A DNA stretch of 64,000 nt from Zoogloea sp. (GTDB lineage: Bacteria; Pseudomonadota; Gammaproteobacteria; Burkholderiales; Rhodocyclaceae), in NCBI GenBank assembly GCA_016703645.1, contig JADJBR010000009.1, positions 735,935 to 799,934 of the forward strand, read 5' to 3'. This document shows positions 1-64,000 of this stretch, one piece after another. The translations under genes were made by a program, and so were the position numbers. Position 1 is the stretch's first letter. Every line of letters starts with the position of its first letter. Below the pieces are notes generated by a model. That model was given only the letters and a program-made list of their open reading frames with translations, did no database searches and was not told the origin of the DNA.

Positions 1-601
1 AGCCCACGCGCGCCCCGGCCAGACCGAAAAACTTGCCCACCGAGCGCAGCACCACCAGGCCGGGCAGGCCGGCGAGGGGCACCAGGCTGTCAGCCGGGTC
101 CACATCAATGAAGGCTTCGTCGACGATCAGACAGCCACCTCGGGCCGCCAGCTCGGCGTGCCAGGCGAGTAGCCGGGCGCGGGGGAAACGCTGACCATCC
201 GGATTGTTGGGCTGGACGAGCAGCAGGATGTCGGCCTCAGCCAGTGCGGCGGCGATCTCTTCGGCGGAGACGGCCCGGAGCTGATGGCCACGCCAGGCAT
301 GGGGATGTTCCGCATAAGTCGGTGCCAGGGTGAGTACCCGCCCCGGTGCAAAGCAGGCCGGCAGCGCCTGGATGGCGGCCTGGGAGCCCGCCACCGGCAG
401 CAGATGGGGGCTACCGTAATACGCAGCGGCGGCAGCCTCCAGTCCGTCGTCCGTCTCGGGCAGACGCTGCCATACCTCCGGTGCCAGCAGCGGCACAGGG
501 TAGGCATGCGGATTGATACCGGTGGACAGATCCACCCACTCCGCCAGCGGGATGCCATGGCGCCGGGCGGCCTGGCGCAGACGCCCGCCGTGTTCAAGCA
601 T
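1..601 (-). CDS. cobC: L-threonine-O-3-phosphate decarboxylase / cobalamin aminotransferase (partial)
   Basis: PLP-dependent class I/II aminotransferase-fold enzyme of the CobC/CobD (Salmonella naming) family, which makes aminopropanol phosphate for the cobalamin side chain. The translation from ATG at 601 begins MLEHGGRLRQAARRHG, then has the family-typical DLSTGINPHAYP, the PNNPDG substrate/PLP motif and the VDEAF motif. SVGKFFGLAG near the window edge carries the likely PLP-binding lysine. The C-terminal part lies beyond position 1. The ATG overlaps the 3' end of the upstream cbiB-type gene by 8 bases, which indicates translational coupling in a cobalamin operon. Gene names in this pathway differ between organisms; the enzyme family is clear, the symbol less so. 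Confidence 0.85.
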   Translation of the reverse strand, partial: MLEHGGRLRQAARRHGIPLAEWVDLSTGINPHAYPVPLLAPEVWQRLPETDDGLEAAAAAYYGSPHLLPVAGSQAAIQALPACFAPGRVLTLAPTYAEHPHAWRGHQLRAVSAEEIAAALAEADILLLVQPNNPDGQRFPRARLLAWHAELAARGGCLIVDEAFIDVDPADSLVPLAGLPGLVVLRSVGKFFGLAGARVG

Positions 602-1532
602 GGATCAGGGCACTCACTCCCGCCACGGCCAGTACCCACAACCACACACTGTTGTTGACCAGGGCCAGGGCCTTGTCGATGTCGGCGCCCCGGGCCGGTG
701 CGCCGACCCCCAGGGGCGGACGGCTTTCGAGCTGGCCATGGTAGATCGCCGGACCGCCAAGGCACAGGTCCAGGGCACCGGCACCCGCCGCCATCACCGG
801 GCCGGCATTGGGGCTGTCCCAGGCCGGCGCCTGGGTACGCCAGCAGCGCAGGGCATTGGCAGTGTGCCCGAGCAGGGCGTAGCTCAGGGCCGTGAGCCGG
901 GCCGGGATGAAGTTGAGCACATCGTCGATACGCGCGGCGGCCCAACCGAAGCGCAGGTAGCGCTCGGTGCGGTAGCCCCACATGGCATCCAGAGTATTGG
1001 CCAGACGGAACATCAAGGCGCCCGGCCCGCCCAGCAGGGCAAACCAGAACAGGGCACCGAAGACCGCGTCATTGCCATTCTCGAGCACGGACTCCACAGT
1101 CGCCTTGGCCACGCCGGACTCATCCAGCTCCGCCGTATCGCGGGAGACGATCCAGGACAGGCGCTGGCGGGCTCCCGCCAGATCGCCCTGCGCCAGGGGC
1201 GCCGCCACCGCCCGCGCATGCTCGGCCAGGCTTCGCCCCCCCAACGCAAAGTAGAGCAAGCCGATGTCGAGGGCCAATCCCAACCACGCATCCGCCTCCC
1301 GCAATGAACCCGCGAGGGCCACCCAGGGCAGCACGGCTGCGCTCCAGGCCAACAGACCAACACCCCGGTGATTGCCTAACCGGCGCAGGAGGCGCTCGAC
1401 GGCCGCTGCGTAGCGCCCGAACCCGACAAGGGGATGGAAGCGACGCGCCTCCCCCAGGAGACGGTCGAGCAGAAGGCCCAGCAGCATGGGCAGGACAACG
1501 GGAAACAGGGCGGCGAGGAGCAGGGCGAGCAT
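594..1532 (-). CDS. cbiB: Adenosylcobinamide-phosphate synthase, integral membrane
   Basis: 312 residues, the usual length of CbiB/CobD, the membrane enzyme that attaches aminopropanol (phosphate) to adenosylcobyric acid. The N-terminus is a hydrophobic helix followed by LLDRLLGEARRFHPLVGFGR, matching the family's D-x2-x-GEP-RxHPVxxxG signature. Further family motifs are SRDTAELDESGVAKATVES, ENGNDAVFGALFWFALLG and the PARLTALSYAL region. Several hydrophobic segments are present. It is convergently coupled (8-base overlap) to the decarboxylase whose product it uses, and diverges from cobQ across a 39-base gap. No cobalamin riboswitch is visible in that gap. Confidence 0.93.
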   Translation of the reverse strand: MLALLLAALFPVVLPMLLGLLLDRLLGEARRFHPLVGFGRYAAAVERLLRRLGNHRGVGLLAWSAAVLPWVALAGSLREADAWLGLALDIGLLYFALGGRSLAEHARAVAAPLAQGDLAGARQRLSWIVSRDTAELDESGVAKATVESVLENGNDAVFGALFWFALLGGPGALMFRLANTLDAMWGYRTERYLRFGWAAARIDDVLNFIPARLTALSYALLGHTANALRCWRTQAPAWDSPNAGPVMAAGAGALDLCLGGPAIYHGQLESRPPLGVGAPARGADIDKALALVNNSVWLWVLAVAGVSALIHA

Positions 1533-1571
1533 GGGATAATCAAGGGCTTATTGCACCCTGGATTGTAAGTC

Positions 1572-3083
<1,512 letters not shown>

Positions 3084-3114
3084 CCGCTCAACCGCCGCTC
3101 TCTACCATTCTCCC

Positions 3115-3342
3115 ATGGACGCCGATCTCGCCTCTCTCGAACAAAAGCTCGAACAATTGCTCAGCCGTCATGCCGCTGATCACGCCCGGCTGAACAGCCA
3201 GTACGCAAGCGCGCTAACCGAAAAACGCGCATTGCAGGAGCGGGTCGACGCCCTGGAATCCGCCAATCGCGAACTCAATGACAAACTCGGGCTGGTGGGC
3301 AGTCGCCTCGAAGCACTGCTCGCCCGCATCCCGGAGGCCTGA
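3115..3342 (+). CDS. TIGR02449-type small coiled-coil protein (ZapB-like)
   Basis: 75-residue, highly charged protein that is coiled coil for almost its full length (heptads from LEQKLEQLLSRH to RELNDKLGLVGSRLEALL). Small proteins of this type directly precede zapA in many proteobacteria and resemble ZapB in size and structure, so a cell-division role is plausible. The start at 3115 (ATG) is preferred over upstream in-frame codons, which fall inside cobQ. The stop codon ends one base before the zapA ATG, indicating translational coupling. Function is inferred from neighbourhood. Confidence 0.8.
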   Translation: MDADLASLEQKLEQLLSRHAADHARLNSQYASALTEKRALQERVDALESANRELNDKLGLVGSRLEALLARIPEA

Positions 3343-3343
3343 T

Positions 3344-3640
3344 ATGGAACAACTCGACATCAAGCTTCTGGGGCGTGAATACCGCGTCGCCTGCAAGCCC
3401 GAAGAGAAGGATGGGCTGCTGGCAGCCGTCACCTACCTCGACGAAAAAATGCGCGACCTGGCCGACAAGACCAACTCCGCCGGCGAACGCCTGGCCGTGA
3501 TGACGGCCCTCAACATTACTCACGAATTTCTGCAATTTCAGCGTGCCGGCGGGTTTGACATCCCGACGCTCAAGCGTAGAATCGAACGCATCAACAGTCG
3601 TCTCGACGGTGCCCTGGCAGAGCAGGAAACGCTCTTCTAG
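3344..3640 (+). CDS. zapA: Cell division protein ZapA
   Basis: 98 residues, typical for ZapA, the cytosolic FtsZ-ring stabiliser. It has the family N-terminal pattern (MEQLDIKLLGREYRVACKPEE), a central helix LDEKMRDLADKT, the AVMTALNITHEFLQ segment and a C-terminal coiled coil used for dimerisation. GGAGG at 3334-3338 is a good ribosome binding site. The order zapB-like, zapA, ssrS is common in gamma- and betaproteobacteria. Confidence 0.94.
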   Translation: MEQLDIKLLGREYRVACKPEEKDGLLAAVTYLDEKMRDLADKTNSAGERLAVMTALNITHEFLQFQRAGGFDIPTLKRRIERINSRLDGALAEQETLF

Positions 3641-3674
3641 CCCGCGTCAGGTGGCTGAGAAATACAGGTTTGAT

Positions 3675-3857
3675 TAATCCCCTGCGGTGTTGGTCAAGGC
3701 TTAATATTCCTTGAACCAATGTCTACGTGACATGGGTCGCTGCCCATTGAAACCGCTGGTGTGCGCGCTCCTCGTCGAGTGTGCCTGATGCGGAAGGAAT
3801 GCGCCCCCCCTGAACTCCGGTTCAGGATGAAGGCCTGACGGCATGCGCGGGGGACCC
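3675..3857 (+). ncRNA. ssrS: 6S RNA
   Basis: About 180 bases immediately downstream of zapA, the classical ssrS position. The two ends can pair (CCCCTGCG at 3679-3686 with CGCGGGGG at 3846-3853) and the middle contains the expected imperfect long hairpin with a central bubble. 6S RNA binds sigma-70 RNA polymerase holoenzyme in stationary phase. Exact ends are estimated from the closing stem. A covariance-model search would settle the boundaries. Confidence 0.75.
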
Positions 3858-3860
3858 AAC

Positions 3861-3892
3861 AAAAAAGCGCAGATTTCGGTCTGCGCTTTTTT
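3861..3892. terminator. Bidirectional rho-independent terminator
   Basis: Stem GCGCAGA / TCTGCGC around a short TTTCGG loop, flanked by A6 on the left and T6 on the right, so it can end transcription from both sides. It separates the 6S RNA (plus strand) from the cytochrome gene (minus strand). Confidence 0.85.
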
Positions 3893-3958
3893 ACGTCCAT
3901 TTTTTGCGTCCTGCCCCGGCCCGCAGCCCGAAAGGCTACGAACCGGTCTGGAGAAAAC

Positions 3959-4411
3959 TCACTCCGGCGCCTTGAAGCTCGCACCCGCCTTGTTGGCCAG
4001 GAAGGCCACGGCACGCTTCAGCTCATCGTCGGTCAGGTCGGCCGCGCCACCCTTGGGCGGCATCGCGCCCTTGCCGGCAGCGGCAGACTTGGCCAGACCA
4101 TCAAGGCCTGCACCGAGGCGGGGGCCCCAGGCGCCCTTGTCGCCGGCCTTCGGCGCACCGGCAGCACCGCTGTCGTGACAGGCGCCACAGACGGAAGCGT
4201 AAATCTGCTCGCCCTTGCGGCTACCCGGAGCCGCCGCCGGCGCTGCCACCAGGGCAACGCTCGCGACCGGCTGGATCAGCTTGGCCGCCAGTTCTTCATC
4301 GACCGCGGCCTTCTTGCCACAACCCACGAGCTGGGTCGCCATCGCGGCAACACCAAAAGAAAGCGCAATCCGCGCATAGGAACGGACGGGGGAACGACGA
4401 AAATCCGACAT
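3959..4411 (-). CDS. c-type cytochrome, c5-like, exported
   Basis: 150-residue precursor of a small soluble monohaem cytochrome. The N-terminus has a hydrophobic segment (ARIALSFGVAAMATQLVGC) that could be a signal peptide or, with VGC, a lipoprotein signal. The haem site is CGACH and the methionine ligand is in the GAMPPKGG motif, as in cytochrome c5/c555. The ATG at 4411 is preferred over one nine codons upstream because GAGGAA sits just before it. It would carry electrons in the periplasm; the partner is unknown. Confidence 0.88.
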   Translation of the reverse strand: MSDFRRSPVRSYARIALSFGVAAMATQLVGCGKKAAVDEELAAKLIQPVASVALVAAPAAAPGSRKGEQIYASVCGACHDSGAAGAPKAGDKGAWGPRLGAGLDGLAKSAAAGKGAMPPKGGAADLTDDELKRAVAFLANKAGASFKAPE

Positions 4412-4554
4412 GCTGAATTCCTCGAGAACGGGCAAGATTTAGTAAAGCATTGATTATAGCGGGGGTATCCGCTTTCTGTCAGGCAAAGCATGGACTCCGC
4501 CTGCGATTCGCGCTATTCTGCGCGCCTCGCAACGCAAAGTTGCCTGTACTCCGC

Positions 4555-4631
4555 GCGCCCGTAGCTCAGCTGGATAGAGTACTGCCCTCCGAAGGCAGGG
4601 GTCACACGTTCGAATCGTGTCGGGCGCGCCA
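4555..4631 (+). tRNA. tRNA-Arg(CCG)
   Basis: 77 bases with a full cloverleaf: acceptor GCGCCCG/CGGGCGC, anticodon stem CTGCC/GGCAG around loop CTCCGAA (anticodon CCG), T-arm ACACG-TTCGAAT-CGTGT and an encoded CCA end. Its 3' end is the integration target of the island; the 3' portion is repeated at 59035. Confidence 0.97.
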
Positions 4632-4676
4632 AACAAATCAATGGGTTGGATCGAAAGATCTGGCCCATTTTTGTTT
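4620..4676. repeat. attL: island attachment-site direct repeat, left copy
   Basis: The block starts in the tRNA-Arg 3' end (TCGGGCGCGCCA) and continues through AAATCAATGGGTTGGATCG and the hairpin GGATC-GAAA-GATC to a T run. The same block, with three small differences, recurs at 59035-59088. It includes the tRNA terminator (TGGGTTGGATC pairing with GATCTGGCCCA). Together the two copies define an island of about 54.4 kb with the integrase gene beside the intact tRNA, the standard layout for tRNA-targeting tyrosine integrases. Confidence 0.9.
4643..4672 (+). terminator. tRNA-Arg terminator hairpin (within attL)
   Basis: TGGGTTGGATC and GATCTGGCCCA form a long stem with GU pairs around a GAAA tetraloop, followed by a T run. 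The right attachment copy has a C in place of T in the 3' arm, which strengthens the same stem. Confidence 0.75.
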
Positions 4677-4809
4677 CTGGCCCAGCCTTGGCCCAAATTT
4701 GGCCCACCGTTGGCCCATCCGTTTTTCGCCCCGCTCGGCAAACAGGCCGTTTGCCCCGTGCTTCCCTGGCCCACACTTCAGCAGCACACGGGGCGCCCTC
4801 CTCACTTTA

Positions 4810-5058
4810 CTACTCCTTCTCCCCCGCAGACTTGCCTTCGTCCGGAAGGTGCTCGGCGAGTTGCTCGAGTCGACACCCGAAGTAGTCACATAGACGATCA
4901 AGATTGTCCGTCACGGTGCTGTAACCGGGGTGGTTGGCAATCTTGGACAGCGTCATCCGATTGATCCCGGTCTGAGCGGCGACCTCGGTCATCGTGATCA
5001 CTCGTCGTTCGCGGAACTCCTTCTCTGCAATAAGCTCCTTGAGCCTGAACCTGATCAT
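4810..5058 (-). CDS. XRE/Cro-type helix-turn-helix regulator
   Basis: 82-residue protein with a single Xre-like helix-turn-helix: ITMTEVAAQTGINRMTLSKIANHP, then a conserved LDRLCDYFGCRLEQLAEHLP that resembles the short Cro/CI-type (HTH_26) regulators. The ATG at 5058 with AGGTG upstream is preferred over the GTG three codons earlier. It is divergent from the small DNA-binding protein and integrase genes, so it probably controls the shared intergenic region at 5068-5201. No enzymatic domain is present. Confidence 0.85.
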   Translation of the reverse strand: MIRFRLKELIAEKEFRERRVITMTEVAAQTGINRMTLSKIANHPGYSTVTDNLDRLCDYFGCRLEQLAEHLPDEGKSAGEKE

Positions 5059-5113
5059 GACTTGCACCTGAGTCTGTTTAGTGGCGGATGATAAGAAATA
5101 TTATCGCTTGCTG

Positions 5114-5142
5114 TTGACATTGCGCATAGAGGTGATTAAATT
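5114..5142 (+). promoter_or_regulatory. Probable sigma-70 promoter for the integrase operon
   Basis: TTGACA at 5114-5119, 17 bases, then TAAATT at 5137-5142. It overlaps an inverted repeat, TGATTAA at 5133-5139 and TTAATCA at 5159-5165, a plausible operator for the divergent Cro-type regulator. Confidence 0.6.
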
Positions 5143-5201
5143 TGTTATCAGGTGATCGTTAATCAAGACCACCGATCCGATTAATAATCAAGGAGCAAGT
5201 C

Positions 5202-5438
5202 ATGGAACTGACCTACCTCACCACCGACGAGTTGTCGGAGCGCATCAAGTACGACCCACGGACGATCCGGGAACGTCTGAAAGACAGCGTGTTGATCGAA
5301 GGGACGCACTACATCCGCCCGTTTGGTGGCCGGAAAATTCTTTACATCTGGGAGCACATCAAGCGCGACATGGGCCTGAAGTCGGCTGAAAGCCACTTTG
5401 CTATCCCGATGGCGAATGGAGGTGTCTGCCATGGGTAG
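5202..5438 (+). CDS. Small DNA-binding protein, possible excisionase / recombination directionality factor
   Basis: 78 residues. It begins MELTYLTTDELSERIKYDPRTIRERLKDS, a winged-helix/MerR-like first-helix arrangement seen in AlpA and phage excisionases, followed by GTHYIRPFGGRKILYIWEHI, which looks like the wing and a last helix. The preceding AAGGAG is a clear ribosome binding site. It overlaps the integrase start by 8 bases. Position and size suggest it controls integrase direction or binds the att region; this role is inferred. Confidence 0.7.
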   Translation: MELTYLTTDELSERIKYDPRTIRERLKDSVLIEGTHYIRPFGGRKILYIWEHIKRDMGLKSAESHFAIPMANGGVCHG

Positions 5439-6669
5439 CATTCGCAAACACGGCCAGACTGGTGCGCTGTTCTTCGACTTTCGTTATGAGGGCGCTCGCT
5501 GTCGGGAGTACACGACACTTCCGGACACGGCAGCCAACAAAAAGAAGATGGAGAAGGTCTTGAAGATGCTCGAAGCCGACATCGCCGCCGGCACCTTCGA
5601 CTACCGACGCTACTTCCCGGCCAGCAAGAACGCCGCCCGCTTCGACGCCGCACCGGCCGTCAGCGTTGCCGTGACCGTCACCGCGCCGAGCGCGCCCATG
5701 GTCGCCCCGACGCCCCTCTTCAAGGACTTCGCGGAAACCTGGTATTTGGAGAAGGAGGTGGAGTGGCGCAAGTCCCACCGGATCACCGTCCGACGGGAAC
5801 TCGACAGCCTGCTTTCCCGCTTCGGGGAGAAGGCGGTCGGCCAGATCACCAAGGCTGACGTACTTGCCTACCGCGCCGAACTCGGCAAAGTGACTGCGCG
5901 GGGCAAGGAAACGAAGTTGTCTGCTGCACGGATCAACAAGATGCTGAACCCGCTCAGGCAAATCCTCAACGAAGCGGCCGACCGCTTTAATTTTCCCACG
6001 CCTTGCCAGAACATCAAACAGCTGCGCATCAAGCGCACCGATGTGGATCCCTTCTCCCTCGAGGACGTGCGCTCCATCCTCGCCACGGTGCGGGAGGACT
6101 TCCGCGACTACTTCACCGTGCGCTTCTTCACCGGGATGCGCACCGGCGAGGTGGATGGGCTGAAGTGGAAGTACGTGGATTTCGAGCGCCGGCTGATCCT
6201 CGTGCGGGAAACGGTGGTCCTCGGCGACGAGGAGTACACCAAGACCGACGGCTCGCAGCGGGACATCCAGATGAGCCAGCTCGTCTTTGAGGCCTTGAAG
6301 CGCCAGCAGGCCGCGACCGGCAAGGTGTCGGAGTTCGTGTTCTGCAACCGGCTCGGCAAGCCCCTTGACCACAAGAACGTGACGAACCGGGTCTGGTATC
6401 CCCTCCTCCGTCACCTGGGGCTCAAGAAGCGACGGCCCTACCAGTGCCGGCACACGGCGGCCACCCTGTGGCTCGCCGCCGGCGAGGCGCCGGAGTGGAT
6501 CGCGCGGCAGCTCGGCCACACGACGACCGAGATGCTGTTCCGGGTCTATTCCCGCTACGTCCCCAACCTGACTCGCCGGGATGGTTCGGCCTTCGAGCGC
6601 CTGATCACCCAGTCGATTGCCGACACCCCCTTGCCCGTGAATCCCGTCGAGGAGCCCCGCCATGTCTGA
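5431..6669 (+). CDS. int: Tyrosine-recombinase integrase of the island
   Basis: 412 residues, typical for a tRNA-targeting phage/GI integrase. The N-terminal arm-binding part begins MGSIRKHGQTGALFFDFR. A SAM-like core-binding domain follows (FAETWYLEKEVEWRKSHRITV). In the catalytic domain R237 is in TGMRTGEVDGLKW, R340-H341 in YQCRHTAATLW, a GH dipeptide in RQLGHTTTEM and the tyrosine nucleophile in FRVYSRYVPN. The HxxR histidine is a tyrosine, a substitution also found in other phage integrases. GGAGGTG before the ATG at 5431 supports this start over 5398. It probably integrates the island at tRNA-Arg. Confidence 0.93.
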   Translation: MGSIRKHGQTGALFFDFRYEGARCREYTTLPDTAANKKKMEKVLKMLEADIAAGTFDYRRYFPASKNAARFDAAPAVSVAVTVTAPSAPMVAPTPLFKDFAETWYLEKEVEWRKSHRITVRRELDSLLSRFGEKAVGQITKADVLAYRAELGKVTARGKETKLSAARINKMLNPLRQILNEAADRFNFPTPCQNIKQLRIKRTDVDPFSLEDVRSILATVREDFRDYFTVRFFTGMRTGEVDGLKWKYVDFERRLILVRETVVLGDEEYTKTDGSQRDIQMSQLVFEALKRQQAATGKVSEFVFCNRLGKPLDHKNVTNRVWYPLLRHLGLKKRRPYQCRHTAATLWLAAGEAPEWIARQLGHTTTEMLFRVYSRYVPNLTRRDGSAFERLITQSIADTPLPVNPVEEPRHV

Positions 6670-7636
6670 TGCCCGCAAAACTGAGTTTCACCTGAACCAG
6701 CTGCCCCAGCCGGATCACGTCATTGACCGCCTGCCGCCGGTCTTCCGGATCCAGTCGATCGAGCGCCTGCCCTTCGACGAGCGCAACCTGCTCAACGTGG
6801 CGGTCGTCTTCCACGAACGGGCAGTGCTGCGCGTCGAATGGCTGTGCCGCCATCCGGACAGCCGGCTGACCGTCGGCAGCCTCGTGTCGATCCGCTGGCT
6901 GGGTCGGCCGACCAGCACCCTGGGGGCGATCCGGATCGCTCGGCTGGTGAAGCTCGAACGGCCCGAGGCGAGCTTGAACCCCTTCGACACGGTGCCCCAC
7001 GCCTGGGTCCGGGATCGGGAGCTCGTCGCGCGGGCAGGGCGCTTCTGGGAAAGCCTGAGCCGGCCGCTGCAGCACCTTTTCAACGCGGTGTTCTGGGAGC
7101 CGCGGCGCTTCCAGCGTTATCTCGAGGGGCCGAGTTCGCTCCAGGGGCATCACAACGGCCGTAACGGCAACTTTCGCCATGCGCTGGAAGTTGCCGAGCG
7201 GGCCCGTACCCTCGGTAGCCATCACGCGGAGGTGCATCTGCCTGTGCTGATCGCGGCGAGCCTGCTCCACGACGCGGGTAAGGCCGAAGAGTACAAGTTC
7301 AATCCGGTGCGGTGCCGCTACGAGATGACGGAACGCGGGGCGCTGCTGGGCCACAAGCATACGATTCTCGAGTGGATCGCCGCGGCCCGGGCCCAGCACC
7401 GGGTGATCGTGCCGGAGGCCCATTACCTGGCGCTCCTTCATGCGATCACCGCCGCCAAGGGGGCGCCCGACTGGCTGGGGCTGCGGGAGCCCCTGAGCCT
7501 GGACGCCCACATCCTGTCGACGGTGGACCGCCTCTCGGGCCAGGCCGATCTGGTCAGCCGCCACGCCGCGCGGGACGGGGGCTTCGGTGCCTATCACCGC
7601 CACCTGGGCGGACGGCCTTACGTCGTGCGGGAGTAA
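6662..7636 (+). CDS. HD-domain protein with N-terminal OB-like domain (YhaM-like)
   Basis: 324 residues. The first 110 look like a beta-rich nucleic-acid-binding (OB-type) domain (FRIQSIERLPFDERNLLNVAVVF). The C-terminal half is an HD metal-dependent phosphohydrolase: GHHNGRNGNFRHALEVAERA, then SLLHDAGKAEEYKF with the HD pair, then GHKHTILEWIAAA and a distal histidine-containing helix. This domain order matches the YhaM 3'-5' exoribonuclease family; MobH/TraI_2 relaxases share only the HD part. It overlaps the integrase stop by 8 bases and so is co-translated with it, suggesting a role in element processing or maintenance. Activity is inferred. Confidence 0.75.
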   Translation: MSDARKTEFHLNQLPQPDHVIDRLPPVFRIQSIERLPFDERNLLNVAVVFHERAVLRVEWLCRHPDSRLTVGSLVSIRWLGRPTSTLGAIRIARLVKLERPEASLNPFDTVPHAWVRDRELVARAGRFWESLSRPLQHLFNAVFWEPRRFQRYLEGPSSLQGHHNGRNGNFRHALEVAERARTLGSHHAEVHLPVLIAASLLHDAGKAEEYKFNPVRCRYEMTERGALLGHKHTILEWIAAARAQHRVIVPEAHYLALLHAITAAKGAPDWLGLREPLSLDAHILSTVDRLSGQADLVSRHAARDGGFGAYHRHLGGRPYVVRE

Positions 7637-7768
7637 GGTTGGCTGCGCAGCCCCGACCCACCCGCGGCGGCGCCCGCAGCTCGCTTAGGAAATCGAGACG
7701 TTTCGCTATGCTGTTCCGGACAGCGGACGTCCCGTCATTCCACCCTTCGTAATTGCTTGGAGATTCTC

Positions 7769-8335
7769 ATGGATCAACATGATGACCGCGCTCGTCCTCG
7801 ATCTCGGACCCTGCGTGGCACCTGTATCACCCTAACCGTCGATCTCGCCAATCCGCGCCTGATCGGCGTCTGGAAGTGGAACTTTGAAGAGGCCAGTCGC
7901 CGCCTGTACGCGGTGTGCGTCTATGCGCCCAACGTCCTGCGGGATGCCTACCCCCTGGAGGAATTGGAATATCTGAAGGACTGCATCGCGCAGCAGGGCC
8001 ACAAGGTCGAGAAGATGATCGACTGGACGCGGACCCAGCTCGACGCCGCCGGCCTGCAGGTGGGCGAATCTGGCCGGGTCGAGCTTTTGAGCGCCGATAT
8101 CCGCCCGCCCCTGGCGAGCGCTTACGCGGACCTCTTCCTCCGCGCCGATCTCGCCATCCAGCTGCTGGACGCCCTGTGGGTACAGCGGGCACTGACCGAC
8201 GCGGGCCACGCGGAGCGGACCGGGGCGATGCGCCGCGCACCGCTCAGTGTCCTGGGTGCGATCCTGCGGATGCATGCGCGGTGCCGGGCGCACATCGAGG
8301 CGCTGTACCGACAACGGGAGTCGGGGCCGACATAG
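7769..8335 (+). CDS. Conserved hypothetical island protein
   Basis: 188 residues, predicted cytosolic and alpha-helical after a short beta segment (LRGTCITLTVDLANPR). I cannot assign it to a family with confidence. The size and the pattern of a helical middle with LASAYADLFLRADLAIQLLDAL faintly recall PFL_4669/DUF1845-type proteins of integrative elements, which should be tested by profile search. GGAG eight bases before the ATG at 7769 decides the start. It is separated from the HD gene by about 130 bases and converges on the XRE regulator. Confidence 0.6.
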   Translation: MDQHDDRARPRSRTLRGTCITLTVDLANPRLIGVWKWNFEEASRRLYAVCVYAPNVLRDAYPLEELEYLKDCIAQQGHKVEKMIDWTRTQLDAAGLQVGESGRVELLSADIRPPLASAYADLFLRADLAIQLLDALWVQRALTDAGHAERTGAMRRAPLSVLGAILRMHARCRAHIEALYRQRESGPT

Positions 8336-8352
8336 ACGGCGTGTAACCAGGC

Positions 8353-8667
8353 TCAGGCGCTTTGGAGGGTCTCGAGCTGGGTGATCAACTGGCGGAGCTG
8401 GTCCCGGGAGCACCCTCCCAAGAGCCGGATCAGTTCCGCCAGGTCGTCATCCGGCTCGTACAAGCAGGAGACCGGAACACTCAGTTCTGCGGCCAGCCGC
8501 TGCGCCGTCTGCACGTCCGGCACATGCTTGCCCCGCTCGTACTGGTTGATCCGCGCACTGGCAACGAACTGGTCAATCCCGGCCAGGATGCCGAGCTGCT
8601 TTTGCGATACGCCTCTCGCCTCCCGGGCCGCCCGTAGCCGCCTGGCAAACACTGACTTCTCTTCCAT
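8353..8667 (-). CDS. XRE-family helix-turn-helix repressor
   Basis: 104 residues. A canonical HTH_3 domain covers residues 8-68: FARRLRAAREARGVSQKQLG, then INQYERGKHVPDVQTAQRLAAEL, then VPVSCLYEPDD. The C-terminal helix ELIRLLGGCSRDQLRQLITQL may dimerise. Two near-perfect palindromes lie just upstream of its start, between it and the divergent lipoprotein gene, so autoregulation and control of the lipoprotein operon are likely. Confidence 0.9.
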   Translation of the reverse strand: MEEKSVFARRLRAAREARGVSQKQLGILAGIDQFVASARINQYERGKHVPDVQTAQRLAAELSVPVSCLYEPDDDLAELIRLLGGCSRDQLRQLITQLETLQSA

Positions 8668-8689
8668 CCCCGTCCCCCGCGCTTGAGGA

Positions 8690-8738
8690 CTAAGAGATTC
8701 TTAGGAAGGACGCCTATGGCATACTAAGGAATCCTTAG
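8690..8738. promoter_or_regulatory. Two palindromic operators, CTAAGAGATTCTTAG and CTAAGGAATCCTTAG
   Basis: The palindromes lie at 8690-8704 and 8724-8738, with centres 34 bases apart (about three helical turns). They share half-sites CTAAG/CTTAG and sit in the divergent intergenic region between the XRE gene and the lipoprotein gene. This arrangement is typical of a CI/Cro-like repressor that binds cooperatively. Confidence 0.8.
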
Positions 8739-8844
8739 CTTTGTTGTCATAAGACCCACCCAACCCGGGCCTCCGTGGCTTTTGACTGCGACGAAGTTCG
8801 CTCACACGACGGCCCACACATTGAATATCAATAAGGATCAAACC

Positions 8845-9498
8845 ATGTACAAGATGACTGCTGCACTGGCGCTCGGCCTTGCGCTGACCGGCTGTGCCTC
8901 GATGAAGCCCTCGGTTCACACCGAATCGACCTTCGTGATTTACGACGTCAAACCCGCCACGCTCGACCGGAATCTGTTTCTGAAGGCGGTGCTCGATGGC
9001 GTGCAGAAGAGTGCCAGCAAACTGCGGGTGAATCGTGAGATTCCCCCCGCGGAGCTGCCGGCCACACCAGGGCGCTTCGAGCTCCAGGATCCGTTTGCGA
9101 ATTCCAGGATGGGCGCGCTGCTGGCGTCCCAGGCGCAGAGCATCCGCGTTCCGGTCTGCAAGAATGCGCTGATGACGGTTTCTACCGATAACACCAGCAT
9201 GGCGCAGTACGGTGAGCAGACGACCTTCTTCCTGTGCGTCCTGCCCTACAAGGATGGCTACCACATCGATATCCACGCGACCTTCGTGCGAGCGAACAGC
9301 GGCTTGACCCCGCAAGGGATCAGCGCCGCGGTCGGGCGCTCGCTGATCGGGGACTCGAGCCAGTTCATCCCTCGCACGATGAATAACGTCCGCGCCGCGG
9401 CCGAGTCGGTTGGCGGGAAGGTGACGGTGGTGGACAGCTACATCCCGGAGGATTTCAAAGGGGCGTTTGTGAACCAGGCCGAGAGTGCCGGCAAGTAA
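8845..9498 (+). CDS. Putative lipoprotein, function unknown
   Basis: 217 residues. The signal peptide ends in a lipobox (LALGLALTGCASM), so the mature protein is probably lipid-anchored with the cysteine at residue 16. The rest has alternating beta/alpha character (FVIYDVKPATLDRNLFLKAV and YHIDIHATFVRANSG) with two further cysteines that could form a disulfide. The ATG at 8845 is chosen because the signal peptide starts there; the longer reading frame adds an implausible 21 residues. It is followed 22 bases later by a membrane protein gene, probably the same operon under the XRE operators. Confidence 0.8.
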   Translation: MYKMTAALALGLALTGCASMKPSVHTESTFVIYDVKPATLDRNLFLKAVLDGVQKSASKLRVNREIPPAELPATPGRFELQDPFANSRMGALLASQAQSIRVPVCKNALMTVSTDNTSMAQYGEQTTFFLCVLPYKDGYHIDIHATFVRANSGLTPQGISAAVGRSLIGDSSQFIPRTMNNVRAAAESVGGKVTVVDSYIPEDFKGAFVNQAESAGK

Positions 9499-9520
9499 GC
9501 CCTGGAAGGAGACACCTGAA

Positions 9521-9883
9521 ATGGACAAACGCGTCGTTGGAACACTGCTGGGAATCGCCGGCGTGCTGTTGTGGTTCATGCCCTGGATGGCGTTCTCGAT
9601 GGGGGACATGGACTTCCACCGGACCGGCAGTCACGTTGGCGGGATCGCTTACGTCCTGCTGATGAGCTCGCTGGCCTCTGCGGTGCTGTCCTGGGTGCCC
9701 CAGCCTGTGCCACGCATCATCGTGGCCGCGCTCTCGACGCTGCTCAGCGGGTTCTTCTGGCTGAACGCGGGGGAGGCGGCTGCGTGGGGCCTGGTCTGGC
9801 TGTGTACAGTGAGCGGCTTCAGCCTGCTGCAGGCGATCGAGAGGAATAGCGCGGAACGGAAGTCCGAGCCGCAGGGCGAGTAG
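9521..9883 (+). CDS. Small inner-membrane protein, four predicted helices
   Basis: 120 residues. Four hydrophobic segments are visible: VVGTLLGIAGVLLWFMPWMA, GGIAYVLLMSSLASAVLSW, IIVAALSTLLSGFFWLN and WGLVWLCTVSGFSLLQAI, with a charged C-terminal tail. AAGGAG precedes the ATG at 9521. No family is recognised. It is probably co-transcribed with the lipoprotein, suggesting an envelope function carried by the island. Confidence 0.75.
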   Translation: MDKRVVGTLLGIAGVLLWFMPWMAFSMGDMDFHRTGSHVGGIAYVLLMSSLASAVLSWVPQPVPRIIVAALSTLLSGFFWLNAGEAAAWGLVWLCTVSGFSLLQAIERNSAERKSEPQGE

Positions 9884-9898
9884 TTCTTCATTGGGTCG

Positions 9899-9926
9899 GG
9901 ACGAGGGAGCGTGGGGGGCCTCGTCC
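9899..9926 (+). terminator. Hairpin, likely terminator of the lipoprotein operon
   Basis: GGACGAGG at 9899-9906 pairs perfectly with CCTCGTCC at 9919-9926, and a pyrimidine-rich CTTCTTCTTTTC follows. The rest of the 329-base gap (9884-10212) holds no gene that I can support. Confidence 0.6.
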
Positions 9927-10212
9927 TGGCGCTTCTTCTTTTCAGTCGCCGAGGGAATTGGTGGCATACCTTGGCCGCACTTTCCGCTTGGCAAATAACT
10001 GCTTCTCCAACTATGCAGTGCTGAGCATTCTGTGAAACTCGTCCCTACCCCGCACCCACTCAGCAAATCACAGAAATTCAAGGCAATCCGCTCAACGTAA
10101 CCGACACTCCATTCGCACAAGGCCGCCTCGGAAGTGCATCCTCGCTTGCTTTTGAAGATGTCATCCCCCAGGGTATGATTTGACTACTTTCATGACCAAT
10201 CTGGAGCGAGCT

Positions 10213-10446
10213 GTGCGTACAGTCAGCCTGGCGGATGCCAAAGCCCATTTGAGCGAGCTCGTTACTCAAGTCGCCGCTGGCGAAGAGGTGGTCATCACCC
10301 GGCATGGGCAACCCATCGTTCGCCTCTGTGGCTTGGAGAAGGCCAAAGCTCCGCTTGCCTCTCGAGCCCAGTTTCGCGCCCAGCTCCCGCGTCTGGAGAA
10401 GCCCTCCGCGCTGCTTATCCAGGGCCAGCGGGAGGATGAGCGCTGA
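10213..10446 (+). CDS. Phd/YefM-type antitoxin
   Basis: About 77 residues from the GTG at 10213: VRTVSLADAKAHLSELVTQV, then GEEVVITRHGQPIVRL, the N-terminal DNA-binding fold of Phd/YefM antitoxins, with a basic, less structured C-terminal tail that would wrap the toxin. GGAG six bases upstream supports the GTG. An ATG at 10195 and an upstream start at 10180 are alternatives. It adjoins the PIN-domain toxin gene. Confidence 0.88.
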   Translation: MRTVSLADAKAHLSELVTQVAAGEEVVITRHGQPIVRLCGLEKAKAPLASRAQFRAQLPRLEKPSALLIQGQREDER

Positions 10447-10447
10447 C

Positions 10448-10879
10448 ATGCTCTACCTGGATACCAGTTTCGTAGCACCTCTCGTGCTGAACGAAGAGGT
10501 GAGCCCCCTCGTCGAGTCCTATCTGGCCAAACAAGCTGCCGGCAGCTTGGCTGTCAGTCACTGGACCCGGGTTGAATTCGCCTGCTTGGTTGCTCAAGGG
10601 GTGAAAGCTCAGCACTTCTCTACCCAGACAGCGGCCTCAGTCCTCGCAGAGTTTGAAGCCCTCGTTCAGGAATCCTTCCAGGTCTGGCTCCCCAGCGCAG
10701 CCGACTACGACTTGGCGCGGACTTTGTTGGGACACTTTGAGCCGGGCCTCCGAGAAGGGGGTGCTCTCCATCTTGCGATTGCCAAGAATCAGGGAGCAGA
10801 CAAAATCCTGACCCTGGATGACGGGCTCCTGAAAGCCGCCAAGTCACTCAAAATCCCCGCCAGCCGCGGCATCCGCTGA
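10448..10879 (+). CDS. PIN-domain toxin (VapC-like RNase)
   Basis: 143 residues. The PIN-domain acidic residues are visible: D5 in MLYLDTSFVAPLV, E41 in HWTRVEFACLV, an acidic or polar residue in the GLREGGALHLAIAKNQG helix and D117 in ILTLDDGLLKAA. In the third site the usual DA(L/I)H is GALH, so one acidic ligand is weak or missing. VapC toxins cleave tRNA or rRNA. The ATG at 10448 follows the antitoxin stop by one base; another in-frame ATG lies at 10436. The toxin stop is only 11 bases before the brxA-like GTG, so this module may be co-transcribed with the BREX genes. Confidence 0.88.
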   Translation: MLYLDTSFVAPLVLNEEVSPLVESYLAKQAAGSLAVSHWTRVEFACLVAQGVKAQHFSTQTAASVLAEFEALVQESFQVWLPSAADYDLARTLLGHFEPGLREGGALHLAIAKNQGADKILTLDDGLLKAAKSLKIPASRGIR

Positions 10880-10890
10880 AGTAGCACTTC

Positions 10891-11685
10891 GTGACAACCG
10901 ACTCCACTCTCACCAAATTCGGCTTCCGCTTCGGCCGTAACGGCGCGCATGCGGCCCGAACAATGATGCTCGGTGAGCTCCGCACGCTGTTCAATCACCA
11001 GCCCGAGACTGCCACCAAGGCGGACTACCGGCGAGAGGTGGTCGAGTCCAACGTACTGGGCAAACCTACCCGCAAAGCACGAGAGCTCGCCTTTGGTCAC
11101 CTGGCAGACCTGTATGGCCTTGCGCCCGAGCTCGCGGCGTTTCGCGCTTTCCGAAAACTCTGGACGCAGGACGAAGACGCACAGCCAGTTCTGGCGCTCA
11201 CCCTGGCGCTCGTCCGTGACCCGCTGCTGCGCCGCTCATGGGAGTTCATGCTCGCCAAACAGCCAGGCGAAGCCGTGCGCCGTGAGGAACTCGAGGCACT
11301 GCTTTCCCGCGACGACCCAGGTCGCTTCAGTCCGGCCTCCCTCAAATCCTTCGCCCAGAACATCAACGGCACCTGGACTCAGGCTGGCTTTCTGGCTGGG
11401 CGGTCCCGCAAGACCCGGGTGGTTCCACATATCACCCCGGCAAACGTCACCTTCGCCCTTTTCCTCGGGTATCTCGAGGGTTTCACTGGCCAGAGCCTGT
11501 TCACTTCAGCCTGGATGAAGCTCCTCCCCGGCTCCCCGGATGAGCTGGAAGGGCTGGCCAACTCCGCCTCGCATCGGGGGCAAATCGTGTTCATGAGCGC
11601 GGGGGGCGTCAAGGAAGTGCGCTTCCCTGGCTACCTCACTCCCGAAGAAGAGCACATCCGCCAAGAGGTCTCCCATGTCGTCTAA
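10891..11685 (+). CDS. brxA: BrxA-like protein (DUF1819 position)
   Basis: 264 residues, starting at a GTG. It is mainly helical, with the pattern VVESNVLGKPTRKARELAFGHLADLYGL, then TLALVRDPLLRRSWEFM, then INGTWTQAGFLAGR. It occupies the brxA position, directly before brxB. BrxA is a small DNA-binding protein of type 1 BREX. The family assignment rests mainly on position and size, with length slightly above the E. coli protein; the sequence itself is divergent. It overlaps brxB by 11 bases. Confidence 0.7.
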   Translation: MTTDSTLTKFGFRFGRNGAHAARTMMLGELRTLFNHQPETATKADYRREVVESNVLGKPTRKARELAFGHLADLYGLAPELAAFRAFRKLWTQDEDAQPVLALTLALVRDPLLRRSWEFMLAKQPGEAVRREELEALLSRDDPGRFSPASLKSFAQNINGTWTQAGFLAGRSRKTRVVPHITPANVTFALFLGYLEGFTGQSLFTSAWMKLLPGSPDELEGLANSASHRGQIVFMSAGGVKEVRFPGYLTPEEEHIRQEVSHVV

Positions 11686-12238
11686 GGTCGCCAAGCTGAT
11701 TTCGGCTTACCGTCAGCACCTCACCGTTCCCTGGCAGCCCGGTTTGGCCGCGATTCAGCGCGTCATCTTTGCCGTCTACGACAAGACGGATGAGCTGCGC
11801 CTACGCGCCAACGTTGAGGAGTTCGCCTTGGCGACCCAGCAAGCCGGCAAGCAGTGGCTGCTCCTGGATGTCACCAATGCCTTCCCTGAATGGATGGCAG
11901 CCCAGGAGTACCGGGACGCCTACTTCGAATGCCCCGAGGATTTGGCTGGATACCAGAACGGCGAACTGACCGAGTTCATCGCCGCCCTAAATGACAAACT
12001 CAAAACCCACATCAGCGCCGAAGCTGGCCCCGACACCGTCGTTGCCCTGCTCGGTGTTGGTACCCTCTTTGGGCTCGCTCGTGTTTCGTCCGTGGTAGAA
12101 GGTATCAAGGAAGCGGTGCAGGGTCGTATGCTAGTGTTCTTCCCTGGTGAGCATCATCCAGAAAATCACACCTACCGCCTCCTCGACGCGCGCGACGGCT
12201 GGAACTACCTGGCCGTCCCGCTGCTGGCCAAAGACTGA
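11675..12238 (+). CDS. brxB: BREX protein BrxB (DUF1788)
   Basis: 187 residues, normal for BrxB, a conserved BREX component required for defence whose molecular role is unclear. Visible family features are RVIFAVYDKTDELRLRA, KQWLLLDVTNAFPEW, VVALLGVGTLFGLARVSSVVE, GRMLVFFPGEHHPENHTYRL and LLDARDGWNYLAVPL. The gene sits between brxA-like and brxC and overlaps the former, so it is translationally coupled. Confidence 0.9.
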   Translation: MSSKVAKLISAYRQHLTVPWQPGLAAIQRVIFAVYDKTDELRLRANVEEFALATQQAGKQWLLLDVTNAFPEWMAAQEYRDAYFECPEDLAGYQNGELTEFIAALNDKLKTHISAEAGPDTVVALLGVGTLFGLARVSSVVEGIKEAVQGRMLVFFPGEHHPENHTYRLLDARDGWNYLAVPLLAKD

Positions 12239-12275
12239 CCCAACGTCCTCCAAACAATCCACCGCTAAGACCGCC

Positions 12276-15200
12276 ATGCTGAACCGGGACATCTACAACA
12301 AGCCCCCCAAGGAGAACCGCCTCGTCAACAACGGCGTGGCTGAAGTATCGGAAGACCACTCCGATGCCGCCCAGGCCATCCTGCGCTACGAACTGGAATC
12401 CTTCGTCTGCGACGGGCAGTACGAGAAGGGCCTGGAAACCATCCTGGACAAGTTCCTGCTGAATCTGGACGCGGGGACCGAGCAACCTGGGGTCTGGATT
12501 TCCGGCTTCTACGGAAGTGGCAAGTCGCACCTGGCCAAGATGCTGCGCACGCTCTGGACCGACTATCAGTTTGCCGACGGCGCCACCGCTCGCAGCCTTG
12601 CCAAGCTCCCCACAGGCGTCTTCGAGCACCTGAAGGAACTCAGCATGCAGGGTAGGCGCCACGGCACCCTGCACGCCGCCGCTGGCAAGCTTGGGGCTGG
12701 TGCCGGAGACAAGGTTCGTTTGGCGCTACTGGGCATCGTGTTCAAGTCGAAAGGGCTGCCCGAGCAGTACAACCAGGCACAGTTTGTCCTGTGGATGACG
12801 CGGGAAGGCATCCTGCCAACGGTGGAGGCGGAGTTGAAGTCGGCCGGGCGCTCGCTGGCGCAGGAGCTTCCGCACATGTACGTATCCAGCCACCTCGCCA
12901 AAGCCCTGCTGCAGGCGCGGCCTGGTCTGGCCCACACCGAGGCCGATGCTCGCAAGCTCTTGAAGGAGCAGTTCCCGCAGGTAACCGACGTCACCAGCGA
13001 GCAGATGACCACCGCCATCGCGGATGCCCTGTCGGTTGATGGCAGGTTCCCGCTGACCCTGGTGGTCCTGGACGAAGTCCAACAGTTCGTCGGAAACGAC
13101 GTGGAGAAGGCCTTCCAGGTGCAGGAGGTCACGGAAACCCTGTCCAAGCACTTCAATGGAAAGCTGCTCTTCGTTGCTACAGGGCAATCCGCGCTGTCCG
13201 GCATGGCCAACCTGCAGCGCCTGATGGGGCGCTTCCCGGTACAGGTGATGCTGGGCGACTGGGACGTCGAGAACGTCACCCGACAAATTATCCTGGCCAA
13301 GAAGCCCTCAGCCCAGCCGGAAGTCGAGCAGGTCTGGCGTGCCAACCTGGGTGAAATCTCGCGCCACCTGCGCGGCACCAAGCTCGAGCATGTCACCGAC
13401 GACGAAGACGTGATGACCTCGGACTACCCGCTCCTGCCTGTACGTCGCCGTTTCTGGGAACGCGTTCTGCGGACCATTGACACCACTGGCACCGTCTCCC
13501 AGCTGCGTAGCCAGTTGCGCGTGGTGCACGAGGCCGTGCTGGCCACGGCCGATGCGCCGCTGGGGCACGTGGTCTCCGGCGACTTCCTTTACGACCAGAT
13601 TGCCGCCAACCTCGTCTCGACCGCCCAACTACCGAAGGAGGTGTTCGACAACGTCCAACGCTTCTCGGCGGGGGATGCGGACGCCCAGCTCAAGGCCAAG
13701 CTGCTCAAGCTCATCTACCTCATCAACAAGCTGCCGGCCGACGCTGCGCTGGACATCGGCTTGAAGGCGACCGAAGAAGCGCTGGCCGACCTCTTGGTCA
13801 CCGACCTCTCCGCAGGCTCCTCCGAGCTGCGCAAGAAACTGCCCGACCTGCTGGGCGAGCTTCAGAACAAAGACCGCCTCGTGATGGCCCTGGCGGGGAG
13901 CAGTGGCACCGAGTACCGCCTGCAAACCCGGGAGTCTAGCGCCTGGTACGACGAGTTCCGTGCCCAAGAAGCCGAACTCAAAGCTGCGCCCCAGCGGGTG
14001 GAGCAAAAGCGCGCCGACCTTTTGAAAAGCCGCTTCGGCGACGTCCTGAAGAAAGTCCGCGTAGTGCAGGGCAAAGACAACGTCGAACGCCGCCTCGCAC
14101 CCATCTACGACGACAACCTGCCCAAAGACCACGACAAGAGCCTCTACCTGTGGATTCAGGACGGCTGGCAGACCGAAGAAAAGTCCGTCATCGCTGAAGC
14201 CAAGGCCAAGAGCTCCGACAACCCTACGCTCTTTGCTTTCCTCCCTGCCCAGCACAAGACCGAGCTGACCAACGCCATCGTGGCGCTGGAAGCCGCACGT
14301 ACCACGCTGCAGAAGAAGGGTAGCCCCTCTACCGAAGAAGGTCGTGACGCCCAGCGCTCCATGGAGAGCCGACAACGCACCGCCGAGAAGGAGTTGGTCG
14401 AGCTGCTGGAGCTGCTCGTTGCAGGCGTTCGCGTATTCCAGGCCGGCGGCCAGGAGGCCCTGGACGGCAACGACCTGGCAGACCGCATCAACCGCGCGGG
14501 CCGCTCATCGGCCATCCGTCTTTACAGCCAGTTCGACGCGGCCGACCACGATATGTGGAGCAAGGTGCTGGACGAGGCACGCAAGGGCAACCTCGAAGCC
14601 CTTAAAGCCGTAGGCCACACTCAGGAGACCGACAAGCACCCGGTCTGCCAGAAGCTGCTTGCCTACATCGGCCCTGGAAAGAAAGGCGCCGAGATTCGCG
14701 ACAACTTCGAGGCACCGCCCTTCGGCTGGCCTCGCGATGCCATTGATGGGGCGCTGTACGCCCTGTTGGCGGCCGGCCACATCAAGGCTATTGATGCCAC
14801 GTCCAAACCCGTGGACGCCAAGAGCCTGGACCGGGCCAAACTCACCCAGACCAGCTTCCAGCGTGAGAGCGTCAACATCACGCCGATTCAGCTCATCAAG
14901 ATTCGCAAGCTGTTCGACGCGGTGGGCGTTCCATGTCAGCCCAAGGAAGAGCTTATCAAGCTGCCGGCGCTGCTCGCCAAGTTGCGGGACCAAGCGTCGA
15001 AGGCGGGTGGCCAGGCCCCCGCGCCCGAGACGCCGAAACTCACCGTCATCGAAGCCGTTGAGGGGCAGACCGGCAACGCCCAGCTACTGGAATTGTTCAG
15101 CCACTACGACGAACTCGTCGGGCTCTCCAAGAACTGGACCCAAACCGCCGACGGCATCGCCAAGCGCCTACCTGACTGGCGCAAGCTCATTGAGTTGCTG

Positions 15201-15737
15201 CGTCACGCCAAGGCATTGGGGCCCTACGCAGCGCTGAAAGCCGAGGTTGATGCTATCGAGGCCCAACGCAGCTTACTGTCCGACCCGAACCCCGTCCGCC
15301 CGCTGCGGGACAAGACGGTGGACCTGTTGCGCCAGGCCTTGAACGCCAAGCTGGAAGCCTTCCAGCAAGCCTTTGCACAACAACAAGCTCAACTTCAGGC
15401 CGACGCGGACTGGAACAAGCTCAGCGATGCGCAACGTGGCGAACTCAGCACCCAGCACCACCTGACCGCACCAGAGACTGTGCAGCTCGGAACGCCTGAG
15501 CAACTACAGGACGCGCTGGACGACTGCGAACTGGAGCACTGGGTCGCCAAAATCCAGGCACTTCCCAGTCGCTTCGAGGCGGCCCGCCATGCCGCCGTGC
15601 ATCTGCTGAAGCCCAACGTCGTCCATGTCGCGCTACCTAAGCGCACACTCAATGACGAAGCCGAGATGAGAGCCTGGCTGGCCGAGGTGGCGGCCCTTCT
15701 GCAATCGAGGCTCAAGAACGGGCCTGTGGCCCTGTAA
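12276..15737 (+). CDS. brxC: BREX P-loop ATPase BrxC
   Basis: 1153 residues, the usual size of BrxC/PglY-type AAA+ ATPases of BREX. The Walker A motif GFYGSGKS is at about residues 77-84 and Walker B LTLVVLDEVQQFVG near 262-272; long helical regions follow (for example 600-800). The start is set at the ATG at 12276 (MLNRDIYNKPPKENR), because the in-frame upstream part overlaps brxB and reads as out-of-frame sequence. BrxC is thought to be an assembly or remodelling ATPase of the BREX complex with PglX and PglZ. Confidence 0.95.
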   Translation: MLNRDIYNKPPKENRLVNNGVAEVSEDHSDAAQAILRYELESFVCDGQYEKGLETILDKFLLNLDAGTEQPGVWISGFYGSGKSHLAKMLRTLWTDYQFADGATARSLAKLPTGVFEHLKELSMQGRRHGTLHAAAGKLGAGAGDKVRLALLGIVFKSKGLPEQYNQAQFVLWMTREGILPTVEAELKSAGRSLAQELPHMYVSSHLAKALLQARPGLAHTEADARKLLKEQFPQVTDVTSEQMTTAIADALSVDGRFPLTLVVLDEVQQFVGNDVEKAFQVQEVTETLSKHFNGKLLFVATGQSALSGMANLQRLMGRFPVQVMLGDWDVENVTRQIILAKKPSAQPEVEQVWRANLGEISRHLRGTKLEHVTDDEDVMTSDYPLLPVRRRFWERVLRTIDTTGTVSQLRSQLRVVHEAVLATADAPLGHVVSGDFLYDQIAANLVSTAQLPKEVFDNVQRFSAGDADAQLKAKLLKLIYLINKLPADAALDIGLKATEEALADLLVTDLSAGSSELRKKLPDLLGELQNKDRLVMALAGSSGTEYRLQTRESSAWYDEFRAQEAELKAAPQRVEQKRADLLKSRFGDVLKKVRVVQGKDNVERRLAPIYDDNLPKDHDKSLYLWIQDGWQTEEKSVIAEAKAKSSDNPTLFAFLPAQHKTELTNAIVALEAARTTLQKKGSPSTEEGRDAQRSMESRQRTAEKELVELLELLVAGVRVFQAGGQEALDGNDLADRINRAGRSSAIRLYSQFDAADHDMWSKVLDEARKGNLEALKAVGHTQETDKHPVCQKLLAYIGPGKKGAEIRDNFEAPPFGWPRDAIDGALYALLAAGHIKAIDATSKPVDAKSLDRAKLTQTSFQRESVNITPIQLIKIRKLFDAVGVPCQPKEELIKLPALLAKLRDQASKAGGQAPAPETPKLTVIEAVEGQTGNAQLLELFSHYDELVGLSKNWTQTADGIAKRLPDWRKLIELLRHAKALGPYAALKAEVDAIEAQRSLLSDPNPVRPLRDKTVDLLRQALNAKLEAFQQAFAQQQAQLQADADWNKLSDAQRGELSTQHHLTAPETVQLGTPEQLQDALDDCELEHWVAKIQALPSRFEAARHAAVHLLKPNVVHVALPKRTLNDEAEMRAWLAEVAALLQSRLKNGPVAL

Positions 15738-15752
15738 GCGAAAGGACGCCCC

Positions 15753-16796
15753 ATGCTTGACCACATCAAGTTGGAACAATTCACGGCTTTCGAGCAGTTC
15801 AGCCTGAAGTTTTCACCGGGTCTGAACGTATTCATTGGAGAAAACAGCTGCGGCAAGACACACCTGTTGAAGCTGGTGTATGCGGCCTGCGACATCTCGA
15901 CCAGTCAAAAAAGCTTTGCCGAGAAGCTCAATCGCGTTTTTCTCCCGTCGGGAGAGCAAATCGGGCGGTTGGTCAAAAGGCGGGGCGTCAGTAGCAAGTG
16001 CAATGTTGAGGTCACGCGAATCGTCCAAGTCGATGACCAGCCGAAACGACTCACCTTGCGACTGACCTTTTCGAATCACACCAAGGAAGCAGCCAAGGCC
16101 ACGGAATCCGGAGCCCGCAAGTCGTGGCGGGAACACCCGCTGACGTCGGTGTACATCCCCGTCAAGGACATGATGGCCAACGCACCGGGCTTCCGCTCCC
16201 TCTACAGCCTGCGTCACATCCACTTCGAAGAGGTCTACGCCGACATCATCGACCGCGCCTTTCTAGGCACCTTGAAGGGCCCGACCGACAAGGACCGCAA
16301 GCGCCTGTTGGAAATTCTGCAGCAGTCGATGGAAGGCAAGGTCATCACCCGCAACGAGGAATTTTTCCTCAAAAGCCCCCAGGGCGAGCTCGAGTTCACC
16401 CTGCTGGCCGAAGGCATCCGCAAGCTGGGCCTGCTGTGGGTGCTCATTCAGAACGGCACTCTGCTCGATGGCAGCGTGCTGTTGTGGGATGAACCAGAAG
16501 CCAACCTCAACCCCAAGCTGATGCGCACCGTGGTGCAAATCCTAGTCGAATTGCAGCGTCTGGGAGTGCAGGTGTTCGTCACTACCCACAATTACAACCT
16601 GCTGAAGGAATTCGACCTTCAGTTGGAGGCCAAGGACCAGGCGCTGTTCCACAGCCTCTACCGGGACGAGCAGCGTAACGTACAAGTGGCGTCGTTCACG
16701 CGCTACGAGGAGCTGCAACCCAACGCCATCGACGACACCCTCGGTCAACTAGCGGACCGCGAGATTCGCCAGCAGATGGGGGGGCTGGGCCAATGA
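15753..16796 (+). CDS. SMC/ABC-like ATPase (AAA_21 type) inserted in the BREX operon
   Basis: 347 residues. The N-terminus is typical of RecF/OLD-like ATPases: LDHIKLEQFTAFEQFSLKF, then Walker A IGENSCGKTHLLK at about residues 28-39. The signature-like segment LAEGIRKLGLLWVLI, Walker B VLLWDEPEANLNP near residues 241-250 and the switch histidine in FVTTHNYNLL are all present. No long coiled coil separates the halves, unlike true SMC proteins. The stop overlaps the next gene by 4 bases, so the pair is co-translated. It is not one of the core BREX genes; an ATPase sensor with a nuclease partner is a common anti-phage design, as in PARIS or Gabija. Confidence 0.85.
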   Translation: MLDHIKLEQFTAFEQFSLKFSPGLNVFIGENSCGKTHLLKLVYAACDISTSQKSFAEKLNRVFLPSGEQIGRLVKRRGVSSKCNVEVTRIVQVDDQPKRLTLRLTFSNHTKEAAKATESGARKSWREHPLTSVYIPVKDMMANAPGFRSLYSLRHIHFEEVYADIIDRAFLGTLKGPTDKDRKRLLEILQQSMEGKVITRNEEFFLKSPQGELEFTLLAEGIRKLGLLWVLIQNGTLLDGSVLLWDEPEANLNPKLMRTVVQILVELQRLGVQVFVTTHNYNLLKEFDLQLEAKDQALFHSLYRDEQRNVQVASFTRYEELQPNAIDDTLGQLADREIRQQMGGLGQ

Positions 16797-17320
16797 AAGT
16801 GCGAGCCGACGGCTTCGAGTTCGAGTTCCCTGGCGCGCTGGATGCCTTCGTTTTCGACGAGAAGGACAAGTCACAGCCGAGCTTTCATGGACTCTCGCAC
16901 GCCATGAGGGCAGTGGACCTCGTAGTAGAGCTGCCGAACGACACCCTCTTCATCGAGGTGAAGGACTTCCACGCGCCCGACGACTATAACTTCAAGGCTG
17001 CGGCCAACGACGATGAGCAAGGCCAGCGGCGCGAACGGATGAACCATCTGCGCGACGTGCTAGTGCACAAGTTCCGCGATACCTGGCTCTACCGCTGGTC
17101 TGAACGCGCGGCAGGAACACCAGACAAGCCGGTGCGCTACCTGTGCGTGTTGAGCCTGGACAACGGTCTGCTCGGAACAGTACGCAAGGAGCTGCACCAG
17201 GCATTGCCAGCAGGAAGTGCCGGCCCTCGCTGGCAGCGCGAGTTGGCCACGGCCTGCGTCGTGCTGAACCCACAACGCTGGAACAGCGCCTTCCCTGCCT
17301 GGCCACTGAACCGCTACTGA
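16793..17320 (+). CDS. PD-(D/E)XK-like nuclease candidate, partner of the ATPase
   Basis: 175 residues. The core pattern HAMRAVDLVVELPNDTLFIEVKDF places an aspartate near residue 43 and an E-V-K near 55-57, spaced as in PD-(D/E)XK nucleases. A helix with many arginines follows (QGQRRERMNHLRDVLVHKF), then the beta strand RYLCVLSLDNGLLG. It overlaps the ATPase gene by 4 bases. Nuclease activity is inferred from the motif only. Together the two genes form a self-contained effector-like module between brxC and pglX. Confidence 0.65.
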   Translation: MKVRADGFEFEFPGALDAFVFDEKDKSQPSFHGLSHAMRAVDLVVELPNDTLFIEVKDFHAPDDYNFKAAANDDEQGQRRERMNHLRDVLVHKFRDTWLYRWSERAAGTPDKPVRYLCVLSLDNGLLGTVRKELHQALPAGSAGPRWQRELATACVVLNPQRWNSAFPAWPLNRY

Positions 17321-17333
17321 ACCCTGGGCGCCC

Positions 17334-20300
17334 ATGACAACGAATAACCAGCCCCTGCCCAAACTCCTTCGCAGCCAGCTCGAAGCCACCGTCAAGTACG
17401 CCCGCGACGTCTCGGAGAAAGGCGCCCACGCAGCCCTAAGCCAACTTGCTGTGGGCGAACCCAAGGCACCTGACTACCTGACCGACGAGCTCAAGGCCCT
17501 GCGCCGCCGCCTGCGTGCCCACGGCCGAGCCCTGGGCGATACCAAGGCGGCCGACGACACCAAGGGCCTGCAGCACCTGGTCTGGGAAGTGGCCTACGAG
17601 CACTGGCACCGCATGCTGTTCGCCCGCTTCCTGGCGGAGAACGGCCTGCTGCTGTGGGAGCCCGGCGCTGCGGTCTCGCTGGACGACTGCGAAGCCCTGG
17701 TGCAGGAAGCCGACCCGGCGATGAACCTGGGTGCCAAGACCAAGTGGGAGTTGGCCGGCGAGCTGGCCGCCCGCATGCTGCCCCAGGTGTTCAAGCCGCA
17801 GAGCCCGGTGTTTGAGCTGGCCTTCGCGCCCGAGCATCAGCGCGAGCTGGAGCGCCTGCTGGCCGCGCTGCCAACCGAGGTGTTCAAGGCCAGCGACAGC
17901 CTGGGCTGGGTCTACCAATTCTGGCAGGCCAAGCGGAAGGACGAGGTCAACGCCTCGGAAGTGAAGATTGGCGCCGACGAGCTACCCGCCGTCACCCAGC
18001 TCTTCACCGAGCCCTACATGGTGGACTTCCTGCTCCACAACTCGCTGGGCGCCTGGTGGGTAACACGCCACCCTGGCGAGACCTGTCCAGTGCCGCTGAC
18101 CTACCTGCGCACGCTGGAGGACGGCACGCCCGCCGCAGGCAAATTCGAAGGCTGGCCCGACCGCTTGAGAGAGTTCAATCTGCTCGACCCCTGCTGCGGC
18201 TCAGGCCACTTCCTGGTGGCGGCCTTCCTGATGCTGGTGCCGATGCGGATGGCCGCGGAAAACCTCTCCGCCAGTGAGGCGGTGGATGCGGTGCTGCGCG
18301 ACAACCTGCATGGCCTGGAACTGGACCCCCGCTGCGTGGAAATCGCCGTGTTCGCGCTGGCGCTGGCCGCCTGGCGTTTTCCAGACGAGGCGGGCGAGCC
18401 GCTGGGCGTGCGCGAGGACATGCCTGCGCCCAACATCGCCTGCTGTGGGTTGAAGGTGGCCGCACGAGCAGCAGACTGGATGGCGCTGGTCCCCGACGAG
18501 ATGCCGAACGCGACTTACCTGCGCCAGGAGCTGCGTCTGCTGCACGACAGCTTCTCCCAGGCACCGCTGCTGGGCAGCCTGCTCGACCCGGCGCGCAGCC
18601 TGAAGAAAGACCTTGCCACCAGCAGCTTTGACACCTTGCGTGACCTGCTGGAACGAGCGCTATCCACCGAGCGCCCGGCCACGCTGTGGGGTGAGGGCAA
18701 CGACATGCAGGACGAGGCTTGGGACCACGCCCTGACCGCTCGCGGTTTGCTGGATGCGGCGCGGGTGCTGGATATGCGTTACCACTTGGTGGTCACCAAC
18801 GTGCCCTATCTGGCGCGCGGCAAGCAGTCCGACGCGCTGAAGAGCTTCTGCGAGAGCCATTATCCAGAGGCTAAGAACGACCTGGCCAACGTGTTCCTGG
18901 AGCGTTGCCTGGAACTGTCCCAGCGTAGCGCCGCCGGCGTGGTCCAGATTGTGATGCCGCAAAACTGGCTGTTCCTCACCAGCTACAAGAAGCAGCGCGA
19001 AAGCCTGCTGAAGCGGGCACAGTGGAATTTGCTGGTGCGGTTGGGGGAGGGCGGATTCGACAGCCCACAAGCGGCTGGAGCGTTCATCATTCTTCTCACC
19101 CAGACCTACGCCACTGCGGACGAGACGTTTGCGTTGCACGGAGTGGATGCCAGCCGGCCAAAGGGGGCTGCGGATAAGGCCGCGCTGCTGCAGGATGGAG
19201 AGGTAGTGTCGGTGGGGCAGAAGGGGCTGCTAGGCAATCCCGATTCGCGAGTAAGCCTTGAAGCACTTGAGAATCACTCGGAGCTTCTTTCTCTAAATGC
19301 TGAGAGCTACCAAGGGCTTGTTACGGGAGACTTGGAGCGATTTGTAACCACGTTTTGGGAGCATCAGGAGCTGAGCGTTCGGGGGTGGCTACCGTTTCGA
19401 ACCACTATCGATGCAACAGATACTCCATTAGCAGGTGTTCACCACGTAATTCTTTGGGAGGAAGGGGTTGGTCAATTAGCTCGTTATGCTAAAGATTCGC
19501 GTGACCGGCTCCACGACATGCATGAGAGCGGGAATAAAGCTTGGGGGAGGCCTGGGGTTGCAATCAACCGAATGCGTGGCTTGAGGGTGGCACACTACTC
19601 AGGTGAGCATTTTGATAACAATGTTGCTGTCGTTGTCCCAAGAGAACGGAAATCGCTGCCGGCGATTTGGTGTTTTCTATCTAGCCAGGATTTTGCCGAG
19701 CACGTTAGGAGCCTAGATACGACACTCAAGGTTACCAACCAAACACTCCTTAAAGTTCCTTTCGACCTCGCTTACTGGCAACGAGTCGCCACCGAACGCT
19801 ATCCCAGCGGCCTGCCCAAACCCTATTCTGACGACCCCACCCAGTGGCTGTTCCACGGTCATCCGCAGCCTGCTGCCGACCCGCTGCAGGTCGCCGTCGC
19901 CCGCTTGCTCGGCTACCGCTGGCCGGCCGAGACCGACGCCGACATGGAACTCGCCGACGAGGCGCGCCAGTGGATTGCCCAGACTGACAAGCTCGCTGTC
20001 CACGCCGACGACGACGGCATCGTCTGCCTGCCCGCCGTTCGCGGTGAAAAGCCCGCCCACGAGCGCCTGCTGGCACTGCTCATTGACGCCTGGGAAACCG
20101 TCACCCCCGGCAGCTGGAAAACCTCCACCCTCGACCGCCTGCTGCTTGATGCCGACTGCGCGGGCAAGAGCCTGGAAGTGTGGCTACGCGAGAAGTTCTT
20201 CGAGCAGCACGCCAAGCGCTTCCACCACCGCCCCTTCATCTGGCACGTGTGGGACGGCCTCAAGGACGGCTTCGGCGCGCTGGTTAATTACCACCAGCTC

Positions 20301-20741
20301 GACGCCAAGAACCTGGAGCGCCTCATCCACACCTATTTGGGCGACTGGATTCGCCAGCAGGAAGCCGGCGTACGCGATAGCATCGACGGCGCCCAGACCC
20401 GGCTGGCCGCCGCCCAGGACCTGAAGCGCCGCCTGGCGCTCATCCTCGAAGGCGAGCCACCCTACGACATCTTCGTCCGCTGGAAGCCCCTGGCCGAGCA
20501 GCCCATCGGCTGGAACCCCGACCTCAACGACGGCGTGCGCCTCAACATCCGCCCCTTCATGACCGCCGAGGTCCTGCGCCACAACAAGAAGCCCAAACTC
20601 AACATCACCTGGGACAAAGACCGCGGCAAAGACGTGGAAAGCGCACCGTGGTTCCACAAGTTCAAGGGCGACCGCATCAATGACCACCATCTGACTCTCG
20701 CGGAAAAGCGCGCTGAGCGGGACAAGCTTAGTAAGGCCTGA
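17334..20741 (+). CDS. pglX: BREX adenine-specific DNA methyltransferase PglX
   Basis: 1135 residues, typical of PglX, the N6-adenine methyltransferase that marks host DNA at the BREX site. The SAM-binding motif I LLDPCCGSGHFLVAAF is at about residues 283-298, and a second helper motif LHGLELDPRCVEIAVFALALAAW follows. The catalytic motif IV reads NVPY at residues 489-492 (VTNVPYLARGKQ) in place of the usual NPPY. The C-terminal third would hold the target-recognition domain. Bases near 19240-19760 are visibly more AT-rich than the rest, which is common for exchanged recognition regions. Confidence 0.95.
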   Translation: MTTNNQPLPKLLRSQLEATVKYARDVSEKGAHAALSQLAVGEPKAPDYLTDELKALRRRLRAHGRALGDTKAADDTKGLQHLVWEVAYEHWHRMLFARFLAENGLLLWEPGAAVSLDDCEALVQEADPAMNLGAKTKWELAGELAARMLPQVFKPQSPVFELAFAPEHQRELERLLAALPTEVFKASDSLGWVYQFWQAKRKDEVNASEVKIGADELPAVTQLFTEPYMVDFLLHNSLGAWWVTRHPGETCPVPLTYLRTLEDGTPAAGKFEGWPDRLREFNLLDPCCGSGHFLVAAFLMLVPMRMAAENLSASEAVDAVLRDNLHGLELDPRCVEIAVFALALAAWRFPDEAGEPLGVREDMPAPNIACCGLKVAARAADWMALVPDEMPNATYLRQELRLLHDSFSQAPLLGSLLDPARSLKKDLATSSFDTLRDLLERALSTERPATLWGEGNDMQDEAWDHALTARGLLDAARVLDMRYHLVVTNVPYLARGKQSDALKSFCESHYPEAKNDLANVFLERCLELSQRSAAGVVQIVMPQNWLFLTSYKKQRESLLKRAQWNLLVRLGEGGFDSPQAAGAFIILLTQTYATADETFALHGVDASRPKGAADKAALLQDGEVVSVGQKGLLGNPDSRVSLEALENHSELLSLNAESYQGLVTGDLERFVTTFWEHQELSVRGWLPFRTTIDATDTPLAGVHHVILWEEGVGQLARYAKDSRDRLHDMHESGNKAWGRPGVAINRMRGLRVAHYSGEHFDNNVAVVVPRERKSLPAIWCFLSSQDFAEHVRSLDTTLKVTNQTLLKVPFDLAYWQRVATERYPSGLPKPYSDDPTQWLFHGHPQPAADPLQVAVARLLGYRWPAETDADMELADEARQWIAQTDKLAVHADDDGIVCLPAVRGEKPAHERLLALLIDAWETVTPGSWKTSTLDRLLLDADCAGKSLEVWLREKFFEQHAKRFHHRPFIWHVWDGLKDGFGALVNYHQLDAKNLERLIHTYLGDWIRQQEAGVRDSIDGAQTRLAAAQDLKRRLALILEGEPPYDIFVRWKPLAEQPIGWNPDLNDGVRLNIRPFMTAEVLRHNKKPKLNITWDKDRGKDVESAPWFHKFKGDRINDHHLTLAEKRAERDKLSKA

Positions 20742-20743
20742 CC

Positions 20744-21862
20744 ATGGGTTTCTGGCACACAGGTTACGAAGAGTTCCATGAGCCCACCGGGCTGCCGGAG
20801 TTCGATTACCGACAGCCCCAGCAGGTTCGTTACGCATGCGAGCATTGTGGTCTGCACTTTGGTGACGTAGAGGAACTGCGACGCCACCGCTTCGAGCAGC
20901 ATCCTCTTCGGCAGCCCGTATTGCTGATACGCGGCCGCACCAGGGATTCGATGCCTCTTGTGATTTCAACCCCACTGCTACCCTCGGACGTTGTCATCGA
21001 GGATGCAAGCAAGTGCTTTGTGAATGGGGCCTCTGTTGCGCCTTCTGCGCTTCCTCAGCTACTCGCGGCGATGTCGCGGCAGTTCGTGGAGCTGACACTG
21101 CAGAACGAGGGCGCGAGCACCCATTGTGCACTGGACTTCCAGATTGCCGCAGAGGCTGACCTGGCTGGAGTTGAAGCCGCTTTTCTGCGTCTGGCCAGGG
21201 ACCGAACATTGGGCATCGAGGCCATTGCCAGGTTCATTGAGGATTGCCGCGCCTTCAAGACGGCGAGACTTTACTGCGACGGTATCTGTCACTACCTCTA
21301 CGGGGTGCTTGCCAAGGAGCAGGCTCCCGATACGGGCCTGCACCAGGGGCAATACAAAGAGCGATATCTGCGCGCCCAGGATGAACTGTCGGGTTTCGAC
21401 CGCCCCCTGGCAAACAGCATCCGGTCCCTCGTTGCATTCCATTTCAACCACTTCGCGGATGCCGCTACCTTGGCAGCAGAAGGGGGCCTGCGGCATGCTG
21501 CGCGTGCCTTTGAGGGCTTGCTGAAAGGCCTTCCTTGGCACTTTGAGCTGGAACGTTCAGCCGCAACTGGCGGTGCGGTGGAAGACTTGCTGACCGACCA
21601 GGATACGCTGGAGATTCTGGCAGATGCGAGCCATGGCCTCTTTGAGCTGACGACCAGGACAGATGTCCTGCAGGGCCATCTCAGGCGTGCCGGGATGGGC
21701 TATGACCGGCTCAAACGCGCACTCCTAACCTGCGAAGCACTTGCGGCCTGCCAGGACACCGACTCCCATGTTGCCGCACGGAGACTTGCTCGGGAGTATC
21801 TGCCCCAAGCGGATACACGTGCCTGGGCAGAGGCCATGCTTGAAAGACTGAAAACACCATGA
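20744..21862 (+). CDS. C2H2 zinc-finger protein of the Hsp70-linked BREX module
   Basis: 372 residues, no family recognised beyond one motif. Residues about 29-52 form a C2H2 finger, YACEHCGLHFGDVEELRRHR then FEQHP (C-x2-C-x12-H-x4-H), unusual in bacteria. The remainder appears helical (AIARFIEDCRAFKTARLYCDG, then RAFEGLLKGLPWHF) with several scattered cysteines. It begins two bases after the pglX stop and overlaps the next gene by 4 bases, so it belongs to the operon. A DNA- or protein-binding adaptor is possible; I cannot assign a function. Confidence 0.8.
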   Translation: MGFWHTGYEEFHEPTGLPEFDYRQPQQVRYACEHCGLHFGDVEELRRHRFEQHPLRQPVLLIRGRTRDSMPLVISTPLLPSDVVIEDASKCFVNGASVAPSALPQLLAAMSRQFVELTLQNEGASTHCALDFQIAAEADLAGVEAAFLRLARDRTLGIEAIARFIEDCRAFKTARLYCDGICHYLYGVLAKEQAPDTGLHQGQYKERYLRAQDELSGFDRPLANSIRSLVAFHFNHFADAATLAAEGGLRHAARAFEGLLKGLPWHFELERSAATGGAVEDLLTDQDTLEILADASHGLFELTTRTDVLQGHLRRAGMGYDRLKRALLTCEALAACQDTDSHVAARRLAREYLPQADTRAWAEAMLERLKTP

Positions 21863-23169
21863 CAAAGAACACTAAAACCAAGCGGGTACTGACGACCGAT
21901 GCCAAGACGGGGCAGTCTTGGTGGTCTGAGCCGATGACGTTTCGACGGAATCGAAGCAAGTTGGAAGCCGAGATGGCTAACCAGCCAAGCGCAGAAAAGA
22001 CAGAACATGCTCCTGCGCCACAGAGTGATGTGGCCGCAGACGTCCCGTTTGAGGCGCCCACAGACGAGACTGCAAGCATTGTGGCGAGTGAACAGGCTAC
22101 TGCCGCGGCAGCACCGGTTTCGCCCTCACCAGACACTGAAGGTGTGCCTGCCAAGAAAAAAGCAGACATCGAGAATCTGGAGCAGCTCATTGCTGAGGCG
22201 TACGCTCGAAAGGGCAAGCCACTGGGCGTTTCCACTAAAATTCAGCGGCTGCTGTCCCAGAACCATAGCCTCGACGAGGAGGCCATGAATCGCCTGATGC
22301 TACTGGTTACGGATGACCTGCAGCTGGCTGTTCCCCGGCAAATCCTTATCGCCAGTTGTGAAGTGAGTGGTTTGCCTCCCGTTAGGGCTGCACTCAGGGA
22401 CTTTGTGCAAGCGCTCATGGGGCAGAGCCCCCTGTTTGCCAAGGATGGACTCCGTGCGGCCATCAATAATCTGCCCGAAGCGCCTTCCATGGCTGAAGCG
22501 CTGCGCATTGTTGCAGCCTATGAGCCCGCCAAGGCGGATGACAAAGGCCCGCTCAAACCCAAGGAGTTGCAGACCCTTCGGCGCAACGCCACAAACCTGT
22601 TGGTGACTTGGTTTGCGCTCCATCGAAGCCTGAACCCGGAGGAGCTCTCACGGTTGCTTTTTGAAAGCGTGTGGGAGCCTGCGGCCAAGGAATTGGTGGA
22701 TGACACTGCTCGTCTTCGGGTGCTGACCGAAATAGAGCATCCGGCTGGGGTCGGACTGGCTTGCCAACGCTTTCATCGCCAAGCCGCAGAGGCGCGCCTA
22801 GGCCAGGAACAAGCCCGTAGCGAGGCCAGTGCCCTATGCCAGGAGTTGGAGGCACTGAAGGCCCAGCTGCAACAGGCACAGGCGGAGCGAAGCACACTCA
22901 AGGCCGAGCTCGAGGCCTTGCAGGCGGATAGTGCCCGGGCGCTGAGCGACCTGAAGGCTCAGCGCGGAGCCGACCGGATGCATCTGCAGCACGACATTGA
23001 GCAGTTGCGGGGTCGGATGGTGCGCCGCTTGAACGACAGCGTCGAGATGCTGGAGGTGGGCTTGAAGGCATTGCAGAACAAGACACCCCGGACCGAGGTG
23101 ATGCTGGAACGTGCGGAGCACGTCGTGGAAGCCCTAAGGGCAGAGCTTGGAAACCTGAGAGAGGAATAA
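21859..23169 (+). CDS. Coiled-coil protein preceding the BREX-linked Hsp70
   Basis: 436 residues in three parts. There is a low-complexity, acidic/alanine-rich linker at about residues 40-100 and a helical globular domain at about 105-300 (IAEAYARKGKPLGVSTKIQR, then NLLVTWFALHRSLNPEELSR). A long coiled coil runs from about 315 to the end (QEQARSEASALCQELEALKA, then HDIEQLRGRMVRRLND). The globular start resembles no enzyme I know. The coiled coil directly upstream of an Hsp70 gene invites comparison with GrpE-like exchange factors, but there is no sequence signature for this. Start and stop couple tightly to both neighbours. Confidence 0.8.
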   Translation: MTKNTKTKRVLTTDAKTGQSWWSEPMTFRRNRSKLEAEMANQPSAEKTEHAPAPQSDVAADVPFEAPTDETASIVASEQATAAAAPVSPSPDTEGVPAKKKADIENLEQLIAEAYARKGKPLGVSTKIQRLLSQNHSLDEEAMNRLMLLVTDDLQLAVPRQILIASCEVSGLPPVRAALRDFVQALMGQSPLFAKDGLRAAINNLPEAPSMAEALRIVAAYEPAKADDKGPLKPKELQTLRRNATNLLVTWFALHRSLNPEELSRLLFESVWEPAAKELVDDTARLRVLTEIEHPAGVGLACQRFHRQAAEARLGQEQARSEASALCQELEALKAQLQQAQAERSTLKAELEALQADSARALSDLKAQRGADRMHLQHDIEQLRGRMVRRLNDSVEMLEVGLKALQNKTPRTEVMLERAEHVVEALRAELGNLREE

Positions 23170-23173
23170 GCGG

Positions 23174-24709
23174 ATGTCGGCAGATGAGGTGGTGTTGGGT
23201 TTTGACTTTGGCACGACGAACAGTTTGGCTTCTGTGGTGGTCGGTGGTGAGCTGATTACCTTCCTCGATAACGAGCAGCCCATCCCTTCGGTGGTGAGTT
23301 TTGAGGGCGGCAAAGTTGAAGTTGGCCGCAAGGCACATGACAAGCTGACAAGTGCGGGGCTTGGCGTCCAAGGGAGCACTGTACGCTCTCCCAAGAGCCT
23401 GCTTGGCAAGGACGAGCTGATTATTGACGGCGTTCGTCGTGACCCCGTCCAGATGGTGGAGCACGTGCTTCACCACGTACGGGAATTTGTCCTGCAAACC
23501 AAGACCGGGCGCGGACTCAAGATGGAGCGTGTTGTTGCGACCATTCCTGTGAACATGGAGGGAAGGCGCAGGGGGCTGCTGCGTCAGGCCTTCCGTCAGG
23601 CGGGCATGAGCGTTGTCCAGTTCGTCCACGAGCCCTTGGCCGCCTTGTACGGATACCTCCGTTCATCCGAAAACACGGAAGACCTTATCAAGCGCTACAA
23701 CGGCAAGCTGCTGCTTGTTTTTGATTGGGGTGGCGGCACGCTGGACTTGACCCTTTGCCGGGTACTCGACGGGCTGTTGGTGCAGGTGGCCAACGACGGT
23801 ACCGATGAGGTGGGAGGGGATGTCTTTGACGATGAATTGCGCAACGAAGTCGAGCGCCGTTCTCGTGCAGAGCAGAGGGTTGGCGCAGAGGTTGACCCCA
23901 TGCCGGATGCGCGTAAACGCCTGCTGCACGAGTGCGAAAGGGCCAAGATACGCCTCAGCGACCGCAACACCTGGAACGTTTACGTAGACCCTTATTACCA
24001 GAGCGATGACCAGGCAGACCTTCAGGTCAATCTGTCGCGTGAGGACCTGCAAAGCATCGTCGGTCACCTCGTCCGGAAAGGAGTTGCCCGAATCGAGCGT
24101 CTGTTGGAGCGTGAGGGTTACTCGACCGCCTCGGTTGAACTGTGCCTGGCAACCGGCGGGATGGTGAACATGCCGTTGGTGAAAAACCGGCTCGATGAGT
24201 TGTTTGGACCAGGGCGTGTGCATGTATCCCGCAGAAGCGCTTCAGCGATTGCCGAGGGAGCTGCGTGGGTTGCACACGACAAGGCGCGGCTCCATCTGGC
24301 TAAGAACGTTGAGCTGGCTCTGGCCCGCAACTCCTACATGCCCTTGCTGACCGCGGGATTGGAAATGCCCCTGGAGCGCGAGCATCGCCGTGAGCGCTTT
24401 TCCCTCTACTGTGTCGACCCGAGTGACGGTTTCGGTAAGTTCAGCCTGGTCAGCCCTCATCGGCCCGGGCCACGAGTTTTGCCCGACGACAAACGTCGTC
24501 CATTGCAGAACATCGTAGTCAAGGTGGATGCAAAGGCACAACCATTCCGGGAGCGCCTGGAGCTTGAGGTTGTGGTCAATGAGGACCTGATTCTGAAGGC
24601 GGAAGCGTGGTCGCTGAATCAAAAGGGACGGGCAGAGGCCGAGATTCATGACCTCGAGTTTGCTCTTGCTACCCCAGTGCGCGGAGTGGGTGGATTCGCT
24701 CGGGACTGA
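23174..24709 (+). CDS. Divergent Hsp70/DnaK-family ATPase in BREX locus
   Basis: 511 residues, shorter than DnaK (about 638). The actin-like ATPase domain is clear: phosphate-1 loop GFDFGTTNS at residues 9-17, VVATIPVNMEGRRRGLLRQA with VQFVHEPLAALYGY, phosphate-2 loop VFDWGGGTLDLTL near residue 181, and the adenosine loop LATGGMVNMPLVKNRL near 325. The usual DnaK GGSTRIP is replaced by GGMVNMP. About 130 beta-rich residues follow the ATPase domain and could be a reduced substrate-binding domain; the helical lid is absent. No J-protein or GrpE gene is recognisable nearby. The role in defence is not established and is inferred from its place inside the operon. Confidence 0.93.
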   Translation: MSADEVVLGFDFGTTNSLASVVVGGELITFLDNEQPIPSVVSFEGGKVEVGRKAHDKLTSAGLGVQGSTVRSPKSLLGKDELIIDGVRRDPVQMVEHVLHHVREFVLQTKTGRGLKMERVVATIPVNMEGRRRGLLRQAFRQAGMSVVQFVHEPLAALYGYLRSSENTEDLIKRYNGKLLLVFDWGGGTLDLTLCRVLDGLLVQVANDGTDEVGGDVFDDELRNEVERRSRAEQRVGAEVDPMPDARKRLLHECERAKIRLSDRNTWNVYVDPYYQSDDQADLQVNLSREDLQSIVGHLVRKGVARIERLLEREGYSTASVELCLATGGMVNMPLVKNRLDELFGPGRVHVSRRSASAIAEGAAWVAHDKARLHLAKNVELALARNSYMPLLTAGLEMPLEREHRRERFSLYCVDPSDGFGKFSLVSPHRPGPRVLPDDKRRPLQNIVVKVDAKAQPFRERLELEVVVNEDLILKAEAWSLNQKGRAEAEIHDLEFALATPVRGVGGFARD

Positions 24710-25026
24710 TGGGGCAAGACTCAGTGAGTGGTTCAATCGGCGAACCAGGGGACTTGGTGATGCGTTCCAATCTGGCATCCCGGGAAGACCCCAGTCTGGT
24801 GCCCGGTGAGGTGATGTATCGCATCAACCCCAGCTACTTCCGAGTCGAACGAGACCCTCCGAAGGTTCAAGACGAGGAGCGCCTCTACTACAAGCCTTGT
24901 GCCTACTGCAAACGTTCTTCCAATGACCCGCTTTGTCAGTGTGCGACGTCGGAAGCCTCTCGATTGCAAACTGTCCATGCGTCGAGCCGAGAGGCTACAG
25001 GCATGGCGTCACGACGCTCCCCATAG
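24709..25026 (+). CDS. Small cysteine-cluster protein after the Hsp70 gene
   Basis: 105 residues. The ATG overlaps the Hsp70 stop (TGATG), so translation is coupled. Residues about 65-79 carry C-x2-C-x8-C-x-C (CAYCKRSSNDPLCQC), which could bind zinc. The rest is polar, with no predicted membrane segment. Not recognised as a known family. Confidence 0.65.
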   Translation: MGQDSVSGSIGEPGDLVMRSNLASREDPSLVPGEVMYRINPSYFRVERDPPKVQDEERLYYKPCAYCKRSSNDPLCQCATSEASRLQTVHASSREATGMASRRSP

Positions 25027-25056
25027 ACAAACCCGCAGACAGTGGAAAGGAGCGCC

Positions 25057-25284
25057 ATGTTTGAATCGACGACCCAGCAGGAACTTCGCGCGCAGATGGA
25101 GCAGCATCTCCTTATGGTGGAGGAAGTCCTCGGCGGTATGGACCAGTTTGTCCAAAGGCTTGAGCGGCGCATCGCCCGCATTGAAGAAGGTTTGGGGCTT
25201 GAACCCGATGGGCTGTCGGCATCAGGGTGGGTTGCAGACCTCCAGAGATTGAAGGCCCAAGTGGCCAAGATGCGCCAACCCTGA
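25057..25284 (+). CDS. Small coiled-coil protein
   Basis: 75 residues from the ATG at 25057, which has AAGGAG just upstream. Almost the whole chain is amphipathic helix (ELRAQMEQHLLMVEEVLGG, then FVQRLERRIARIEEGLG), suggesting a dimeric or trimeric coiled coil. A possible partner of the neighbouring coiled-coil or Hsp70 protein. No family recognised. Confidence 0.7.
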   Translation: MFESTTQQELRAQMEQHLLMVEEVLGGMDQFVQRLERRIARIEEGLGLEPDGLSASGWVADLQRLKAQVAKMRQP

Positions 25285-25298
25285 GCGAGCGGCGCTCT

Positions 25299-26294
25299 AT
25301 GCACCCGTTACCGTCACCCCGCCTTCAGGCGTGGGAGAGAAAGTATTGCGCCAAGACTGACCTCCCCCCCGGGGAGGCTTTTCAGCACGCTTTCTCACGA
25401 TTTCTGAAGCTCAACAGGGAATCGCTGCTGGATGTGGCCATGTCTGCCGCCTCCGTTCAGGTCTCTGCGGGGACCGGTCCGAAAGACTTTGACCCGCTGC
25501 TGCTGAAGGCAATACATGACACCAACCCGTCCTTGGCTGAGGCTGGCCTGTTCTCGTTAGGCGGCGAGCCCTTGCAGGGAGCGGTCAATACCGCCAAAGG
25601 GAAGTATTTCGAGTATCTGGTTGCGGAGCGGTTGAACCAGGGAGGGCAAGTCGGGCCGCTCCTGCTTCAAGATGGGCAAAAAGCGGTACTGGCTGAATCC
25701 ATGACCCAGCCTGGCTGGGACCTGCAAATCGTCGACGAGCATGGCTCGGTGGTGGAGTACCTCCAGCTCAAGGCCACTGACAGCGTGGGGTATATCCGTA
25801 GCGCACTTGAGCGCTATCCAGACATCGAGATTCTGGCGACGACCGATGTTTCCGACAGCGGTCTGGTGCTGGATAGTGGCATCTCGGACCAACTGCTTCG
25901 AGAGCAGGTTGGTGAGGCTATCGATGGCGTTGATGTCCCCCTGTCCGAGCTGTTTCTCGACCATTTTCACCCCTTGCTGCCTCTGGCGACCATGGCGCTC
26001 TATGAGGGATACCACCTCAAAATCGGTGCCCAGTCGTTCGATACGTTCAAACTGGCTCTTGCCCGCCGTGGGCAGCGCATCGTAGTGACGCAGCTGATTG
26101 GTGCCGCGGTGTACGGACTTGGTGGAGGACTTTGGTCTGTGCCCATCGCCTTTGCGGGAGGGCTTGCCTTTGACCGCACCATCAACCAGCAGGCCATGGC
26201 CGATGCCTACGCATCGCACAGGGAGCGGCTCCTCGCCCTGCGCTTGCACCAACAACAACGACTGATGAATGAGGATGGGCCATGGGTTTCCTGA
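25299..26294 (+). CDS. Membrane-linked, restriction-endonuclease-like protein
   Basis: 331 residues from the ATG at 25299. The central part contains GWDLQIVDEHGSVVEYLQLK followed by ATDS: an aspartate, then a Q-x-K on a beta strand, as in Mrr-type variants of PD-(D/E)XK folds. The preceding GAVNTAKGKYFEYLVAERLN helix also fits. Near the C-terminus there is a hydrophobic stretch (VTQLIGAAVYGLGGGLWSVP, then IAFAGGLAF) that could be one or two membrane segments. The gene overlaps its downstream neighbour by 13 bases. Nuclease activity and membrane location are inferred. Confidence 0.65.
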   Translation: MHPLPSPRLQAWERKYCAKTDLPPGEAFQHAFSRFLKLNRESLLDVAMSAASVQVSAGTGPKDFDPLLLKAIHDTNPSLAEAGLFSLGGEPLQGAVNTAKGKYFEYLVAERLNQGGQVGPLLLQDGQKAVLAESMTQPGWDLQIVDEHGSVVEYLQLKATDSVGYIRSALERYPDIEILATTDVSDSGLVLDSGISDQLLREQVGEAIDGVDVPLSELFLDHFHPLLPLATMALYEGYHLKIGAQSFDTFKLALARRGQRIVVTQLIGAAVYGLGGGLWSVPIAFAGGLAFDRTINQQAMADAYASHRERLLALRLHQQQRLMNEDGPWVS

Positions 26295-27217
26295 ATATGC
26301 TCTTTAGCGGTATCGGCTCCATTCTCGGGGTGATTGCAGAGACCGTCAGCACCGTTGTCAGCGCTGTCCGGGAAGGGCTCGAGAGTTTTGTTTCCACCCG
26401 AGGAACAACGCCCTCCCGCGTGGCGAGCGAGGCCGAACGACGTCGTGACCGCTTACGTGAGGTGAACGATGAAATCATGCACTTACGTAACATCAGGATG
26501 GGGTCTGGCTCCATATCCGACCAAGACCGCAAGCGATGGAGTGTGCTGCGTGAGGAGCGAGATGAGCTCATGGCCGGACTTAACCAGGCGAAGGAGGTCA
26601 AGGCTGCCGAGAAGATTCTGCAGTCAGAGGGTGTGATTGAGAAGGTCGAGGTGGACCTGCATACCACCCATGTCCTCCAGTACAACGCCTTTGCTGACAT
26701 CCTTGGCAAGAAGTGTCCGAAGTGCGCCCGCCAAATGAAGCTGCAGTGGCAGCGAGACTTGAGTGTGGTCGGGCCGAAGGAGTTCTTCTGGGGTTGTACA
26801 GGCTGGTATGTCCAAACCCCGAAGGGACATGCGTGCAACCACCGCGAGCCCTTGCAGCGAAGTGACTATGGTTTGATGACCGATTTGTCCGCCCCGGAAT
26901 TTTCAATGACGGCCGATGAGTTTGGCGAAATCCTGACTAACCCCAGCACGACGAACATCATCTCGACGCGCCTTCAGGACTTGCGCTCAGACCTTCAGGC
27001 AAGGAAGGCAGGCATTGAGCTGGCTACGTGCCCGGTACATGGAGAGAACATGGTGCTGCGTCAGAAATCCAACCCCTCTGGACTGTTGGACGCCTATTTC
27101 TTGGCCTGCCCGCACTGGCTACCCAACAATCAGGGGTGTGCCTTCATCGAAAAGTTGAAATCGGGCTCGCAGCTGGCTGCGCTGCTGAAGTCTGAAACAG
27201 GTCAAGGGATTCTCTGA
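26282..27217 (+). CDS. Zinc-ribbon protein of the BREX module
   Basis: 311 residues. There is an N-terminal hydrophobic/amphipathic segment (GFLNMLFSGIGSILGVIAET), then a charged coiled coil at about residues 50-110 (ASEAERRRDRLREVNDEI). Two cysteine clusters follow: CPKCARQ with WGCTGW and HACNHR, then CPVHGENMVLRQ with LACPHWLPNNQGC. These resemble tandem zinc ribbons of topoisomerase type. No catalytic motif is seen. It could bind nucleic acid at or near the membrane with the preceding nuclease-like protein. Confidence 0.7.
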   Translation: MGFLNMLFSGIGSILGVIAETVSTVVSAVREGLESFVSTRGTTPSRVASEAERRRDRLREVNDEIMHLRNIRMGSGSISDQDRKRWSVLREERDELMAGLNQAKEVKAAEKILQSEGVIEKVEVDLHTTHVLQYNAFADILGKKCPKCARQMKLQWQRDLSVVGPKEFFWGCTGWYVQTPKGHACNHREPLQRSDYGLMTDLSAPEFSMTADEFGEILTNPSTTNIISTRLQDLRSDLQARKAGIELATCPVHGENMVLRQKSNPSGLLDAYFLACPHWLPNNQGCAFIEKLKSGSQLAALLKSETGQGIL

Positions 27218-27219
27218 AC

Positions 27220-29562
27220 ATGGTGAAGAAGGTCGAACGTTGCCTAGGCGAGGCGCTTGCCCAGGCAGTCATGGCTGCCGCGAAGGGCAATTCACAAACA
27301 TCGGTACCGGTTGCTGCAGTGCTTTGGCCCGACAGGGATGGCGCATGGACGCCTGGGCTCGTGCAACTGCAACAGCGTCTGCCTGACCTGTTCGTCGTGG
27401 GTGCCTATGACCCCGAGCACCGCACGGGGCCCGCAATCTGGCTCAAGACGGCCATCTCCGGGGCTTTGCCAGAAGTCGCTCCAAAGGGGGTGCCGGTGAT
27501 TTACCTGCCGGGCGTGAGCCGTGCCGAGTTGCGGGCCATAGAGAGTTGCCCACGTGACCTGCAGCCTCTTGCAGAGTTGCAGTACCGCGGAGTGTTCTGG
27601 AGCCAGGCCAACGCCAAGGACTGGACCCTGAGTGCGTTCCTGTCCTCAAAGAACGGCGGGCTTGAGCTGGATGTAGCCCAGGACAAGGCTACACAGGAGG
27701 CGCTGCGGCAGGCCCTCGAGGCCGGTGTCTTGCTTGACCGCCCTGTTGCAGAGCTCCAGGGGCGTCAAATCAATGGGGAGTGGCTCCACAGCCTCTTGGC
27801 TCCGAACCCCACGCGGGACCTGTTGCTCTGGATGAATGACGCCGATAGTGCCCGTGCGCAGTGGGCAGGGGTGCGTTGGGATGTCTTCAGCAAGCGCTGC
27901 AAAGCTGATTTTGGGTTTGACCCTGTGGCCGATGGCCTGCTGGTCGCGGCAGAGCTGCTTGCCAAGGGAAAGGGGAAGTGGGCAGCAGTCTCCGAGCTCT
28001 ACCGAGACTCCTACACGAGCTTTCCCAAGGTCTATGACCTGCTCCTTAAGGTCCAGCCACCTCAATTGGGACTGTTCGACGAACTCGACCAGTTGGCAGG
28101 CTATCCCCAGGCCAACGAAGAGCGGGAAGCGAACTTGCGCTATGCGCTGGCCGCCTGTGATTCGATGGACTCGGCACAGGCTCGTGCAGCCATCCACAAA
28201 GCCGAGCAGGCGCATGGGGGCCGTCGCGGTTGGCTGTGGCGGCGCATGGGGCAATCCCCCCTTGCTGTCGCTCTGGGGCACCTGTCTCGTTTGGTTGAGC
28301 TGAGCACCAAGCTTCCATCTAGCAGCTCACCTGAGCAGCTTGCAGCGAGTTACCAGCAGCACGGCTGGCAAGTGGATGCCGCCGCTCTGGACGTCCTCGC
28401 AGCCGTTCAGGCAAAGGCTGACGTGGATGCCGTATCAGCTGCTCTGCGCTCGGTGTACCGTCCCTGGCTCGATGCAGCCGCTGTACGCCTGCAAGAGGCC
28501 GCAAAATCCGTTGGCGGGCTTCCCCCCTTGAGTCCTTCGTCTTCCGGTGAGACAGAGGACGGGGTGTGCACCGTTTTCGTCGACGGATTGCGCTACGACG
28601 TGGCGGTGCGGTTGAAGGAGCGACTGGCCGAACTCGGTAAGCCGGCGTTGAGCGTCTCTTGGACCAGCATGCCCTCGGTGACGGCATCAGGTAAGCCGTG
28701 GTGCTCCCCGGTGCGAGATTGGGTCGCCGGCACGAAGGAGGACGCCGACTTCCAGCCGAGAGTAGCGGCGGATGGCAAGCCATTGTCGGCCTACAACCTC
28801 CGCAAGCTCCTCGCGGAGACGGGGGTTCAAGTTCTCGACAAACATGAGTCCGGAGACCCCCAGGGGCGCGCCTGGACGGAATCGGGAGACCTGGACCATT
28901 ATGGTCACGAGCACGGCATCAGGCTCGCCAGAGACCTCGACGTCCAGCTGAATCAGGTGATGGAGCGCGTTGAAGAGCTTATCCAGGCTGGCTGGCAGCG
29001 GTTCCGCATCGTGACCGACCATGGCTGGCTTCTGTTGCCTGGTGGGCTACCCAAGACCGAGCTTCCGATGCATCAGGTCGAAACCCGTTGGGGCCGCAGT
29101 GCAATCCTGAAGGAATCTGCCTTTGGCACCTCCCTGACCTTCGGTTGGGACTGGTGCAAAGAGGTGCAGATTGCCTATGCCCCGGGCGTCTCCTGCTTTG
29201 TGGCGGGGACAGAGTACGCCCATGGAGGCCTCAGTCTCCAGGAGTGCCTGGTGCCCGTTATCACTCTGGATGTCGTAGCTTTAGCTTCGCCAACAGCCAA
29301 TGTCACAATCAAGGCTGTAACGTGGCGAGGGCTGCGCTGCGTTGTCGAGGTGGAGCCCTCCATGGCGGGGTTGGCGGCGGATATTCGCACCAAGCCTGCG
29401 TTGGCATCGAGTTCGCTGGCTGCCAGCGTCAAGACGATTCAGGATGGCAAGGCCAGTCTTGCGGTCGCGGACGATGAGAACCTGGGTGTGGCGGCCGTGG
29501 TTGTCGTACTGGGGCCTGATGGGGCTGTGCTTCAGAAGAGCCCGACGACCGTGGGGGGCTGA
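27220..29562 (+). CDS. pglZ: BREX phosphatase-fold protein PglZ (type B-like)
   Basis: 780 residues. The alkaline-phosphatase-superfamily PglZ domain is in the C-terminal half: metal-binding FVDGLRYDVAVRLKERL near residue 451, SWTSMPSVTASGKPWCSP, HYGHEHGIRLARDLD, and FRIVTDHGWLLLPGG near residue 598. The N-terminal 400 residues are an alpha-helical BREX-specific region. A core BREX protein thought to act with PglX and the ATPase; its substrate is unknown. It starts two bases after the zinc-ribbon gene. Confidence 0.94.
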   Translation: MVKKVERCLGEALAQAVMAAAKGNSQTSVPVAAVLWPDRDGAWTPGLVQLQQRLPDLFVVGAYDPEHRTGPAIWLKTAISGALPEVAPKGVPVIYLPGVSRAELRAIESCPRDLQPLAELQYRGVFWSQANAKDWTLSAFLSSKNGGLELDVAQDKATQEALRQALEAGVLLDRPVAELQGRQINGEWLHSLLAPNPTRDLLLWMNDADSARAQWAGVRWDVFSKRCKADFGFDPVADGLLVAAELLAKGKGKWAAVSELYRDSYTSFPKVYDLLLKVQPPQLGLFDELDQLAGYPQANEEREANLRYALAACDSMDSAQARAAIHKAEQAHGGRRGWLWRRMGQSPLAVALGHLSRLVELSTKLPSSSSPEQLAASYQQHGWQVDAAALDVLAAVQAKADVDAVSAALRSVYRPWLDAAAVRLQEAAKSVGGLPPLSPSSSGETEDGVCTVFVDGLRYDVAVRLKERLAELGKPALSVSWTSMPSVTASGKPWCSPVRDWVAGTKEDADFQPRVAADGKPLSAYNLRKLLAETGVQVLDKHESGDPQGRAWTESGDLDHYGHEHGIRLARDLDVQLNQVMERVEELIQAGWQRFRIVTDHGWLLLPGGLPKTELPMHQVETRWGRSAILKESAFGTSLTFGWDWCKEVQIAYAPGVSCFVAGTEYAHGGLSLQECLVPVITLDVVALASPTANVTIKAVTWRGLRCVVEVEPSMAGLAADIRTKPALASSSLAASVKTIQDGKASLAVADDENLGVAAVVVVLGPDGAVLQKSPTTVGG

Positions 29563-29655
29563 TGGCTCTCGGTGCGTCTCCGCAGCTTTGGCCTGCTGGA
29601 ACGCCCAATCAGATAGCAATGAGGGCCGCGCGTGGCCCGTGAAAGGTATTGAACG

Positions 29656-31701
29656 ATGCAACTCGATGACTTGGACAGGAAGGCCACGGAAGCCTTTGAG
29701 GGCTATGTGGTCCGCAAGGACCTGGTGCGGACGTTCAGTCGCCAGTTTCCTGTTCCCACCTACGTCGTGGAGTTCCTGCTTGGCCGCTACTGCGCCACCA
29801 CCGACGAGGCCGAAATCCAGGAGGGCCTGGAAATCGTCCAGCGCCAGCTCTCGTCACGAACGGTGAAGGCGGGGGAGGAGGAGCTTTTCAAGGCGCGCGC
29901 CCGGGAGTCTGGCTCGGTCAAAATCATCGACATCATCACAGCCAGGCTTGACGCCAAGAGCGACTCGTACGTCGCCTCGCTCCCCAGTCTGCGCCTCACG
30001 GATGTCCGGATTGACCCGGACCTCATCAAGGAGCACGAGCGCATCCTGACGGGGGGCTTCTACGCTGAAGTCACCCTGGCCTACGACGCATCGATTGCCC
30101 AGGAAAAGAGCGGTCGCCCCTTCGGTGTGCAGTCCCTGCGTGCTATCCAGCTGTCCAAGCGGGATGTGCTGGCAGACCTGAGCACCGGCCGGAACAAGCT
30201 GACCACGCTCGAATGGAAGGATTTTCTGCTGCGCAGTGTGGGGCTCGAGCCAGAGACGCTCAGTGACCGCGCCAAGGACGCCTTTCTCCTACGAATGGTC
30301 CCCTTTGTCGAGCGCAACTACAACATGGTGGAGCTTGGCCCCCGCGGGACTGGCAAGTCGCACCTCTTTCAGCAAGTGTCGCCCTACGCGCATCTGATTT
30401 CAGGGGGGAAGGCGACGGTGGCCCGCATGTTCGTGAACAACGCGAACGGTCAGCGGGGCCTAGTCTGCCAGTATGACGTGGTGTGCTTCGACGAAGTATC
30501 GGGCGTGTCCTTCGACCAGAAGGATGGCGTGAACATCATGAAGGGCTACATGGAGAGCGGTGAGTTCTCCCGCGGCAAGGAAAGCATCCGTGCCGACGGC
30601 TCCATTGTCCTGGTGGGCAACTTTGATGTGGATGTCGAGCATCAGCAGCGCGTCAGCCACCTGTTCGGCCCGCTGCCCCCCGAGATGAGGGATGACACGG
30701 CCTTCATGGACCGCATCCACTGCTACTTACCTGGCTGGGACGTGCCCAAGCTCAACCCCGGCCTCTTCACCAATCACTTCGGCCTGGTCAGCGACTTCCT
30801 GTCGGAGTGCTTCACCCAGCTCCGCAATCAGAGCAGGGTCTCGGTGTTGCAGGGACGGGTCTTCTGGGGAGGTGCCCTGTCAGGTCGAGACCTGAACGGC
30901 GTGAACAAGACCGTAAGCGGGCTGCTGAAGCTGCTCTACCCCAATGCGGAGACGCCCGTCAGCGACGAGGACCTGGAATGGGCGGTACGTTTGGCCCTCG
31001 AGGTGCGCCGGCGCGTCAAGGAGCAGCAGAAACGCATCGGTGCCGCTGAGTTCCGCAACACGCACTTCAGCTATACCCTGGGGGCCGAAGGGGTCGAGAA
31101 GTTCGTGTCCACCCCTGAGCTGCAGAGCCAGGCGGGTATCGGTGACGAGCCCCTGGAGTGCGGGCAGATTTGGACACTCAGCCCCGGGGGCCAGGATGAG
31201 CATGCCGGGTTGTTCCGGCTGGAAGTGACCGAAGGCCCGGGCAGCGGTGTCCGTGTGCTGAACAACCCGGTCCCGCCGGCGTTCAAGGAGTCAATCCGCT
31301 GCGCCGAGCAAAACCTGTACGCGCGGGCCCCGCAACTGGTGGGCGACCGTGACCCCAGGGCACATGAGTTCTCGGTGCAGCTGCGCGGCTTCGATGCGGC
31401 CAAGAGCGGCGCCAAGACTTCGGTAGCGTGCCTCATCGCGCTGGCCAGTGCACTCCTCAGAAAGTCGGTGCGTGGCGGCCTCATCGTGGTGGGCGAAGTC
31501 ACGCTCGGTGGAACCATCGAGCCGATACACAACGCGGTCACCCTGGCCGAGCAGGCCGTTGAGAAAGGGGCGAAGTCCTTGCTGCTGCCGGTTGCCTGTC
31601 GGCGCCAGCTCTTCGACCTCTCGGATGACATGGCCACGAAGCTCGACATCGAGTTCTACCAGGATGCGCGCGATGCGCTCCTGAAGGCGCTGACAGAGTA
31701 A
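29656..31701 (+). CDS. brxL: Lon-like BREX ATPase/protease-fold protein BrxL
   Basis: 681 residues, the normal size for BrxL. The N-terminal DNA-binding-like region is followed by an AAA+ core with Walker A GPRGTGKSHLFQQ at about residue 227 and Walker B VVCFDEVSGVSF near 275. The C-terminal Lon-like domain contains KSGAKTSVACLIALASALL and VVGEVTLGGTIEPI. BrxL forms DNA-binding hexameric assemblies in type 1 BREX. The start ATG at 29656 lies 93 bases after pglZ in an otherwise empty spacer. Confidence 0.95.
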   Translation: MQLDDLDRKATEAFEGYVVRKDLVRTFSRQFPVPTYVVEFLLGRYCATTDEAEIQEGLEIVQRQLSSRTVKAGEEELFKARARESGSVKIIDIITARLDAKSDSYVASLPSLRLTDVRIDPDLIKEHERILTGGFYAEVTLAYDASIAQEKSGRPFGVQSLRAIQLSKRDVLADLSTGRNKLTTLEWKDFLLRSVGLEPETLSDRAKDAFLLRMVPFVERNYNMVELGPRGTGKSHLFQQVSPYAHLISGGKATVARMFVNNANGQRGLVCQYDVVCFDEVSGVSFDQKDGVNIMKGYMESGEFSRGKESIRADGSIVLVGNFDVDVEHQQRVSHLFGPLPPEMRDDTAFMDRIHCYLPGWDVPKLNPGLFTNHFGLVSDFLSECFTQLRNQSRVSVLQGRVFWGGALSGRDLNGVNKTVSGLLKLLYPNAETPVSDEDLEWAVRLALEVRRRVKEQQKRIGAAEFRNTHFSYTLGAEGVEKFVSTPELQSQAGIGDEPLECGQIWTLSPGGQDEHAGLFRLEVTEGPGSGVRVLNNPVPPAFKESIRCAEQNLYARAPQLVGDRDPRAHEFSVQLRGFDAAKSGAKTSVACLIALASALLRKSVRGGLIVVGEVTLGGTIEPIHNAVTLAEQAVEKGAKSLLLPVACRRQLFDLSDDMATKLDIEFYQDARDALLKALTE

Positions 31702-31713
31702 AAGGCCTACCCG

Positions 31714-32040
31714 ATGACCTACTTTGTCGATGTGTTTTCTGTCGCCACCTACGAGGAGTTCTCTTGCACCGACAAGGCACAGGCGGGGTTTCACCCCAAG
31801 CGTCGCGCTTGGGTCACGAAAATCAAGCCGGGCGACAAGCTGCTGTGCTATCTCAAGGGCGTTTCCTGCTGGATAGGCGTACTCGAAGTCACCGGCCCGA
31901 TGGTCGATAACGGAGGCGAGGACGAGGCAGACGAATTTTCCCTCAAGTTCCCGGTGGAGCCTTTGGTCTGGCTGGGCAAAGGTCAGCTACTACCCATCAA
32001 GCGCGAGGACGTTTGGATGTTGATGCCGGCCGAAAACTGA
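31714..32040 (+). pseudogene. EVE/PUA-like domain protein, 3' end replaced by IS21-type element
   Basis: 108-codon frame starting MTYFVDVFSVATYEEFSC, with KIKPGDKLLCYLKGVSCWIG then VLEVTG, which fits the EVE/PUA-like fold that binds modified bases in DNA or RNA. The last codons (LMPAEN) come from the inserted element, whose left end is at 32018, so the native C-terminus is lost. EVE-type proteins are often linked to restriction and BREX loci as readers of modified bases. It begins 12 bases after brxL. Confidence 0.7.
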
Positions 32041-32122
32041 CCAGCAAAAGGGGTGTATACCGGCCGAAAACTGACCAGGGTGTTTGACCTATCCTGCCTA
32101 ATTTTTAGGCAGAGGAAACGGG

Positions 32123-33612
32123 GTGATCACCATGGAGATGTTGGGCAGGATCAGAAGGATGTTTTACCGGGACGGGTTGTCCCGGTCGGAGATAGCGCGG
32201 CGGACGGGGTTGTCGCGCAACACCATCAAGAAATGGCTTGTGGCGCCGCAAGCGGCGGCGCCCAAGTACCGTCGGCGAGGTCCAACGGGGAAGCTGGCGG
32301 CATTTGAAGCCACGTTGCGGCAAGCCCCTGGAAGTGGACGCTCATCGACCGAAGCGGGACCGGCGCACGGCGCTCGCGCGCCCACGCCGAACTGAAGGCG
32401 GTGGGCTACGGTGGCGGCTACACGGCAGTGACAGACTTCATCCGGCGCTGGCGCCAGGACGCTGGCGCCCACGCCCCGACCCGCGCCTTCGTTCCCCTGA
32501 AATTCGGGTTAGGGGAAGCCTTCCAGTTCGACTGGAGCGAGGAAGGGCTGGTCATCGGCGGGGTGTGGAGGAAGCTCCTGGTGGCCCACCTGAAGCTGTG
32601 CGCGAGCCGGGCCTTCGTCCTAGTGGCCTACCCCAGCCAGGGGCATGAGATGCTGTTCGACGCCCACACCCGGAGCTTTCTGGCCCTGGGCGGGATCCCG
32701 CGGCGGGGCATCTACGACAACATGAAGACCGCTGTGGACAAGGTGAAGAAAGGCAAGGGACGGGTAGTCAATGCCCGCTTCAGCGCCCTGTGCTCCCATT
32801 ACCTGTTCGAGGCCGACTTCTGCAATGTCGCTTCGGGCTGGGAGAAGGGCGTGGTGGAGAAGAACGTCCAGGACAGCCGGCGGCGCATCTGGCAGGAGGC
32901 CGGGAAACACCGCTTCGGCAGCTTCGCCGAACTCAACGCCTGGTTGCTGGGGCGCTGCCGGGTTCTGTGGCAGGAGGTACGCCACCCCGAGTACCGGGAA
33001 CTGACGGTCGCCGAGATGCTGGAGCACGAAGCGCCCCACCTGATGCCCATGGTGACCCCCTTCGACGGCTACGTCGAAGAGGCCGGGCGGGTATCCAGCA
33101 CCTGCCTGGTGAGCATTGCCCGCAACCACTACTCGGTGCCCTGCGAACTGGCGGGGAAGCTGATCAGCAAGCGCCTCTACCCGGAACGGGTGGAAGTCGT
33201 CCATGGCGATACTGTGGTGGCGAGCCACCCCCGGCTCTTCGAGCGGGGCCAGACCCGCTACGACTGGCAGCACTACATCGGGCTCGCGGAAAGGAAACCC
33301 GGCGTACTCCGGAACGGCGCGCCCTTCGGTGACCTGCCGGAAGCCTTGCGGCGCCTGCAGCGGCTCCTCCTTCAACGCGAAGGCGGAGACCGGGTGATGA
33401 GCCAGGTACTCGCTGCCGTCCCCGGGCCGGGCTGGAGGCCGTTGTAGTGGCGGTCGATCTGGTGCTGGAGTCCGGCCTGATCAGTGCCGAGCACATCCTC
33501 AATGTTCTGGGGCGGCTCAACTCGGCGCTGCCCCCGGGACCCGTCGCCACGCTCCTGCAGGTCAAGGAGGCCCCGCTGGCCGACACCGGCCGCTACGACC
33601 GCCTGCGCCGGA
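32123..33612 (+). pseudogene. istA: istA transposase of IS21 copy 1, frameshifted
   Basis: IS21-type transposase with N-terminal HTH (LSRSEIARRTGLSRNTIKKW) and DDE core (FQFDWSEEGLVIGGVWRK and GIYDNMKTAVDK). Compared with copy 2 it has an extra C in the run at 32325-32328, another extra base near 32380 and a missing C near 33420. The frame is therefore broken into 32123-32395, 32401-33447 and a tail. These may be real decay or homopolymer read errors. Confidence 0.85.
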
Positions 33613-33624
33613 AGGAGACCGACC

Positions 33625-34419
33625 ATGCGTGACCTCGGCGCTGAACTGAAATCCTTGCGGCTCTACGGCATGGCGAGCGCCTGGGCCGACCTGGTGGCCC
33701 AGGGAGGCGGGGCGAGCCTGGATGCCTCCCGCTGGCTGGTCGAGCATCTCCTGCAAGCGGAAAGCGATGACCGGGGGCTGCGTTCCATCGCCTACCAGAT
33801 GCGGGCTGCCCGCTTCCCGCTGCACCGGGACCTGGCCGGGTTCGACTTCGAGTCCTCACCGGTGGACCGGCGGCTGATCAGCGAGCTTGCGGACCTCGCC
33901 TTCACCGAGGTGGCCCACAACGTGGTGCTCATCGGTGGTCCCGGTACCGGCAAGACGCACCTGGCCACCGCCCTGGGCGTTTCCGGGATTGCCCGGCACG
34001 CCGGCGGGTGCGCTTCTTCGCTACCGTGGATCTGGTCAATGCCCTGGAGCAGGAGAAGGCGGTCGGCAAGGCGGGGCGGATCGCCCATAGCCTCCCTGAA
34101 CGTCGACCTGGTGGTCCTGGACGAGCTCGGCTACCTGCCCTTCAGCCAGGCGGGCGGGGCCTTGCTCTTCCATCTGCTCTCCAAGCTCTACGAGCACACC
34201 AGCGTCATGATCACCACCAACCTCGCCTTCGGGGAATGGGCCAGCGTCTTCGGCGATGCCAAGATGACCACGGCGCTCCTGGACCGCCTGACCCATCACT
34301 GCCACATCGTCGAGACCGGCAACGAGTCCTACCGTTTCCGGCATAGCAGCGCCACGGCAACCTCCCGCATCAAAGCGCGGGAGCACACCCGGCGGTCCAA
34401 GCCGGCCGAGCCGTTCTGA
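33625..34419 (+). CDS. istB: istB helper ATPase of IS21 copy 1
   Basis: 264 residues of an IstB-type AAA+ protein: [20 protein letters not shown], Walker [17 protein letters not shown] and Walker [16 protein letters not shown]. Between the two the frame is shifted (residues about 125-155 read [20 protein letters not shown], whereas the neighbouring frame gives the expected [20 protein letters not shown]). A missing G near 34001 and an extra C near 34097 compensate. The product is therefore probably non-functional unless these are read errors. Confidence 0.8.
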
Positions 34420-34427
34420 GCGCCGCC

Positions 34428-34476
34428 GCGCTGGGAAATCCGTTCCGGGCTACGCCCTCCACGGATTTCCCAGCGC
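34428..34476. repeat. Perfect 16-bp inverted repeat downstream of istB (copy 1)
   Basis: GCGCTGGGAAATCCGT at 34428-34443 pairs with ACGGATTTCCCAGCGC at 34461-34476 around a 17-base loop. IS21 copy 2 has the same hairpin at 50657-50705 with a compensating base-pair change (T-A to G-C). Confidence 0.85.
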
Positions 34477-34753
34477 ACCCCCAGCCTTAGCCGACGAATG
34501 CCGGGCAACCACAACGCTTCAGAAAAGGAGGAAATCTGGGATAGACTTATCCACAGCTGCACCAATGACAAGCGGCTATCAGGCCTGGTCAAATTTCAAC
34601 CGGTACACCTGGTCAAAATTCAGCCGGTACGGACAAGATACACCTGCCTTAGCCACAATTCCTCCCAAGATCGCCCCAGCCGCGGGCTGTGTGCTGCCAA
34701 CGTAGTCGGCGCAGCAATTGTCGCCCCTTGCACGTGCCACCCTCACCCATATT

Positions 34754-37024
34754 TCATTCTAAAACAAGCTTCACAGCACAAACTCGGATGGGATGACTGA
34801 GTGTTGCAGCGAATCGTCTGGCCCCATCGAGATCAAGGTTCAAAGACGCAAACGACTTCCTCAGAATCTCCTCAGGCATCGCCCAATCCCACTTCTCACG
34901 CAAGATGTTCTTCGCTTCAGCCAGGACATGGACGGGATCAAGGTCAGTCATCTCGCCGACCTTAGCCACCGCATCGAGCAGGCGCTCCGTGGACGCCCCA
35001 GGCACGGTCAAGGCAACACCTTCATTGTTGGCACGCAGCCCTACTGTCGCGAGGAGCATGACCAAACCATCATTCACCGCATCCCCCCGCCACGTAATAA
35101 GCACCGCTTCGTGCCCCCACTGGAACATCTGAGACGTCTGCAGGTTCGTTCGACGATAGTAGTCCCGGGCCTCTGCCAGCAAGGCCGCAGCGCTTTGGTC
35201 GAGAAATGGTACCGGCGTGCTCTCGGCCAACACCGCCCGCATCTCCTGGCGGACCACGTCATGCACCATGGCACCTCCGCCATCGAATGCCGGAGGCGCA
35301 CCTCCTCTGTCAGGCGTCACGACGATCACCTTCTTCTCCGCATCGACGTCCAGCACCCGCCAGCGACGTCCGGCGAAGATCACTCGCTGATCGGGCAACA
35401 GTGGATGCGAAACCGGGAGCGAGCCCAGGGTCTTGCCTTCGCAGAGGAGACGAAACTCGTCGTCGGACGTAAAGGCGGCGTAGAACTCGTAGTGATTGAC
35501 CAGCTTCTCACCCAGCTCACCGTGTAGAAGTAGGCCAGAGCTATCCTGAGTGAGGAGTTGCTTGTCGCCCATGTGCCGAAGCAGGGATACGAAATCGTTG
35601 CGGTCCAGACCATCAAACGGCCCCCCTTTCACAAGGAGGGCCCAAAGCTCACCTGCCGTAGCCCCGCCACGCTCGGCAATCACGGAGAGAATCTGCTGGA
35701 TGAGGGTCGAACAGTGCAGTCCACCGACTCGTGGGGGCTCGAACCACCCGCGGAGGAGCAGGCGCACCATCGCGATCGTTTGGACAAGCCCCTCCCTGAT
35801 CGAATCCGACAACCCCAACTTTGGACCGAGCTCCGACTCAATGCAGTAGCCTCGCAGAATCGCTGGCTCACCCTTTCGACGCCCGGAGCGCCCCAATCGC
35901 TGCCGCAAGCTTGCGATGGAGGGAGGCGGACCGATCTGGCAAATGCACTTCACGGCACCGATGTCGATTCCAAGCTCCAAGGTGGTGGTGCAGATGGCGG
36001 TTGCCGGCCTGGAACCGTCCTTCAGAGCGCTCTCGGCATCCTCGCGAAAGTCCTTCGACAGGCTGCCATGATGTGCCCAGAATTCGTTCGGCACACCTTC
36101 CTGCTCACAACGCCGGCGAAGCAGATCCGAGTAAAGCTCGACCTGCCTGCGGCTGTTTGGGAATACCAGATTGTTTGAGCCTCGCAGCACCTTGTAAAGG
36201 TGCTCGGCCACCTCCAAGGTGCTCCCAGGAGCCAAGTCTTCCACCTCGGGATCGTCGATCTCAGGCTGTCCAGCGGCTCGAGCAGGTTTCTCGACATAGC
36301 CCTTGACGAGGATCTTGAGCTCTTGCCCGCCATTTCCCGCCTCGATCAGATCGACGAGGTCTGGATTGTCTGAGCGAAGGAACTGGGCAGCCAAGCCCAT
36401 ATCCCCGAGTGTCGCCGAGAGGCCTACCCGCGGTAGCCGCCAGCCGACCGTCCGCTCCAGGCGACACATCAGTGACTGGAGCTGCTTGCCCCGCTCCGAG
36501 CCGATGAAGGCATGCAATTCATCCACGACGACATAGCGCAGCTTCGACATCAGCCCAGGCATCGCCGTCCCACGCCGCACGAACAAGGCTTCAAGCGACT
36601 CGGGGGTGATCAGGAGCACACCCCGGCCATCCTTGATGAACTTGTGCTTGCGGCTCGCCGCTACATCACCGTGCCACGCAACGACCGGAATATCGAGTGA
36701 GTCGCACAGCCCCGTGAGCCGCCCCCACTGGTCGTTGATGAGCGCCTTCAGGGGACTGATGTAGAGCACCGAGCCAATGTCTGGCTCGTGACGCAGCATG
36801 TGCGTGAGGATGGGGAAGAACGCCGCCTCGGTCTTGCCCGCAGCGGTCGCGGCCGCAATGATGACGTCCCGGTCCGCGTCGATCAGCGCGGGTATTGCCT
36901 TCTCCTGGGCGTCACGGAGTGCGGTCCAGCCCTCGCTCCAGATCCAACGCTGGATACGCACATCCAGCAGAGCAAAACCTTGCGAGCCCCCGTCAGAGCC
37001 TGAAGCTGGTGAGTTCGTCGTCAT
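34754..37024 (-). CDS. DEAD/DEAH-box helicase, Shango SngC-like
   Basis: 756 residues, superfamily 2 helicase of the Lhr/DEAD-DEAH type. Walker A AATAAGKTEAAF at residues 58-69, PLKALINDQW motif Ia, DELH box at 168-171, motif III SATLGD near 204 and motif VI QRLGRSGRRKGE near residue 405. It is the last gene of a three-gene minus-strand operon and overlaps the ATPase gene by 32 bases. The trio TerB protein, DUF2791-type ATPase and helicase matches the Shango anti-phage system; a BrxHI-like helicase of BREX is the main alternative. Confidence 0.9.
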   Translation of the reverse strand: MTTNSPASGSDGGSQGFALLDVRIQRWIWSEGWTALRDAQEKAIPALIDADRDVIIAAATAAGKTEAAFFPILTHMLRHEPDIGSVLYISPLKALINDQWGRLTGLCDSLDIPVVAWHGDVAASRKHKFIKDGRGVLLITPESLEALFVRRGTAMPGLMSKLRYVVVDELHAFIGSERGKQLQSLMCRLERTVGWRLPRVGLSATLGDMGLAAQFLRSDNPDLVDLIEAGNGGQELKILVKGYVEKPARAAGQPEIDDPEVEDLAPGSTLEVAEHLYKVLRGSNNLVFPNSRRQVELYSDLLRRRCEQEGVPNEFWAHHGSLSKDFREDAESALKDGSRPATAICTTTLELGIDIGAVKCICQIGPPPSIASLRQRLGRSGRRKGEPAILRGYCIESELGPKLGLSDSIREGLVQTIAMVRLLLRGWFEPPRVGGLHCSTLIQQILSVIAERGGATAGELWALLVKGGPFDGLDRNDFVSLLRHMGDKQLLTQDSSGLLLHGELGEKLVNHYEFYAAFTSDDEFRLLCEGKTLGSLPVSHPLLPDQRVIFAGRRWRVLDVDAEKKVIVVTPDRGGAPPAFDGGGAMVHDVVRQEMRAVLAESTPVPFLDQSAAALLAEARDYYRRTNLQTSQMFQWGHEAVLITWRGDAVNDGLVMLLATVGLRANNEGVALTVPGASTERLLDAVAKVGEMTDLDPVHVLAEAKNILREKWDWAMPEEILRKSFASLNLDLDGARRFAATLSHPIRVCAVKLVLE

Positions 37025-38288
37025 CCTCTACGGCCACATCCGTCGCACCACCGCCGTCCTGTTCCACTTCAACGTAATTTACGAGCTCTCTCCAGTCGGC
37101 TGAACTGTTCTGCTCGAGTACCGCCAGCAAGTTGATGAACGCCGTGATCGTCGTCCGCGGCGTTCGAAAGTAAGCCTCTCCCAGCCTTCCCGCGCAGTGC
37201 GACATGAACGCAGGGATGGCCTCCTCAGGCAGCAGATACTTGGCCTCATCCCCCGAGGCATAAACATGCCTGAGCTTGCAGAGCAGCACATAGAAATCTT
37301 CGGGCGTAAGGCTCGCCAGGCGCAGCACCGGACCGGAGTAATCCACCATTCCAGCCTTGGCAAAGGTGTTCTCCGCCAACCGGGACTGCAGGGCCGCGTA
37401 GCTGTAGAGACCTCGACGCGTGTCCAGGAGAAACTCCGGTGTACCGCCCAGCACAATCCCCAACCCCTCCGCTGAGCCCTGGAGGGAATCATTGAGGATG
37501 CGCAGGATCTGCTCGTAGTTGGCGTTACGCGCCTGAGTGTTGGAGAGTTTGTACAGGTTCACCAACTCATCCAGGCAGACCATCAGCCCGCTGTAGCCGG
37601 CAAGGCGGACAAACCGTGCCAGGAGCTTCAGCTGATCATAGATGGAGGCGTCATCGATGATGGTTCGCACGCCCAGTGCTGCACGTGCATCGGTCCGCGT
37701 CGTAAACTCGCCTCGCAACCAACGCACGGCATCCGCCTTGAGCTGCTCGTTACCTTCTTCGAAGCCTCGGCAGTAAGCAGCGATGACCTCCGCAAAGTCA
37801 TAGCCATTCACCATCTCTGCCAGATGGTCGAGCTTCTCTCGAACGACAGCTTCTGCCGGCTTGCCACTCGCTTTGGCCTCGGACTTCGCTTGCGAAATGA
37901 ACTTCTCAACGACACCTGGCAGGGCCCCGCCCTCAGGCTTCGTGCGAGTCGCCAAATTCTTGGCCAGCTCTGCGTAAAGCGAACGCGCCTGACCGCCCGT
38001 CGCGTGAAGGCGCCGGTCAGGGTTCAGGTCTGCATGCATGGTGACGAGCTTCTTCTCCAGCGCGATGGCGCGTACCAGGTTGAGGAAAAAGGTCTTGCCG
38101 GAGCCGTACTCTCCGATGACGACCCGAAACCCCGAGCCCGCATCAGCGACACGGTCGGCATCCTTCATCAGCGCCTCAAGCTCTTTGACCCGTCCGACCT
38201 GAATCAGATGCTGGCCAACACGCGGGACAACCCCCGCACGAAGAGATTGAATAACCGCATCACGGTCCTTTGCGCGAATCGTGCTCAT
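36993..38288 (-). CDS. ATP-binding protein (DUF2791/BrxD-like), Shango SngB-like
   Basis: 431 residues. P-loop GEYGSGKTFFLNLVRAIALE at about residues 59-78 and a Walker B-like GLMVCLDELVNLYKLS near residue 245. Family features include the KELEALMKDADRVADAGSGF approach to the P-loop and the NYEQILRILNDSLQG helix. These match the DUF2791 ATPases found in type 2/6 BREX (BrxD) and in Shango. It overlaps both neighbours (ATG/TGA overlap of 4 bases upstream), so it is translated as one unit with them. Confidence 0.9.
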   Translation of the reverse strand: MSTIRAKDRDAVIQSLRAGVVPRVGQHLIQVGRVKELEALMKDADRVADAGSGFRVVIGEYGSGKTFFLNLVRAIALEKKLVTMHADLNPDRRLHATGGQARSLYAELAKNLATRTKPEGGALPGVVEKFISQAKSEAKASGKPAEAVVREKLDHLAEMVNGYDFAEVIAAYCRGFEEGNEQLKADAVRWLRGEFTTRTDARAALGVRTIIDDASIYDQLKLLARFVRLAGYSGLMVCLDELVNLYKLSNTQARNANYEQILRILNDSLQGSAEGLGIVLGGTPEFLLDTRRGLYSYAALQSRLAENTFAKAGMVDYSGPVLRLASLTPEDFYVLLCKLRHVYASGDEAKYLLPEEAIPAFMSHCAGRLGEAYFRTPRTTITAFINLLAVLEQNSSADWRELVNYVEVEQDGGGATDVAVEDDDELTSFRL

Positions 38289-40753
38289 ACAGGGAGCGCC
38301 TCCAGAACTTCTTGGTTGATTTCAATCGGGTCGTCACCCTCGGTGAGCGGTGCATCACAGGTGTCCAGCGCAGCCTCGTTGATGTGCTCGAGTGCCCCAT
38401 CGAGCATCAACTCCATATCCGAGGCGGCATCCATCAGCTCATCCCGGAGCCAGGTACTGCGGGTCACCAGCAAGCGTACGAAGGCAGAGTGGTTCGCATC
38501 CAACCCCAAGAGTCCGGTCTGCATCTGCTCGGTCGCTTCGTCCGGCAGCGCCGTAGCGACCTCCGTGCGCTCCTGCTCGCCCTCTTCCACAAAAACGTTC
38601 GCAAGCAGGGCAGCGACCTCCGCGGTTTCCTTCTGGAGCTGGGCGATGCGCGCCGGGTCGAGGCTGAAGCCCTGCGGCTTCGGGCTCGCCGAGGCCACCT
38701 CGGCGGTCGAGGGCACCGGCGCATCGTTTGCATGAAGATCGGTATAGACGAGCGTGGTCTCGAGCCCCAGGGCTCGATATGTCCGCTCTAGGAACTTCAC
38801 TTCCGAGGGACTGACGACGCCATCCGCCTGGGTGAGGTGAGCAAGGAAGCGCGCTATCGAACGACGGGCATCATCGGCCAGATGCTCGAATTTCTTCTTT
38901 ACGCCTGCCAGGGTGGCGGGCTGCTCGATACCCAGCCTCAGGTGCGCCTTGAGACGTTTGCGATGCGCGACACTGAGATGGCTCCACGAGTCGATGTAGC
39001 GCGTCAGGGTTAAAAGCTCTTGGGCAGAAGCGTCGCCATCGGCAAGCGCCACCATGCATGCCAGATCGAGCGTCACGGCTGCAGCCTGATACACCGCCCC
39101 CTCCCGCTGGCTTCCTTCGTTCGCGGATGCAGCAAACAGCGCGATCTTGTCCTCCGCTTTGGGGGTACGGGCACCGGCAAGCACATCCGGCTCCATGCCA
39201 AGCTGGAGTTCCTGCAAGGCCCGCGCCAAGCCGATCACCTTGTCACGCGACAGTGGCCCCGCGCTCTTGAGGCGCCCGGAAAGCTCCCCGAACGACATGA
39301 CGACCATCCCGTCGCCCACCCGCGTTTTCAGGTCATCCAGCTCGGCCTTCACGGTTGCGGGCCATAGATCAACAGGCAACTGCAGTAGCGCCTCCAAAGC
39401 ATGTGCTTTGTCAGGATTGCGGCCAACAAAGCGGCTGTAGGGCTCCAGGGCTGTGGTGCAGCTGTCGACAAGGGCTTGAAGCTTCTGGACAGGCACCTTC
39501 ACAGCGGAGACGTCTGGCAGACCTCCCAGGCTCTGCTGGAACGACTGCCCGTGAAACCCTCTGGAAGCCGGCTGGTATGAACACTGCAGCTTTGTCTTGT
39601 TATTCCGGAGGAGAAAACCCTCTCCGTGCTCTGCAGCGTACTCTCGCTGGAAAAGCTGGGCGAACTCTGCGCCACATCGCGTCACTGCGGTGCGACGCGA
39701 GATGTTGGGGTCCGCAAGTGCCCAGGCCAGCGCCCAGTTGGCCGGCACGGGCTGCTGGTCCGCAGCAAGCTGACCCAGACCGATCTTCAATCCCAGAGGG
39801 AGCTCATAGCAGCGCTCAGGAATGGCGGGCGGCGCATCCAGGTAGGCCTTCACCGCCAGCTTTTCAGCATCCAGGTACGCCAGGAAGTGCGTCGCATACT
39901 GCCGGAACGAATTGCTGCCAACGTAGATATCCAGCAGGCGCTGGACCTCGACCTTGATGGCTGGAATGTCGGCCTTGGCAGCGGGGTCAGTCGTTACATC
40001 GACCAGGGCCCTACGTTCCAGGCCATAGAAGAAGAGAAACACATAGCCGATGTCCGCGTTCGGATCACGACGACCATCCGCGAGCCACTGCAGGTGAGCA
40101 CGCCGCGCATCTGGCGTGACATCCGAGTAGCTCGACCAATAGCCCATAAGTCGCAACGAGGTCACCACCGGCGTAGACGCGACACTCAGTTTCGGATTTA
40201 TCAGCGCGGGGTCGATCTGCCCATAGCGATCTCGAAGCCCCGAGCCGACGTAGAGCAGACCACCTGATATCTCGAAACCCGCGACAGAGACCGTCTCGCC
40301 GGCGGGAACCCACTTCCACTGATTGCCGATGGGGCCCTCCGGGATAGGAATCCGGTGCTCTGCCGTCTGAGGCTCAACACTCAGTACGAATGACGCGAAC
40401 TCGTCCTTTTGCATCGCGGCACTCTCCACTTTGAGTGCAGGAGCAGGGCAGCTACTGTCTTGAGAAGCAGGCGCTCCTCCCGGAGGTGGCGTACTCACGA
40501 CGCGGGAAACCGGCTTGGCTCGACTCCCCGAACCCATCATCTTTACAACCACCCTGACCACAAAAACCACGGCACCTGCAACAAAGAGTGTGCCCCAAAC
40601 CTCCTTGGGTACCGAAGCGATGATGCCAACAACGACCATCGCGCCCACAAGGATCATGCTCGAGCCTGCGTTCTTCTTAGCCATAGTTTTCGGGGTCAGC
40701 AGTGCATCAGGAGCAGGAGGCCATTTCTGAATCGGCGGGGTGAAACCGTTCAT
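38285..40753 (-). CDS. TerB-domain membrane protein, Shango SngA-like
   Basis: 822 residues. Two hydrophobic segments lie at about residues 32-72 (SSMILVGAMVVVGIIASVP, then WGTLFVAGAVVFVVRVVV), so the protein is probably anchored in the inner membrane by its N-terminus. A TerB-N domain follows (RRAHLQWLADGRRDPNADIG, then YVFLFFYGLERRAL), then a TerB core (LDLACMVALADGDASAQEL, then DGVVSPSEVKFLERTYRALG) and a TerB-C-like tail (LGLDANHSAFVRLLVTRS). The acidic pairs in the TerB core could bind metal. First gene of the minus-strand operon. An in-frame ATG at 40684 is an alternative start. Confidence 0.88.
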   Translation of the reverse strand: MNGFTPPIQKWPPAPDALLTPKTMAKKNAGSSMILVGAMVVVGIIASVPKEVWGTLFVAGAVVFVVRVVVKMMGSGSRAKPVSRVVSTPPPGGAPASQDSSCPAPALKVESAAMQKDEFASFVLSVEPQTAEHRIPIPEGPIGNQWKWVPAGETVSVAGFEISGGLLYVGSGLRDRYGQIDPALINPKLSVASTPVVTSLRLMGYWSSYSDVTPDARRAHLQWLADGRRDPNADIGYVFLFFYGLERRALVDVTTDPAAKADIPAIKVEVQRLLDIYVGSNSFRQYATHFLAYLDAEKLAVKAYLDAPPAIPERCYELPLGLKIGLGQLAADQQPVPANWALAWALADPNISRRTAVTRCGAEFAQLFQREYAAEHGEGFLLRNNKTKLQCSYQPASRGFHGQSFQQSLGGLPDVSAVKVPVQKLQALVDSCTTALEPYSRFVGRNPDKAHALEALLQLPVDLWPATVKAELDDLKTRVGDGMVVMSFGELSGRLKSAGPLSRDKVIGLARALQELQLGMEPDVLAGARTPKAEDKIALFAASANEGSQREGAVYQAAAVTLDLACMVALADGDASAQELLTLTRYIDSWSHLSVAHRKRLKAHLRLGIEQPATLAGVKKKFEHLADDARRSIARFLAHLTQADGVVSPSEVKFLERTYRALGLETTLVYTDLHANDAPVPSTAEVASASPKPQGFSLDPARIAQLQKETAEVAALLANVFVEEGEQERTEVATALPDEATEQMQTGLLGLDANHSAFVRLLVTRSTWLRDELMDAASDMELMLDGALEHINEAALDTCDAPLTEGDDPIEINQEVLEALPV

Positions 40754-40961
40754 TGATCAGGGAGGTCAACGATAAACAATCGGGATCTGCATCACTGAAA
40801 AATGTGAAGCGATGTTTAACCTCAGGCACCCGTCATCTTCGCGATTCATGCCGCTTTCTACAGCCCAGAAAATCACTCATAGTGAGTGCACTGAATCACA
40901 TTAAATTCAGACACCCCTCTCAAGAGAGATAACCCGTTCGGAATCCCCCTTGCTGGCTGAC

Positions 40962-42279
40962 CAGGGCCATTGCACTTACTTGTCATCCGAACCCCTGCAT
41001 ACTCAAATAACATCGATTGACACCAAAACCCGTTCACACTCAACAGCTTGCGCAAGCACCTTGTGAACTTCTTCCAAAAGGCGTCTACTCTCGTCTTTTG
41101 GACGATGAGCATGGAAACGCCCACACCGATGCCGTTGATGAGTTGCCTCTCCCTGGTCGACGACCCTCGCCGTGCCGGCTATGCGCGCCGGCATGATCTC
41201 CAGGAGATCCTGACGATGGCCGTCTGCGCGGTGCTGTGCGACATGAACAGCTTCGAGGAAATCGCCTTCTGGGCCCAGAGCAAGGAGGCCTGGCTCAGGC
41301 GCTTTCTCAAACTCGAGGGCGGCATTCCGTCCCACGACACCGTCAACCGGGTGTTCCGCATCCTGAACCCGAAGTCCTTCGAATCGGCCTTCCGGCGCTG
41401 GGCGGGTGGCCTGGTGCCCGCGGTGAGCACGGGCACGCTGGCGGTCGATGGCAAGACGATACGAGGCTCGGGTGATGGCGAGAACAGGCCGATCCACCTG
41501 GTCAGCGCCTTCGCCACCGAATGTGGGCTGGTGCTGGGCCAGGAGAAGGCCAGTGACAAAAGCAACGAGATCACCGCCATCCCCGAACTGCTCGACAACC
41601 TGCTGATCCGGGGCTATCTGGTCAGCATCGATACAATGGGCTGCCAGAGCCAGATCGCCGCTAAGATCCTGGCACAGAAGGCCGACTACCTGCTGGCCGT
41701 CAAAGGCAACCAGCCTTCCCTTCAAGTCACGCTCCAGGAGCGCTTCGGCCTCGCCCAGCGCGAGGCGCTGCAGCAGGCCGGGCAATACGCCCGCTTCTCT
41801 GAGGAAGCCCATGGCCGCTTCGTGTAGCAAGAGTTCTGGGTGGCTGCCAACGCTGGCGAAGTGGATGTTGAACATTGGCCAGGGTGCAAGATGCTGGGCA
41901 TGGTCGAATCGCTGAGGATGGTTGGTGACAAGGCCTCTGCGCCAGAACGGCGCTACTACATCGCGTCCCGAGCCATGCCGGCCATCGACTTTGCCAAAGC
42001 CGTCCGGGCGCACTGGGGCATTGAGAATGGCGTCCACTGGATGCTGGACGTCAATTTCCAGGAAGACGCCGCCACCGTGCGCAAGGACTACGCCGCGGAC
42101 AACCTCTCCCGGCTGAAGCGCATCGTTCTCAATCTGCTCAAGACCGAAACCGCCACCCAAGCCAAGTTTGGAAAGATCAGCATGCGCATGAAGCGCAAGC
42201 TCGCCGCCTGGGAGGATGGCTACAGGGAGGCGATGTTGGGGATTAGCCTGGCGCATGACGGATAAGTGCAATGGCCCTG
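40962..42279 (+). mobile_element. ISAs1-family element (1318 bases)
   Basis: Terminal inverted repeats CAGGGCCATTGCACTTA at 40962 and, reversed, at 42263-42279. It holds one transposase reading frame interrupted by a stop. The flanking bases do not form a clear target duplication. On its right side it abuts an IS5-type fragment, which it probably truncated. Confidence 0.88.
41105..42265 (+). pseudogene. ISAs1-type transposase with in-frame nonsense codon
   Basis: 387 codons including one internal TAG at 41825-41827; both sides are in the same frame. The N-terminal half has LSLVDDPRRAGYARRHDLQE, HDTVNRVFRILNPK, LAVDGKTIRGSGDG and VSIDTMGCQSQIAAKIL; the C-terminal half has YYIASRAMPAIDFAKAVRAH then WGIENGVHWMLDV. 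These are the DDE features of ISAs1/H-repeat transposases. A single base change would restore it. Confidence 0.9.
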
Positions 42280-42280
42280 C

Positions 42281-42523
42281 TCAGAACAACCGGTCAGAGC
42301 GCACCGAGTAAAAGGCGATCAGCAATTGGGCCTTGAGCAGGCGCTCGGGCGGAATCGAAGGGCGCCCCGTCCTGGCGTAAAGGCCATCAAGCTCCGCAGA
42401 AATGGCCGACAGTGCCGATTCGGCCAATTTCTTCACCCGGCGTAATGGGTGATCAGTCGGAATCCGGGACTCGACCGAGAAATAGTGAAACATCGAGGAC
42501 TGGGGATCGACTTCGCCGCGCAT
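42281..42523 (-). pseudogene. IS5-family transposase, N-terminal fragment
   Basis: 80 codons beginning MRGEVDPQSSMFHYFSVESR, then DHPLRRVKKLAE and GRPSIPPERLLKAQLLIAFY, the typical start of IS5/IS1182-like transposases. It is cut at the right end of the ISAs1-type element. The following 300 bases (42524-42829) hold the likely remnant of the IS5 end and the ribosome binding site of the next gene, nothing else I can support. Confidence 0.85.
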
Positions 42524-42829
42524 CGTTGCTCTGCCTGGGGTTCGGGGGATACGGCTAGGACAGACGGGTGGCCGGATCGTTCACTGGGTTTTGCATCAAC
42601 CTATTAGCCGTCGTAGTATCCATTTTGACTTCCCTCTTAGCCGTTTCAGATTGACCTAAAGAAATTCAATCTTGGCACTTAGGTGCTGGGTGGTAAGCTC
42701 ACCGGGTGGGTGGCGGAAGTCCTTTTGTAGTCATTGGGGCACACAATGAGAGTCAGCGTACCTACTTCACCGCCGACCAACATCTTGCCCAGATTCGACA
42801 TGCCGTTGACGCCATAGGAGGTAGCCGAT

Positions 42830-43669
42830 ATGAATGACAAAGTCGAAGAGCCGCCGCAGCAGCAAAGTTATTCACCTGAATCTGCGTCTCCAACTCGCTC
42901 CGCGGCAGAGCAACCCTGGTACCAGAATTGGCAGAGAGTTCTCGGCGTAGGTGCTGGGGCACCCATGTTGGTTTCGATCTTAACGATCTGGACCAACTTT
43001 ACGATCTCCAGTATGGAGATGCACAATCGTGAGTCGGAACGCGCACAAGTCGCAAGAGAGCGTGAATACGAGCGTGAAGACAACCAGCGAGCATTCGATG
43101 CGAAGTTGGAGAGCGAGCGCCGCACACTTGGCGCCAAGCTCGAAAGCGAACAATTGGACCGCCTCAAAAAGTACGAAAGTGAGAGGCTCGCGCGCATTGA
43201 CAAACTAGAAGCAGAAGCTAAGCAGCGAGCGCGCGACGATGAAGCGAAGCTTCGCGCGATGCAGACGCACTACATTGATCTGGCACTTGCACGCACCTTG
43301 TGCCTAGACGACCGTGTTCGCATCTTCGGGTATGTTGCTGCAATAGCGAAGGCAGACGAAAAGGCTTGGGCCCAACGGGAACTCGACCGAGCAATGAAGC
43401 TGCGAGATGAGCGTGACGAAGTTGAGAAGCTAAAGAGAGAGCAGCTCTCCCCCAGTGTACTGGAACAACTCTCCAGGCAACTCGCCGCGGTAAATTTAAA
43501 TAATCCTGGGTTGGCCTCGGCAACCGAAGCAGATGCAAAGAATCGGGCGAAGTATGTGATCGAGCTTGGGAAGCGAAATGAGGCTCTACGGTCTGTGGAC
43601 ATTCCCTGCACAGGCTTGCCTTCAGGTCTTCCTATGCCCGTTGCAGCGACTGTCGGCGCCAAACCGTAA
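42830..43669 (+). CDS. Single-pass membrane coiled-coil protein, unknown
   Basis: 279 residues with a strong AGGAGG ribosome binding site. A proline/serine-rich N-terminus is followed by one membrane segment at about residues 37-57 (VLGVGAGAPMLVSILTIWTN) and a long, highly charged coiled coil at about 60-145 (REREYEREDNQRAFDAKLES). A helical C-terminal part with a few cysteines follows. No enzyme motif. It is flanked by IS remnants on both sides, so its original partners may have been lost. Confidence 0.75.
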   Translation: MNDKVEEPPQQQSYSPESASPTRSAAEQPWYQNWQRVLGVGAGAPMLVSILTIWTNFTISSMEMHNRESERAQVAREREYEREDNQRAFDAKLESERRTLGAKLESEQLDRLKKYESERLARIDKLEAEAKQRARDDEAKLRAMQTHYIDLALARTLCLDDRVRIFGYVAAIAKADEKAWAQRELDRAMKLRDERDEVEKLKREQLSPSVLEQLSRQLAAVNLNNPGLASATEADAKNRAKYVIELGKRNEALRSVDIPCTGLPSGLPMPVAATVGAKP

Positions 43670-43689
43670 GGTATGCGTGGTCCGAGAAG

Positions 43690-44165
43690 TTGACATGAGT
43701 CGGGGCCCGCTTGTCGATCTGGGCAAACTCGGCCGCGGCGTGGATGGCCCGGTTGAGCTGCCGGGTGCTGAGGGGCTCGATCGGATTGAGCCCGGGAAAC
43801 AGCCAGCCGCCGTCGAGCATCTTGCCCTGGGCCCGAGCGACCTTCCACCAGACGTACAGCCGCTCGAGCAGCACCGGCGAGAGCATCACGTAGCGATCCT
43901 TGCGGCCCTTGCCCTGCTCGATGCGCAGGGTCACCGGCTGCATCCGGGCCATCAGTTCCTGATGATTGAGGGTGATGTCGAAGAAGAACTTCAGCCCGCT
44001 GATCGCCGCGTTGAGCGAAACCGGCGAGATGCCGTGATCGACCAGATAGCGTTGGTAGTTGTGCAGATCCTCGGTGCTGGCCTTATCCGGCGAGAGTCCG
44101 AGGTACGCGGTGAACTGCCGTACGGCGCGCAGGTCATGGGTAAGCCCCCGGCGATCCCCTCTTGA
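43690..44165 (-). pseudogene. Degenerate tyrosine recombinase (IS91-associated integrase type)
   Basis: The frame has an N-terminal SAM-like domain (LRAVRQFTAYLGLSPDKAST), jumps from QELMARMQPV directly to TLRIEQGKGRKDRYVMLSP, and then runs WWKVARAQGKMLDGGWLFPG to FAQIDKR. The segment with the first catalytic arginine is deleted and the RHSFAT/LLGH part is missing, so it is inactive. Similar integrases accompany IS91-type elements. Confidence 0.75.
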
Positions 44166-44375
44166 CCGAGCCTTAAGCGGAATCCGGCCCCCACCGATGC
44201 GGCAACAGCTCCCCAATTCGACTATGGGGCTGAGTCGGCAGGCGAGTAAGGACGTCCTTCAAGTAGGCATAGGGCTCATGCCCATTCAGGCGCGCCGACT
44301 GGATCAGACTCATGATCGCCGCCGCCCGCTTGCCGGCGCGCAGCGAGCCAGCAAAGAGCCAGTTCTTCCTCTTAT
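44166..44375 (-). pseudogene. IS66 transposase C-terminal fragment
   Basis: Minus-strand translation RKNWLFAGSLRAGKRAAAIM, then SARLNGHEPYAYLKDVLTRL and PHSRIGELLPHRW, is the IS66 TnpC C-terminus. It meets a second, oppositely oriented IS66 C-terminus at about 44375. Confidence 0.8.
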
Positions 44376-44376
44376 G

Positions 44377-44635
44377 CCAAGTTCAGCATAACCGCAACAA
44401 TTGGCTCTTCGTGGGCTCCGAACGGGCAGGCCAGCGCGCCGCGGCCATCCAGAGCCTGCTGGCCACCGCCAGCCTCAATGGACTGGAACCCTACGCCTGG
44501 CTGCGGAGTACCCTGGAGAAACTCCCGCTCTGGCCCCACAGCCGAATCGATGAATTGTTACCGCTGGGCGGCCGGGTGATTGACGTCGATGCCACACCCG
44601 AGGACGTCATCGACACTCGGATCATCCCACGCTGA
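44377..44635 (+). pseudogene. IS66 transposase C-terminal fragment, opposite orientation
   Basis: Reads NNWLFVGSERAGQRAAAIQS, LNGLEPYAWLRSTLEKLPLW and PHSRIDELLPL, the IS66 TnpC C-terminus of another IS66 lineage than the neighbouring minus-strand fragment. The short palindrome TTATGC...GCATAA lies at the junction. Confidence 0.8.
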
Positions 44636-44659
44636 TCCCCGCAAGGTGGGCCGGTTGGA

Positions 44660-45108
44660 CGCTTACGATATTTCTGGATCAGAACCCAGGCATGCAGCCC
44701 CGGAGCCGCCAGACCCCCGTCGATAAGGCTGGCCGGTACGGGGGCGGCTGTGACAGTTTCGCAGCGCCGACAGGCGTATTGGGGACGGATGTGGCGATGG
44801 ACAAAGAATCGGGCGGGTTCCACGTCCAGTTGTTCGCTGATGTCTTCGCCAATCTTCACCAGCCCGGCACCGCATGCTCCGCACGTACAGGAGGCCGGTT
44901 CGTGGCGATGCTCGATCCGCGGCAACGCCGCCGGCAAGGGATGGCGGCCAGTGCGTTTGGCCTGGCGCGCAGGACGGGCCGCGCGCTGCTGTTCCAGTTC
45001 CGCCAGGATGGCGGCCTCGTCTTCGGCGCGGCTGTCCAGGAACAGCTCACGCTGCTCGGCACCGAGCCCTTCACTCCTGGCGCCGAAACGGATCCGCCTG
45101 TGATGGGC
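44660..45108 (-). pseudogene. IS66 transposase N-terminal fragment
   Basis: Minus-strand translation RRIRFGARSEGLGAEQRELF, then the zinc-finger-like HEPASCTCGACGAGLVKIGE and the HRHIRPQYACRRCETVTAAP segment typical of IS66 TnpC. Its 5' end is cut by IS21 copy 2 at 45109 and it lacks the catalytic core. Confidence 0.85.
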
Positions 45109-45213
45109 TGTTGATGCCGGCCGAAAACTGACCAGCAAAAGGGGTGTATACCGGCCGAAAACTGACCAGGGTGTTTGACCTATCCTGCCTAATTTTTAGG
45201 CAGAGGAAACGGG

Positions 45214-46722
45214 GTGATCACCATGGAGATGTTGGGCAGGATCAGAAGGATGTTTTACCGGGACGGGTTGTCCCGGTCGGAGATAGCGCGGCGGACGGGG
45301 TTGTCGCGCAACACCATCAAGAAATGGCTTGTGGCGCCGCAAGCGGCGGCGCCCAAGTACCGTCGGCGAGGTCCAACGGGGAAGCTGGCGGCATTTGAAG
45401 CCACGTTGCGGCAAGCCCTGGAAGTGGACGCTCATCGACCGAAGCGGGACCGGCGCACGGCGCTCGCGCTCCACGCCGAACTGAAGGCGGTGGGCTACGG
45501 TGGCGGCTACACGGCAGTGACAGACTTCATCCGGCGCTGGCACCAGGACGCTGGCGCCCACGCCCTGACCCGCGCCTTCGTTCCCCTGAAATTCGGGTTA
45601 GGGGAAGCCTTCCAGTTCGACTGGAGCGAGGAAGGGCTGGTCATCGGCGGGGTGTGGAGGAAGCTCCTGGTGGCCCACCTGAAGCTGTGCGCGAGCCGGG
45701 CCTTCGTCCTAGTGGCCTACCCCAGCCAGGGACATGAGATGCTGTTCGACGCCCACACCCGGAGCTTTCTGGCCCTGGGCGGGATCCCGCGGCGGGGCAT
45801 CTACGACAACATGAAGACCGCAGTGGACAAGGTGAAGAAAGGCAAGGGACGGGTAGTCAATGCCCGCTTCAGCGCCCTGTGCTCCCATTACCTGTTCGAG
45901 GCCGACTTCTGCAATGTCGCTTCGGGCTGGGGAGAAGGGCGTGGTGGAGAAGAACGTCCAGGACAGCCGGCGGCGCATCTGGCAGGAGGCCGGGAAACAC
46001 CGCTTCGGCAGCTTCGCCGAACTCAACGCCTGGTTGCTGGGGCGCTGCCGGGTTCTGTGGCAGGAGGTACGCCACCCCGAGTACCGGGAACTGACGGTCG
46101 CCGAGATGCTGGAGCACGAAGCGCCCCACCTGATGCCCATGGTGACCCCCTTCGACGGCTACGTCGAAGAGGCCGGGCGGGTATCCAGCACCTGCCTGGT
46201 GAGCATTGCCCGCAACCACTACTCGGTGCCCTGCGAACTGGCGGGGAAGCTGATCAGCAAGCGCCTCTACCCGGAACGGGTGGAGGTCGTCCATGGCGAT
46301 ACTGTGGTGGCGAGCCACCCCGGCTCTTCGAGCGGGGCCAGACCCGCTACGACTGGCAGCACTACATCGGGCTCGCGGAAAGGAAACCCGGCGTACTCCG
46401 GAACGGCGCGCCCTTCGGTGACCTGCCGGAAGCCTTGCGGCGCCTGCAGCGGCTCCTCCTTCAACGCGAAGGCGGAGACCGGGTGATGAGCCAGGTACTC
46501 GCTGCCGTCCCCCGGGCCGGGCTGGAGGCCGTTGTAGTGGCGGTCGATCTGGTGCTGGAGTCCGGCCTGGTCAGTGCCGAGCACATCCTCAATGTCCTGG
46601 GGCGGCTCAACTCGGCGCCGCCCCCGGGACCCGTCGCCACGCTCCTGCAGGTCAAGGAGGCCCCGCTGGCCGACACCGGCCGCTACGACCGCCTGCGCCG
46701 GAAGGAGACCGACCATGCGTGA
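45214..46722 (+). CDS. istA: istA transposase of IS21 copy 2, with compensated frameshift
   Basis: 502-codon open frame, but not a true wild type. Against copy 1, an extra G near 45952 shifts the frame and a missing C near 46319 restores it, so residues about 246-369 are out of frame (GRGGEERPGQPAAHLAGGRE in place of the expected GVVEKNVQDSRRRIWQEAGK). The N-terminal HTH, the DDE segment and the C-terminus are in the normal frame. It starts at GTG 45214 or ATG 45223 and overlaps istB by 8 bases. Confidence 0.8.
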   Translation: MITMEMLGRIRRMFYRDGLSRSEIARRTGLSRNTIKKWLVAPQAAAPKYRRRGPTGKLAAFEATLRQALEVDAHRPKRDRRTALALHAELKAVGYGGGYTAVTDFIRRWHQDAGAHALTRAFVPLKFGLGEAFQFDWSEEGLVIGGVWRKLLVAHLKLCASRAFVLVAYPSQGHEMLFDAHTRSFLALGGIPRRGIYDNMKTAVDKVKKGKGRVVNARFSALCSHYLFEADFCNVASGWGEGRGGEERPGQPAAHLAGGRETPLRQLRRTQRLVAGALPGSVAGGTPPRVPGTDGRRDAGARSAPPDAHGDPLRRLRRRGRAGIQHLPGEHCPQPLLGALRTGGEADQQAPLPGTGGGRPWRYCGGEPPRLFERGQTRYDWQHYIGLAERKPGVLRNGAPFGDLPEALRRLQRLLLQREGGDRVMSQVLAAVPRAGLEAVVVAVDLVLESGLVSAEHILNVLGRLNSAPPPGPVATLLQVKEAPLADTGRYDRLRRKETDHA

Positions 46723-47182
46723 CCTCGGCGCTGAACTGAAATCCTTGCGGCTCTACGGCATGGCGAGCGCCTGGGCCGACCTGGTGGCCCAGGGAGGCGG
46801 GGCGAGCCTGGATGCCTCCCGCTGGCTGGTCGAGCATCTCCTGCAAGCGGAAAGCGATGACCGGGGGCTGCGTTCCATCGCCTACCAGATGCGGGCTGCC
46901 CGCTTCCCGCTGCACCGGGACCTGGCCGGGTTCGACTTCGAGTCCTCACCGGTGGACCGGCGGCTGATCAGCGAGCTTGCGGACCTCGCCTTCACCGAGG
47001 TGGCCCACAACGTGGTGCTCATCGGTGGTCCCGGTACCGGCAAGACGCACCTGGCCACCGCCCTGGGCGTTTCCGGGATTGCCCGGCACGGCGGCGGGTG
47101 CGCTTCTTCGCTACCGTGGATCTGGTCAATGCCCTGGAGCAGGAGAAGGCGGTCGGCAAGGCGGGGCGGATCGCCCATAGCC
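46715..47182 (+). pseudogene. istB: istB of IS21 copy 2, 5' part
   Basis: Begins [20 protein letters not shown] and contains Walker [17 protein letters not shown], then shifts frame as in copy 1. It is interrupted at 47183 by the IS4-type element, after the target sequence CCCATAGCC. Confidence 0.88.
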
Positions 47183-47200
47183 CATACCATTCCACACAAT

Positions 47201-47697
47201 TCATAACGCATGAATCGAGCGCATCTGCTCAACCCCTCTGACGAAGCTACTGAGCCTTGTGTAGCCCTGCCAGAGGGTTTTGACACCGGGCTCACCGTCG
47301 CCTTTGCGGGCCAGGAAGCCGCCCAGCATGGCGATGCGGCGGATCACTTCGCGCAGGGTAGGCATTTTTCTGGGGGGTGGTTTTTCGGCCAGCAGCCAGG
47401 CGGCCTGCCATTCGGTCTGCTCGAACACGGCACTGGCGGGCAGATCGGGAAGGATGCGACCCAGCCGTGTCAGGTGGGCCAGCCGCCAGGCGACGACCAG
47501 ATAGATGGCCAGCGCCAGCTCCAGTTTTCTGACGTGCCCAAGTTGCAGCGATTCGACCCGGCAGCCGTTCTTGAGCACATGAAACAGGGTCTCGATCTCC
47601 CAGCGGCACCGATACCAGTCGATCAGTTGCGCCGCCTCCTCCAGGGTGGCAACGACACGGTTGGTCAGCAAACGCCATTCGACCGCCTTTTGCCCTT
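47201..47697 (-). pseudogene. IS4-type transposase, C-terminal part
   Basis: Begins at the IS3 junction with EGQKAVEWRLLTNRVVATLE and continues with the YREK-like region LIDWYRCRWEIETLFHVLKN containing the catalytic glutamate, ending QMRSIHAL at 47201. Separated from its N-terminal part only by the IS3 insertion. Confidence 0.9.
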
Positions 47698-47762
47698 CCC
47701 CCCGCGTCAGAATAGTTGTCGCCTCTCTATGATGTTGAACCTGGGGGCGACAAGGATGAGAG

Positions 47763-48234
47763 ATGGCTCGGTACGGAGAAGCATTCAGGAACAGAGCGGT
47801 GGCGCGGTTGTTGCCGCCGGAGAGCGCCCAAGTGGGCGTGGTATCACAAGAGATTGGGGTTTCGGTGCAGACATTGGAACGATGGCGTGAGGATGCGCAG
47901 TCCAGGCCCGCCCGAGGGCGGGCCTGGACTGCGCGCGCTGACTCGAAGCGGTGATCACTACGGCGGCGATGGACGAGGCCGGCAAGAGCGCCTGGTGTCG
48001 TGAGCACGGCGTATATCCGGCCGAACTCGATCAGTGGTGTGCCAGCGCCACCGCGGCCTTGGCCGAGCCCGAGGAGGCCCGCGCCAGTCCGCAAGCCACC
48101 CGGCAAGACAAGAAGCGGATCAAGGAGCTCGAACGCGAACTGCTGCGCAAAGACCGGGCGCTGGCCGAAACGGCAGCCCTACTGGTCCTGTCAAAAAAGT
48201 CGCGGCGATCTTCAACAAGGGAGAGGGCGAATGA
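47763..48234 (+). pseudogene. IS3 orfA (copy A), frameshifted
   Basis: HTH orfA starting MARYGEAFRNRAVARLLPPE. Compared with copy B it lacks one C near 47939 and one A in the A-run at 48193-48198 (six, not seven). The first deletion stops the frame at 47954, and the second removes the slippery run needed for the orfA-orfB shift. Confidence 0.85.
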
Positions 48235-49322
48235 TCGGCCTCGAAGATCGCCAGGCACTGGCCCGAGATATCCATGTTGCGCAGGCGGCAGGCGCGCGCT
48301 TGAAGCCCGCCTGCGAGATGGCCGGCATCAACTTGCGCACGCTGCAACGCTGGCAAGCTGGCGAAGGCCTTGTCGGCGGTGATCGTAGGCCGCAGGCAGT
48401 GCGCCCTGTCCCGCCCCATGCCCTCTCTGAGGCCGAGCGCGCCCAGGTGCTGGCCCTCGCCAATGCGCCGCGCTTTGCCGCCGTGCCGCCGGCGCGCATC
48501 GTGCCCATGCTGGCCGATGAAGGGGTCTATCTGGCCAGCGAATCCACCTTCAGCCGCATCCTGCGCGCGCATGGGCAATCCGCTCACCGTGGGCGCGCCA
48601 AGACACCCAAGGCGGTCCGGCCGCCGACCACGCACATCGCTACCGCCGTGCGCCAGGTTTGGTGCTGGGACATGACCTACCTGCCGGCACAAGTCACGGG
48701 GCGCTGGTTCCACCTTTACCTGATTCTCGACTTGTACAGCCGCAAGATCGTCGGCTGGGAGGTGCATGATAGCGACCATGCCGACCATGCCGCCCATCTG
48801 GTGCGCCGCACGGCGCTGGCCGAAGGGATTGCCGCCTTGAGCGCCAAGCCGGTTCTGCACGGCGACAACGGCTCGACCTTGAAAGCCACGACGGTACTGG
48901 CCATGCTCAACTGGCTGGGCGTCAAACCCTCGTACTCGCGCCCACGGGTCAGCGATGACAATGCCTATGCCGAGTCGCTGTTTCGCACCGCCAAGTACCG
49001 GCCCGAGTTTCCCACCCGAGGCTTCGCCGACCTCGACGAGGCGCGCGCCTGGGCAGCCGGCTTCGTCCAGTGGTACAACGTCGATCATCGTCACAGCGGT
49101 ATCCGCTACGTCAGTCCGGCCCAGCGCCATGCCGGTGAGGATCAGGCGATTCTGGCTGCCAGGCATGCTCTTTACACCGAGGCTCGCGAACTCAACCCGG
49201 CGCGTTGGTCCGGCAATACGCGCAACTGGTCGCCCATTGGCGCAGTCACGCTCAACCCGGAACGTGAGTCCGTCATAAAGACGCATTTGCCTGACGTGAA
49301 TACTCAACAGTTGGCTGCATGA
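48231..49322 (+). CDS. IS3-family transposase orfB (copy A)
   Basis: 363 residues. HTH-like start MIGLEDRQALARDIHVAQAA, then the DDE integrase core: VWCWDMTYLPAQV (first aspartate), VLHGDNGSTLKATTV (second) and DNAYAESLFRTAKYRPEFP (glutamate), with the FVQWYNVDHRHSGIRYVSPA tail. Identical in protein to copy B as far as I can see. Confidence 0.92.
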   Translation: MIGLEDRQALARDIHVAQAAGARLKPACEMAGINLRTLQRWQAGEGLVGGDRRPQAVRPVPPHALSEAERAQVLALANAPRFAAVPPARIVPMLADEGVYLASESTFSRILRAHGQSAHRGRAKTPKAVRPPTTHIATAVRQVWCWDMTYLPAQVTGRWFHLYLILDLYSRKIVGWEVHDSDHADHAAHLVRRTALAEGIAALSAKPVLHGDNGSTLKATTVLAMLNWLGVKPSYSRPRVSDDNAYAESLFRTAKYRPEFPTRGFADLDEARAWAAGFVQWYNVDHRHSGIRYVSPAQRHAGEDQAILAARHALYTEARELNPARWSGNTRNWSPIGAVTLNPERESVIKTHLPDVNTQQLAA

Positions 49323-49352
49323 CCGAGGCGACAACTACCTTGACGCGCGCCG

Positions 49353-50194
49353 CCTTCAGGCACACCGGTTTCGCGGGCGATCAGGCAGGTCACCGGCATC
49401 ATGCCGCCCTGGCCGTCGGGCAGATCCACCGGGCGGACATGGAGCGTCTGGCGCACGGCGCGCGCCGGCCGGTTGAGGCGCTCGGGCAGGGTGAATTCGA
49501 TATCACCCAAGGGCGTTGCGGCCAGAACTGCCGGCCACAATTTGCCGCCCTGCGGCAAACAGCGGTTGTGCTGAGCGCGCAGCAGGTAGTCCGCGGGATG
49601 CCCAAGGGTATGGGCGCGTTGCATCAGTTCGAGGATGTCGGCCTCCCGGTCGGCGACATAGACCAGACGCGTTGCCGGCAGGTGCCCGGCACGCTCGGCC
49701 AGGCGTGCGTAGCCTTCGATCCAGCGCTGGCTCTCCGAGACTTCGAGCGGGCGCGCCCACATCCACGCATCAACAATGCCCAGTGGCAAGCGTTGCGGTG
49801 TCACCACGTAGGTCGGATGCAGGTACATGCCGCGTTGCGCCTCATAAGACAGTCGCCCCAGTCCATCCATGTCCTGCCCGTTGAAATCCAGCTCTGTCGT
49901 GTCTTGCAGGCACAGCACCACGGGGTGCTCCGCCATGCGCGTCTCGGTCTGTGCCATGTGAGGCGCCAGGACCTCTTCCCAGCCCAGGCCACGCTTCTCT
50001 TCCCGTGCCTGATCAAACAGCCGGTAAGCCGCTTGCGTCTCTGCCCGGCCGTTGCACGCCCCGGGAATGCTCGCAGATGGGGCATCCCCCAGCCGATCCG
50101 CCAGCTTGACCAAGCGTTTGGTCAGACGGGCATCGCCCATGTCCGCCCCAGCAAACTCCGCCATCGCCCAACTCCCCTCGTGAATCATTGCCAT
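49353..50194 (-). pseudogene. IS4-type transposase, N-terminal part
   Basis: Starts MAMIHEGSWAMAEFAGADMG, with the Tn5-like N-terminal DARLTKRLVKLADRLGD, then CLQDTTELDFNGQ (first catalytic aspartate region) and RLVYVADREADILELM (second). It ends at ARETGVPEG where the IS3 element is inserted. Joining across the CCTT duplication restores VPEGQKAVEWRLLTN in frame. Confidence 0.9.
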
Positions 50195-50323
50195 GCCATG
50201 GTAGATGAAAGGCTATGGCGTAAGCACAAGGTATACCAGACTATAGCGAAGGGTTATTCCCGGCCTCGCACCGGCCAGAAAAACATGTCAATGGGGTTGT
50301 GTGGAACGGTATGCCCATAGCCT

Positions 50324-50648
50324 CCTGAACGTCGACCTGGTGGTCCTGGACGAGCTCGGCTACCTGCCCTTCAGCCAGGCGGGCGGGGCCTTGCTCTTCC
50401 ATCTGCTCTCCAAGCTCTACGAGCACACCAGCGTCATGATCACCACCAACCTCGCCTTCGGGGAATGGGCCAGCGTCTTCGGCGATGCCAAGATGACCAC
50501 GGCGCTCCTGGACCGCCTGACCCATCACTGCCACATCGTCGAGACCGGCAACGAGTCCTACCGTTTCCGGCATAGCAGCGCCACGGCAACCTCCCGCATC
50601 AAAGCGCGGGAGCACACCCGGCGGTCCAAGCCGGCCGAGCCGCTCTGA
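50324..50648 (+). pseudogene. istB: istB of IS21 copy 2, 3' part
   Basis: Resumes after the 9-base duplication with [20 protein letters not shown] (Walker B) and runs to [14 protein letters not shown]. Here CTCCTG keeps the expected frame (HSLLNVD), unlike copy 1, which has an extra C. Confidence 0.88.
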
Positions 50649-50656
50649 GCGCCGCC

Positions 50657-50705
50657 GCGCGGGGAAATCCGTTCCGGGCTACGCCCTCCACGGATTTCCC
50701 CGCGC
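50657..50705. repeat. Perfect 16-bp inverted repeat downstream of istB (copy 2)
   Basis: GCGCGGGGAAATCCGT pairs with ACGGATTTCCCCGCGC. One base pair differs from the copy 1 hairpin on both arms, so pairing is kept. Confidence 0.85.
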
Positions 50706-50934
50706 ACCCCCCAGCCTTAGCCGACGAATGCCGGGCAACCACAACGCTTCAGAAAAGGAGGAAATCTGGGATAGACTTATCCACAGCCGCACCAATGACA
50801 AGCGGCTATCAGGCCTGGTCAAATTTCAACCGGTACACCTGGTCAAAATTCAGCCGGTACGGACACTCATACAGCTATCGAAAAATACACCCGCGCCTAA
50901 CCGATACTGTGAAGCTCCATCCGTTAGATATAAC

Positions 50935-51708
50935 CTAGAACAATAACGATGGATCTTTTTCAATTTCTTTCACCGACGTCAGAGTTACGGCGACCTTTCC
51001 GTTACCAGACAAAATCTCTTGAGTAACGACCTCAACGTAATTAAAAACATTCGACGAAATGCGTGAGACCACTTCGTGGAAGTGGGCGGGGTCATACTTT
51101 AACTCTATTCTTCTTTTTGCATCTTTTTCAATGAAATAAATCAATCGCTCTGATCTACAAAAACCTGAAACACTTCCACACCTAACCTGCGGAACAGGAT
51201 TGATTGCGGGCAATTTCGAAGCGGGCCGTTTCACCCTCCCCGACACTGTGCAAATTTTTTTCTCCCCAACAAAAACGGACACCTCATCCATCAAAGTCAC
51301 CCCTCCCAAAGTAGCCTTGGATATCTCGGCCACTTCGCGAATTATTTGTTCAGCTTCTGGTGGCATCTCAGACGATTCCGTCGCATGTTCAAAAATCCCG
51401 GCCTGTCTCTCATCAAAAAGGTATTTAAAAAACTTTTGAATCTCCAGTTCGCCGCATCTTCCCGATTCATTAATCTCAATAATGACACATCCACGATAAT
51501 GATCAGAATCAAGGGAGAGCTTTACTCGTGGCTCGCTTGCCACTACAAGGTCTGTGTTTTCTAAGAGTCTTCCCACGAGGTTTCGAACGCACTCCGATAT
51601 GGCCTTTAGCGACAAGGGTATTAGATCGGCTTTTAGTTCAAGGTCTCGCCCGTCAAACCTACAGGGCAGAGGATGAGTGAGTGTAATAGTGATCTGATTT
51701 TTTGCCAT
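50935..51708 (-). CDS. Unknown protein downstream of the large recombinases
   Basis: 257 residues from the ATG at 51708, with AGGTGA just upstream. Noticeably lower GC than its surroundings. Alternating beta/alpha character (VKLSLDSDHYRGCVIIEINE, then KFFKYLFDERQAGIFEH), no membrane segment and no motif that I recognise. It lies on the same strand as and 172 bases beyond the 649-residue recombinase gene, so it may be the third gene of that operon. The gap (51709-51880) is AT-rich with no supported gene. Confidence 0.65.
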   Translation of the reverse strand: MAKNQITITLTHPLPCRFDGRDLELKADLIPLSLKAISECVRNLVGRLLENTDLVVASEPRVKLSLDSDHYRGCVIIEINESGRCGELEIQKFFKYLFDERQAGIFEHATESSEMPPEAEQIIREVAEISKATLGGVTLMDEVSVFVGEKKICTVSGRVKRPASKLPAINPVPQVRCGSVSGFCRSERLIYFIEKDAKRRIELKYDPAHFHEVVSRISSNVFNYVEVVTQEILSGNGKVAVTLTSVKEIEKDPSLLF

Positions 51709-51880
51709 GTTTTTCACCTGTACCAAACATGACAAAATTTTCCTCTATATTTTTGCGTTATTTTATTTTAGTCACTGCAATTTTCATCGCTACAAAAAAT
51801 AAATCAGCACACGCAAATTTCGTTTCAGCAGTGGCCTGGTCGCGGGCGGGGCTCCATATTCACTTACAAGAGCTGAAAAG

Positions 51881-53830
51881 TCACTTTTTACCAAGCCCGC
51901 GTGGGGAATGATCGCGTTTTGCAAGCGACACGGCCCCCTGCCACGCAATCGCGAGAACTGCTAACAAGATACGATTACCCAGAGGGTGTTGCTTGCGCCG
52001 GCTCGCAATAACTACTGCCCGCTCTACTACAACTGCACGTCCATTTTCCGTTCTGACTGTATCCAGTTGAGTATCACTCTCATCAAGCGAAACGAATCGT
52101 GCGAGGTTATGCCTTTCGATCCAGGCTTTTTGCTCTTGCGTAAATCCTGGCGTGATTAAAACGATAACATCTGATTTTTTAATATTAATTGATGTTACGA
52201 ATTTCCCAATCCATTCAAAGTGCTCCTCTCTCCACATCACAATATGTCGCTGCGGTCCAACCAACCCCGCAAAATCGAGGACTGTTGGCACTTTGATCCA
52301 TGTAACTTCACGAGGCACGACGACTGCATCGGCGAATTCGATCAGATTTACCCACTGCGCCTCCGTGATTGATGCCATCAGTTCCGACAATGACTTTTTT
52401 CGTTCCTGTCGCTTAGCGCTCGCTCGATAAATGGAATCAAGGGCAAAAGCCACTTCGCCGGAAAGCTCTGCAGGGATCGCCAGAGCCGTTGCAGAGCGCT
52501 GGAGATTGGCCCCCCGACTTACTAATCGCGCGAGTCGTACCAAGGCCCCCACTGAGACAGTCGGCGCCTGATCCTCAAAGACACGGAATTCAGGCTGCGC
52601 AATCCTTCTCGGCTCAGCATCCAGATCGTAGGCGCCCTCAAGCAAGGCTCCTCGTGTTCGGCGAGTGACGTTGTGATCCGCGTAATCCTCAAGCCACCGA
52701 TCAATTATGTGCGAGTAGGATCCGATACTTGTGGTCGGCGATGCATGACCAAGCAGTCGCGCAACCCCCCAAAGGGTCCGTCGAGACTGACTGGCTCTCC
52801 CCAGCACCCGATCGCGCATTGTCTCCACGATAGGCACCTCTAAGTGACTTCTCTGTAAGCCGCCGTCAGCGCAGATCACGGAGTCCAAAACCCGTGTTGC
52901 AAAACTGTGCCGGGCGCCGTGGATTACAGTCGTTGGATTGCCCGTCGCCCACCGCAGCGCCTGGATGACAATCGTGCGGATACGTCCGATAGTCTCCGGC
53001 ACCCTGACCTGGTTCCCCAGGAGCGGCACCGCCATGTCGCCCCCGTGATTCGCTTCTGCCATGACCAGCACACGTTTGATCAAAGTCACTTCAATGGGTG
53101 TCAGCTCGAAAAGAGTCGGAACGAGCCGCCGGCCCGCCTTAGTTTTCAGCTTTCGCAACACGTTGTTCCTGACTAGGATAAGTGGTCGGGTATCGCCCAC
53201 CCAGTCCGCCCTGATCAAACCCGCCGCCTCGGAAGCTCTCAATCCGTATCGATAGGCCAAGAGCAGGACCATCGCGCTCGCCGTCACGAGCTCCTGACTA
53301 TGTCTTTCGGATGACAAAAGAATGGATTCAATGGCATTCAAATAGTCGCATTCACGTATGTAGGCCGGTCGTACGGAAAGGCTTGCTTGTCCCAGGGACA
53401 ATTCCCCCCAATCCGGATCCGAAATTGACGCGTATTTTCTGGCAAAGGCATGAAACCGTCGTAAGTAAAGACCAACGGTTCTCAACTCAATGTCAGGACG
53501 GGCATCAAGCAATGCGCTATAGAGTTCGCTGACGTCTTCCTCGTCGGCACTCAATAGGTCTGCGTCGTACCACACCCGCTCCGCCGCCGGAGAAATGCCG
53601 GTCAGGTATCGACGGATGCTATTCAAACTTCTCACCTTGCCTATGAGATGATAGAGCCACTCCCCAATCAGATATAGCGCCGACGACACGCGGGACCGGA
53701 ATTTACTGACGACAGAGGAGACATCGCTGACCATCTTCCGCCTGCTCTTGGAGCGGGGGTCAGCATCGACGCCATCGATCGCTTGTCGGAGTTCACTGAA
53801 ATACAGACGCGCCTCGATCTGACGTGCCAC
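51881..53830 (-). CDS. Large tyrosine-recombinase-like protein (649 residues)
   Basis: About 1.6 times the usual integrase length. The catalytic domain is in the middle: R in LAYRYGLRASEAAGLIRADW near residue 197, HGARHSFATRVL near 307, LLGHASPTTSIGSYSH with GH near 361 and tyrosine near 371. About 250 extra residues follow, with EVTWIKVPTVLDFAGLVGPQ and a Rossmann-like VIVLITPGFTQEQKAWIE. The start is a GTG at 53830, 21 bases from the IS3 copy B end. Before that insertion its reading frame was open further upstream, overlapping the end of the 1161-residue gene, so the true start may have been lost. Confidence 0.82.
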   Translation of the reverse strand: MARQIEARLYFSELRQAIDGVDADPRSKSRRKMVSDVSSVVSKFRSRVSSALYLIGEWLYHLIGKVRSLNSIRRYLTGISPAAERVWYDADLLSADEEDVSELYSALLDARPDIELRTVGLYLRRFHAFARKYASISDPDWGELSLGQASLSVRPAYIRECDYLNAIESILLSSERHSQELVTASAMVLLLAYRYGLRASEAAGLIRADWVGDTRPLILVRNNVLRKLKTKAGRRLVPTLFELTPIEVTLIKRVLVMAEANHGGDMAVPLLGNQVRVPETIGRIRTIVIQALRWATGNPTTVIHGARHSFATRVLDSVICADGGLQRSHLEVPIVETMRDRVLGRASQSRRTLWGVARLLGHASPTTSIGSYSHIIDRWLEDYADHNVTRRTRGALLEGAYDLDAEPRRIAQPEFRVFEDQAPTVSVGALVRLARLVSRGANLQRSATALAIPAELSGEVAFALDSIYRASAKRQERKKSLSELMASITEAQWVNLIEFADAVVVPREVTWIKVPTVLDFAGLVGPQRHIVMWREEHFEWIGKFVTSINIKKSDVIVLITPGFTQEQKAWIERHNLARFVSLDESDTQLDTVRTENGRAVVVERAVVIASRRKQHPLGNRILLAVLAIAWQGAVSLAKRDHSPRGLGKK

Positions 53831-53916
53831 GACACGCGCTTCATCGGGTACCCCCCCGCGTCAGAATAGTTGTCGCCTCTCTATGATGTTGAACCTGGGG
53901 GCGACAAGGATGAGAG

Positions 53917-54390
53917 ATGGCTCGGTACGGAGAAGCATTCAGGAACAGAGCGGTGGCGCGGTTGTTGCCGCCGGAGAGCGCCCAAGTGGGCGTGGTATCA
54001 CAAGAGATTGGGGTTTCGGTGCAGACATTGGAACGATGGCGTGAGGATGCGCAGTCCAGGCCCGCCCGAGGGCGGGCCTGGACTGCGCGCGCTCGACTCG
54101 AAGCGGTGATCACTACGGCGGCGATGGACGAGGCCGGCAAGAGCGCCTGGTGTCGTGAGCACGGCGTATATCCGGCCGAACTCGATCAGTGGTGTGCCAG
54201 CGCCACCGCGGCCTTGGCCGAGCCCGAGGAGGCCCGCGCCAGTCCGCAAGCCACCCGGCAAGACAAGAAGCGGATCAAGGAGCTCGAACGCGAACTGCTG
54301 CGCAAAGACCGGGCGCTGGCCGAAACGGCAGCCCTACTGGTCCTGTCAAAAAAAGTCGCGGCGATCTTCAACAAGGGAGAGGGCGAATGA
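53917..54390 (+). CDS. IS3-family orfA (copy B)
   Basis: 157 residues. HTH (VVSQEIGVSVQTLERWREDA), a leucine-zipper-like helix (KRIKELERELLRKDRALAET) and the end VLSKKVAAIFNKGEGE. A run of seven A at 54348-54354 precedes the stop, and the orfB frame (-1) is open upstream of this run. Programmed -1 frameshifting to an OrfAB fusion is therefore likely, as in other IS3 elements. The stop overlaps the orfB ATG (ATGA). Confidence 0.92.
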   Translation: MARYGEAFRNRAVARLLPPESAQVGVVSQEIGVSVQTLERWREDAQSRPARGRAWTARARLEAVITTAAMDEAGKSAWCREHGVYPAELDQWCASATAALAEPEEARASPQATRQDKKRIKELERELLRKDRALAETAALLVLSKKVAAIFNKGEGE

Positions 54391-55478
54391 TCGGCCTCGA
54401 AGATCGCCAGGCACTGGCCCGAGATATCCATGTTGCGCAGGCGGCAGGCGCGCGCTTGAAGCCCGCCTGCGAGATGGCCGGCATCAACTTGCGCACGCTG
54501 CAACGCTGGCAAGCTGGCGAAGGCCTTGTCGGCGGTGATCGTAGGCCGCAGGCAGTGCGCCCTGTCCCGCCCCATGCCCTCTCTGAGGCCGAGCGCGCCC
54601 AGGTGCTGGCCCTCGCCAATGCGCCGCGCTTTGCCGCCGTGCCGCCGGCGCGCATCGTGCCCATGCTGGCCGATGAAGGGGTCTATCTGGCCAGCGAATC
54701 CACCTTCAGCCGCATCCTGCGCGCGCATGGGCAATCCGCTCACCGTGGGCGCGCCAAGACACCCAAGGCGGTCCGGCCGCCGACCACGCACATCGCTACC
54801 GCCGTGCGCCAGGTTTGGTGCTGGGACATGACCTACCTGCCGGCACAAGTCACGGGGCGCTGGTTCCACCTTTACCTGATTCTCGACTTGTACAGCCGCA
54901 AGATCGTCGGCTGGGAGGTGCATGATAGCGACCATGCCGACCATGCCGCCCATCTGGTGCGCCGCACGGCGCTGGCCGAAGGGATTGCCGCCTTGAGCGC
55001 CAAGCCGGTTCTGCACGGCGACAACGGCTCGACCTTGAAAGCCACGACGGTACTGGCCATGCTCAACTGGCTGGGCGTCAAACCCTCGTACTCGCGCCCA
55101 CGGGTCAGCGATGACAATGCCTATGCCGAGTCGCTGTTTCGCACCGCCAAGTACCGGCCCGAGTTTCCCACCCGAGGCTTCGCCGACCTCGACGAGGCGC
55201 GCGCCTGGGCAGCCGGCTTCGTCCAGTGGTACAACGTCGATCATCGTCACAGCGGTATCCGCTACGTCAGTCCGGCCCAGCGCCATGCCGGTGAGGATCA
55301 GGCGATTCTGGCTGCCAGGCATGCTCTTTACACCGAGGCTCGCGAACTCAACCCGGCGCGTTGGTCCGGCAATACGCGCAACTGGTCGCCCATTGGCGCA
55401 GTCACGCTCAACCCGGAACGTGAGTCCGTCATAAAGACGCATTTGCCTGACGTGAATACTCAACAGTTGGCTGCATGA
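54387..55478 (+). CDS. IS3-family transposase orfB (copy B)
   Basis: 363 residues with the complete DDE motifs: D in WCWDMTYLP, D in VLHGDNGSTLK and E in AYAESLFRTAKYRPEFP. The TAVRQVWCWDMTYLPAQVTG and WYNVDHRHSGIRYVSPAQR blocks are typical of IS3 rve domains. ATG overlaps the orfA stop by 4 bases. Confidence 0.95.
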   Translation: MIGLEDRQALARDIHVAQAAGARLKPACEMAGINLRTLQRWQAGEGLVGGDRRPQAVRPVPPHALSEAERAQVLALANAPRFAAVPPARIVPMLADEGVYLASESTFSRILRAHGQSAHRGRAKTPKAVRPPTTHIATAVRQVWCWDMTYLPAQVTGRWFHLYLILDLYSRKIVGWEVHDSDHADHAAHLVRRTALAEGIAALSAKPVLHGDNGSTLKATTVLAMLNWLGVKPSYSRPRVSDDNAYAESLFRTAKYRPEFPTRGFADLDEARAWAAGFVQWYNVDHRHSGIRYVSPAQRHAGEDQAILAARHALYTEARELNPARWSGNTRNWSPIGAVTLNPERESVIKTHLPDVNTQQLAA

Positions 55479-58400
55479 CCGAGGCGACAACTACCTTGAC
55501 GCGCGCCGGTACACCTGGACTGTCCTCAGGCGATAGCGATAGTTGATCACCCGCCGTGTGATCATCCCCCGAAACGGGAAGCTCAAGGAACGTGCCGGTT
55601 TCTAGCCTTACCCAGTCGTAATGGTCCAGGCTGCAAGAACTGACACGCCCTGATAGCACACCTGCCAACAGGCCAGGCAAACACAGTCGGTTGCTCTGAT
55701 CAATAAAATTGGCGAGCTTTTCAACGGCTTTTTTCTCACCCAGTTTGCTTAGGTCGACGTGATTGCTTATCAGAGCATCGGCCAGTTTCTTCTGGACGTG
55801 GCCCTTGTTTCTACCTGGCTTACGCGACGCCTCCAGAAACGCGGCGGAGTCTCGAGAGATCGGAAAGCGAAGGCAGGGGGACGCACCGTCGCTTTCCTCG
55901 CTCTCGTCTGCCGTATTTGCCGCATTTGCTCTGAATTCGAGCCAATATCGACGCTGGAAATGAACGACTCTGATGGCCCGTGGATTCGAAATTTCCTTCA
56001 ACAGGGCGTAGTTTGATATCCGGCCTTCCAGCATCAGGTGCAGACATGCCATCAACCAGGCATCCGCAGCGGTCGCTCGGCTGGGCGGAAACTCCTTCCG
56101 CAGAATAGGGAGAAGGTCGAGCAGCTTTCTCACAACAGACGGAGCGCGCCCAGCCAGCTCGTTGGTGAAAGGCGGATCCTCGTTCAGCTCAATATAGGAG
56201 CGCCTCAGCCGGAGGGTTGTCGCACCGCGCCGGAGTTGCACATTGAAGTATCGTTGTAGCACTGCGTAACGGATGTGCGCCATCACATGGGGCATCCCGC
56301 TCGGCGTGGTAACAACCATACGTTCAATGTCGGCCAAATCCTGGGCCGTGACTTCTCCAATCTTGCGATCCCCGAGCCAGTCCTCAATCAGCGCACGCGC
56401 CTGCTGCCGAGCGGCCTCACGCCGCTTTCGTTGCTCGAGCTTTCGGCGGGCGACTCCAAAGGGCGCGAGCTGCAACGCCTGCGTTATGTGCAGTTCCGGA
56501 GTCGTGCGGAGCATGGGCACCTTCAGGATGGGTAATCCCAAATCCTCGAAGGCGTTCTCGAGCGCCGGGACAGCCTTTTCCATGTCGACATTCCATTGCC
56601 GCGTCGACCAGTCACCATAGGTGGCGCATCCTCCGTAACCATGGCCGAGCAGTCCGTCGATCACCTCGGGATCGACGCCTTTCGCTCGTAGGAGCACAGG
56701 CAGACGGTGCCGGAAGATATTGAGCGGAGCCGAAAACTCACCTGCCAGATGTCTCCTCAGCCCATCCTCCGAGATAGATTCCCATCCATCTCTCTGCAGA
56801 TAGAAGAAGAGCGGAAGCAGGAAAGGGGCATTGAGTTCGTGCAGCCCGCGAAGCCCACCAGATAGAGCGGGTTCTGCGGGCTGGAGCAGTGTCGCGAGTT
56901 TCGCCAGGTAGCTGAAGTAGCGCTCGACTTCGACCGAAAGTGACTTTGGTATCGGAACCAACCGCCCGCCTTCTGCTCCGACCACCAACTTGTCGGCGAC
57001 GAACACCCGGTGATGTTCGAGATCGAAGTGCAGCGGGGATTCGAACGGATCACCAACGGGACGCGAGCCGGTCGCGGCAAGCAGCTTGAGCACCAAAGCC
57101 GTTGTGTATGCGTTGTGCTGATCAATCGGGGAGCCCTGCAACATCTGAGATTCGAGGGAGCTGAATACCTTATTGAGTGCAGACGAAAATGACTTTTCGA
57201 CAACCCTCAAGCGGCTCCCCAGCGCGTTGACCGAATCGCCTTCGGGGCTGATTTCGAGCTGGCTCTCGTCGAGCCCACGGTAGTAGTCCAGCACCTCCCT
57301 CGCACCCCATGAAGGGTATGCGCCGGCACCCGGCATCGCGGTACGGGCATGAGCGCTTCCTGCCAAGGCAAACAGACTGTCTGAAGTGCGGTGGTAAAGC
57401 GAGTAGCCCAGCACATGACCGAGCATACTTGTCGTGACGCGTGCAAAACCCTGCGCTGTGGCGATGCGCGAGAATGCTTGACTCGGCGTTTCCGTGCATG
57501 ACGACCAGAAATCAGCCAGTTTTTGGGGAGCCGAGATCGGCGTGGCACCCGCTAGTGCAGCTCGAATCCACTCCGGCAACCGAATGGTATGGACGGACGC
57601 CGGGGGCGCCAGCATCTGCGCAACGGCATTCGGCAACTCTCGCATGTACGAAGGACGAGGGGGAGTTCGGAACAGCGCATCGAGTTCGGTGGAAAGTTGC
57701 CAGTCGCCATGCGCGTCGCCGCCGATTCCAAAATTGCACACTCGCGTGAGTGAGTATCCTGTCACAAGGGCAATCCAAGTCAGCGCAGCGATCAAGGCAT
57801 CCTGCCCGAAACCCTCTCGTTGAGACTCAAGCCACGCGTCGATAGCGGTTCGCTCTTGCGGTGTCAGCTGATGCCAAGACCAAGGCAAGTACTGACCGAA
57901 CTCGTTGCTCCGCAACAAGATCGTTTTGCCGGTGATGCTCCGTTGTGCGGGTGTTTCAGCCGCTTTGCCCAGGAAGTAAGCGACGCGCTGGGCGTCAACA
58001 TCAGGGCTTTCGCCGAGATCGATGACAAGATCGCTGTCGCTCTCCTCCAACCCTGGTAGGGCGTGCGTAGGTGACGCGCCGTCCCGCCGGGAAAAACGAG
58101 TCGGAACCTGCACGTGAAACTCATCGCCTTCGGGCGACGCGGCTTCGATCGGCGCATCCTCATTTCTTGCCAGCCGAATGAGGGCATGCAGCACCCGCCG
58201 CTCTGCGCCGCTGAGTTCCTCATCGGACGCGAGGAGTCGTGCTTGGGCTTTTCGCCGCAGGGCGTTCGAGGATGATTCGAAATCAGTGGAAAATGGTTCA
58301 TAAAGTGTCGACAGCAATCTGAGCCAACCTAGATCACGCCCAGCTGCGTGGCGGACGGCATCCGTGACTGCCCTCAAATTCTGATCCAGATAATTTCCGC

Positions 58401-58914
58401 GCAACCCCCGAATCCAGGCTTGCCCAAGCAACCAAAGGCGCAGGGTCTCGAACCACTCTGGGAATGCCGACGTGTGACGGCTATCGCGTGCAGGCGGGGC
58501 AGGATCGATCAGTGACGCGATCAGGAAGGCGGTGGAGAGGCTTCCCCGCAACTGCCGCTCCGGCGGGACAGAGGCCGGCAACGCGGCAGGGATCGCAGGC
58601 GAAGAGGTGGCGCTCACCTCATACGCCAGGGTGGACAGGGGCTCGAGTTCGGGTAAGCAGGTAGCCCAGTCGACAAGGAGTTTGCGAGCCCTTGAGGTCG
58701 ACATCGTATGTAAGACGGTGCCGAGCCATTCTGGGTTTGCTGTGCACTGGCAAACGAGTGCGAGTAGGCCGAGCTCATCCACGCAGCCTGCTGCGCTCGC
58801 CCAATCCACGAGAGGACGCCAAGCGTCGGTGGGAGCACGGGTCGTGGGGATGGGGCGAGCCTCGGGGTCCCCCGGGTGGGTTTCAAGCGTCAATTTTTGG
58901 GATTGGATGGGCAC
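55429..58914 (-). CDS. Very large tyrosine-recombinase-like protein (1161 residues), 3' end altered by IS3
   Basis: Starts at GTG 58914, with no clear ribosome binding site. The tyrosine-recombinase-like core is in the middle: LVLKLLAATGSRPVGDPFES (arginine near residue 617), FRHRLPVLLRAKGVDPEVID near 733 and LLGHGYGGCATYGDWS near 757-772 with the candidate tyrosine. Long N- and C-terminal regions of about 550 and 390 residues are unassigned; the C-terminal part holds a basic helix (RRKLEQRKRREAARQQARAL). The last 26 or so residues (ARVKVVVASVMQPTV...) are read from IS3 copy B, so the native C-terminus is lost. Near the right attachment repeat. Confidence 0.8.
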   Translation of the reverse strand: MPIQSQKLTLETHPGDPEARPIPTTRAPTDAWRPLVDWASAAGCVDELGLLALVCQCTANPEWLGTVLHTMSTSRARKLLVDWATCLPELEPLSTLAYEVSATSSPAIPAALPASVPPERQLRGSLSTAFLIASLIDPAPPARDSRHTSAFPEWFETLRLWLLGQAWIRGLRGNYLDQNLRAVTDAVRHAAGRDLGWLRLLSTLYEPFSTDFESSSNALRRKAQARLLASDEELSGAERRVLHALIRLARNEDAPIEAASPEGDEFHVQVPTRFSRRDGASPTHALPGLEESDSDLVIDLGESPDVDAQRVAYFLGKAAETPAQRSITGKTILLRSNEFGQYLPWSWHQLTPQERTAIDAWLESQREGFGQDALIAALTWIALVTGYSLTRVCNFGIGGDAHGDWQLSTELDALFRTPPRPSYMRELPNAVAQMLAPPASVHTIRLPEWIRAALAGATPISAPQKLADFWSSCTETPSQAFSRIATAQGFARVTTSMLGHVLGYSLYHRTSDSLFALAGSAHARTAMPGAGAYPSWGAREVLDYYRGLDESQLEISPEGDSVNALGSRLRVVEKSFSSALNKVFSSLESQMLQGSPIDQHNAYTTALVLKLLAATGSRPVGDPFESPLHFDLEHHRVFVADKLVVGAEGGRLVPIPKSLSVEVERYFSYLAKLATLLQPAEPALSGGLRGLHELNAPFLLPLFFYLQRDGWESISEDGLRRHLAGEFSAPLNIFRHRLPVLLRAKGVDPEVIDGLLGHGYGGCATYGDWSTRQWNVDMEKAVPALENAFEDLGLPILKVPMLRTTPELHITQALQLAPFGVARRKLEQRKRREAARQQARALIEDWLGDRKIGEVTAQDLADIERMVVTTPSGMPHVMAHIRYAVLQRYFNVQLRRGATTLRLRRSYIELNEDPPFTNELAGRAPSVVRKLLDLLPILRKEFPPSRATAADAWLMACLHLMLEGRISNYALLKEISNPRAIRVVHFQRRYWLEFRANAANTADESEESDGASPCLRFPISRDSAAFLEASRKPGRNKGHVQKKLADALISNHVDLSKLGEKKAVEKLANFIDQSNRLCLPGLLAGVLSGRVSSCSLDHYDWVRLETGTFLELPVSGDDHTAGDQLSLSPEDSPGVPARVKVVVASVMQPTVEYSRQANASL

Positions 58915-59034
58915 GTTAGGGATGCCATCACAGTGCTGGATTCCCAGACATATGTCAAATATTCAACCATTTAAGCCATAAAATGCAAATTACAGCCGTT
59001 ACGAACCGATAAATTTAACTACCCTCCGAAGGCC

Positions 59035-59088
59035 TCGGGCGCGCCACAAATCAATGGGTTGGATCGAAAGATCCGGCCCATTTTGTTT
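59035..59088. repeat. attR: island attachment-site direct repeat, right copy
   Basis: TCGGGCGCGCCACAAATCAA through GGATCGAAAGATCC to TTTTGTTT, matching 4620-4676. Just to its left, CCCTCCGAAGGC at 59022-59033 matches the tRNA-Arg anticodon arm, so this side holds a tRNA fragment lacking about 28 bases of the variable and T arms. The rest of 58915-59251 has no supported gene. Confidence 0.9.
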
Positions 59089-59251
59089 TATTGGGCGCTG
59101 CGCGCGTCAAGGCTGTCGCCCCGCTCAGGCACGTGCCATCCACCAAACGGCTCAACCTTTCGTCATTACGTCCGTAATGCCCTAAATGCCTGCCGTTGCA
59201 GCAGGTGGATAGTGCAAGACAGAGGGGAAGAGCCCCGGTGGAGACCCGGCA

Positions 59252-61959
59252 GTGAACAATCCTTCATGGCAGTCCCTGCGAACCCGGTTGGTGGCAGGGG
59301 CGCTGTGCGCGTCCGTGGTGTCGATCTGGATCGTCGCTCTGGGGATAGGGCGATACGTCCGTTCGGACATGGAGGCCGCGATCTCCGCCCAGCAGTTCTC
59401 GACCATCTCCATCATTGCTTCGGAGATTGATCGCTCCCTCCACGAGCGCAATGAAATCCTGAACCGGCTTGCACAACGGCTGGAGGCCGTGCCGAACGCA
59501 AACGCCGACCACATCCAGTCAATGCTTGAGGCCCAGGCCGGCGTCGAAGCGCTCTTCAACTGGGGCGTGATCGTTGTGGACGCAGAGGGTATCGCTCTGG
59601 CTAGCGTACCCGCCCATCTTGAGCGTGTGGGAACGGCCTACGGGGACCGGGCGTACTTCCAGACCTTGCGCACAACGCTGACACCCATCATCACGCCACC
59701 CATGGTCGGACGCAGGACCGGTGTTCCCGTAATCACCTTCGCGGTCCCGATCCGAGGCGCCGACAAGCGCTTTCGTGGCGCGGTGCTCGGCGTCACGAAC
59801 CTGCTCGAACCCAACTTCCTGGACCAGATCAGTCGCGCAAAGTACGGGCACACCGGGGATTTCGTGATCACGGACAGCAGGACCCGGACCTACATCGCTT
59901 CGTCCGACAAACGCCGGGTGATGGGGGCAGGCCCTGCGGCGGGTGTGAACCCCATCTACGACAAGTACATCGCCGGCCATGAAGGCTCAGGTATCGCCGT
60001 TAGTTCCCGCGGTGTGGAGGAGCTCTCTTCATCTGTCAGGATTGGCCAGACAGCCTGGCTCATGCAATCCGTACTGCCGACCCAGGAGGCCTTTCTGGTG
60101 GCACGTCAGATCCAGGTGCGACTTGTGGTGGCAGCCTTGGTGCTGACGCTTCTGACCGGGTGGGTTGCGTGGTGGTGGGTACGCCGCCAGCTACGGCCAC
60201 TCGAGAAGTCGGCCGTACTGCTGGAAGAGATGCGCCAGGGTCATCGGCCACGGGAGGCTTTGCCCGTCGAACGGGACGACGAGATCGGCAAGCTGGCCAA
60301 TGCCTTCAACGGACTGCTCAAGGCCATCCTGGACCAGGAATCCCTGCTGACGCGGGTGGCCGCCACCGAGCAGGTCCGCAAGATCCTGACCCACGTCCCC
60401 GGAATGGTCTTCAAGTACCACCAACTACCCGACGGAACCGGTGCCTTTCCCTTTGCCAGCGAAGCCGTGCGCAGCCTCTACGGGGTCAGCTCGGAGACCG
60501 TGGAAAACAACGCCTCGAGTATCCGCAGGCTGCTTGTAGAGGAGGACCGTAACCGGTTCTTTGCCTCCTCCACCAGTCCGCCGACACCATGCAACGCTGG
60601 CTTGTCGATTACCGCATACAACTGGAGAACGGGCCGCTCAAATGGTTGCACGTGGATGCGATGCCGGAGCGGGGTGATGATGGCGGCACGGTGTGGTACG
60701 GGTTTGTCACGGATGTGACCGCCACCAAGACACTCGAACACGAGCTGGACATGCACCGGGCGCACCTGGAGGAGCTCGTCCAGAAGCGCACCGAGGAGCT
60801 CGAAACAGCGCGCAACGCCGCCGAAGCGGCGAACATCGCGAAGAGCACCTTCCTGGCCAACATGAGCCACGAGATCCGAACTCCGCTGAACGCCATCACG
60901 GGCATGGCCTACTTGATGCAGAAGTCCGGCGCGACGCCCGAGCAGACCGATCGCCTCAACAAGATCGCCGCCGCCAGCGGGCACCTGCTGGAGATCATCG
61001 ATTCGATCCTGGATCTCTCGAAGATCGAAGCGGGCAAACTGACTCTTGGGGCGGAACCCATCCACCTGCAGGCCTTGCTCGACAACGTGGTGTCAATCAT
61101 GAACGACCGGGCCACGAGCAAGGGGATCCACCTGAAGGCGGACACTGTTGTGGGTCTGCCGGGTGTCATCGGTGACGGCACGCGACTGCGCCAGGCCCTG
61201 CTCAATTACGTGGGCAATGCCATCAAGTTCACCCAGCAGGGCTCTGTCACCGTGAGGGCTCGCCTTGAGGGGGACGACGGCACCAGCGTGAGCGTGCGTT
61301 TCGAGGTGGAAGACACGGGGATCGGCATTCCACCCGCCGCGATAGGCAAGATCTTTCACGCCTTTGAGCAGGCAGACAGCTCCACGACACGGGAATATGG
61401 CGGCACCGGCCTGGGCCTGGCAATCACCCAGCGCCTCGCCGAGCTGATGGGCGGGGAAGTCGGGGTCAGCAGCACGCCGGGCCAGGGCAGCACCTTCTGG
61501 CTGACGGCCCGGCTGAAACATTGTGCCCCACCCGGGATGGGCACCGGGCTGACGGATCTGGCCCAGATCGAGGCAAGGCTGCTGGTCATCAGCCCGGGCA
61601 AGTGTGTTCTGCTGGTGGAAGACGAACCCGTGTGTCAGATGGTGGCGGAGGAGCTTCTGTCCAACATGGGGCTGGCCGTCGATACCGCCGATGACGGCCA
61701 GCAGGCTGTGCGGATGGCAGCGGAAAAGACCTACGACGTGATACTGATGGACATGCAGATGCCCAGGATGGACGGGCTCGCTGCCACACGTGGCATTCGC
61801 CGGCACCCCGGTTGCCAGTCTGTTCCCATCCTGGCCATGACGGCCAATGTCTTCAGTGAAGATCGCGCCAATTGCATGGCTGCCGGCATGAACGACTTCC
61901 TGCCCAAACCGGTCGTGCCCGATCGACTCTACGCGATGTTGCTGCACTGGCTGGACTGA
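59252..61959 (+). pseudogene. Hybrid sensor histidine kinase, single-base frameshift
   Basis: Starts at GTG 59252 with GGAG upstream. The order is: membrane segment, periplasmic Cache-type sensor domain (GVIVVDAEGIALASVPAHLE, then GTAYGDRAYFQTLR), second membrane segment (VVAALVLTLLTGWVAWWWV), HAMP, PAS-like, HisKA with [20 protein letters not shown] (His), HATPase_c with [11 protein letters not shown] then [11 protein letters not shown] and [13 protein letters not shown], and a receiver domain with [19 protein letters not shown] (Asp) and FLPKPV (Lys). The frame shifts near 60570-60575: one more C in CCTCC would restore [15 protein letters not shown]. Either a recent mutation or a read error. 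First gene beyond the island. Confidence 0.88.
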
Positions 61960-62010
61960 AAGTCGGCAGGAGGCTCTTCCTGCCCGATGGCCCTGGTGTC
62001 CCCGGGCAGG

Positions 62011-64000
62011 CTAATGTCGTGCCTCCCGCGCGCGGATGGCGGCCAGCTTGACGTAGAGCGTACTCCGCGAGATCCCGAGGGTGCGTGCCGCCAGCGACAT
62101 ATTGCCGTGGGCATGGGCAATGGCGTCCACCACGGCCTGATGCTCCACCTGCTCGAGGCGCCCCGTTCCCCCTGCCGCACAGGGCTTGCCCAGCCCTTCG
62201 GCGTGCTCGGCCAGTGCCCGGGCAATGGCCGGCGGCAGCTGGGCGGCATCGATGTGTTCACCATCGCTGAGGGCAAACATGGCTTCGAACACGTTGCGGA
62301 GTTCACGGATGTTGCCGGGCCAGCGATAGCATTGAAATGCCCCGCGGACCGCCGGATCCAGCGCCTTCGGAACGCAGCCGTACTTGGCCGCCAGGCTCCG
62401 GTTGAGATGTTCCACAATGGTGTCGATATCACCGGGACGCTCCCGCAGGGCCGGCAGACTCAGGCTCACGGCACAAAGCCGGTGATAAAGATCCTCCCGG
62501 AAGCGCCCGGCTTCGACTTCGGTAAGGAGATCCCGGTTGGTGGCCGCCACGATGCGGACCGCCACCTTGCGCTGACGGACATCCCCCAGGCGTACCACCT
62601 GCCCATCCTGGAGCACCCGCAGCAGGTGGGGCTGCAGGTCGAGGGGCATCTCGCCCACTTCATCGAGAAAGAGCGTCCCTCCATCGGCCTGTTCAAACTT
62701 TCCTGCCAGGCCGCCCCGGCGGGCGCCCGTGAAGGCGCCCTCGACGTAGCCGAAGAGCTCGCTGGCCAGGAGCTCCCGCGTCAGGGCACCACAATTGACG
62801 GCCACGAAGGGACCACCGGGCCGCCCCCCCGCCCCGTGCAGGGCGCGGGCAAAGAGCTCCTTGCCGGCGCCGGTCTCACCCAGCAGCAGCACGGGAAGAT
62901 CGAGGGGCGCAATCCGCCGCGCACGCGCCTTGGACGCCTGCAACACCTCGCTCTCGCCGATGATCTCGGCAAAGGCATCCTTCGCCCCATCGCTGACGGC
63001 AACGGCCCGCGCCGATGACGACGGGGCCCGGTGGCCGCCTGCCCCCAGGGGAATCACCAACAGCGTCCCCAACACCGTTTCGCCGTCCTTCACCGGGTGC
63101 AGCCATTCGGGCTGCAGCCAGGCCGGCCGGGCCCGCCGGCGGTCTGCCTCGGCGAGACCCAGGTTGAGGGCCACCAGCTGGGCGCCAACCTCGAAGGGCA
63201 GTCGTACGCCGTGGTGCTCCCGCGCCGCCTGCACGCTGCCCGAGGTCCGCACCACCCGGCCACGGGGATCGCAGAGCATCAGGCAATCGGTGCCGTAGCG
63301 GATGAAGTCATCCATGGCCCGGGCCAGCAGCCGCGCATGCAGGATGCCATCACGCCGGGCCAGCTCGCCTTCGATCTGTTTGGCTGCCGCCATCACCAGG
63401 GCCAGGCTGTGGCCATGGAAGGTCTCCTTGACCCCGGACACGTCCACCACACCCAGGAGGGTCCGGCCCAGGGGGTCGAGGATGGGCGCCGCCGCGCAGG
63501 TCCATCGTTTGACGTCGACACAGAAGTGCTCACTGGCATGGATCTGCACCGGCATGCCCGTGGCGATCGCGGTGCCGATGGCATTGGTCCCGATCAGCTC
63601 TTCGTTCCAGCAGCCGCCCGTCGCCAGGTTGACGCCCTCCCCCGCGCTGCGGGCCCGTGACTCTCCATTGAGTTCAAGGATGGTGCCCCCCGGGTCGGTG
63701 AGCATGATCAGGGAGCCACACTCCCGGAGGATGTCCCGCAGCCCATCCAGGACCGGACGGGCCGCATCGCACAGATCCCGGTGCTCCCCGAGCAACTGAT
63801 GCACGCGCTCAGGGGCCACCGAGGGCGCACAGCGGCTCTCCGGATTGACCGCCTCGGAGCGGCAGCGCTGCCTGGAACTCAGAACCACGCTACGCACCCC
63901 GCCGACCTGCACCGACTGATGCTGCAGGAAGCGCTCCCAGGCGGTCGCGACGACGTGGTCGTCACCGATCCGGGGAATCAGGGTACCGCAGTGGGAAAAG
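62011..64000 (-). CDS. Sigma-54-dependent activator, AcoR-like (partial, 5' end beyond window)
   Basis: The frame is open from 62011 to the window edge. A GAF-type sensor region ([18 protein letters not shown], then [20 protein letters not shown], then [20 protein letters not shown]) is typical of AcoR activators. The AAA+ domain follows, with Walker [19 protein letters not shown], the sigma-54-contacting GAFTGA, Walker [13 protein letters not shown] and the arginine-finger region [16 protein letters not shown] Fis-type HTH ends the protein ([20 protein letters not shown]). It converges with the sensor kinase gene, with 51 bases between. Confidence 0.93.

Follow-up and report, generated by a model that had tools for sequence, protein, structure and literature searches.

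The BREX operon and its guest genes

The window analysed here, a 64,000-nucleotide stretch of a Zoogloea sp. genome, carries an operon in which PADLOC models match BrxA, BrxB, BrxC, PglX, PglZ and BrxL. All six lie in one operon, and BrxC and PglZ also score above their NCBIfam cut-offs, which bears out the BREX call made in a preliminary description of this DNA. The NCBIfam model matching PglZ is titled 'BREX-1 system phosphatase PglZ type B', and PglX scores 322 bits against the NCBIfam BREX-1 PglX model, below the cut-off of 500. Judged by these model matches, the host operon is a type-1 BREX with PglZ type B. It shares with such systems the common core brxA-brxB-brxC-pglX-pglZ-brxL, every member of which is model-matched, and beyond this core it holds three guest units: a HEC-02 pair, an Hsp70 module (module A) and a nuclease module (module B). 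The HEC-02A/B pair, named from its PADLOC matches, occupies the brxC-pglX interval, and its HEC-02B gene has no match in Pfam at 0.01. The other two units fill the pglX-pglZ interval, where seven plus-strand open reading frames (ORFs) lie between the end of pglX (20741) and the start of pglZ (27220), as described previously. Their packing is as tight as had been reported, with successive gaps from pglX to pglZ of 2, -4, 4, -1, 15, 14, -13 and 2 bases. The features are as follows.

10891..11685, + strand: brxA (PADLOC BrxA, E=1.2e-103)
11675..12238, + strand: brxB (PADLOC BrxB, E=9.6e-75)
12273..15737, + strand: brxC (NCBIfam BREX_BrxC, 884 bits, cut-off 400; the start is an internal ATG of our choice)
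15753..16796, + strand: guest in the brxC-pglX slot, AAA/ABC-type ATPase (PADLOC HEC-02A, E=8.2e-129)
16793..17320, + strand: guest partner of the HEC-02A gene (PADLOC HEC-02B, E=4.5e-64)
17334..20741, + strand: pglX (brxX), methyltransferase (PADLOC PglX, E=0, full length)
20744..21862, + strand: module A gene 1, C2H2 zinc finger protein, znf (invariant ligands, profile, structure model)
21859..23169, + strand: module A gene 2, coiled-coil protein, cc (structure model, position in relatives)
23174..24709, + strand: module A gene 3, Hsp70-like ATPase lacking the DVLLLD linker, hsp70 (Pfam HSP70, E=2.9e-40)
24709..25026, + strand: C-terminal cysteine tail of the Hsp70 in a separate frame (matches the C-terminus of relatives' Hsp70 genes)
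25042..25284, + strand: module B gene 1, small protein, coiled-coil-like in our reading, sm5 (adjoins the other two genes in loci L099, L102 and L103)
25299..26294, + strand: module B gene 2, PD-(D/E)XK-like nuclease, nuc6 (PADLOC PDC-M72B, 4.4e-17)
26282..27217, + strand: module B gene 3, zinc-ribbon protein, znr7 (cysteine conservation, hydropathy)
27220..29562, + strand: pglZ type B (NCBIfam BREX_PglZ_1_B, 877 bits, cut-off 400)
29656..31701, + strand: brxL (PADLOC BrxL, 1.9e-303)

Two modules in the pglX-pglZ interval

The seven genes had been read as a single BREX block centred on the Hsp70. We found a smaller travelling unit, limited to znf, cc and hsp70 with its tail. Searching 84,980 species genomes yielded 44 loci, 43 of which, spanning five phyla, were kept; L072 was dropped as a generic Hsp70 of 24% identity, a short match on a viral contig (L083) was not used, and L029 coincides with one of our three query sequences. 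The order and strand of znf-cc-hsp70 are fixed in the window and in all 42 genome loci with a contig that extends as far as the first gene (for 14 of these 42, clustering or position identified the middle gene, as opposed to tblastn matching with the window protein), and the same order is found on a conjugative plasmid. The neighbourhood check proposed in the preliminary description, namely whether this Hsp70 clade constantly accompanies BREX, gave a negative answer: BREX genes lie in the fetched flanks of 8 of 43 loci. On the Hsp70 tree, the BREX label changes 7 times, and 61 of 500 shuffles gave a count as low, so BREX-associated copies do not cluster clearly above chance. These results identify module A as a conserved unit that moves horizontally and is not confined to BREX.

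Module B, consisting of sm5, nuc6 and znr7, accompanied the Hsp70 module in 0/43 loci and was found contiguous and Hsp70-free in the fetched stretches of three other loci (L099, L102 and L103), so it is separate from module A. Within the nuclease-like protein, E105, D141 and Q156-x-K158 are invariant in an alignment of 4 sequences, and a Gly-rich segment is borderline hydrophobic (hydropathy 1.48). The zinc-ribbon protein has a hydrophobic N-terminal segment (hydropathy 1.78 at residue 11) and two zinc-ribbon-like clusters, all seven cysteines of which are invariant in 4 homologues. Module B is a separate predicted nuclease module that is probably membrane-anchored. It resembles the PADLOC candidate system PDC-M72 in one protein: the nuclease-like protein matches PDC-M72B across residues 90-210 only. 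Of the PADLOC pair, M72B alone was matched, and its match is confined to the nuclease-like protein, the two partner proteins having none.

Comparison with other BREX operons revealed that the contents of the interval vary. Module A was absent from all 15 other PglZ-B BREX loci, in 13 of which the slot is fully visible (pglX is missing from the contigs of L022 and L025, leaving the slot visible in part; G196, a weak match of 27%, was left out of the count). A very close BREX relative (L084; brxC 85%, pglZ 66%, brxL 89%) lacks the block and carries another gene in its place, and other BREX relatives carry GmrSD genes or AAA_21 (OLD-like) genes there. Together with the mostly BREX-free distribution of module A, this largely undercuts the proposal of a BREX-bound block. 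This BREX lineage has an insertion slot between pglX and pglZ, occupied here by two independent three-gene modules. The main text of PMC12839542 describes auxiliary and backup effectors embedded in BREX, with extra genes tightly inserted between core genes, and the window operon resembles those loci in having guest genes packed between BREX core genes. Term searches of that main text returned no Hsp70, chaperone or dynamin, and module A differs in containing no recognisable nuclease.

If the seven genes instead formed one BREX subtype, with the Hsp70 as a dedicated switch of the BREX complex, tight spacing throughout would be expected, as seen, and the Hsp70 module does lie inside the pglX-pglZ interval in 6 of 43 genome loci and one viral contig, suggesting that co-expression with BREX was selected, at least there. 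However, 35 of the 43 loci have no BREX gene in the fetched flanks (27 with full 10-kb flanks, 8 with a flank cut short by the contig end), and the 15 PglZ-B loci and the distribution of module B also argue against a BREX subtype, which we consider very improbable. We rejected the seven-gene unit because modules A and B occur separately and BREX genes are near few copies of module A.

The Hsp70 and its partners

The protein encoded by hsp70 is an Hsp70 by its Pfam match, as had been recognized, and it is as divergent as had been claimed. The positions K70, E171, D194 and T199, the catalytic residues of DnaK, are kept in 44, 45, 45 and 45 of 45 sequences, respectively. The DVLLLD interdomain linker of DnaK is absent from all 45, and the adenine-loop position R345 (DnaK GGxxRMP) is N or A in 40. 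The altered adenosine loop that had been noted, GGMVNMP, is present, and its change from the GGQTRMP of DnaK is family-wide. Against the four best NCBIfam DnaK/HscA models the protein scores 118-124 bits, where the cut-offs are 620-823. Its alignments thus indicate intact ATPase residues and loss of the DnaK adenine-loop arginine and interdomain linker. The Pfam HSP70 match stops at profile position 372 of 599, so nothing is detected beyond the Hsp70 ATPase domain, and protein length and sequence are consistent with a lidless Hsp70. The cysteine-cluster gene of the preliminary description does exist as an ORF, but it is not an independent gene: it corresponds to the Hsp70 tail, which is fused in 44/44 relatives examined.

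The first protein of module A combines a C2H2 zinc finger, a small beta domain and a C-terminal helical-repeat (TPR-like) domain (model pLDDT 88). Its profile search returned zinc-finger chains, and C32, C35, H48 and H53 are invariant in 40/40 aligned homologues, the window included, in agreement with the earlier C2H2 call. The second protein has a largely disordered N-terminal part, a helical bundle (107-290) and a long coiled coil (295-435; model pLDDT 84), and a homologue or ORF occupies the same place in all 42 loci that reach that far.

The DnaK-DnaJ-GrpE machine combines an Hsp70 with a zinc-binding and a coiled-coil partner, and module A resembles it in composition. It differs in lacking the DnaK linker and adenine-loop arginine, and neither partner has a J-domain or GrpE family match in the libraries it was scanned against. 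The trio could be a dedicated chaperone that folds or assembles large defence neighbours (BrxC, PglX, dynamins, SNF2 helicases) and senses nothing. The intact ATPase residues and the frequent occurrence of large multidomain neighbours are consistent with such a chaperone. The missing linker and partner signatures argue against it, as do module A copies with no large neighbour close by and the 15 PglZ-B BREX loci that show no such trio; we therefore regard it as unlikely.

Other Hsp70-like proteins are associated with defence. In the part of PMC11090510 concerned with CoCoNuT and related McrB systems, Hsp70-like ATPase units occur with coiled coils and often TerY-P genes. Module A is similar in placing an Hsp70-like ATPase with coiled coils in a defence operon. 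The CoCoNuT unit, as set out in that part, is fused to an McrB GTPase or McrC homologue, whereas the module A Hsp70 is a separate protein with zinc-finger and coiled-coil partners. The CoCoNuT markers (NxD-clade McrB-type GTPase, McrC homologue) were not found among the window operon proteins in the libraries scanned. The arrangement also has no name in Pfam, NCBIfam, PADLOC or PHROGs and no description in the literature searched, in line with the novelty first suggested for it; the three-gene unit is apparently undescribed.

A predicted role in anti-phage defence

Outside BREX, module A neighbours dynamin-PLD, GmrSD, DUF499/DUF1156, type I RM, Leo, TerY-P-like and Dnd- or DISARM-like genes, and some copies stand alone. 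By our own, partly weak assignment, 29 of 43 loci have a defence neighbourhood. Of the 70 neighbouring genes within 1 kb, 33 belong to families shared by different loci, and at 6-10 kb it is 1 of 76, in a control that left out the near-identical loci L034, L057, L058, L059, L068 and L071 and from which L037 (ORF miscall) and L069 (contig end) fell out. We infer from this gene neighbourhood that module A functions in anti-phage defence.

A mobile-element or stress function (plasmid or island maintenance, or counter-defence), with the defence genes as fellow travellers in islands, would account for the conjugative plasmid, for a viral contig (L081) on which we read ParB-like and recombinase-like ORFs beside module A, and for several genomes in which, by our ORF reading, it sits among metabolic genes. 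Yet module A is inserted inside operons, only a few bases away from pglX and pglZ or 23-34 bases from the dynamin-PLD gene, which is more intimate than a shared island, and the BREX partnership recurs on separate branches of the Hsp70 tree. We judge this function distinctly unlikely.

The best explanation, which we hold somewhat more probable than its alternatives combined, is a slot with two modules in which module A is a travelling Hsp70 ATPase switch serving anti-phage defence. A switch or sensor role is our likeliest guess for the Hsp70. ATP would drive it from one conformation to another, and the zinc-finger/helical-repeat and coiled-coil proteins would be its dedicated partners. Its non-DnaK-like C-terminal part and tail would probably recognise a state of protein or nucleoprotein that infection brings about, and the signal would be passed on to whichever effector adjoins the module (dynamin-PLD, GmrSD or the BREX complex). 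A precedent for using an Hsp70 machine to notice infection is bNACHT25, whose phage sensing, according to the section of PMC12169576 on this protein, requires host DnaJ, apparently via its partnership with DnaK; there the chaperone is the host's own and the defence gene encodes the NACHT protein, unlike in module A. More tentatively, at somewhat below even chances, znf-cc-hsp70 may be an anti-phage system that is self-sufficient and so far undescribed, which would make it the first with a stand-alone Hsp70 at its core. In this reading it would be an ATP-clocked sensor that binds virus-made protein or nucleoprotein, and natural selection would have connected it again and again, as a plug-in activator, to defence operons such as those of BREX, DUF499 (BREX-related) and dynamin-PLD.

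For BREX, these findings add a view of the pglX-pglZ interval as a guest slot occupied by exchangeable modules, and they correct a tempting misreading, in that sharing one operon is not the same as forming one system. If module A is antiviral, Hsp70, the standard detector of misfolded proteins, became a dedicated component of bacterial immunity and a unit handed between defence systems as a plug-in, which would offer a testable explanation of the way in which several large defence systems detect infection. Module A moves between a wide variety of bacterial defence systems and could be a new means of sensing infection.

Composition of the window's BREX operon

The type-1 BREX operon is complete on the + strand (brxA, brxB, brxC, pglX, pglZ and brxL, by PADLOC models), and its PglZ belongs to type B (877 bits in NCBIfam, where the cut-off is 400). 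We rate this operon as a novel form of known BREX. Between pglX and pglZ lie the seven ORFs exactly as listed in the preliminary description, with gaps of -13 to 15 bases. The main features are as follows.

10304-10879, + strand: PIN-domain gene (Pfam PIN, 1.6e-07), ending 11 bases before brxA
15753-17320, + strand: HEC-02A/B guest pair, a PADLOC candidate pair that fills the slot between brxC and pglX
20744-25026, + strand: module A, with genes for a C2H2 zinc-finger protein, a coiled-coil protein and an Hsp70 with a cysteine tail
25042-27217, + strand: module B, comprising sm5 (small, coiled-coil-like), nuc6 (nuclease-like) and znr7 (zinc-ribbon)
31714-32040, + strand: 108-residue ORF, 12 bases past brxL
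32401-34419: IS21-type transposase pair, between BREX and Shango
34754-40753, - strand: Shango system (PADLOC: SngC 34754-37024, SngB 36993-38288, SngA 38285-40753)

The 108-residue ORF looks like an EVE/PUA-type reader domain; Pfam and PADLOC gave no match for it at the limits used. Shango sits directly downstream of BREX, beyond the transposase pair, and the adjoining of these two systems makes the window a defence island. In related loci the slot between brxC and pglX holds an ABC-type ATPase with a partner (L018) or an AlbA-like ORF (L023; both assigned by eye), and in L033 and L037 its guest is a gene for a dynamin fused to a PLD-like domain (dynamin-PLD).

Module A is a mobile three-gene unit

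An alignment of three Hsp70s, used to scan 84,980 species at one genome per species, yielded 44 loci, 43 of them true members (one being the source of a query sequence), in Pseudomonadota, Actinomycetota, Candidatus Binatota, Acidobacteriota and Myxococcota. Zinc-finger, coiled-coil and Hsp70 genes follow one another in this order on a single strand in all 42 loci whose contig extends to the first gene; in 14 of these, the coiled-coil protein of the window has no tblastn match and the middle gene was recognised by clustering with the others or, for L063 and L066, solely from its position. In the zinc-finger protein the zinc ligands are invariant (40/40). Module A is also carried, with its first gene interrupted by an IS3-family element, by a conjugative plasmid of Paenarthrobacter, and occurs on three viral contigs (L080, L081 and L082), one of them within BREX. 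Against Pfam, NCBIfam, PADLOC and PHROGs, the zinc-finger and coiled-coil proteins gave weak generic finger or coiled-coil matches and no family model, and we found no published description of module A in the literature searched. Within that literature, the closest published case of an Hsp70 in defence operons is that of CoCoNuTs and their relatives, where, in the portion of PMC11090510 available to us, it is fused to McrB or to the McrC homologue.

The window's Hsp70 has 511 residues and matches Pfam HSP70 (2.9e-40) only across the ATPase domain (profile end 372 of 599), scoring far under the curated NCBIfam cut-offs for DnaK and HscA. Among 45 aligned family members, the counterparts of DnaK K70, E171, D194 and T199 are retained in 44, 45, 45 and 45, respectively. 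The altered adenosine loop proposed from the sequence is borne out, as the position of DnaK R345 is N or A in 40/45, and the DVLLLD linker is missing from every member. With catalytic residues kept and both linker and loop arginine lost, the protein is very probably an active ATPase that lacks the usual interdomain coupling of DnaK. What had been described as a separate cysteine-cluster gene turns out to be the tail of this protein: it is fused to Hsp70 in 44/44 relatives, including the nearest, L037. The strict pattern LYYxPCxxCxR...CxC ends 41 of these 44, and the remaining three have a cysteine tail with other spacing or lead-in. In the window assembly the two parts are in different frames, the tail ORF beginning at the last base of the Hsp70 stop codon.

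Module A, module B and the BREX slot

The preliminary description had proposed a single, BREX-bound seven-gene block, which the comparison does not uphold. BREX genes are near only 8 of 43 module A loci; of the 35 others, the 10-kb flanks are complete for 27, and 8 are on shorter contigs. The window's arrangement, with module A in the interval from pglX to pglZ, recurs in L031, L033, L037, L043, L049, L070 and the viral contig L080, accompanied by a GmrSD gene in the first three; in L035 module A follows brxL, and in L029 it is flanked by no more than pglX and brxL remnants. Mapping BREX association onto the Hsp70 tree requires seven changes, each of them demanded by well-supported branches, and its clustering is not clearly above chance (61 of 500 label shuffles were as low).

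Genomes of the class (274) and of the order (399) were searched in reverse with PglZ; leaving aside one weak hit, this returned 15 further PglZ-B BREX loci, and none of them shows module A (slot fully visible in 13). Three of these loci (L019, L020 and L089) have nothing in the slot between pglX and pglZ. As far as contigs extend, the others carry different genes there, for example an SMC/AAA-type ATPase protein (L084), a NERD-helicase (L085), GmrSD with UvrD (L086) and an AAA_21 (OLD-like) protein (L088). The BREX proteins of L084 are 85% (brxC), 66% (pglZ) and 89% (brxL) identical to those of the window. This variation among PglZ-B relatives identifies the slot as an exchange site. BREX loci are known to take up auxiliary genes, according to the part of PMC12839542 available to us, and a term search of its main text gave no Hsp70.

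Genes sm5, nuc6 and znr7 were seen in none of the 43 module A loci and form a module of their own. Searches with nuc6 against 399 genomes and znr7 against 274 gave three loci each besides their own; in L099, L102 and L103 the three genes are contiguous, with no Hsp70 or BREX in the fetched stretch, and in the other three loci just one of the genes was found. Nuc6 matches the PADLOC candidate PDC-M72B, and its residues E105, D141 and Q156-x-K158, which do not vary across four homologues, make up a pattern that is PD-(D/E)XK-like by our own motif assignment. Znr7 is hydrophobic at its N-terminus and carries two clusters of cysteines, seven in all and each invariant.

Neighbours and possible role of module A

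Neighbours were counted in the fetched flanks, with families taken from scans of representatives rather than of every gene. By our assignment a defence-type neighbour is present in 29 of 43 loci (weakly so for a helicase fragment in L045 and a PLD/ZacB-like gene in L059) and absent from 14. As an internal control, genes in families common to several loci made up 33/70 within 1 kb, 10/69 at 1-3 kb, 17/116 at 3-6 kb and 1/76 at 6-10 kb, BREX operons contributing chiefly to the middle bins.

Dynamin-PLD is near eight loci, and in L034, L041, L042 and L044 a gap of 23-34 bases separates its end from the zinc-finger gene downstream. Over the eight it lies upstream of module A or in the other BREX slot; the example at L032:4337-7261 (970 residues) has the PLD-like domain at the C-terminus, a part with a further match to the C-terminal end of one PADLOC BrxL model. 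Other recurring neighbours are SNF2-type helicases (6 loci, one a fragment), GmrSD (4), DUF1156 methyltransferase (3), type I RM (3), DUF499 with Swt1-like HEPN (2), Leo-type dynamins (2), and vWA and PP2C genes (2), plus a kinase in L071; DndB, a DISARM-like MZB protein, an AAA_21 ATPase and Mrr nucleases occur in single loci. The protein c3, which has 445 residues and no Pfam match, is near module A in 14 of 17 Actinomycetota loci and on the plasmid L017. It sits after the Hsp70 gene (for example L064:11436-12773), at 2 bases in four loci; in L071 (Arthrobacter), TerY-P-like kinase, vWA and PP2C genes (13087-16959) lie downstream of module A and c3.

Because the three proteins occur together in every readable locus, they probably form one machine; the choice of neighbours suggests that it would be useful to very different effectors, and tight insertion in BREX and next to dynamin-PLD genes points to selection for co-expression. 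A probably active but uncoupled ATPase of the Hsp70 kind, with its own tail and two dedicated partners, would resemble a nucleotide-timed switch. The simplest account is that module A may be an infection sensor that arms an adjacent effector, or acts itself where it is alone; the preliminary description had suggested a sensor or switch role for the Hsp70. The data establish the make-up of module A, its mobility, its sequence features and its neighbourhoods, and from there a defence role, complex formation and sensing are inferred. The chief rival is that module A would serve large defence proteins as a chaperone of their own. A use of chaperone machines in infection sensing is shown by bNACHT25, whose phage sensing needs DnaJ, apparently via DnaK, according to the part of PMC12169576 available to us. 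Module A by itself would be a new kind of system, if shown to be antiviral.
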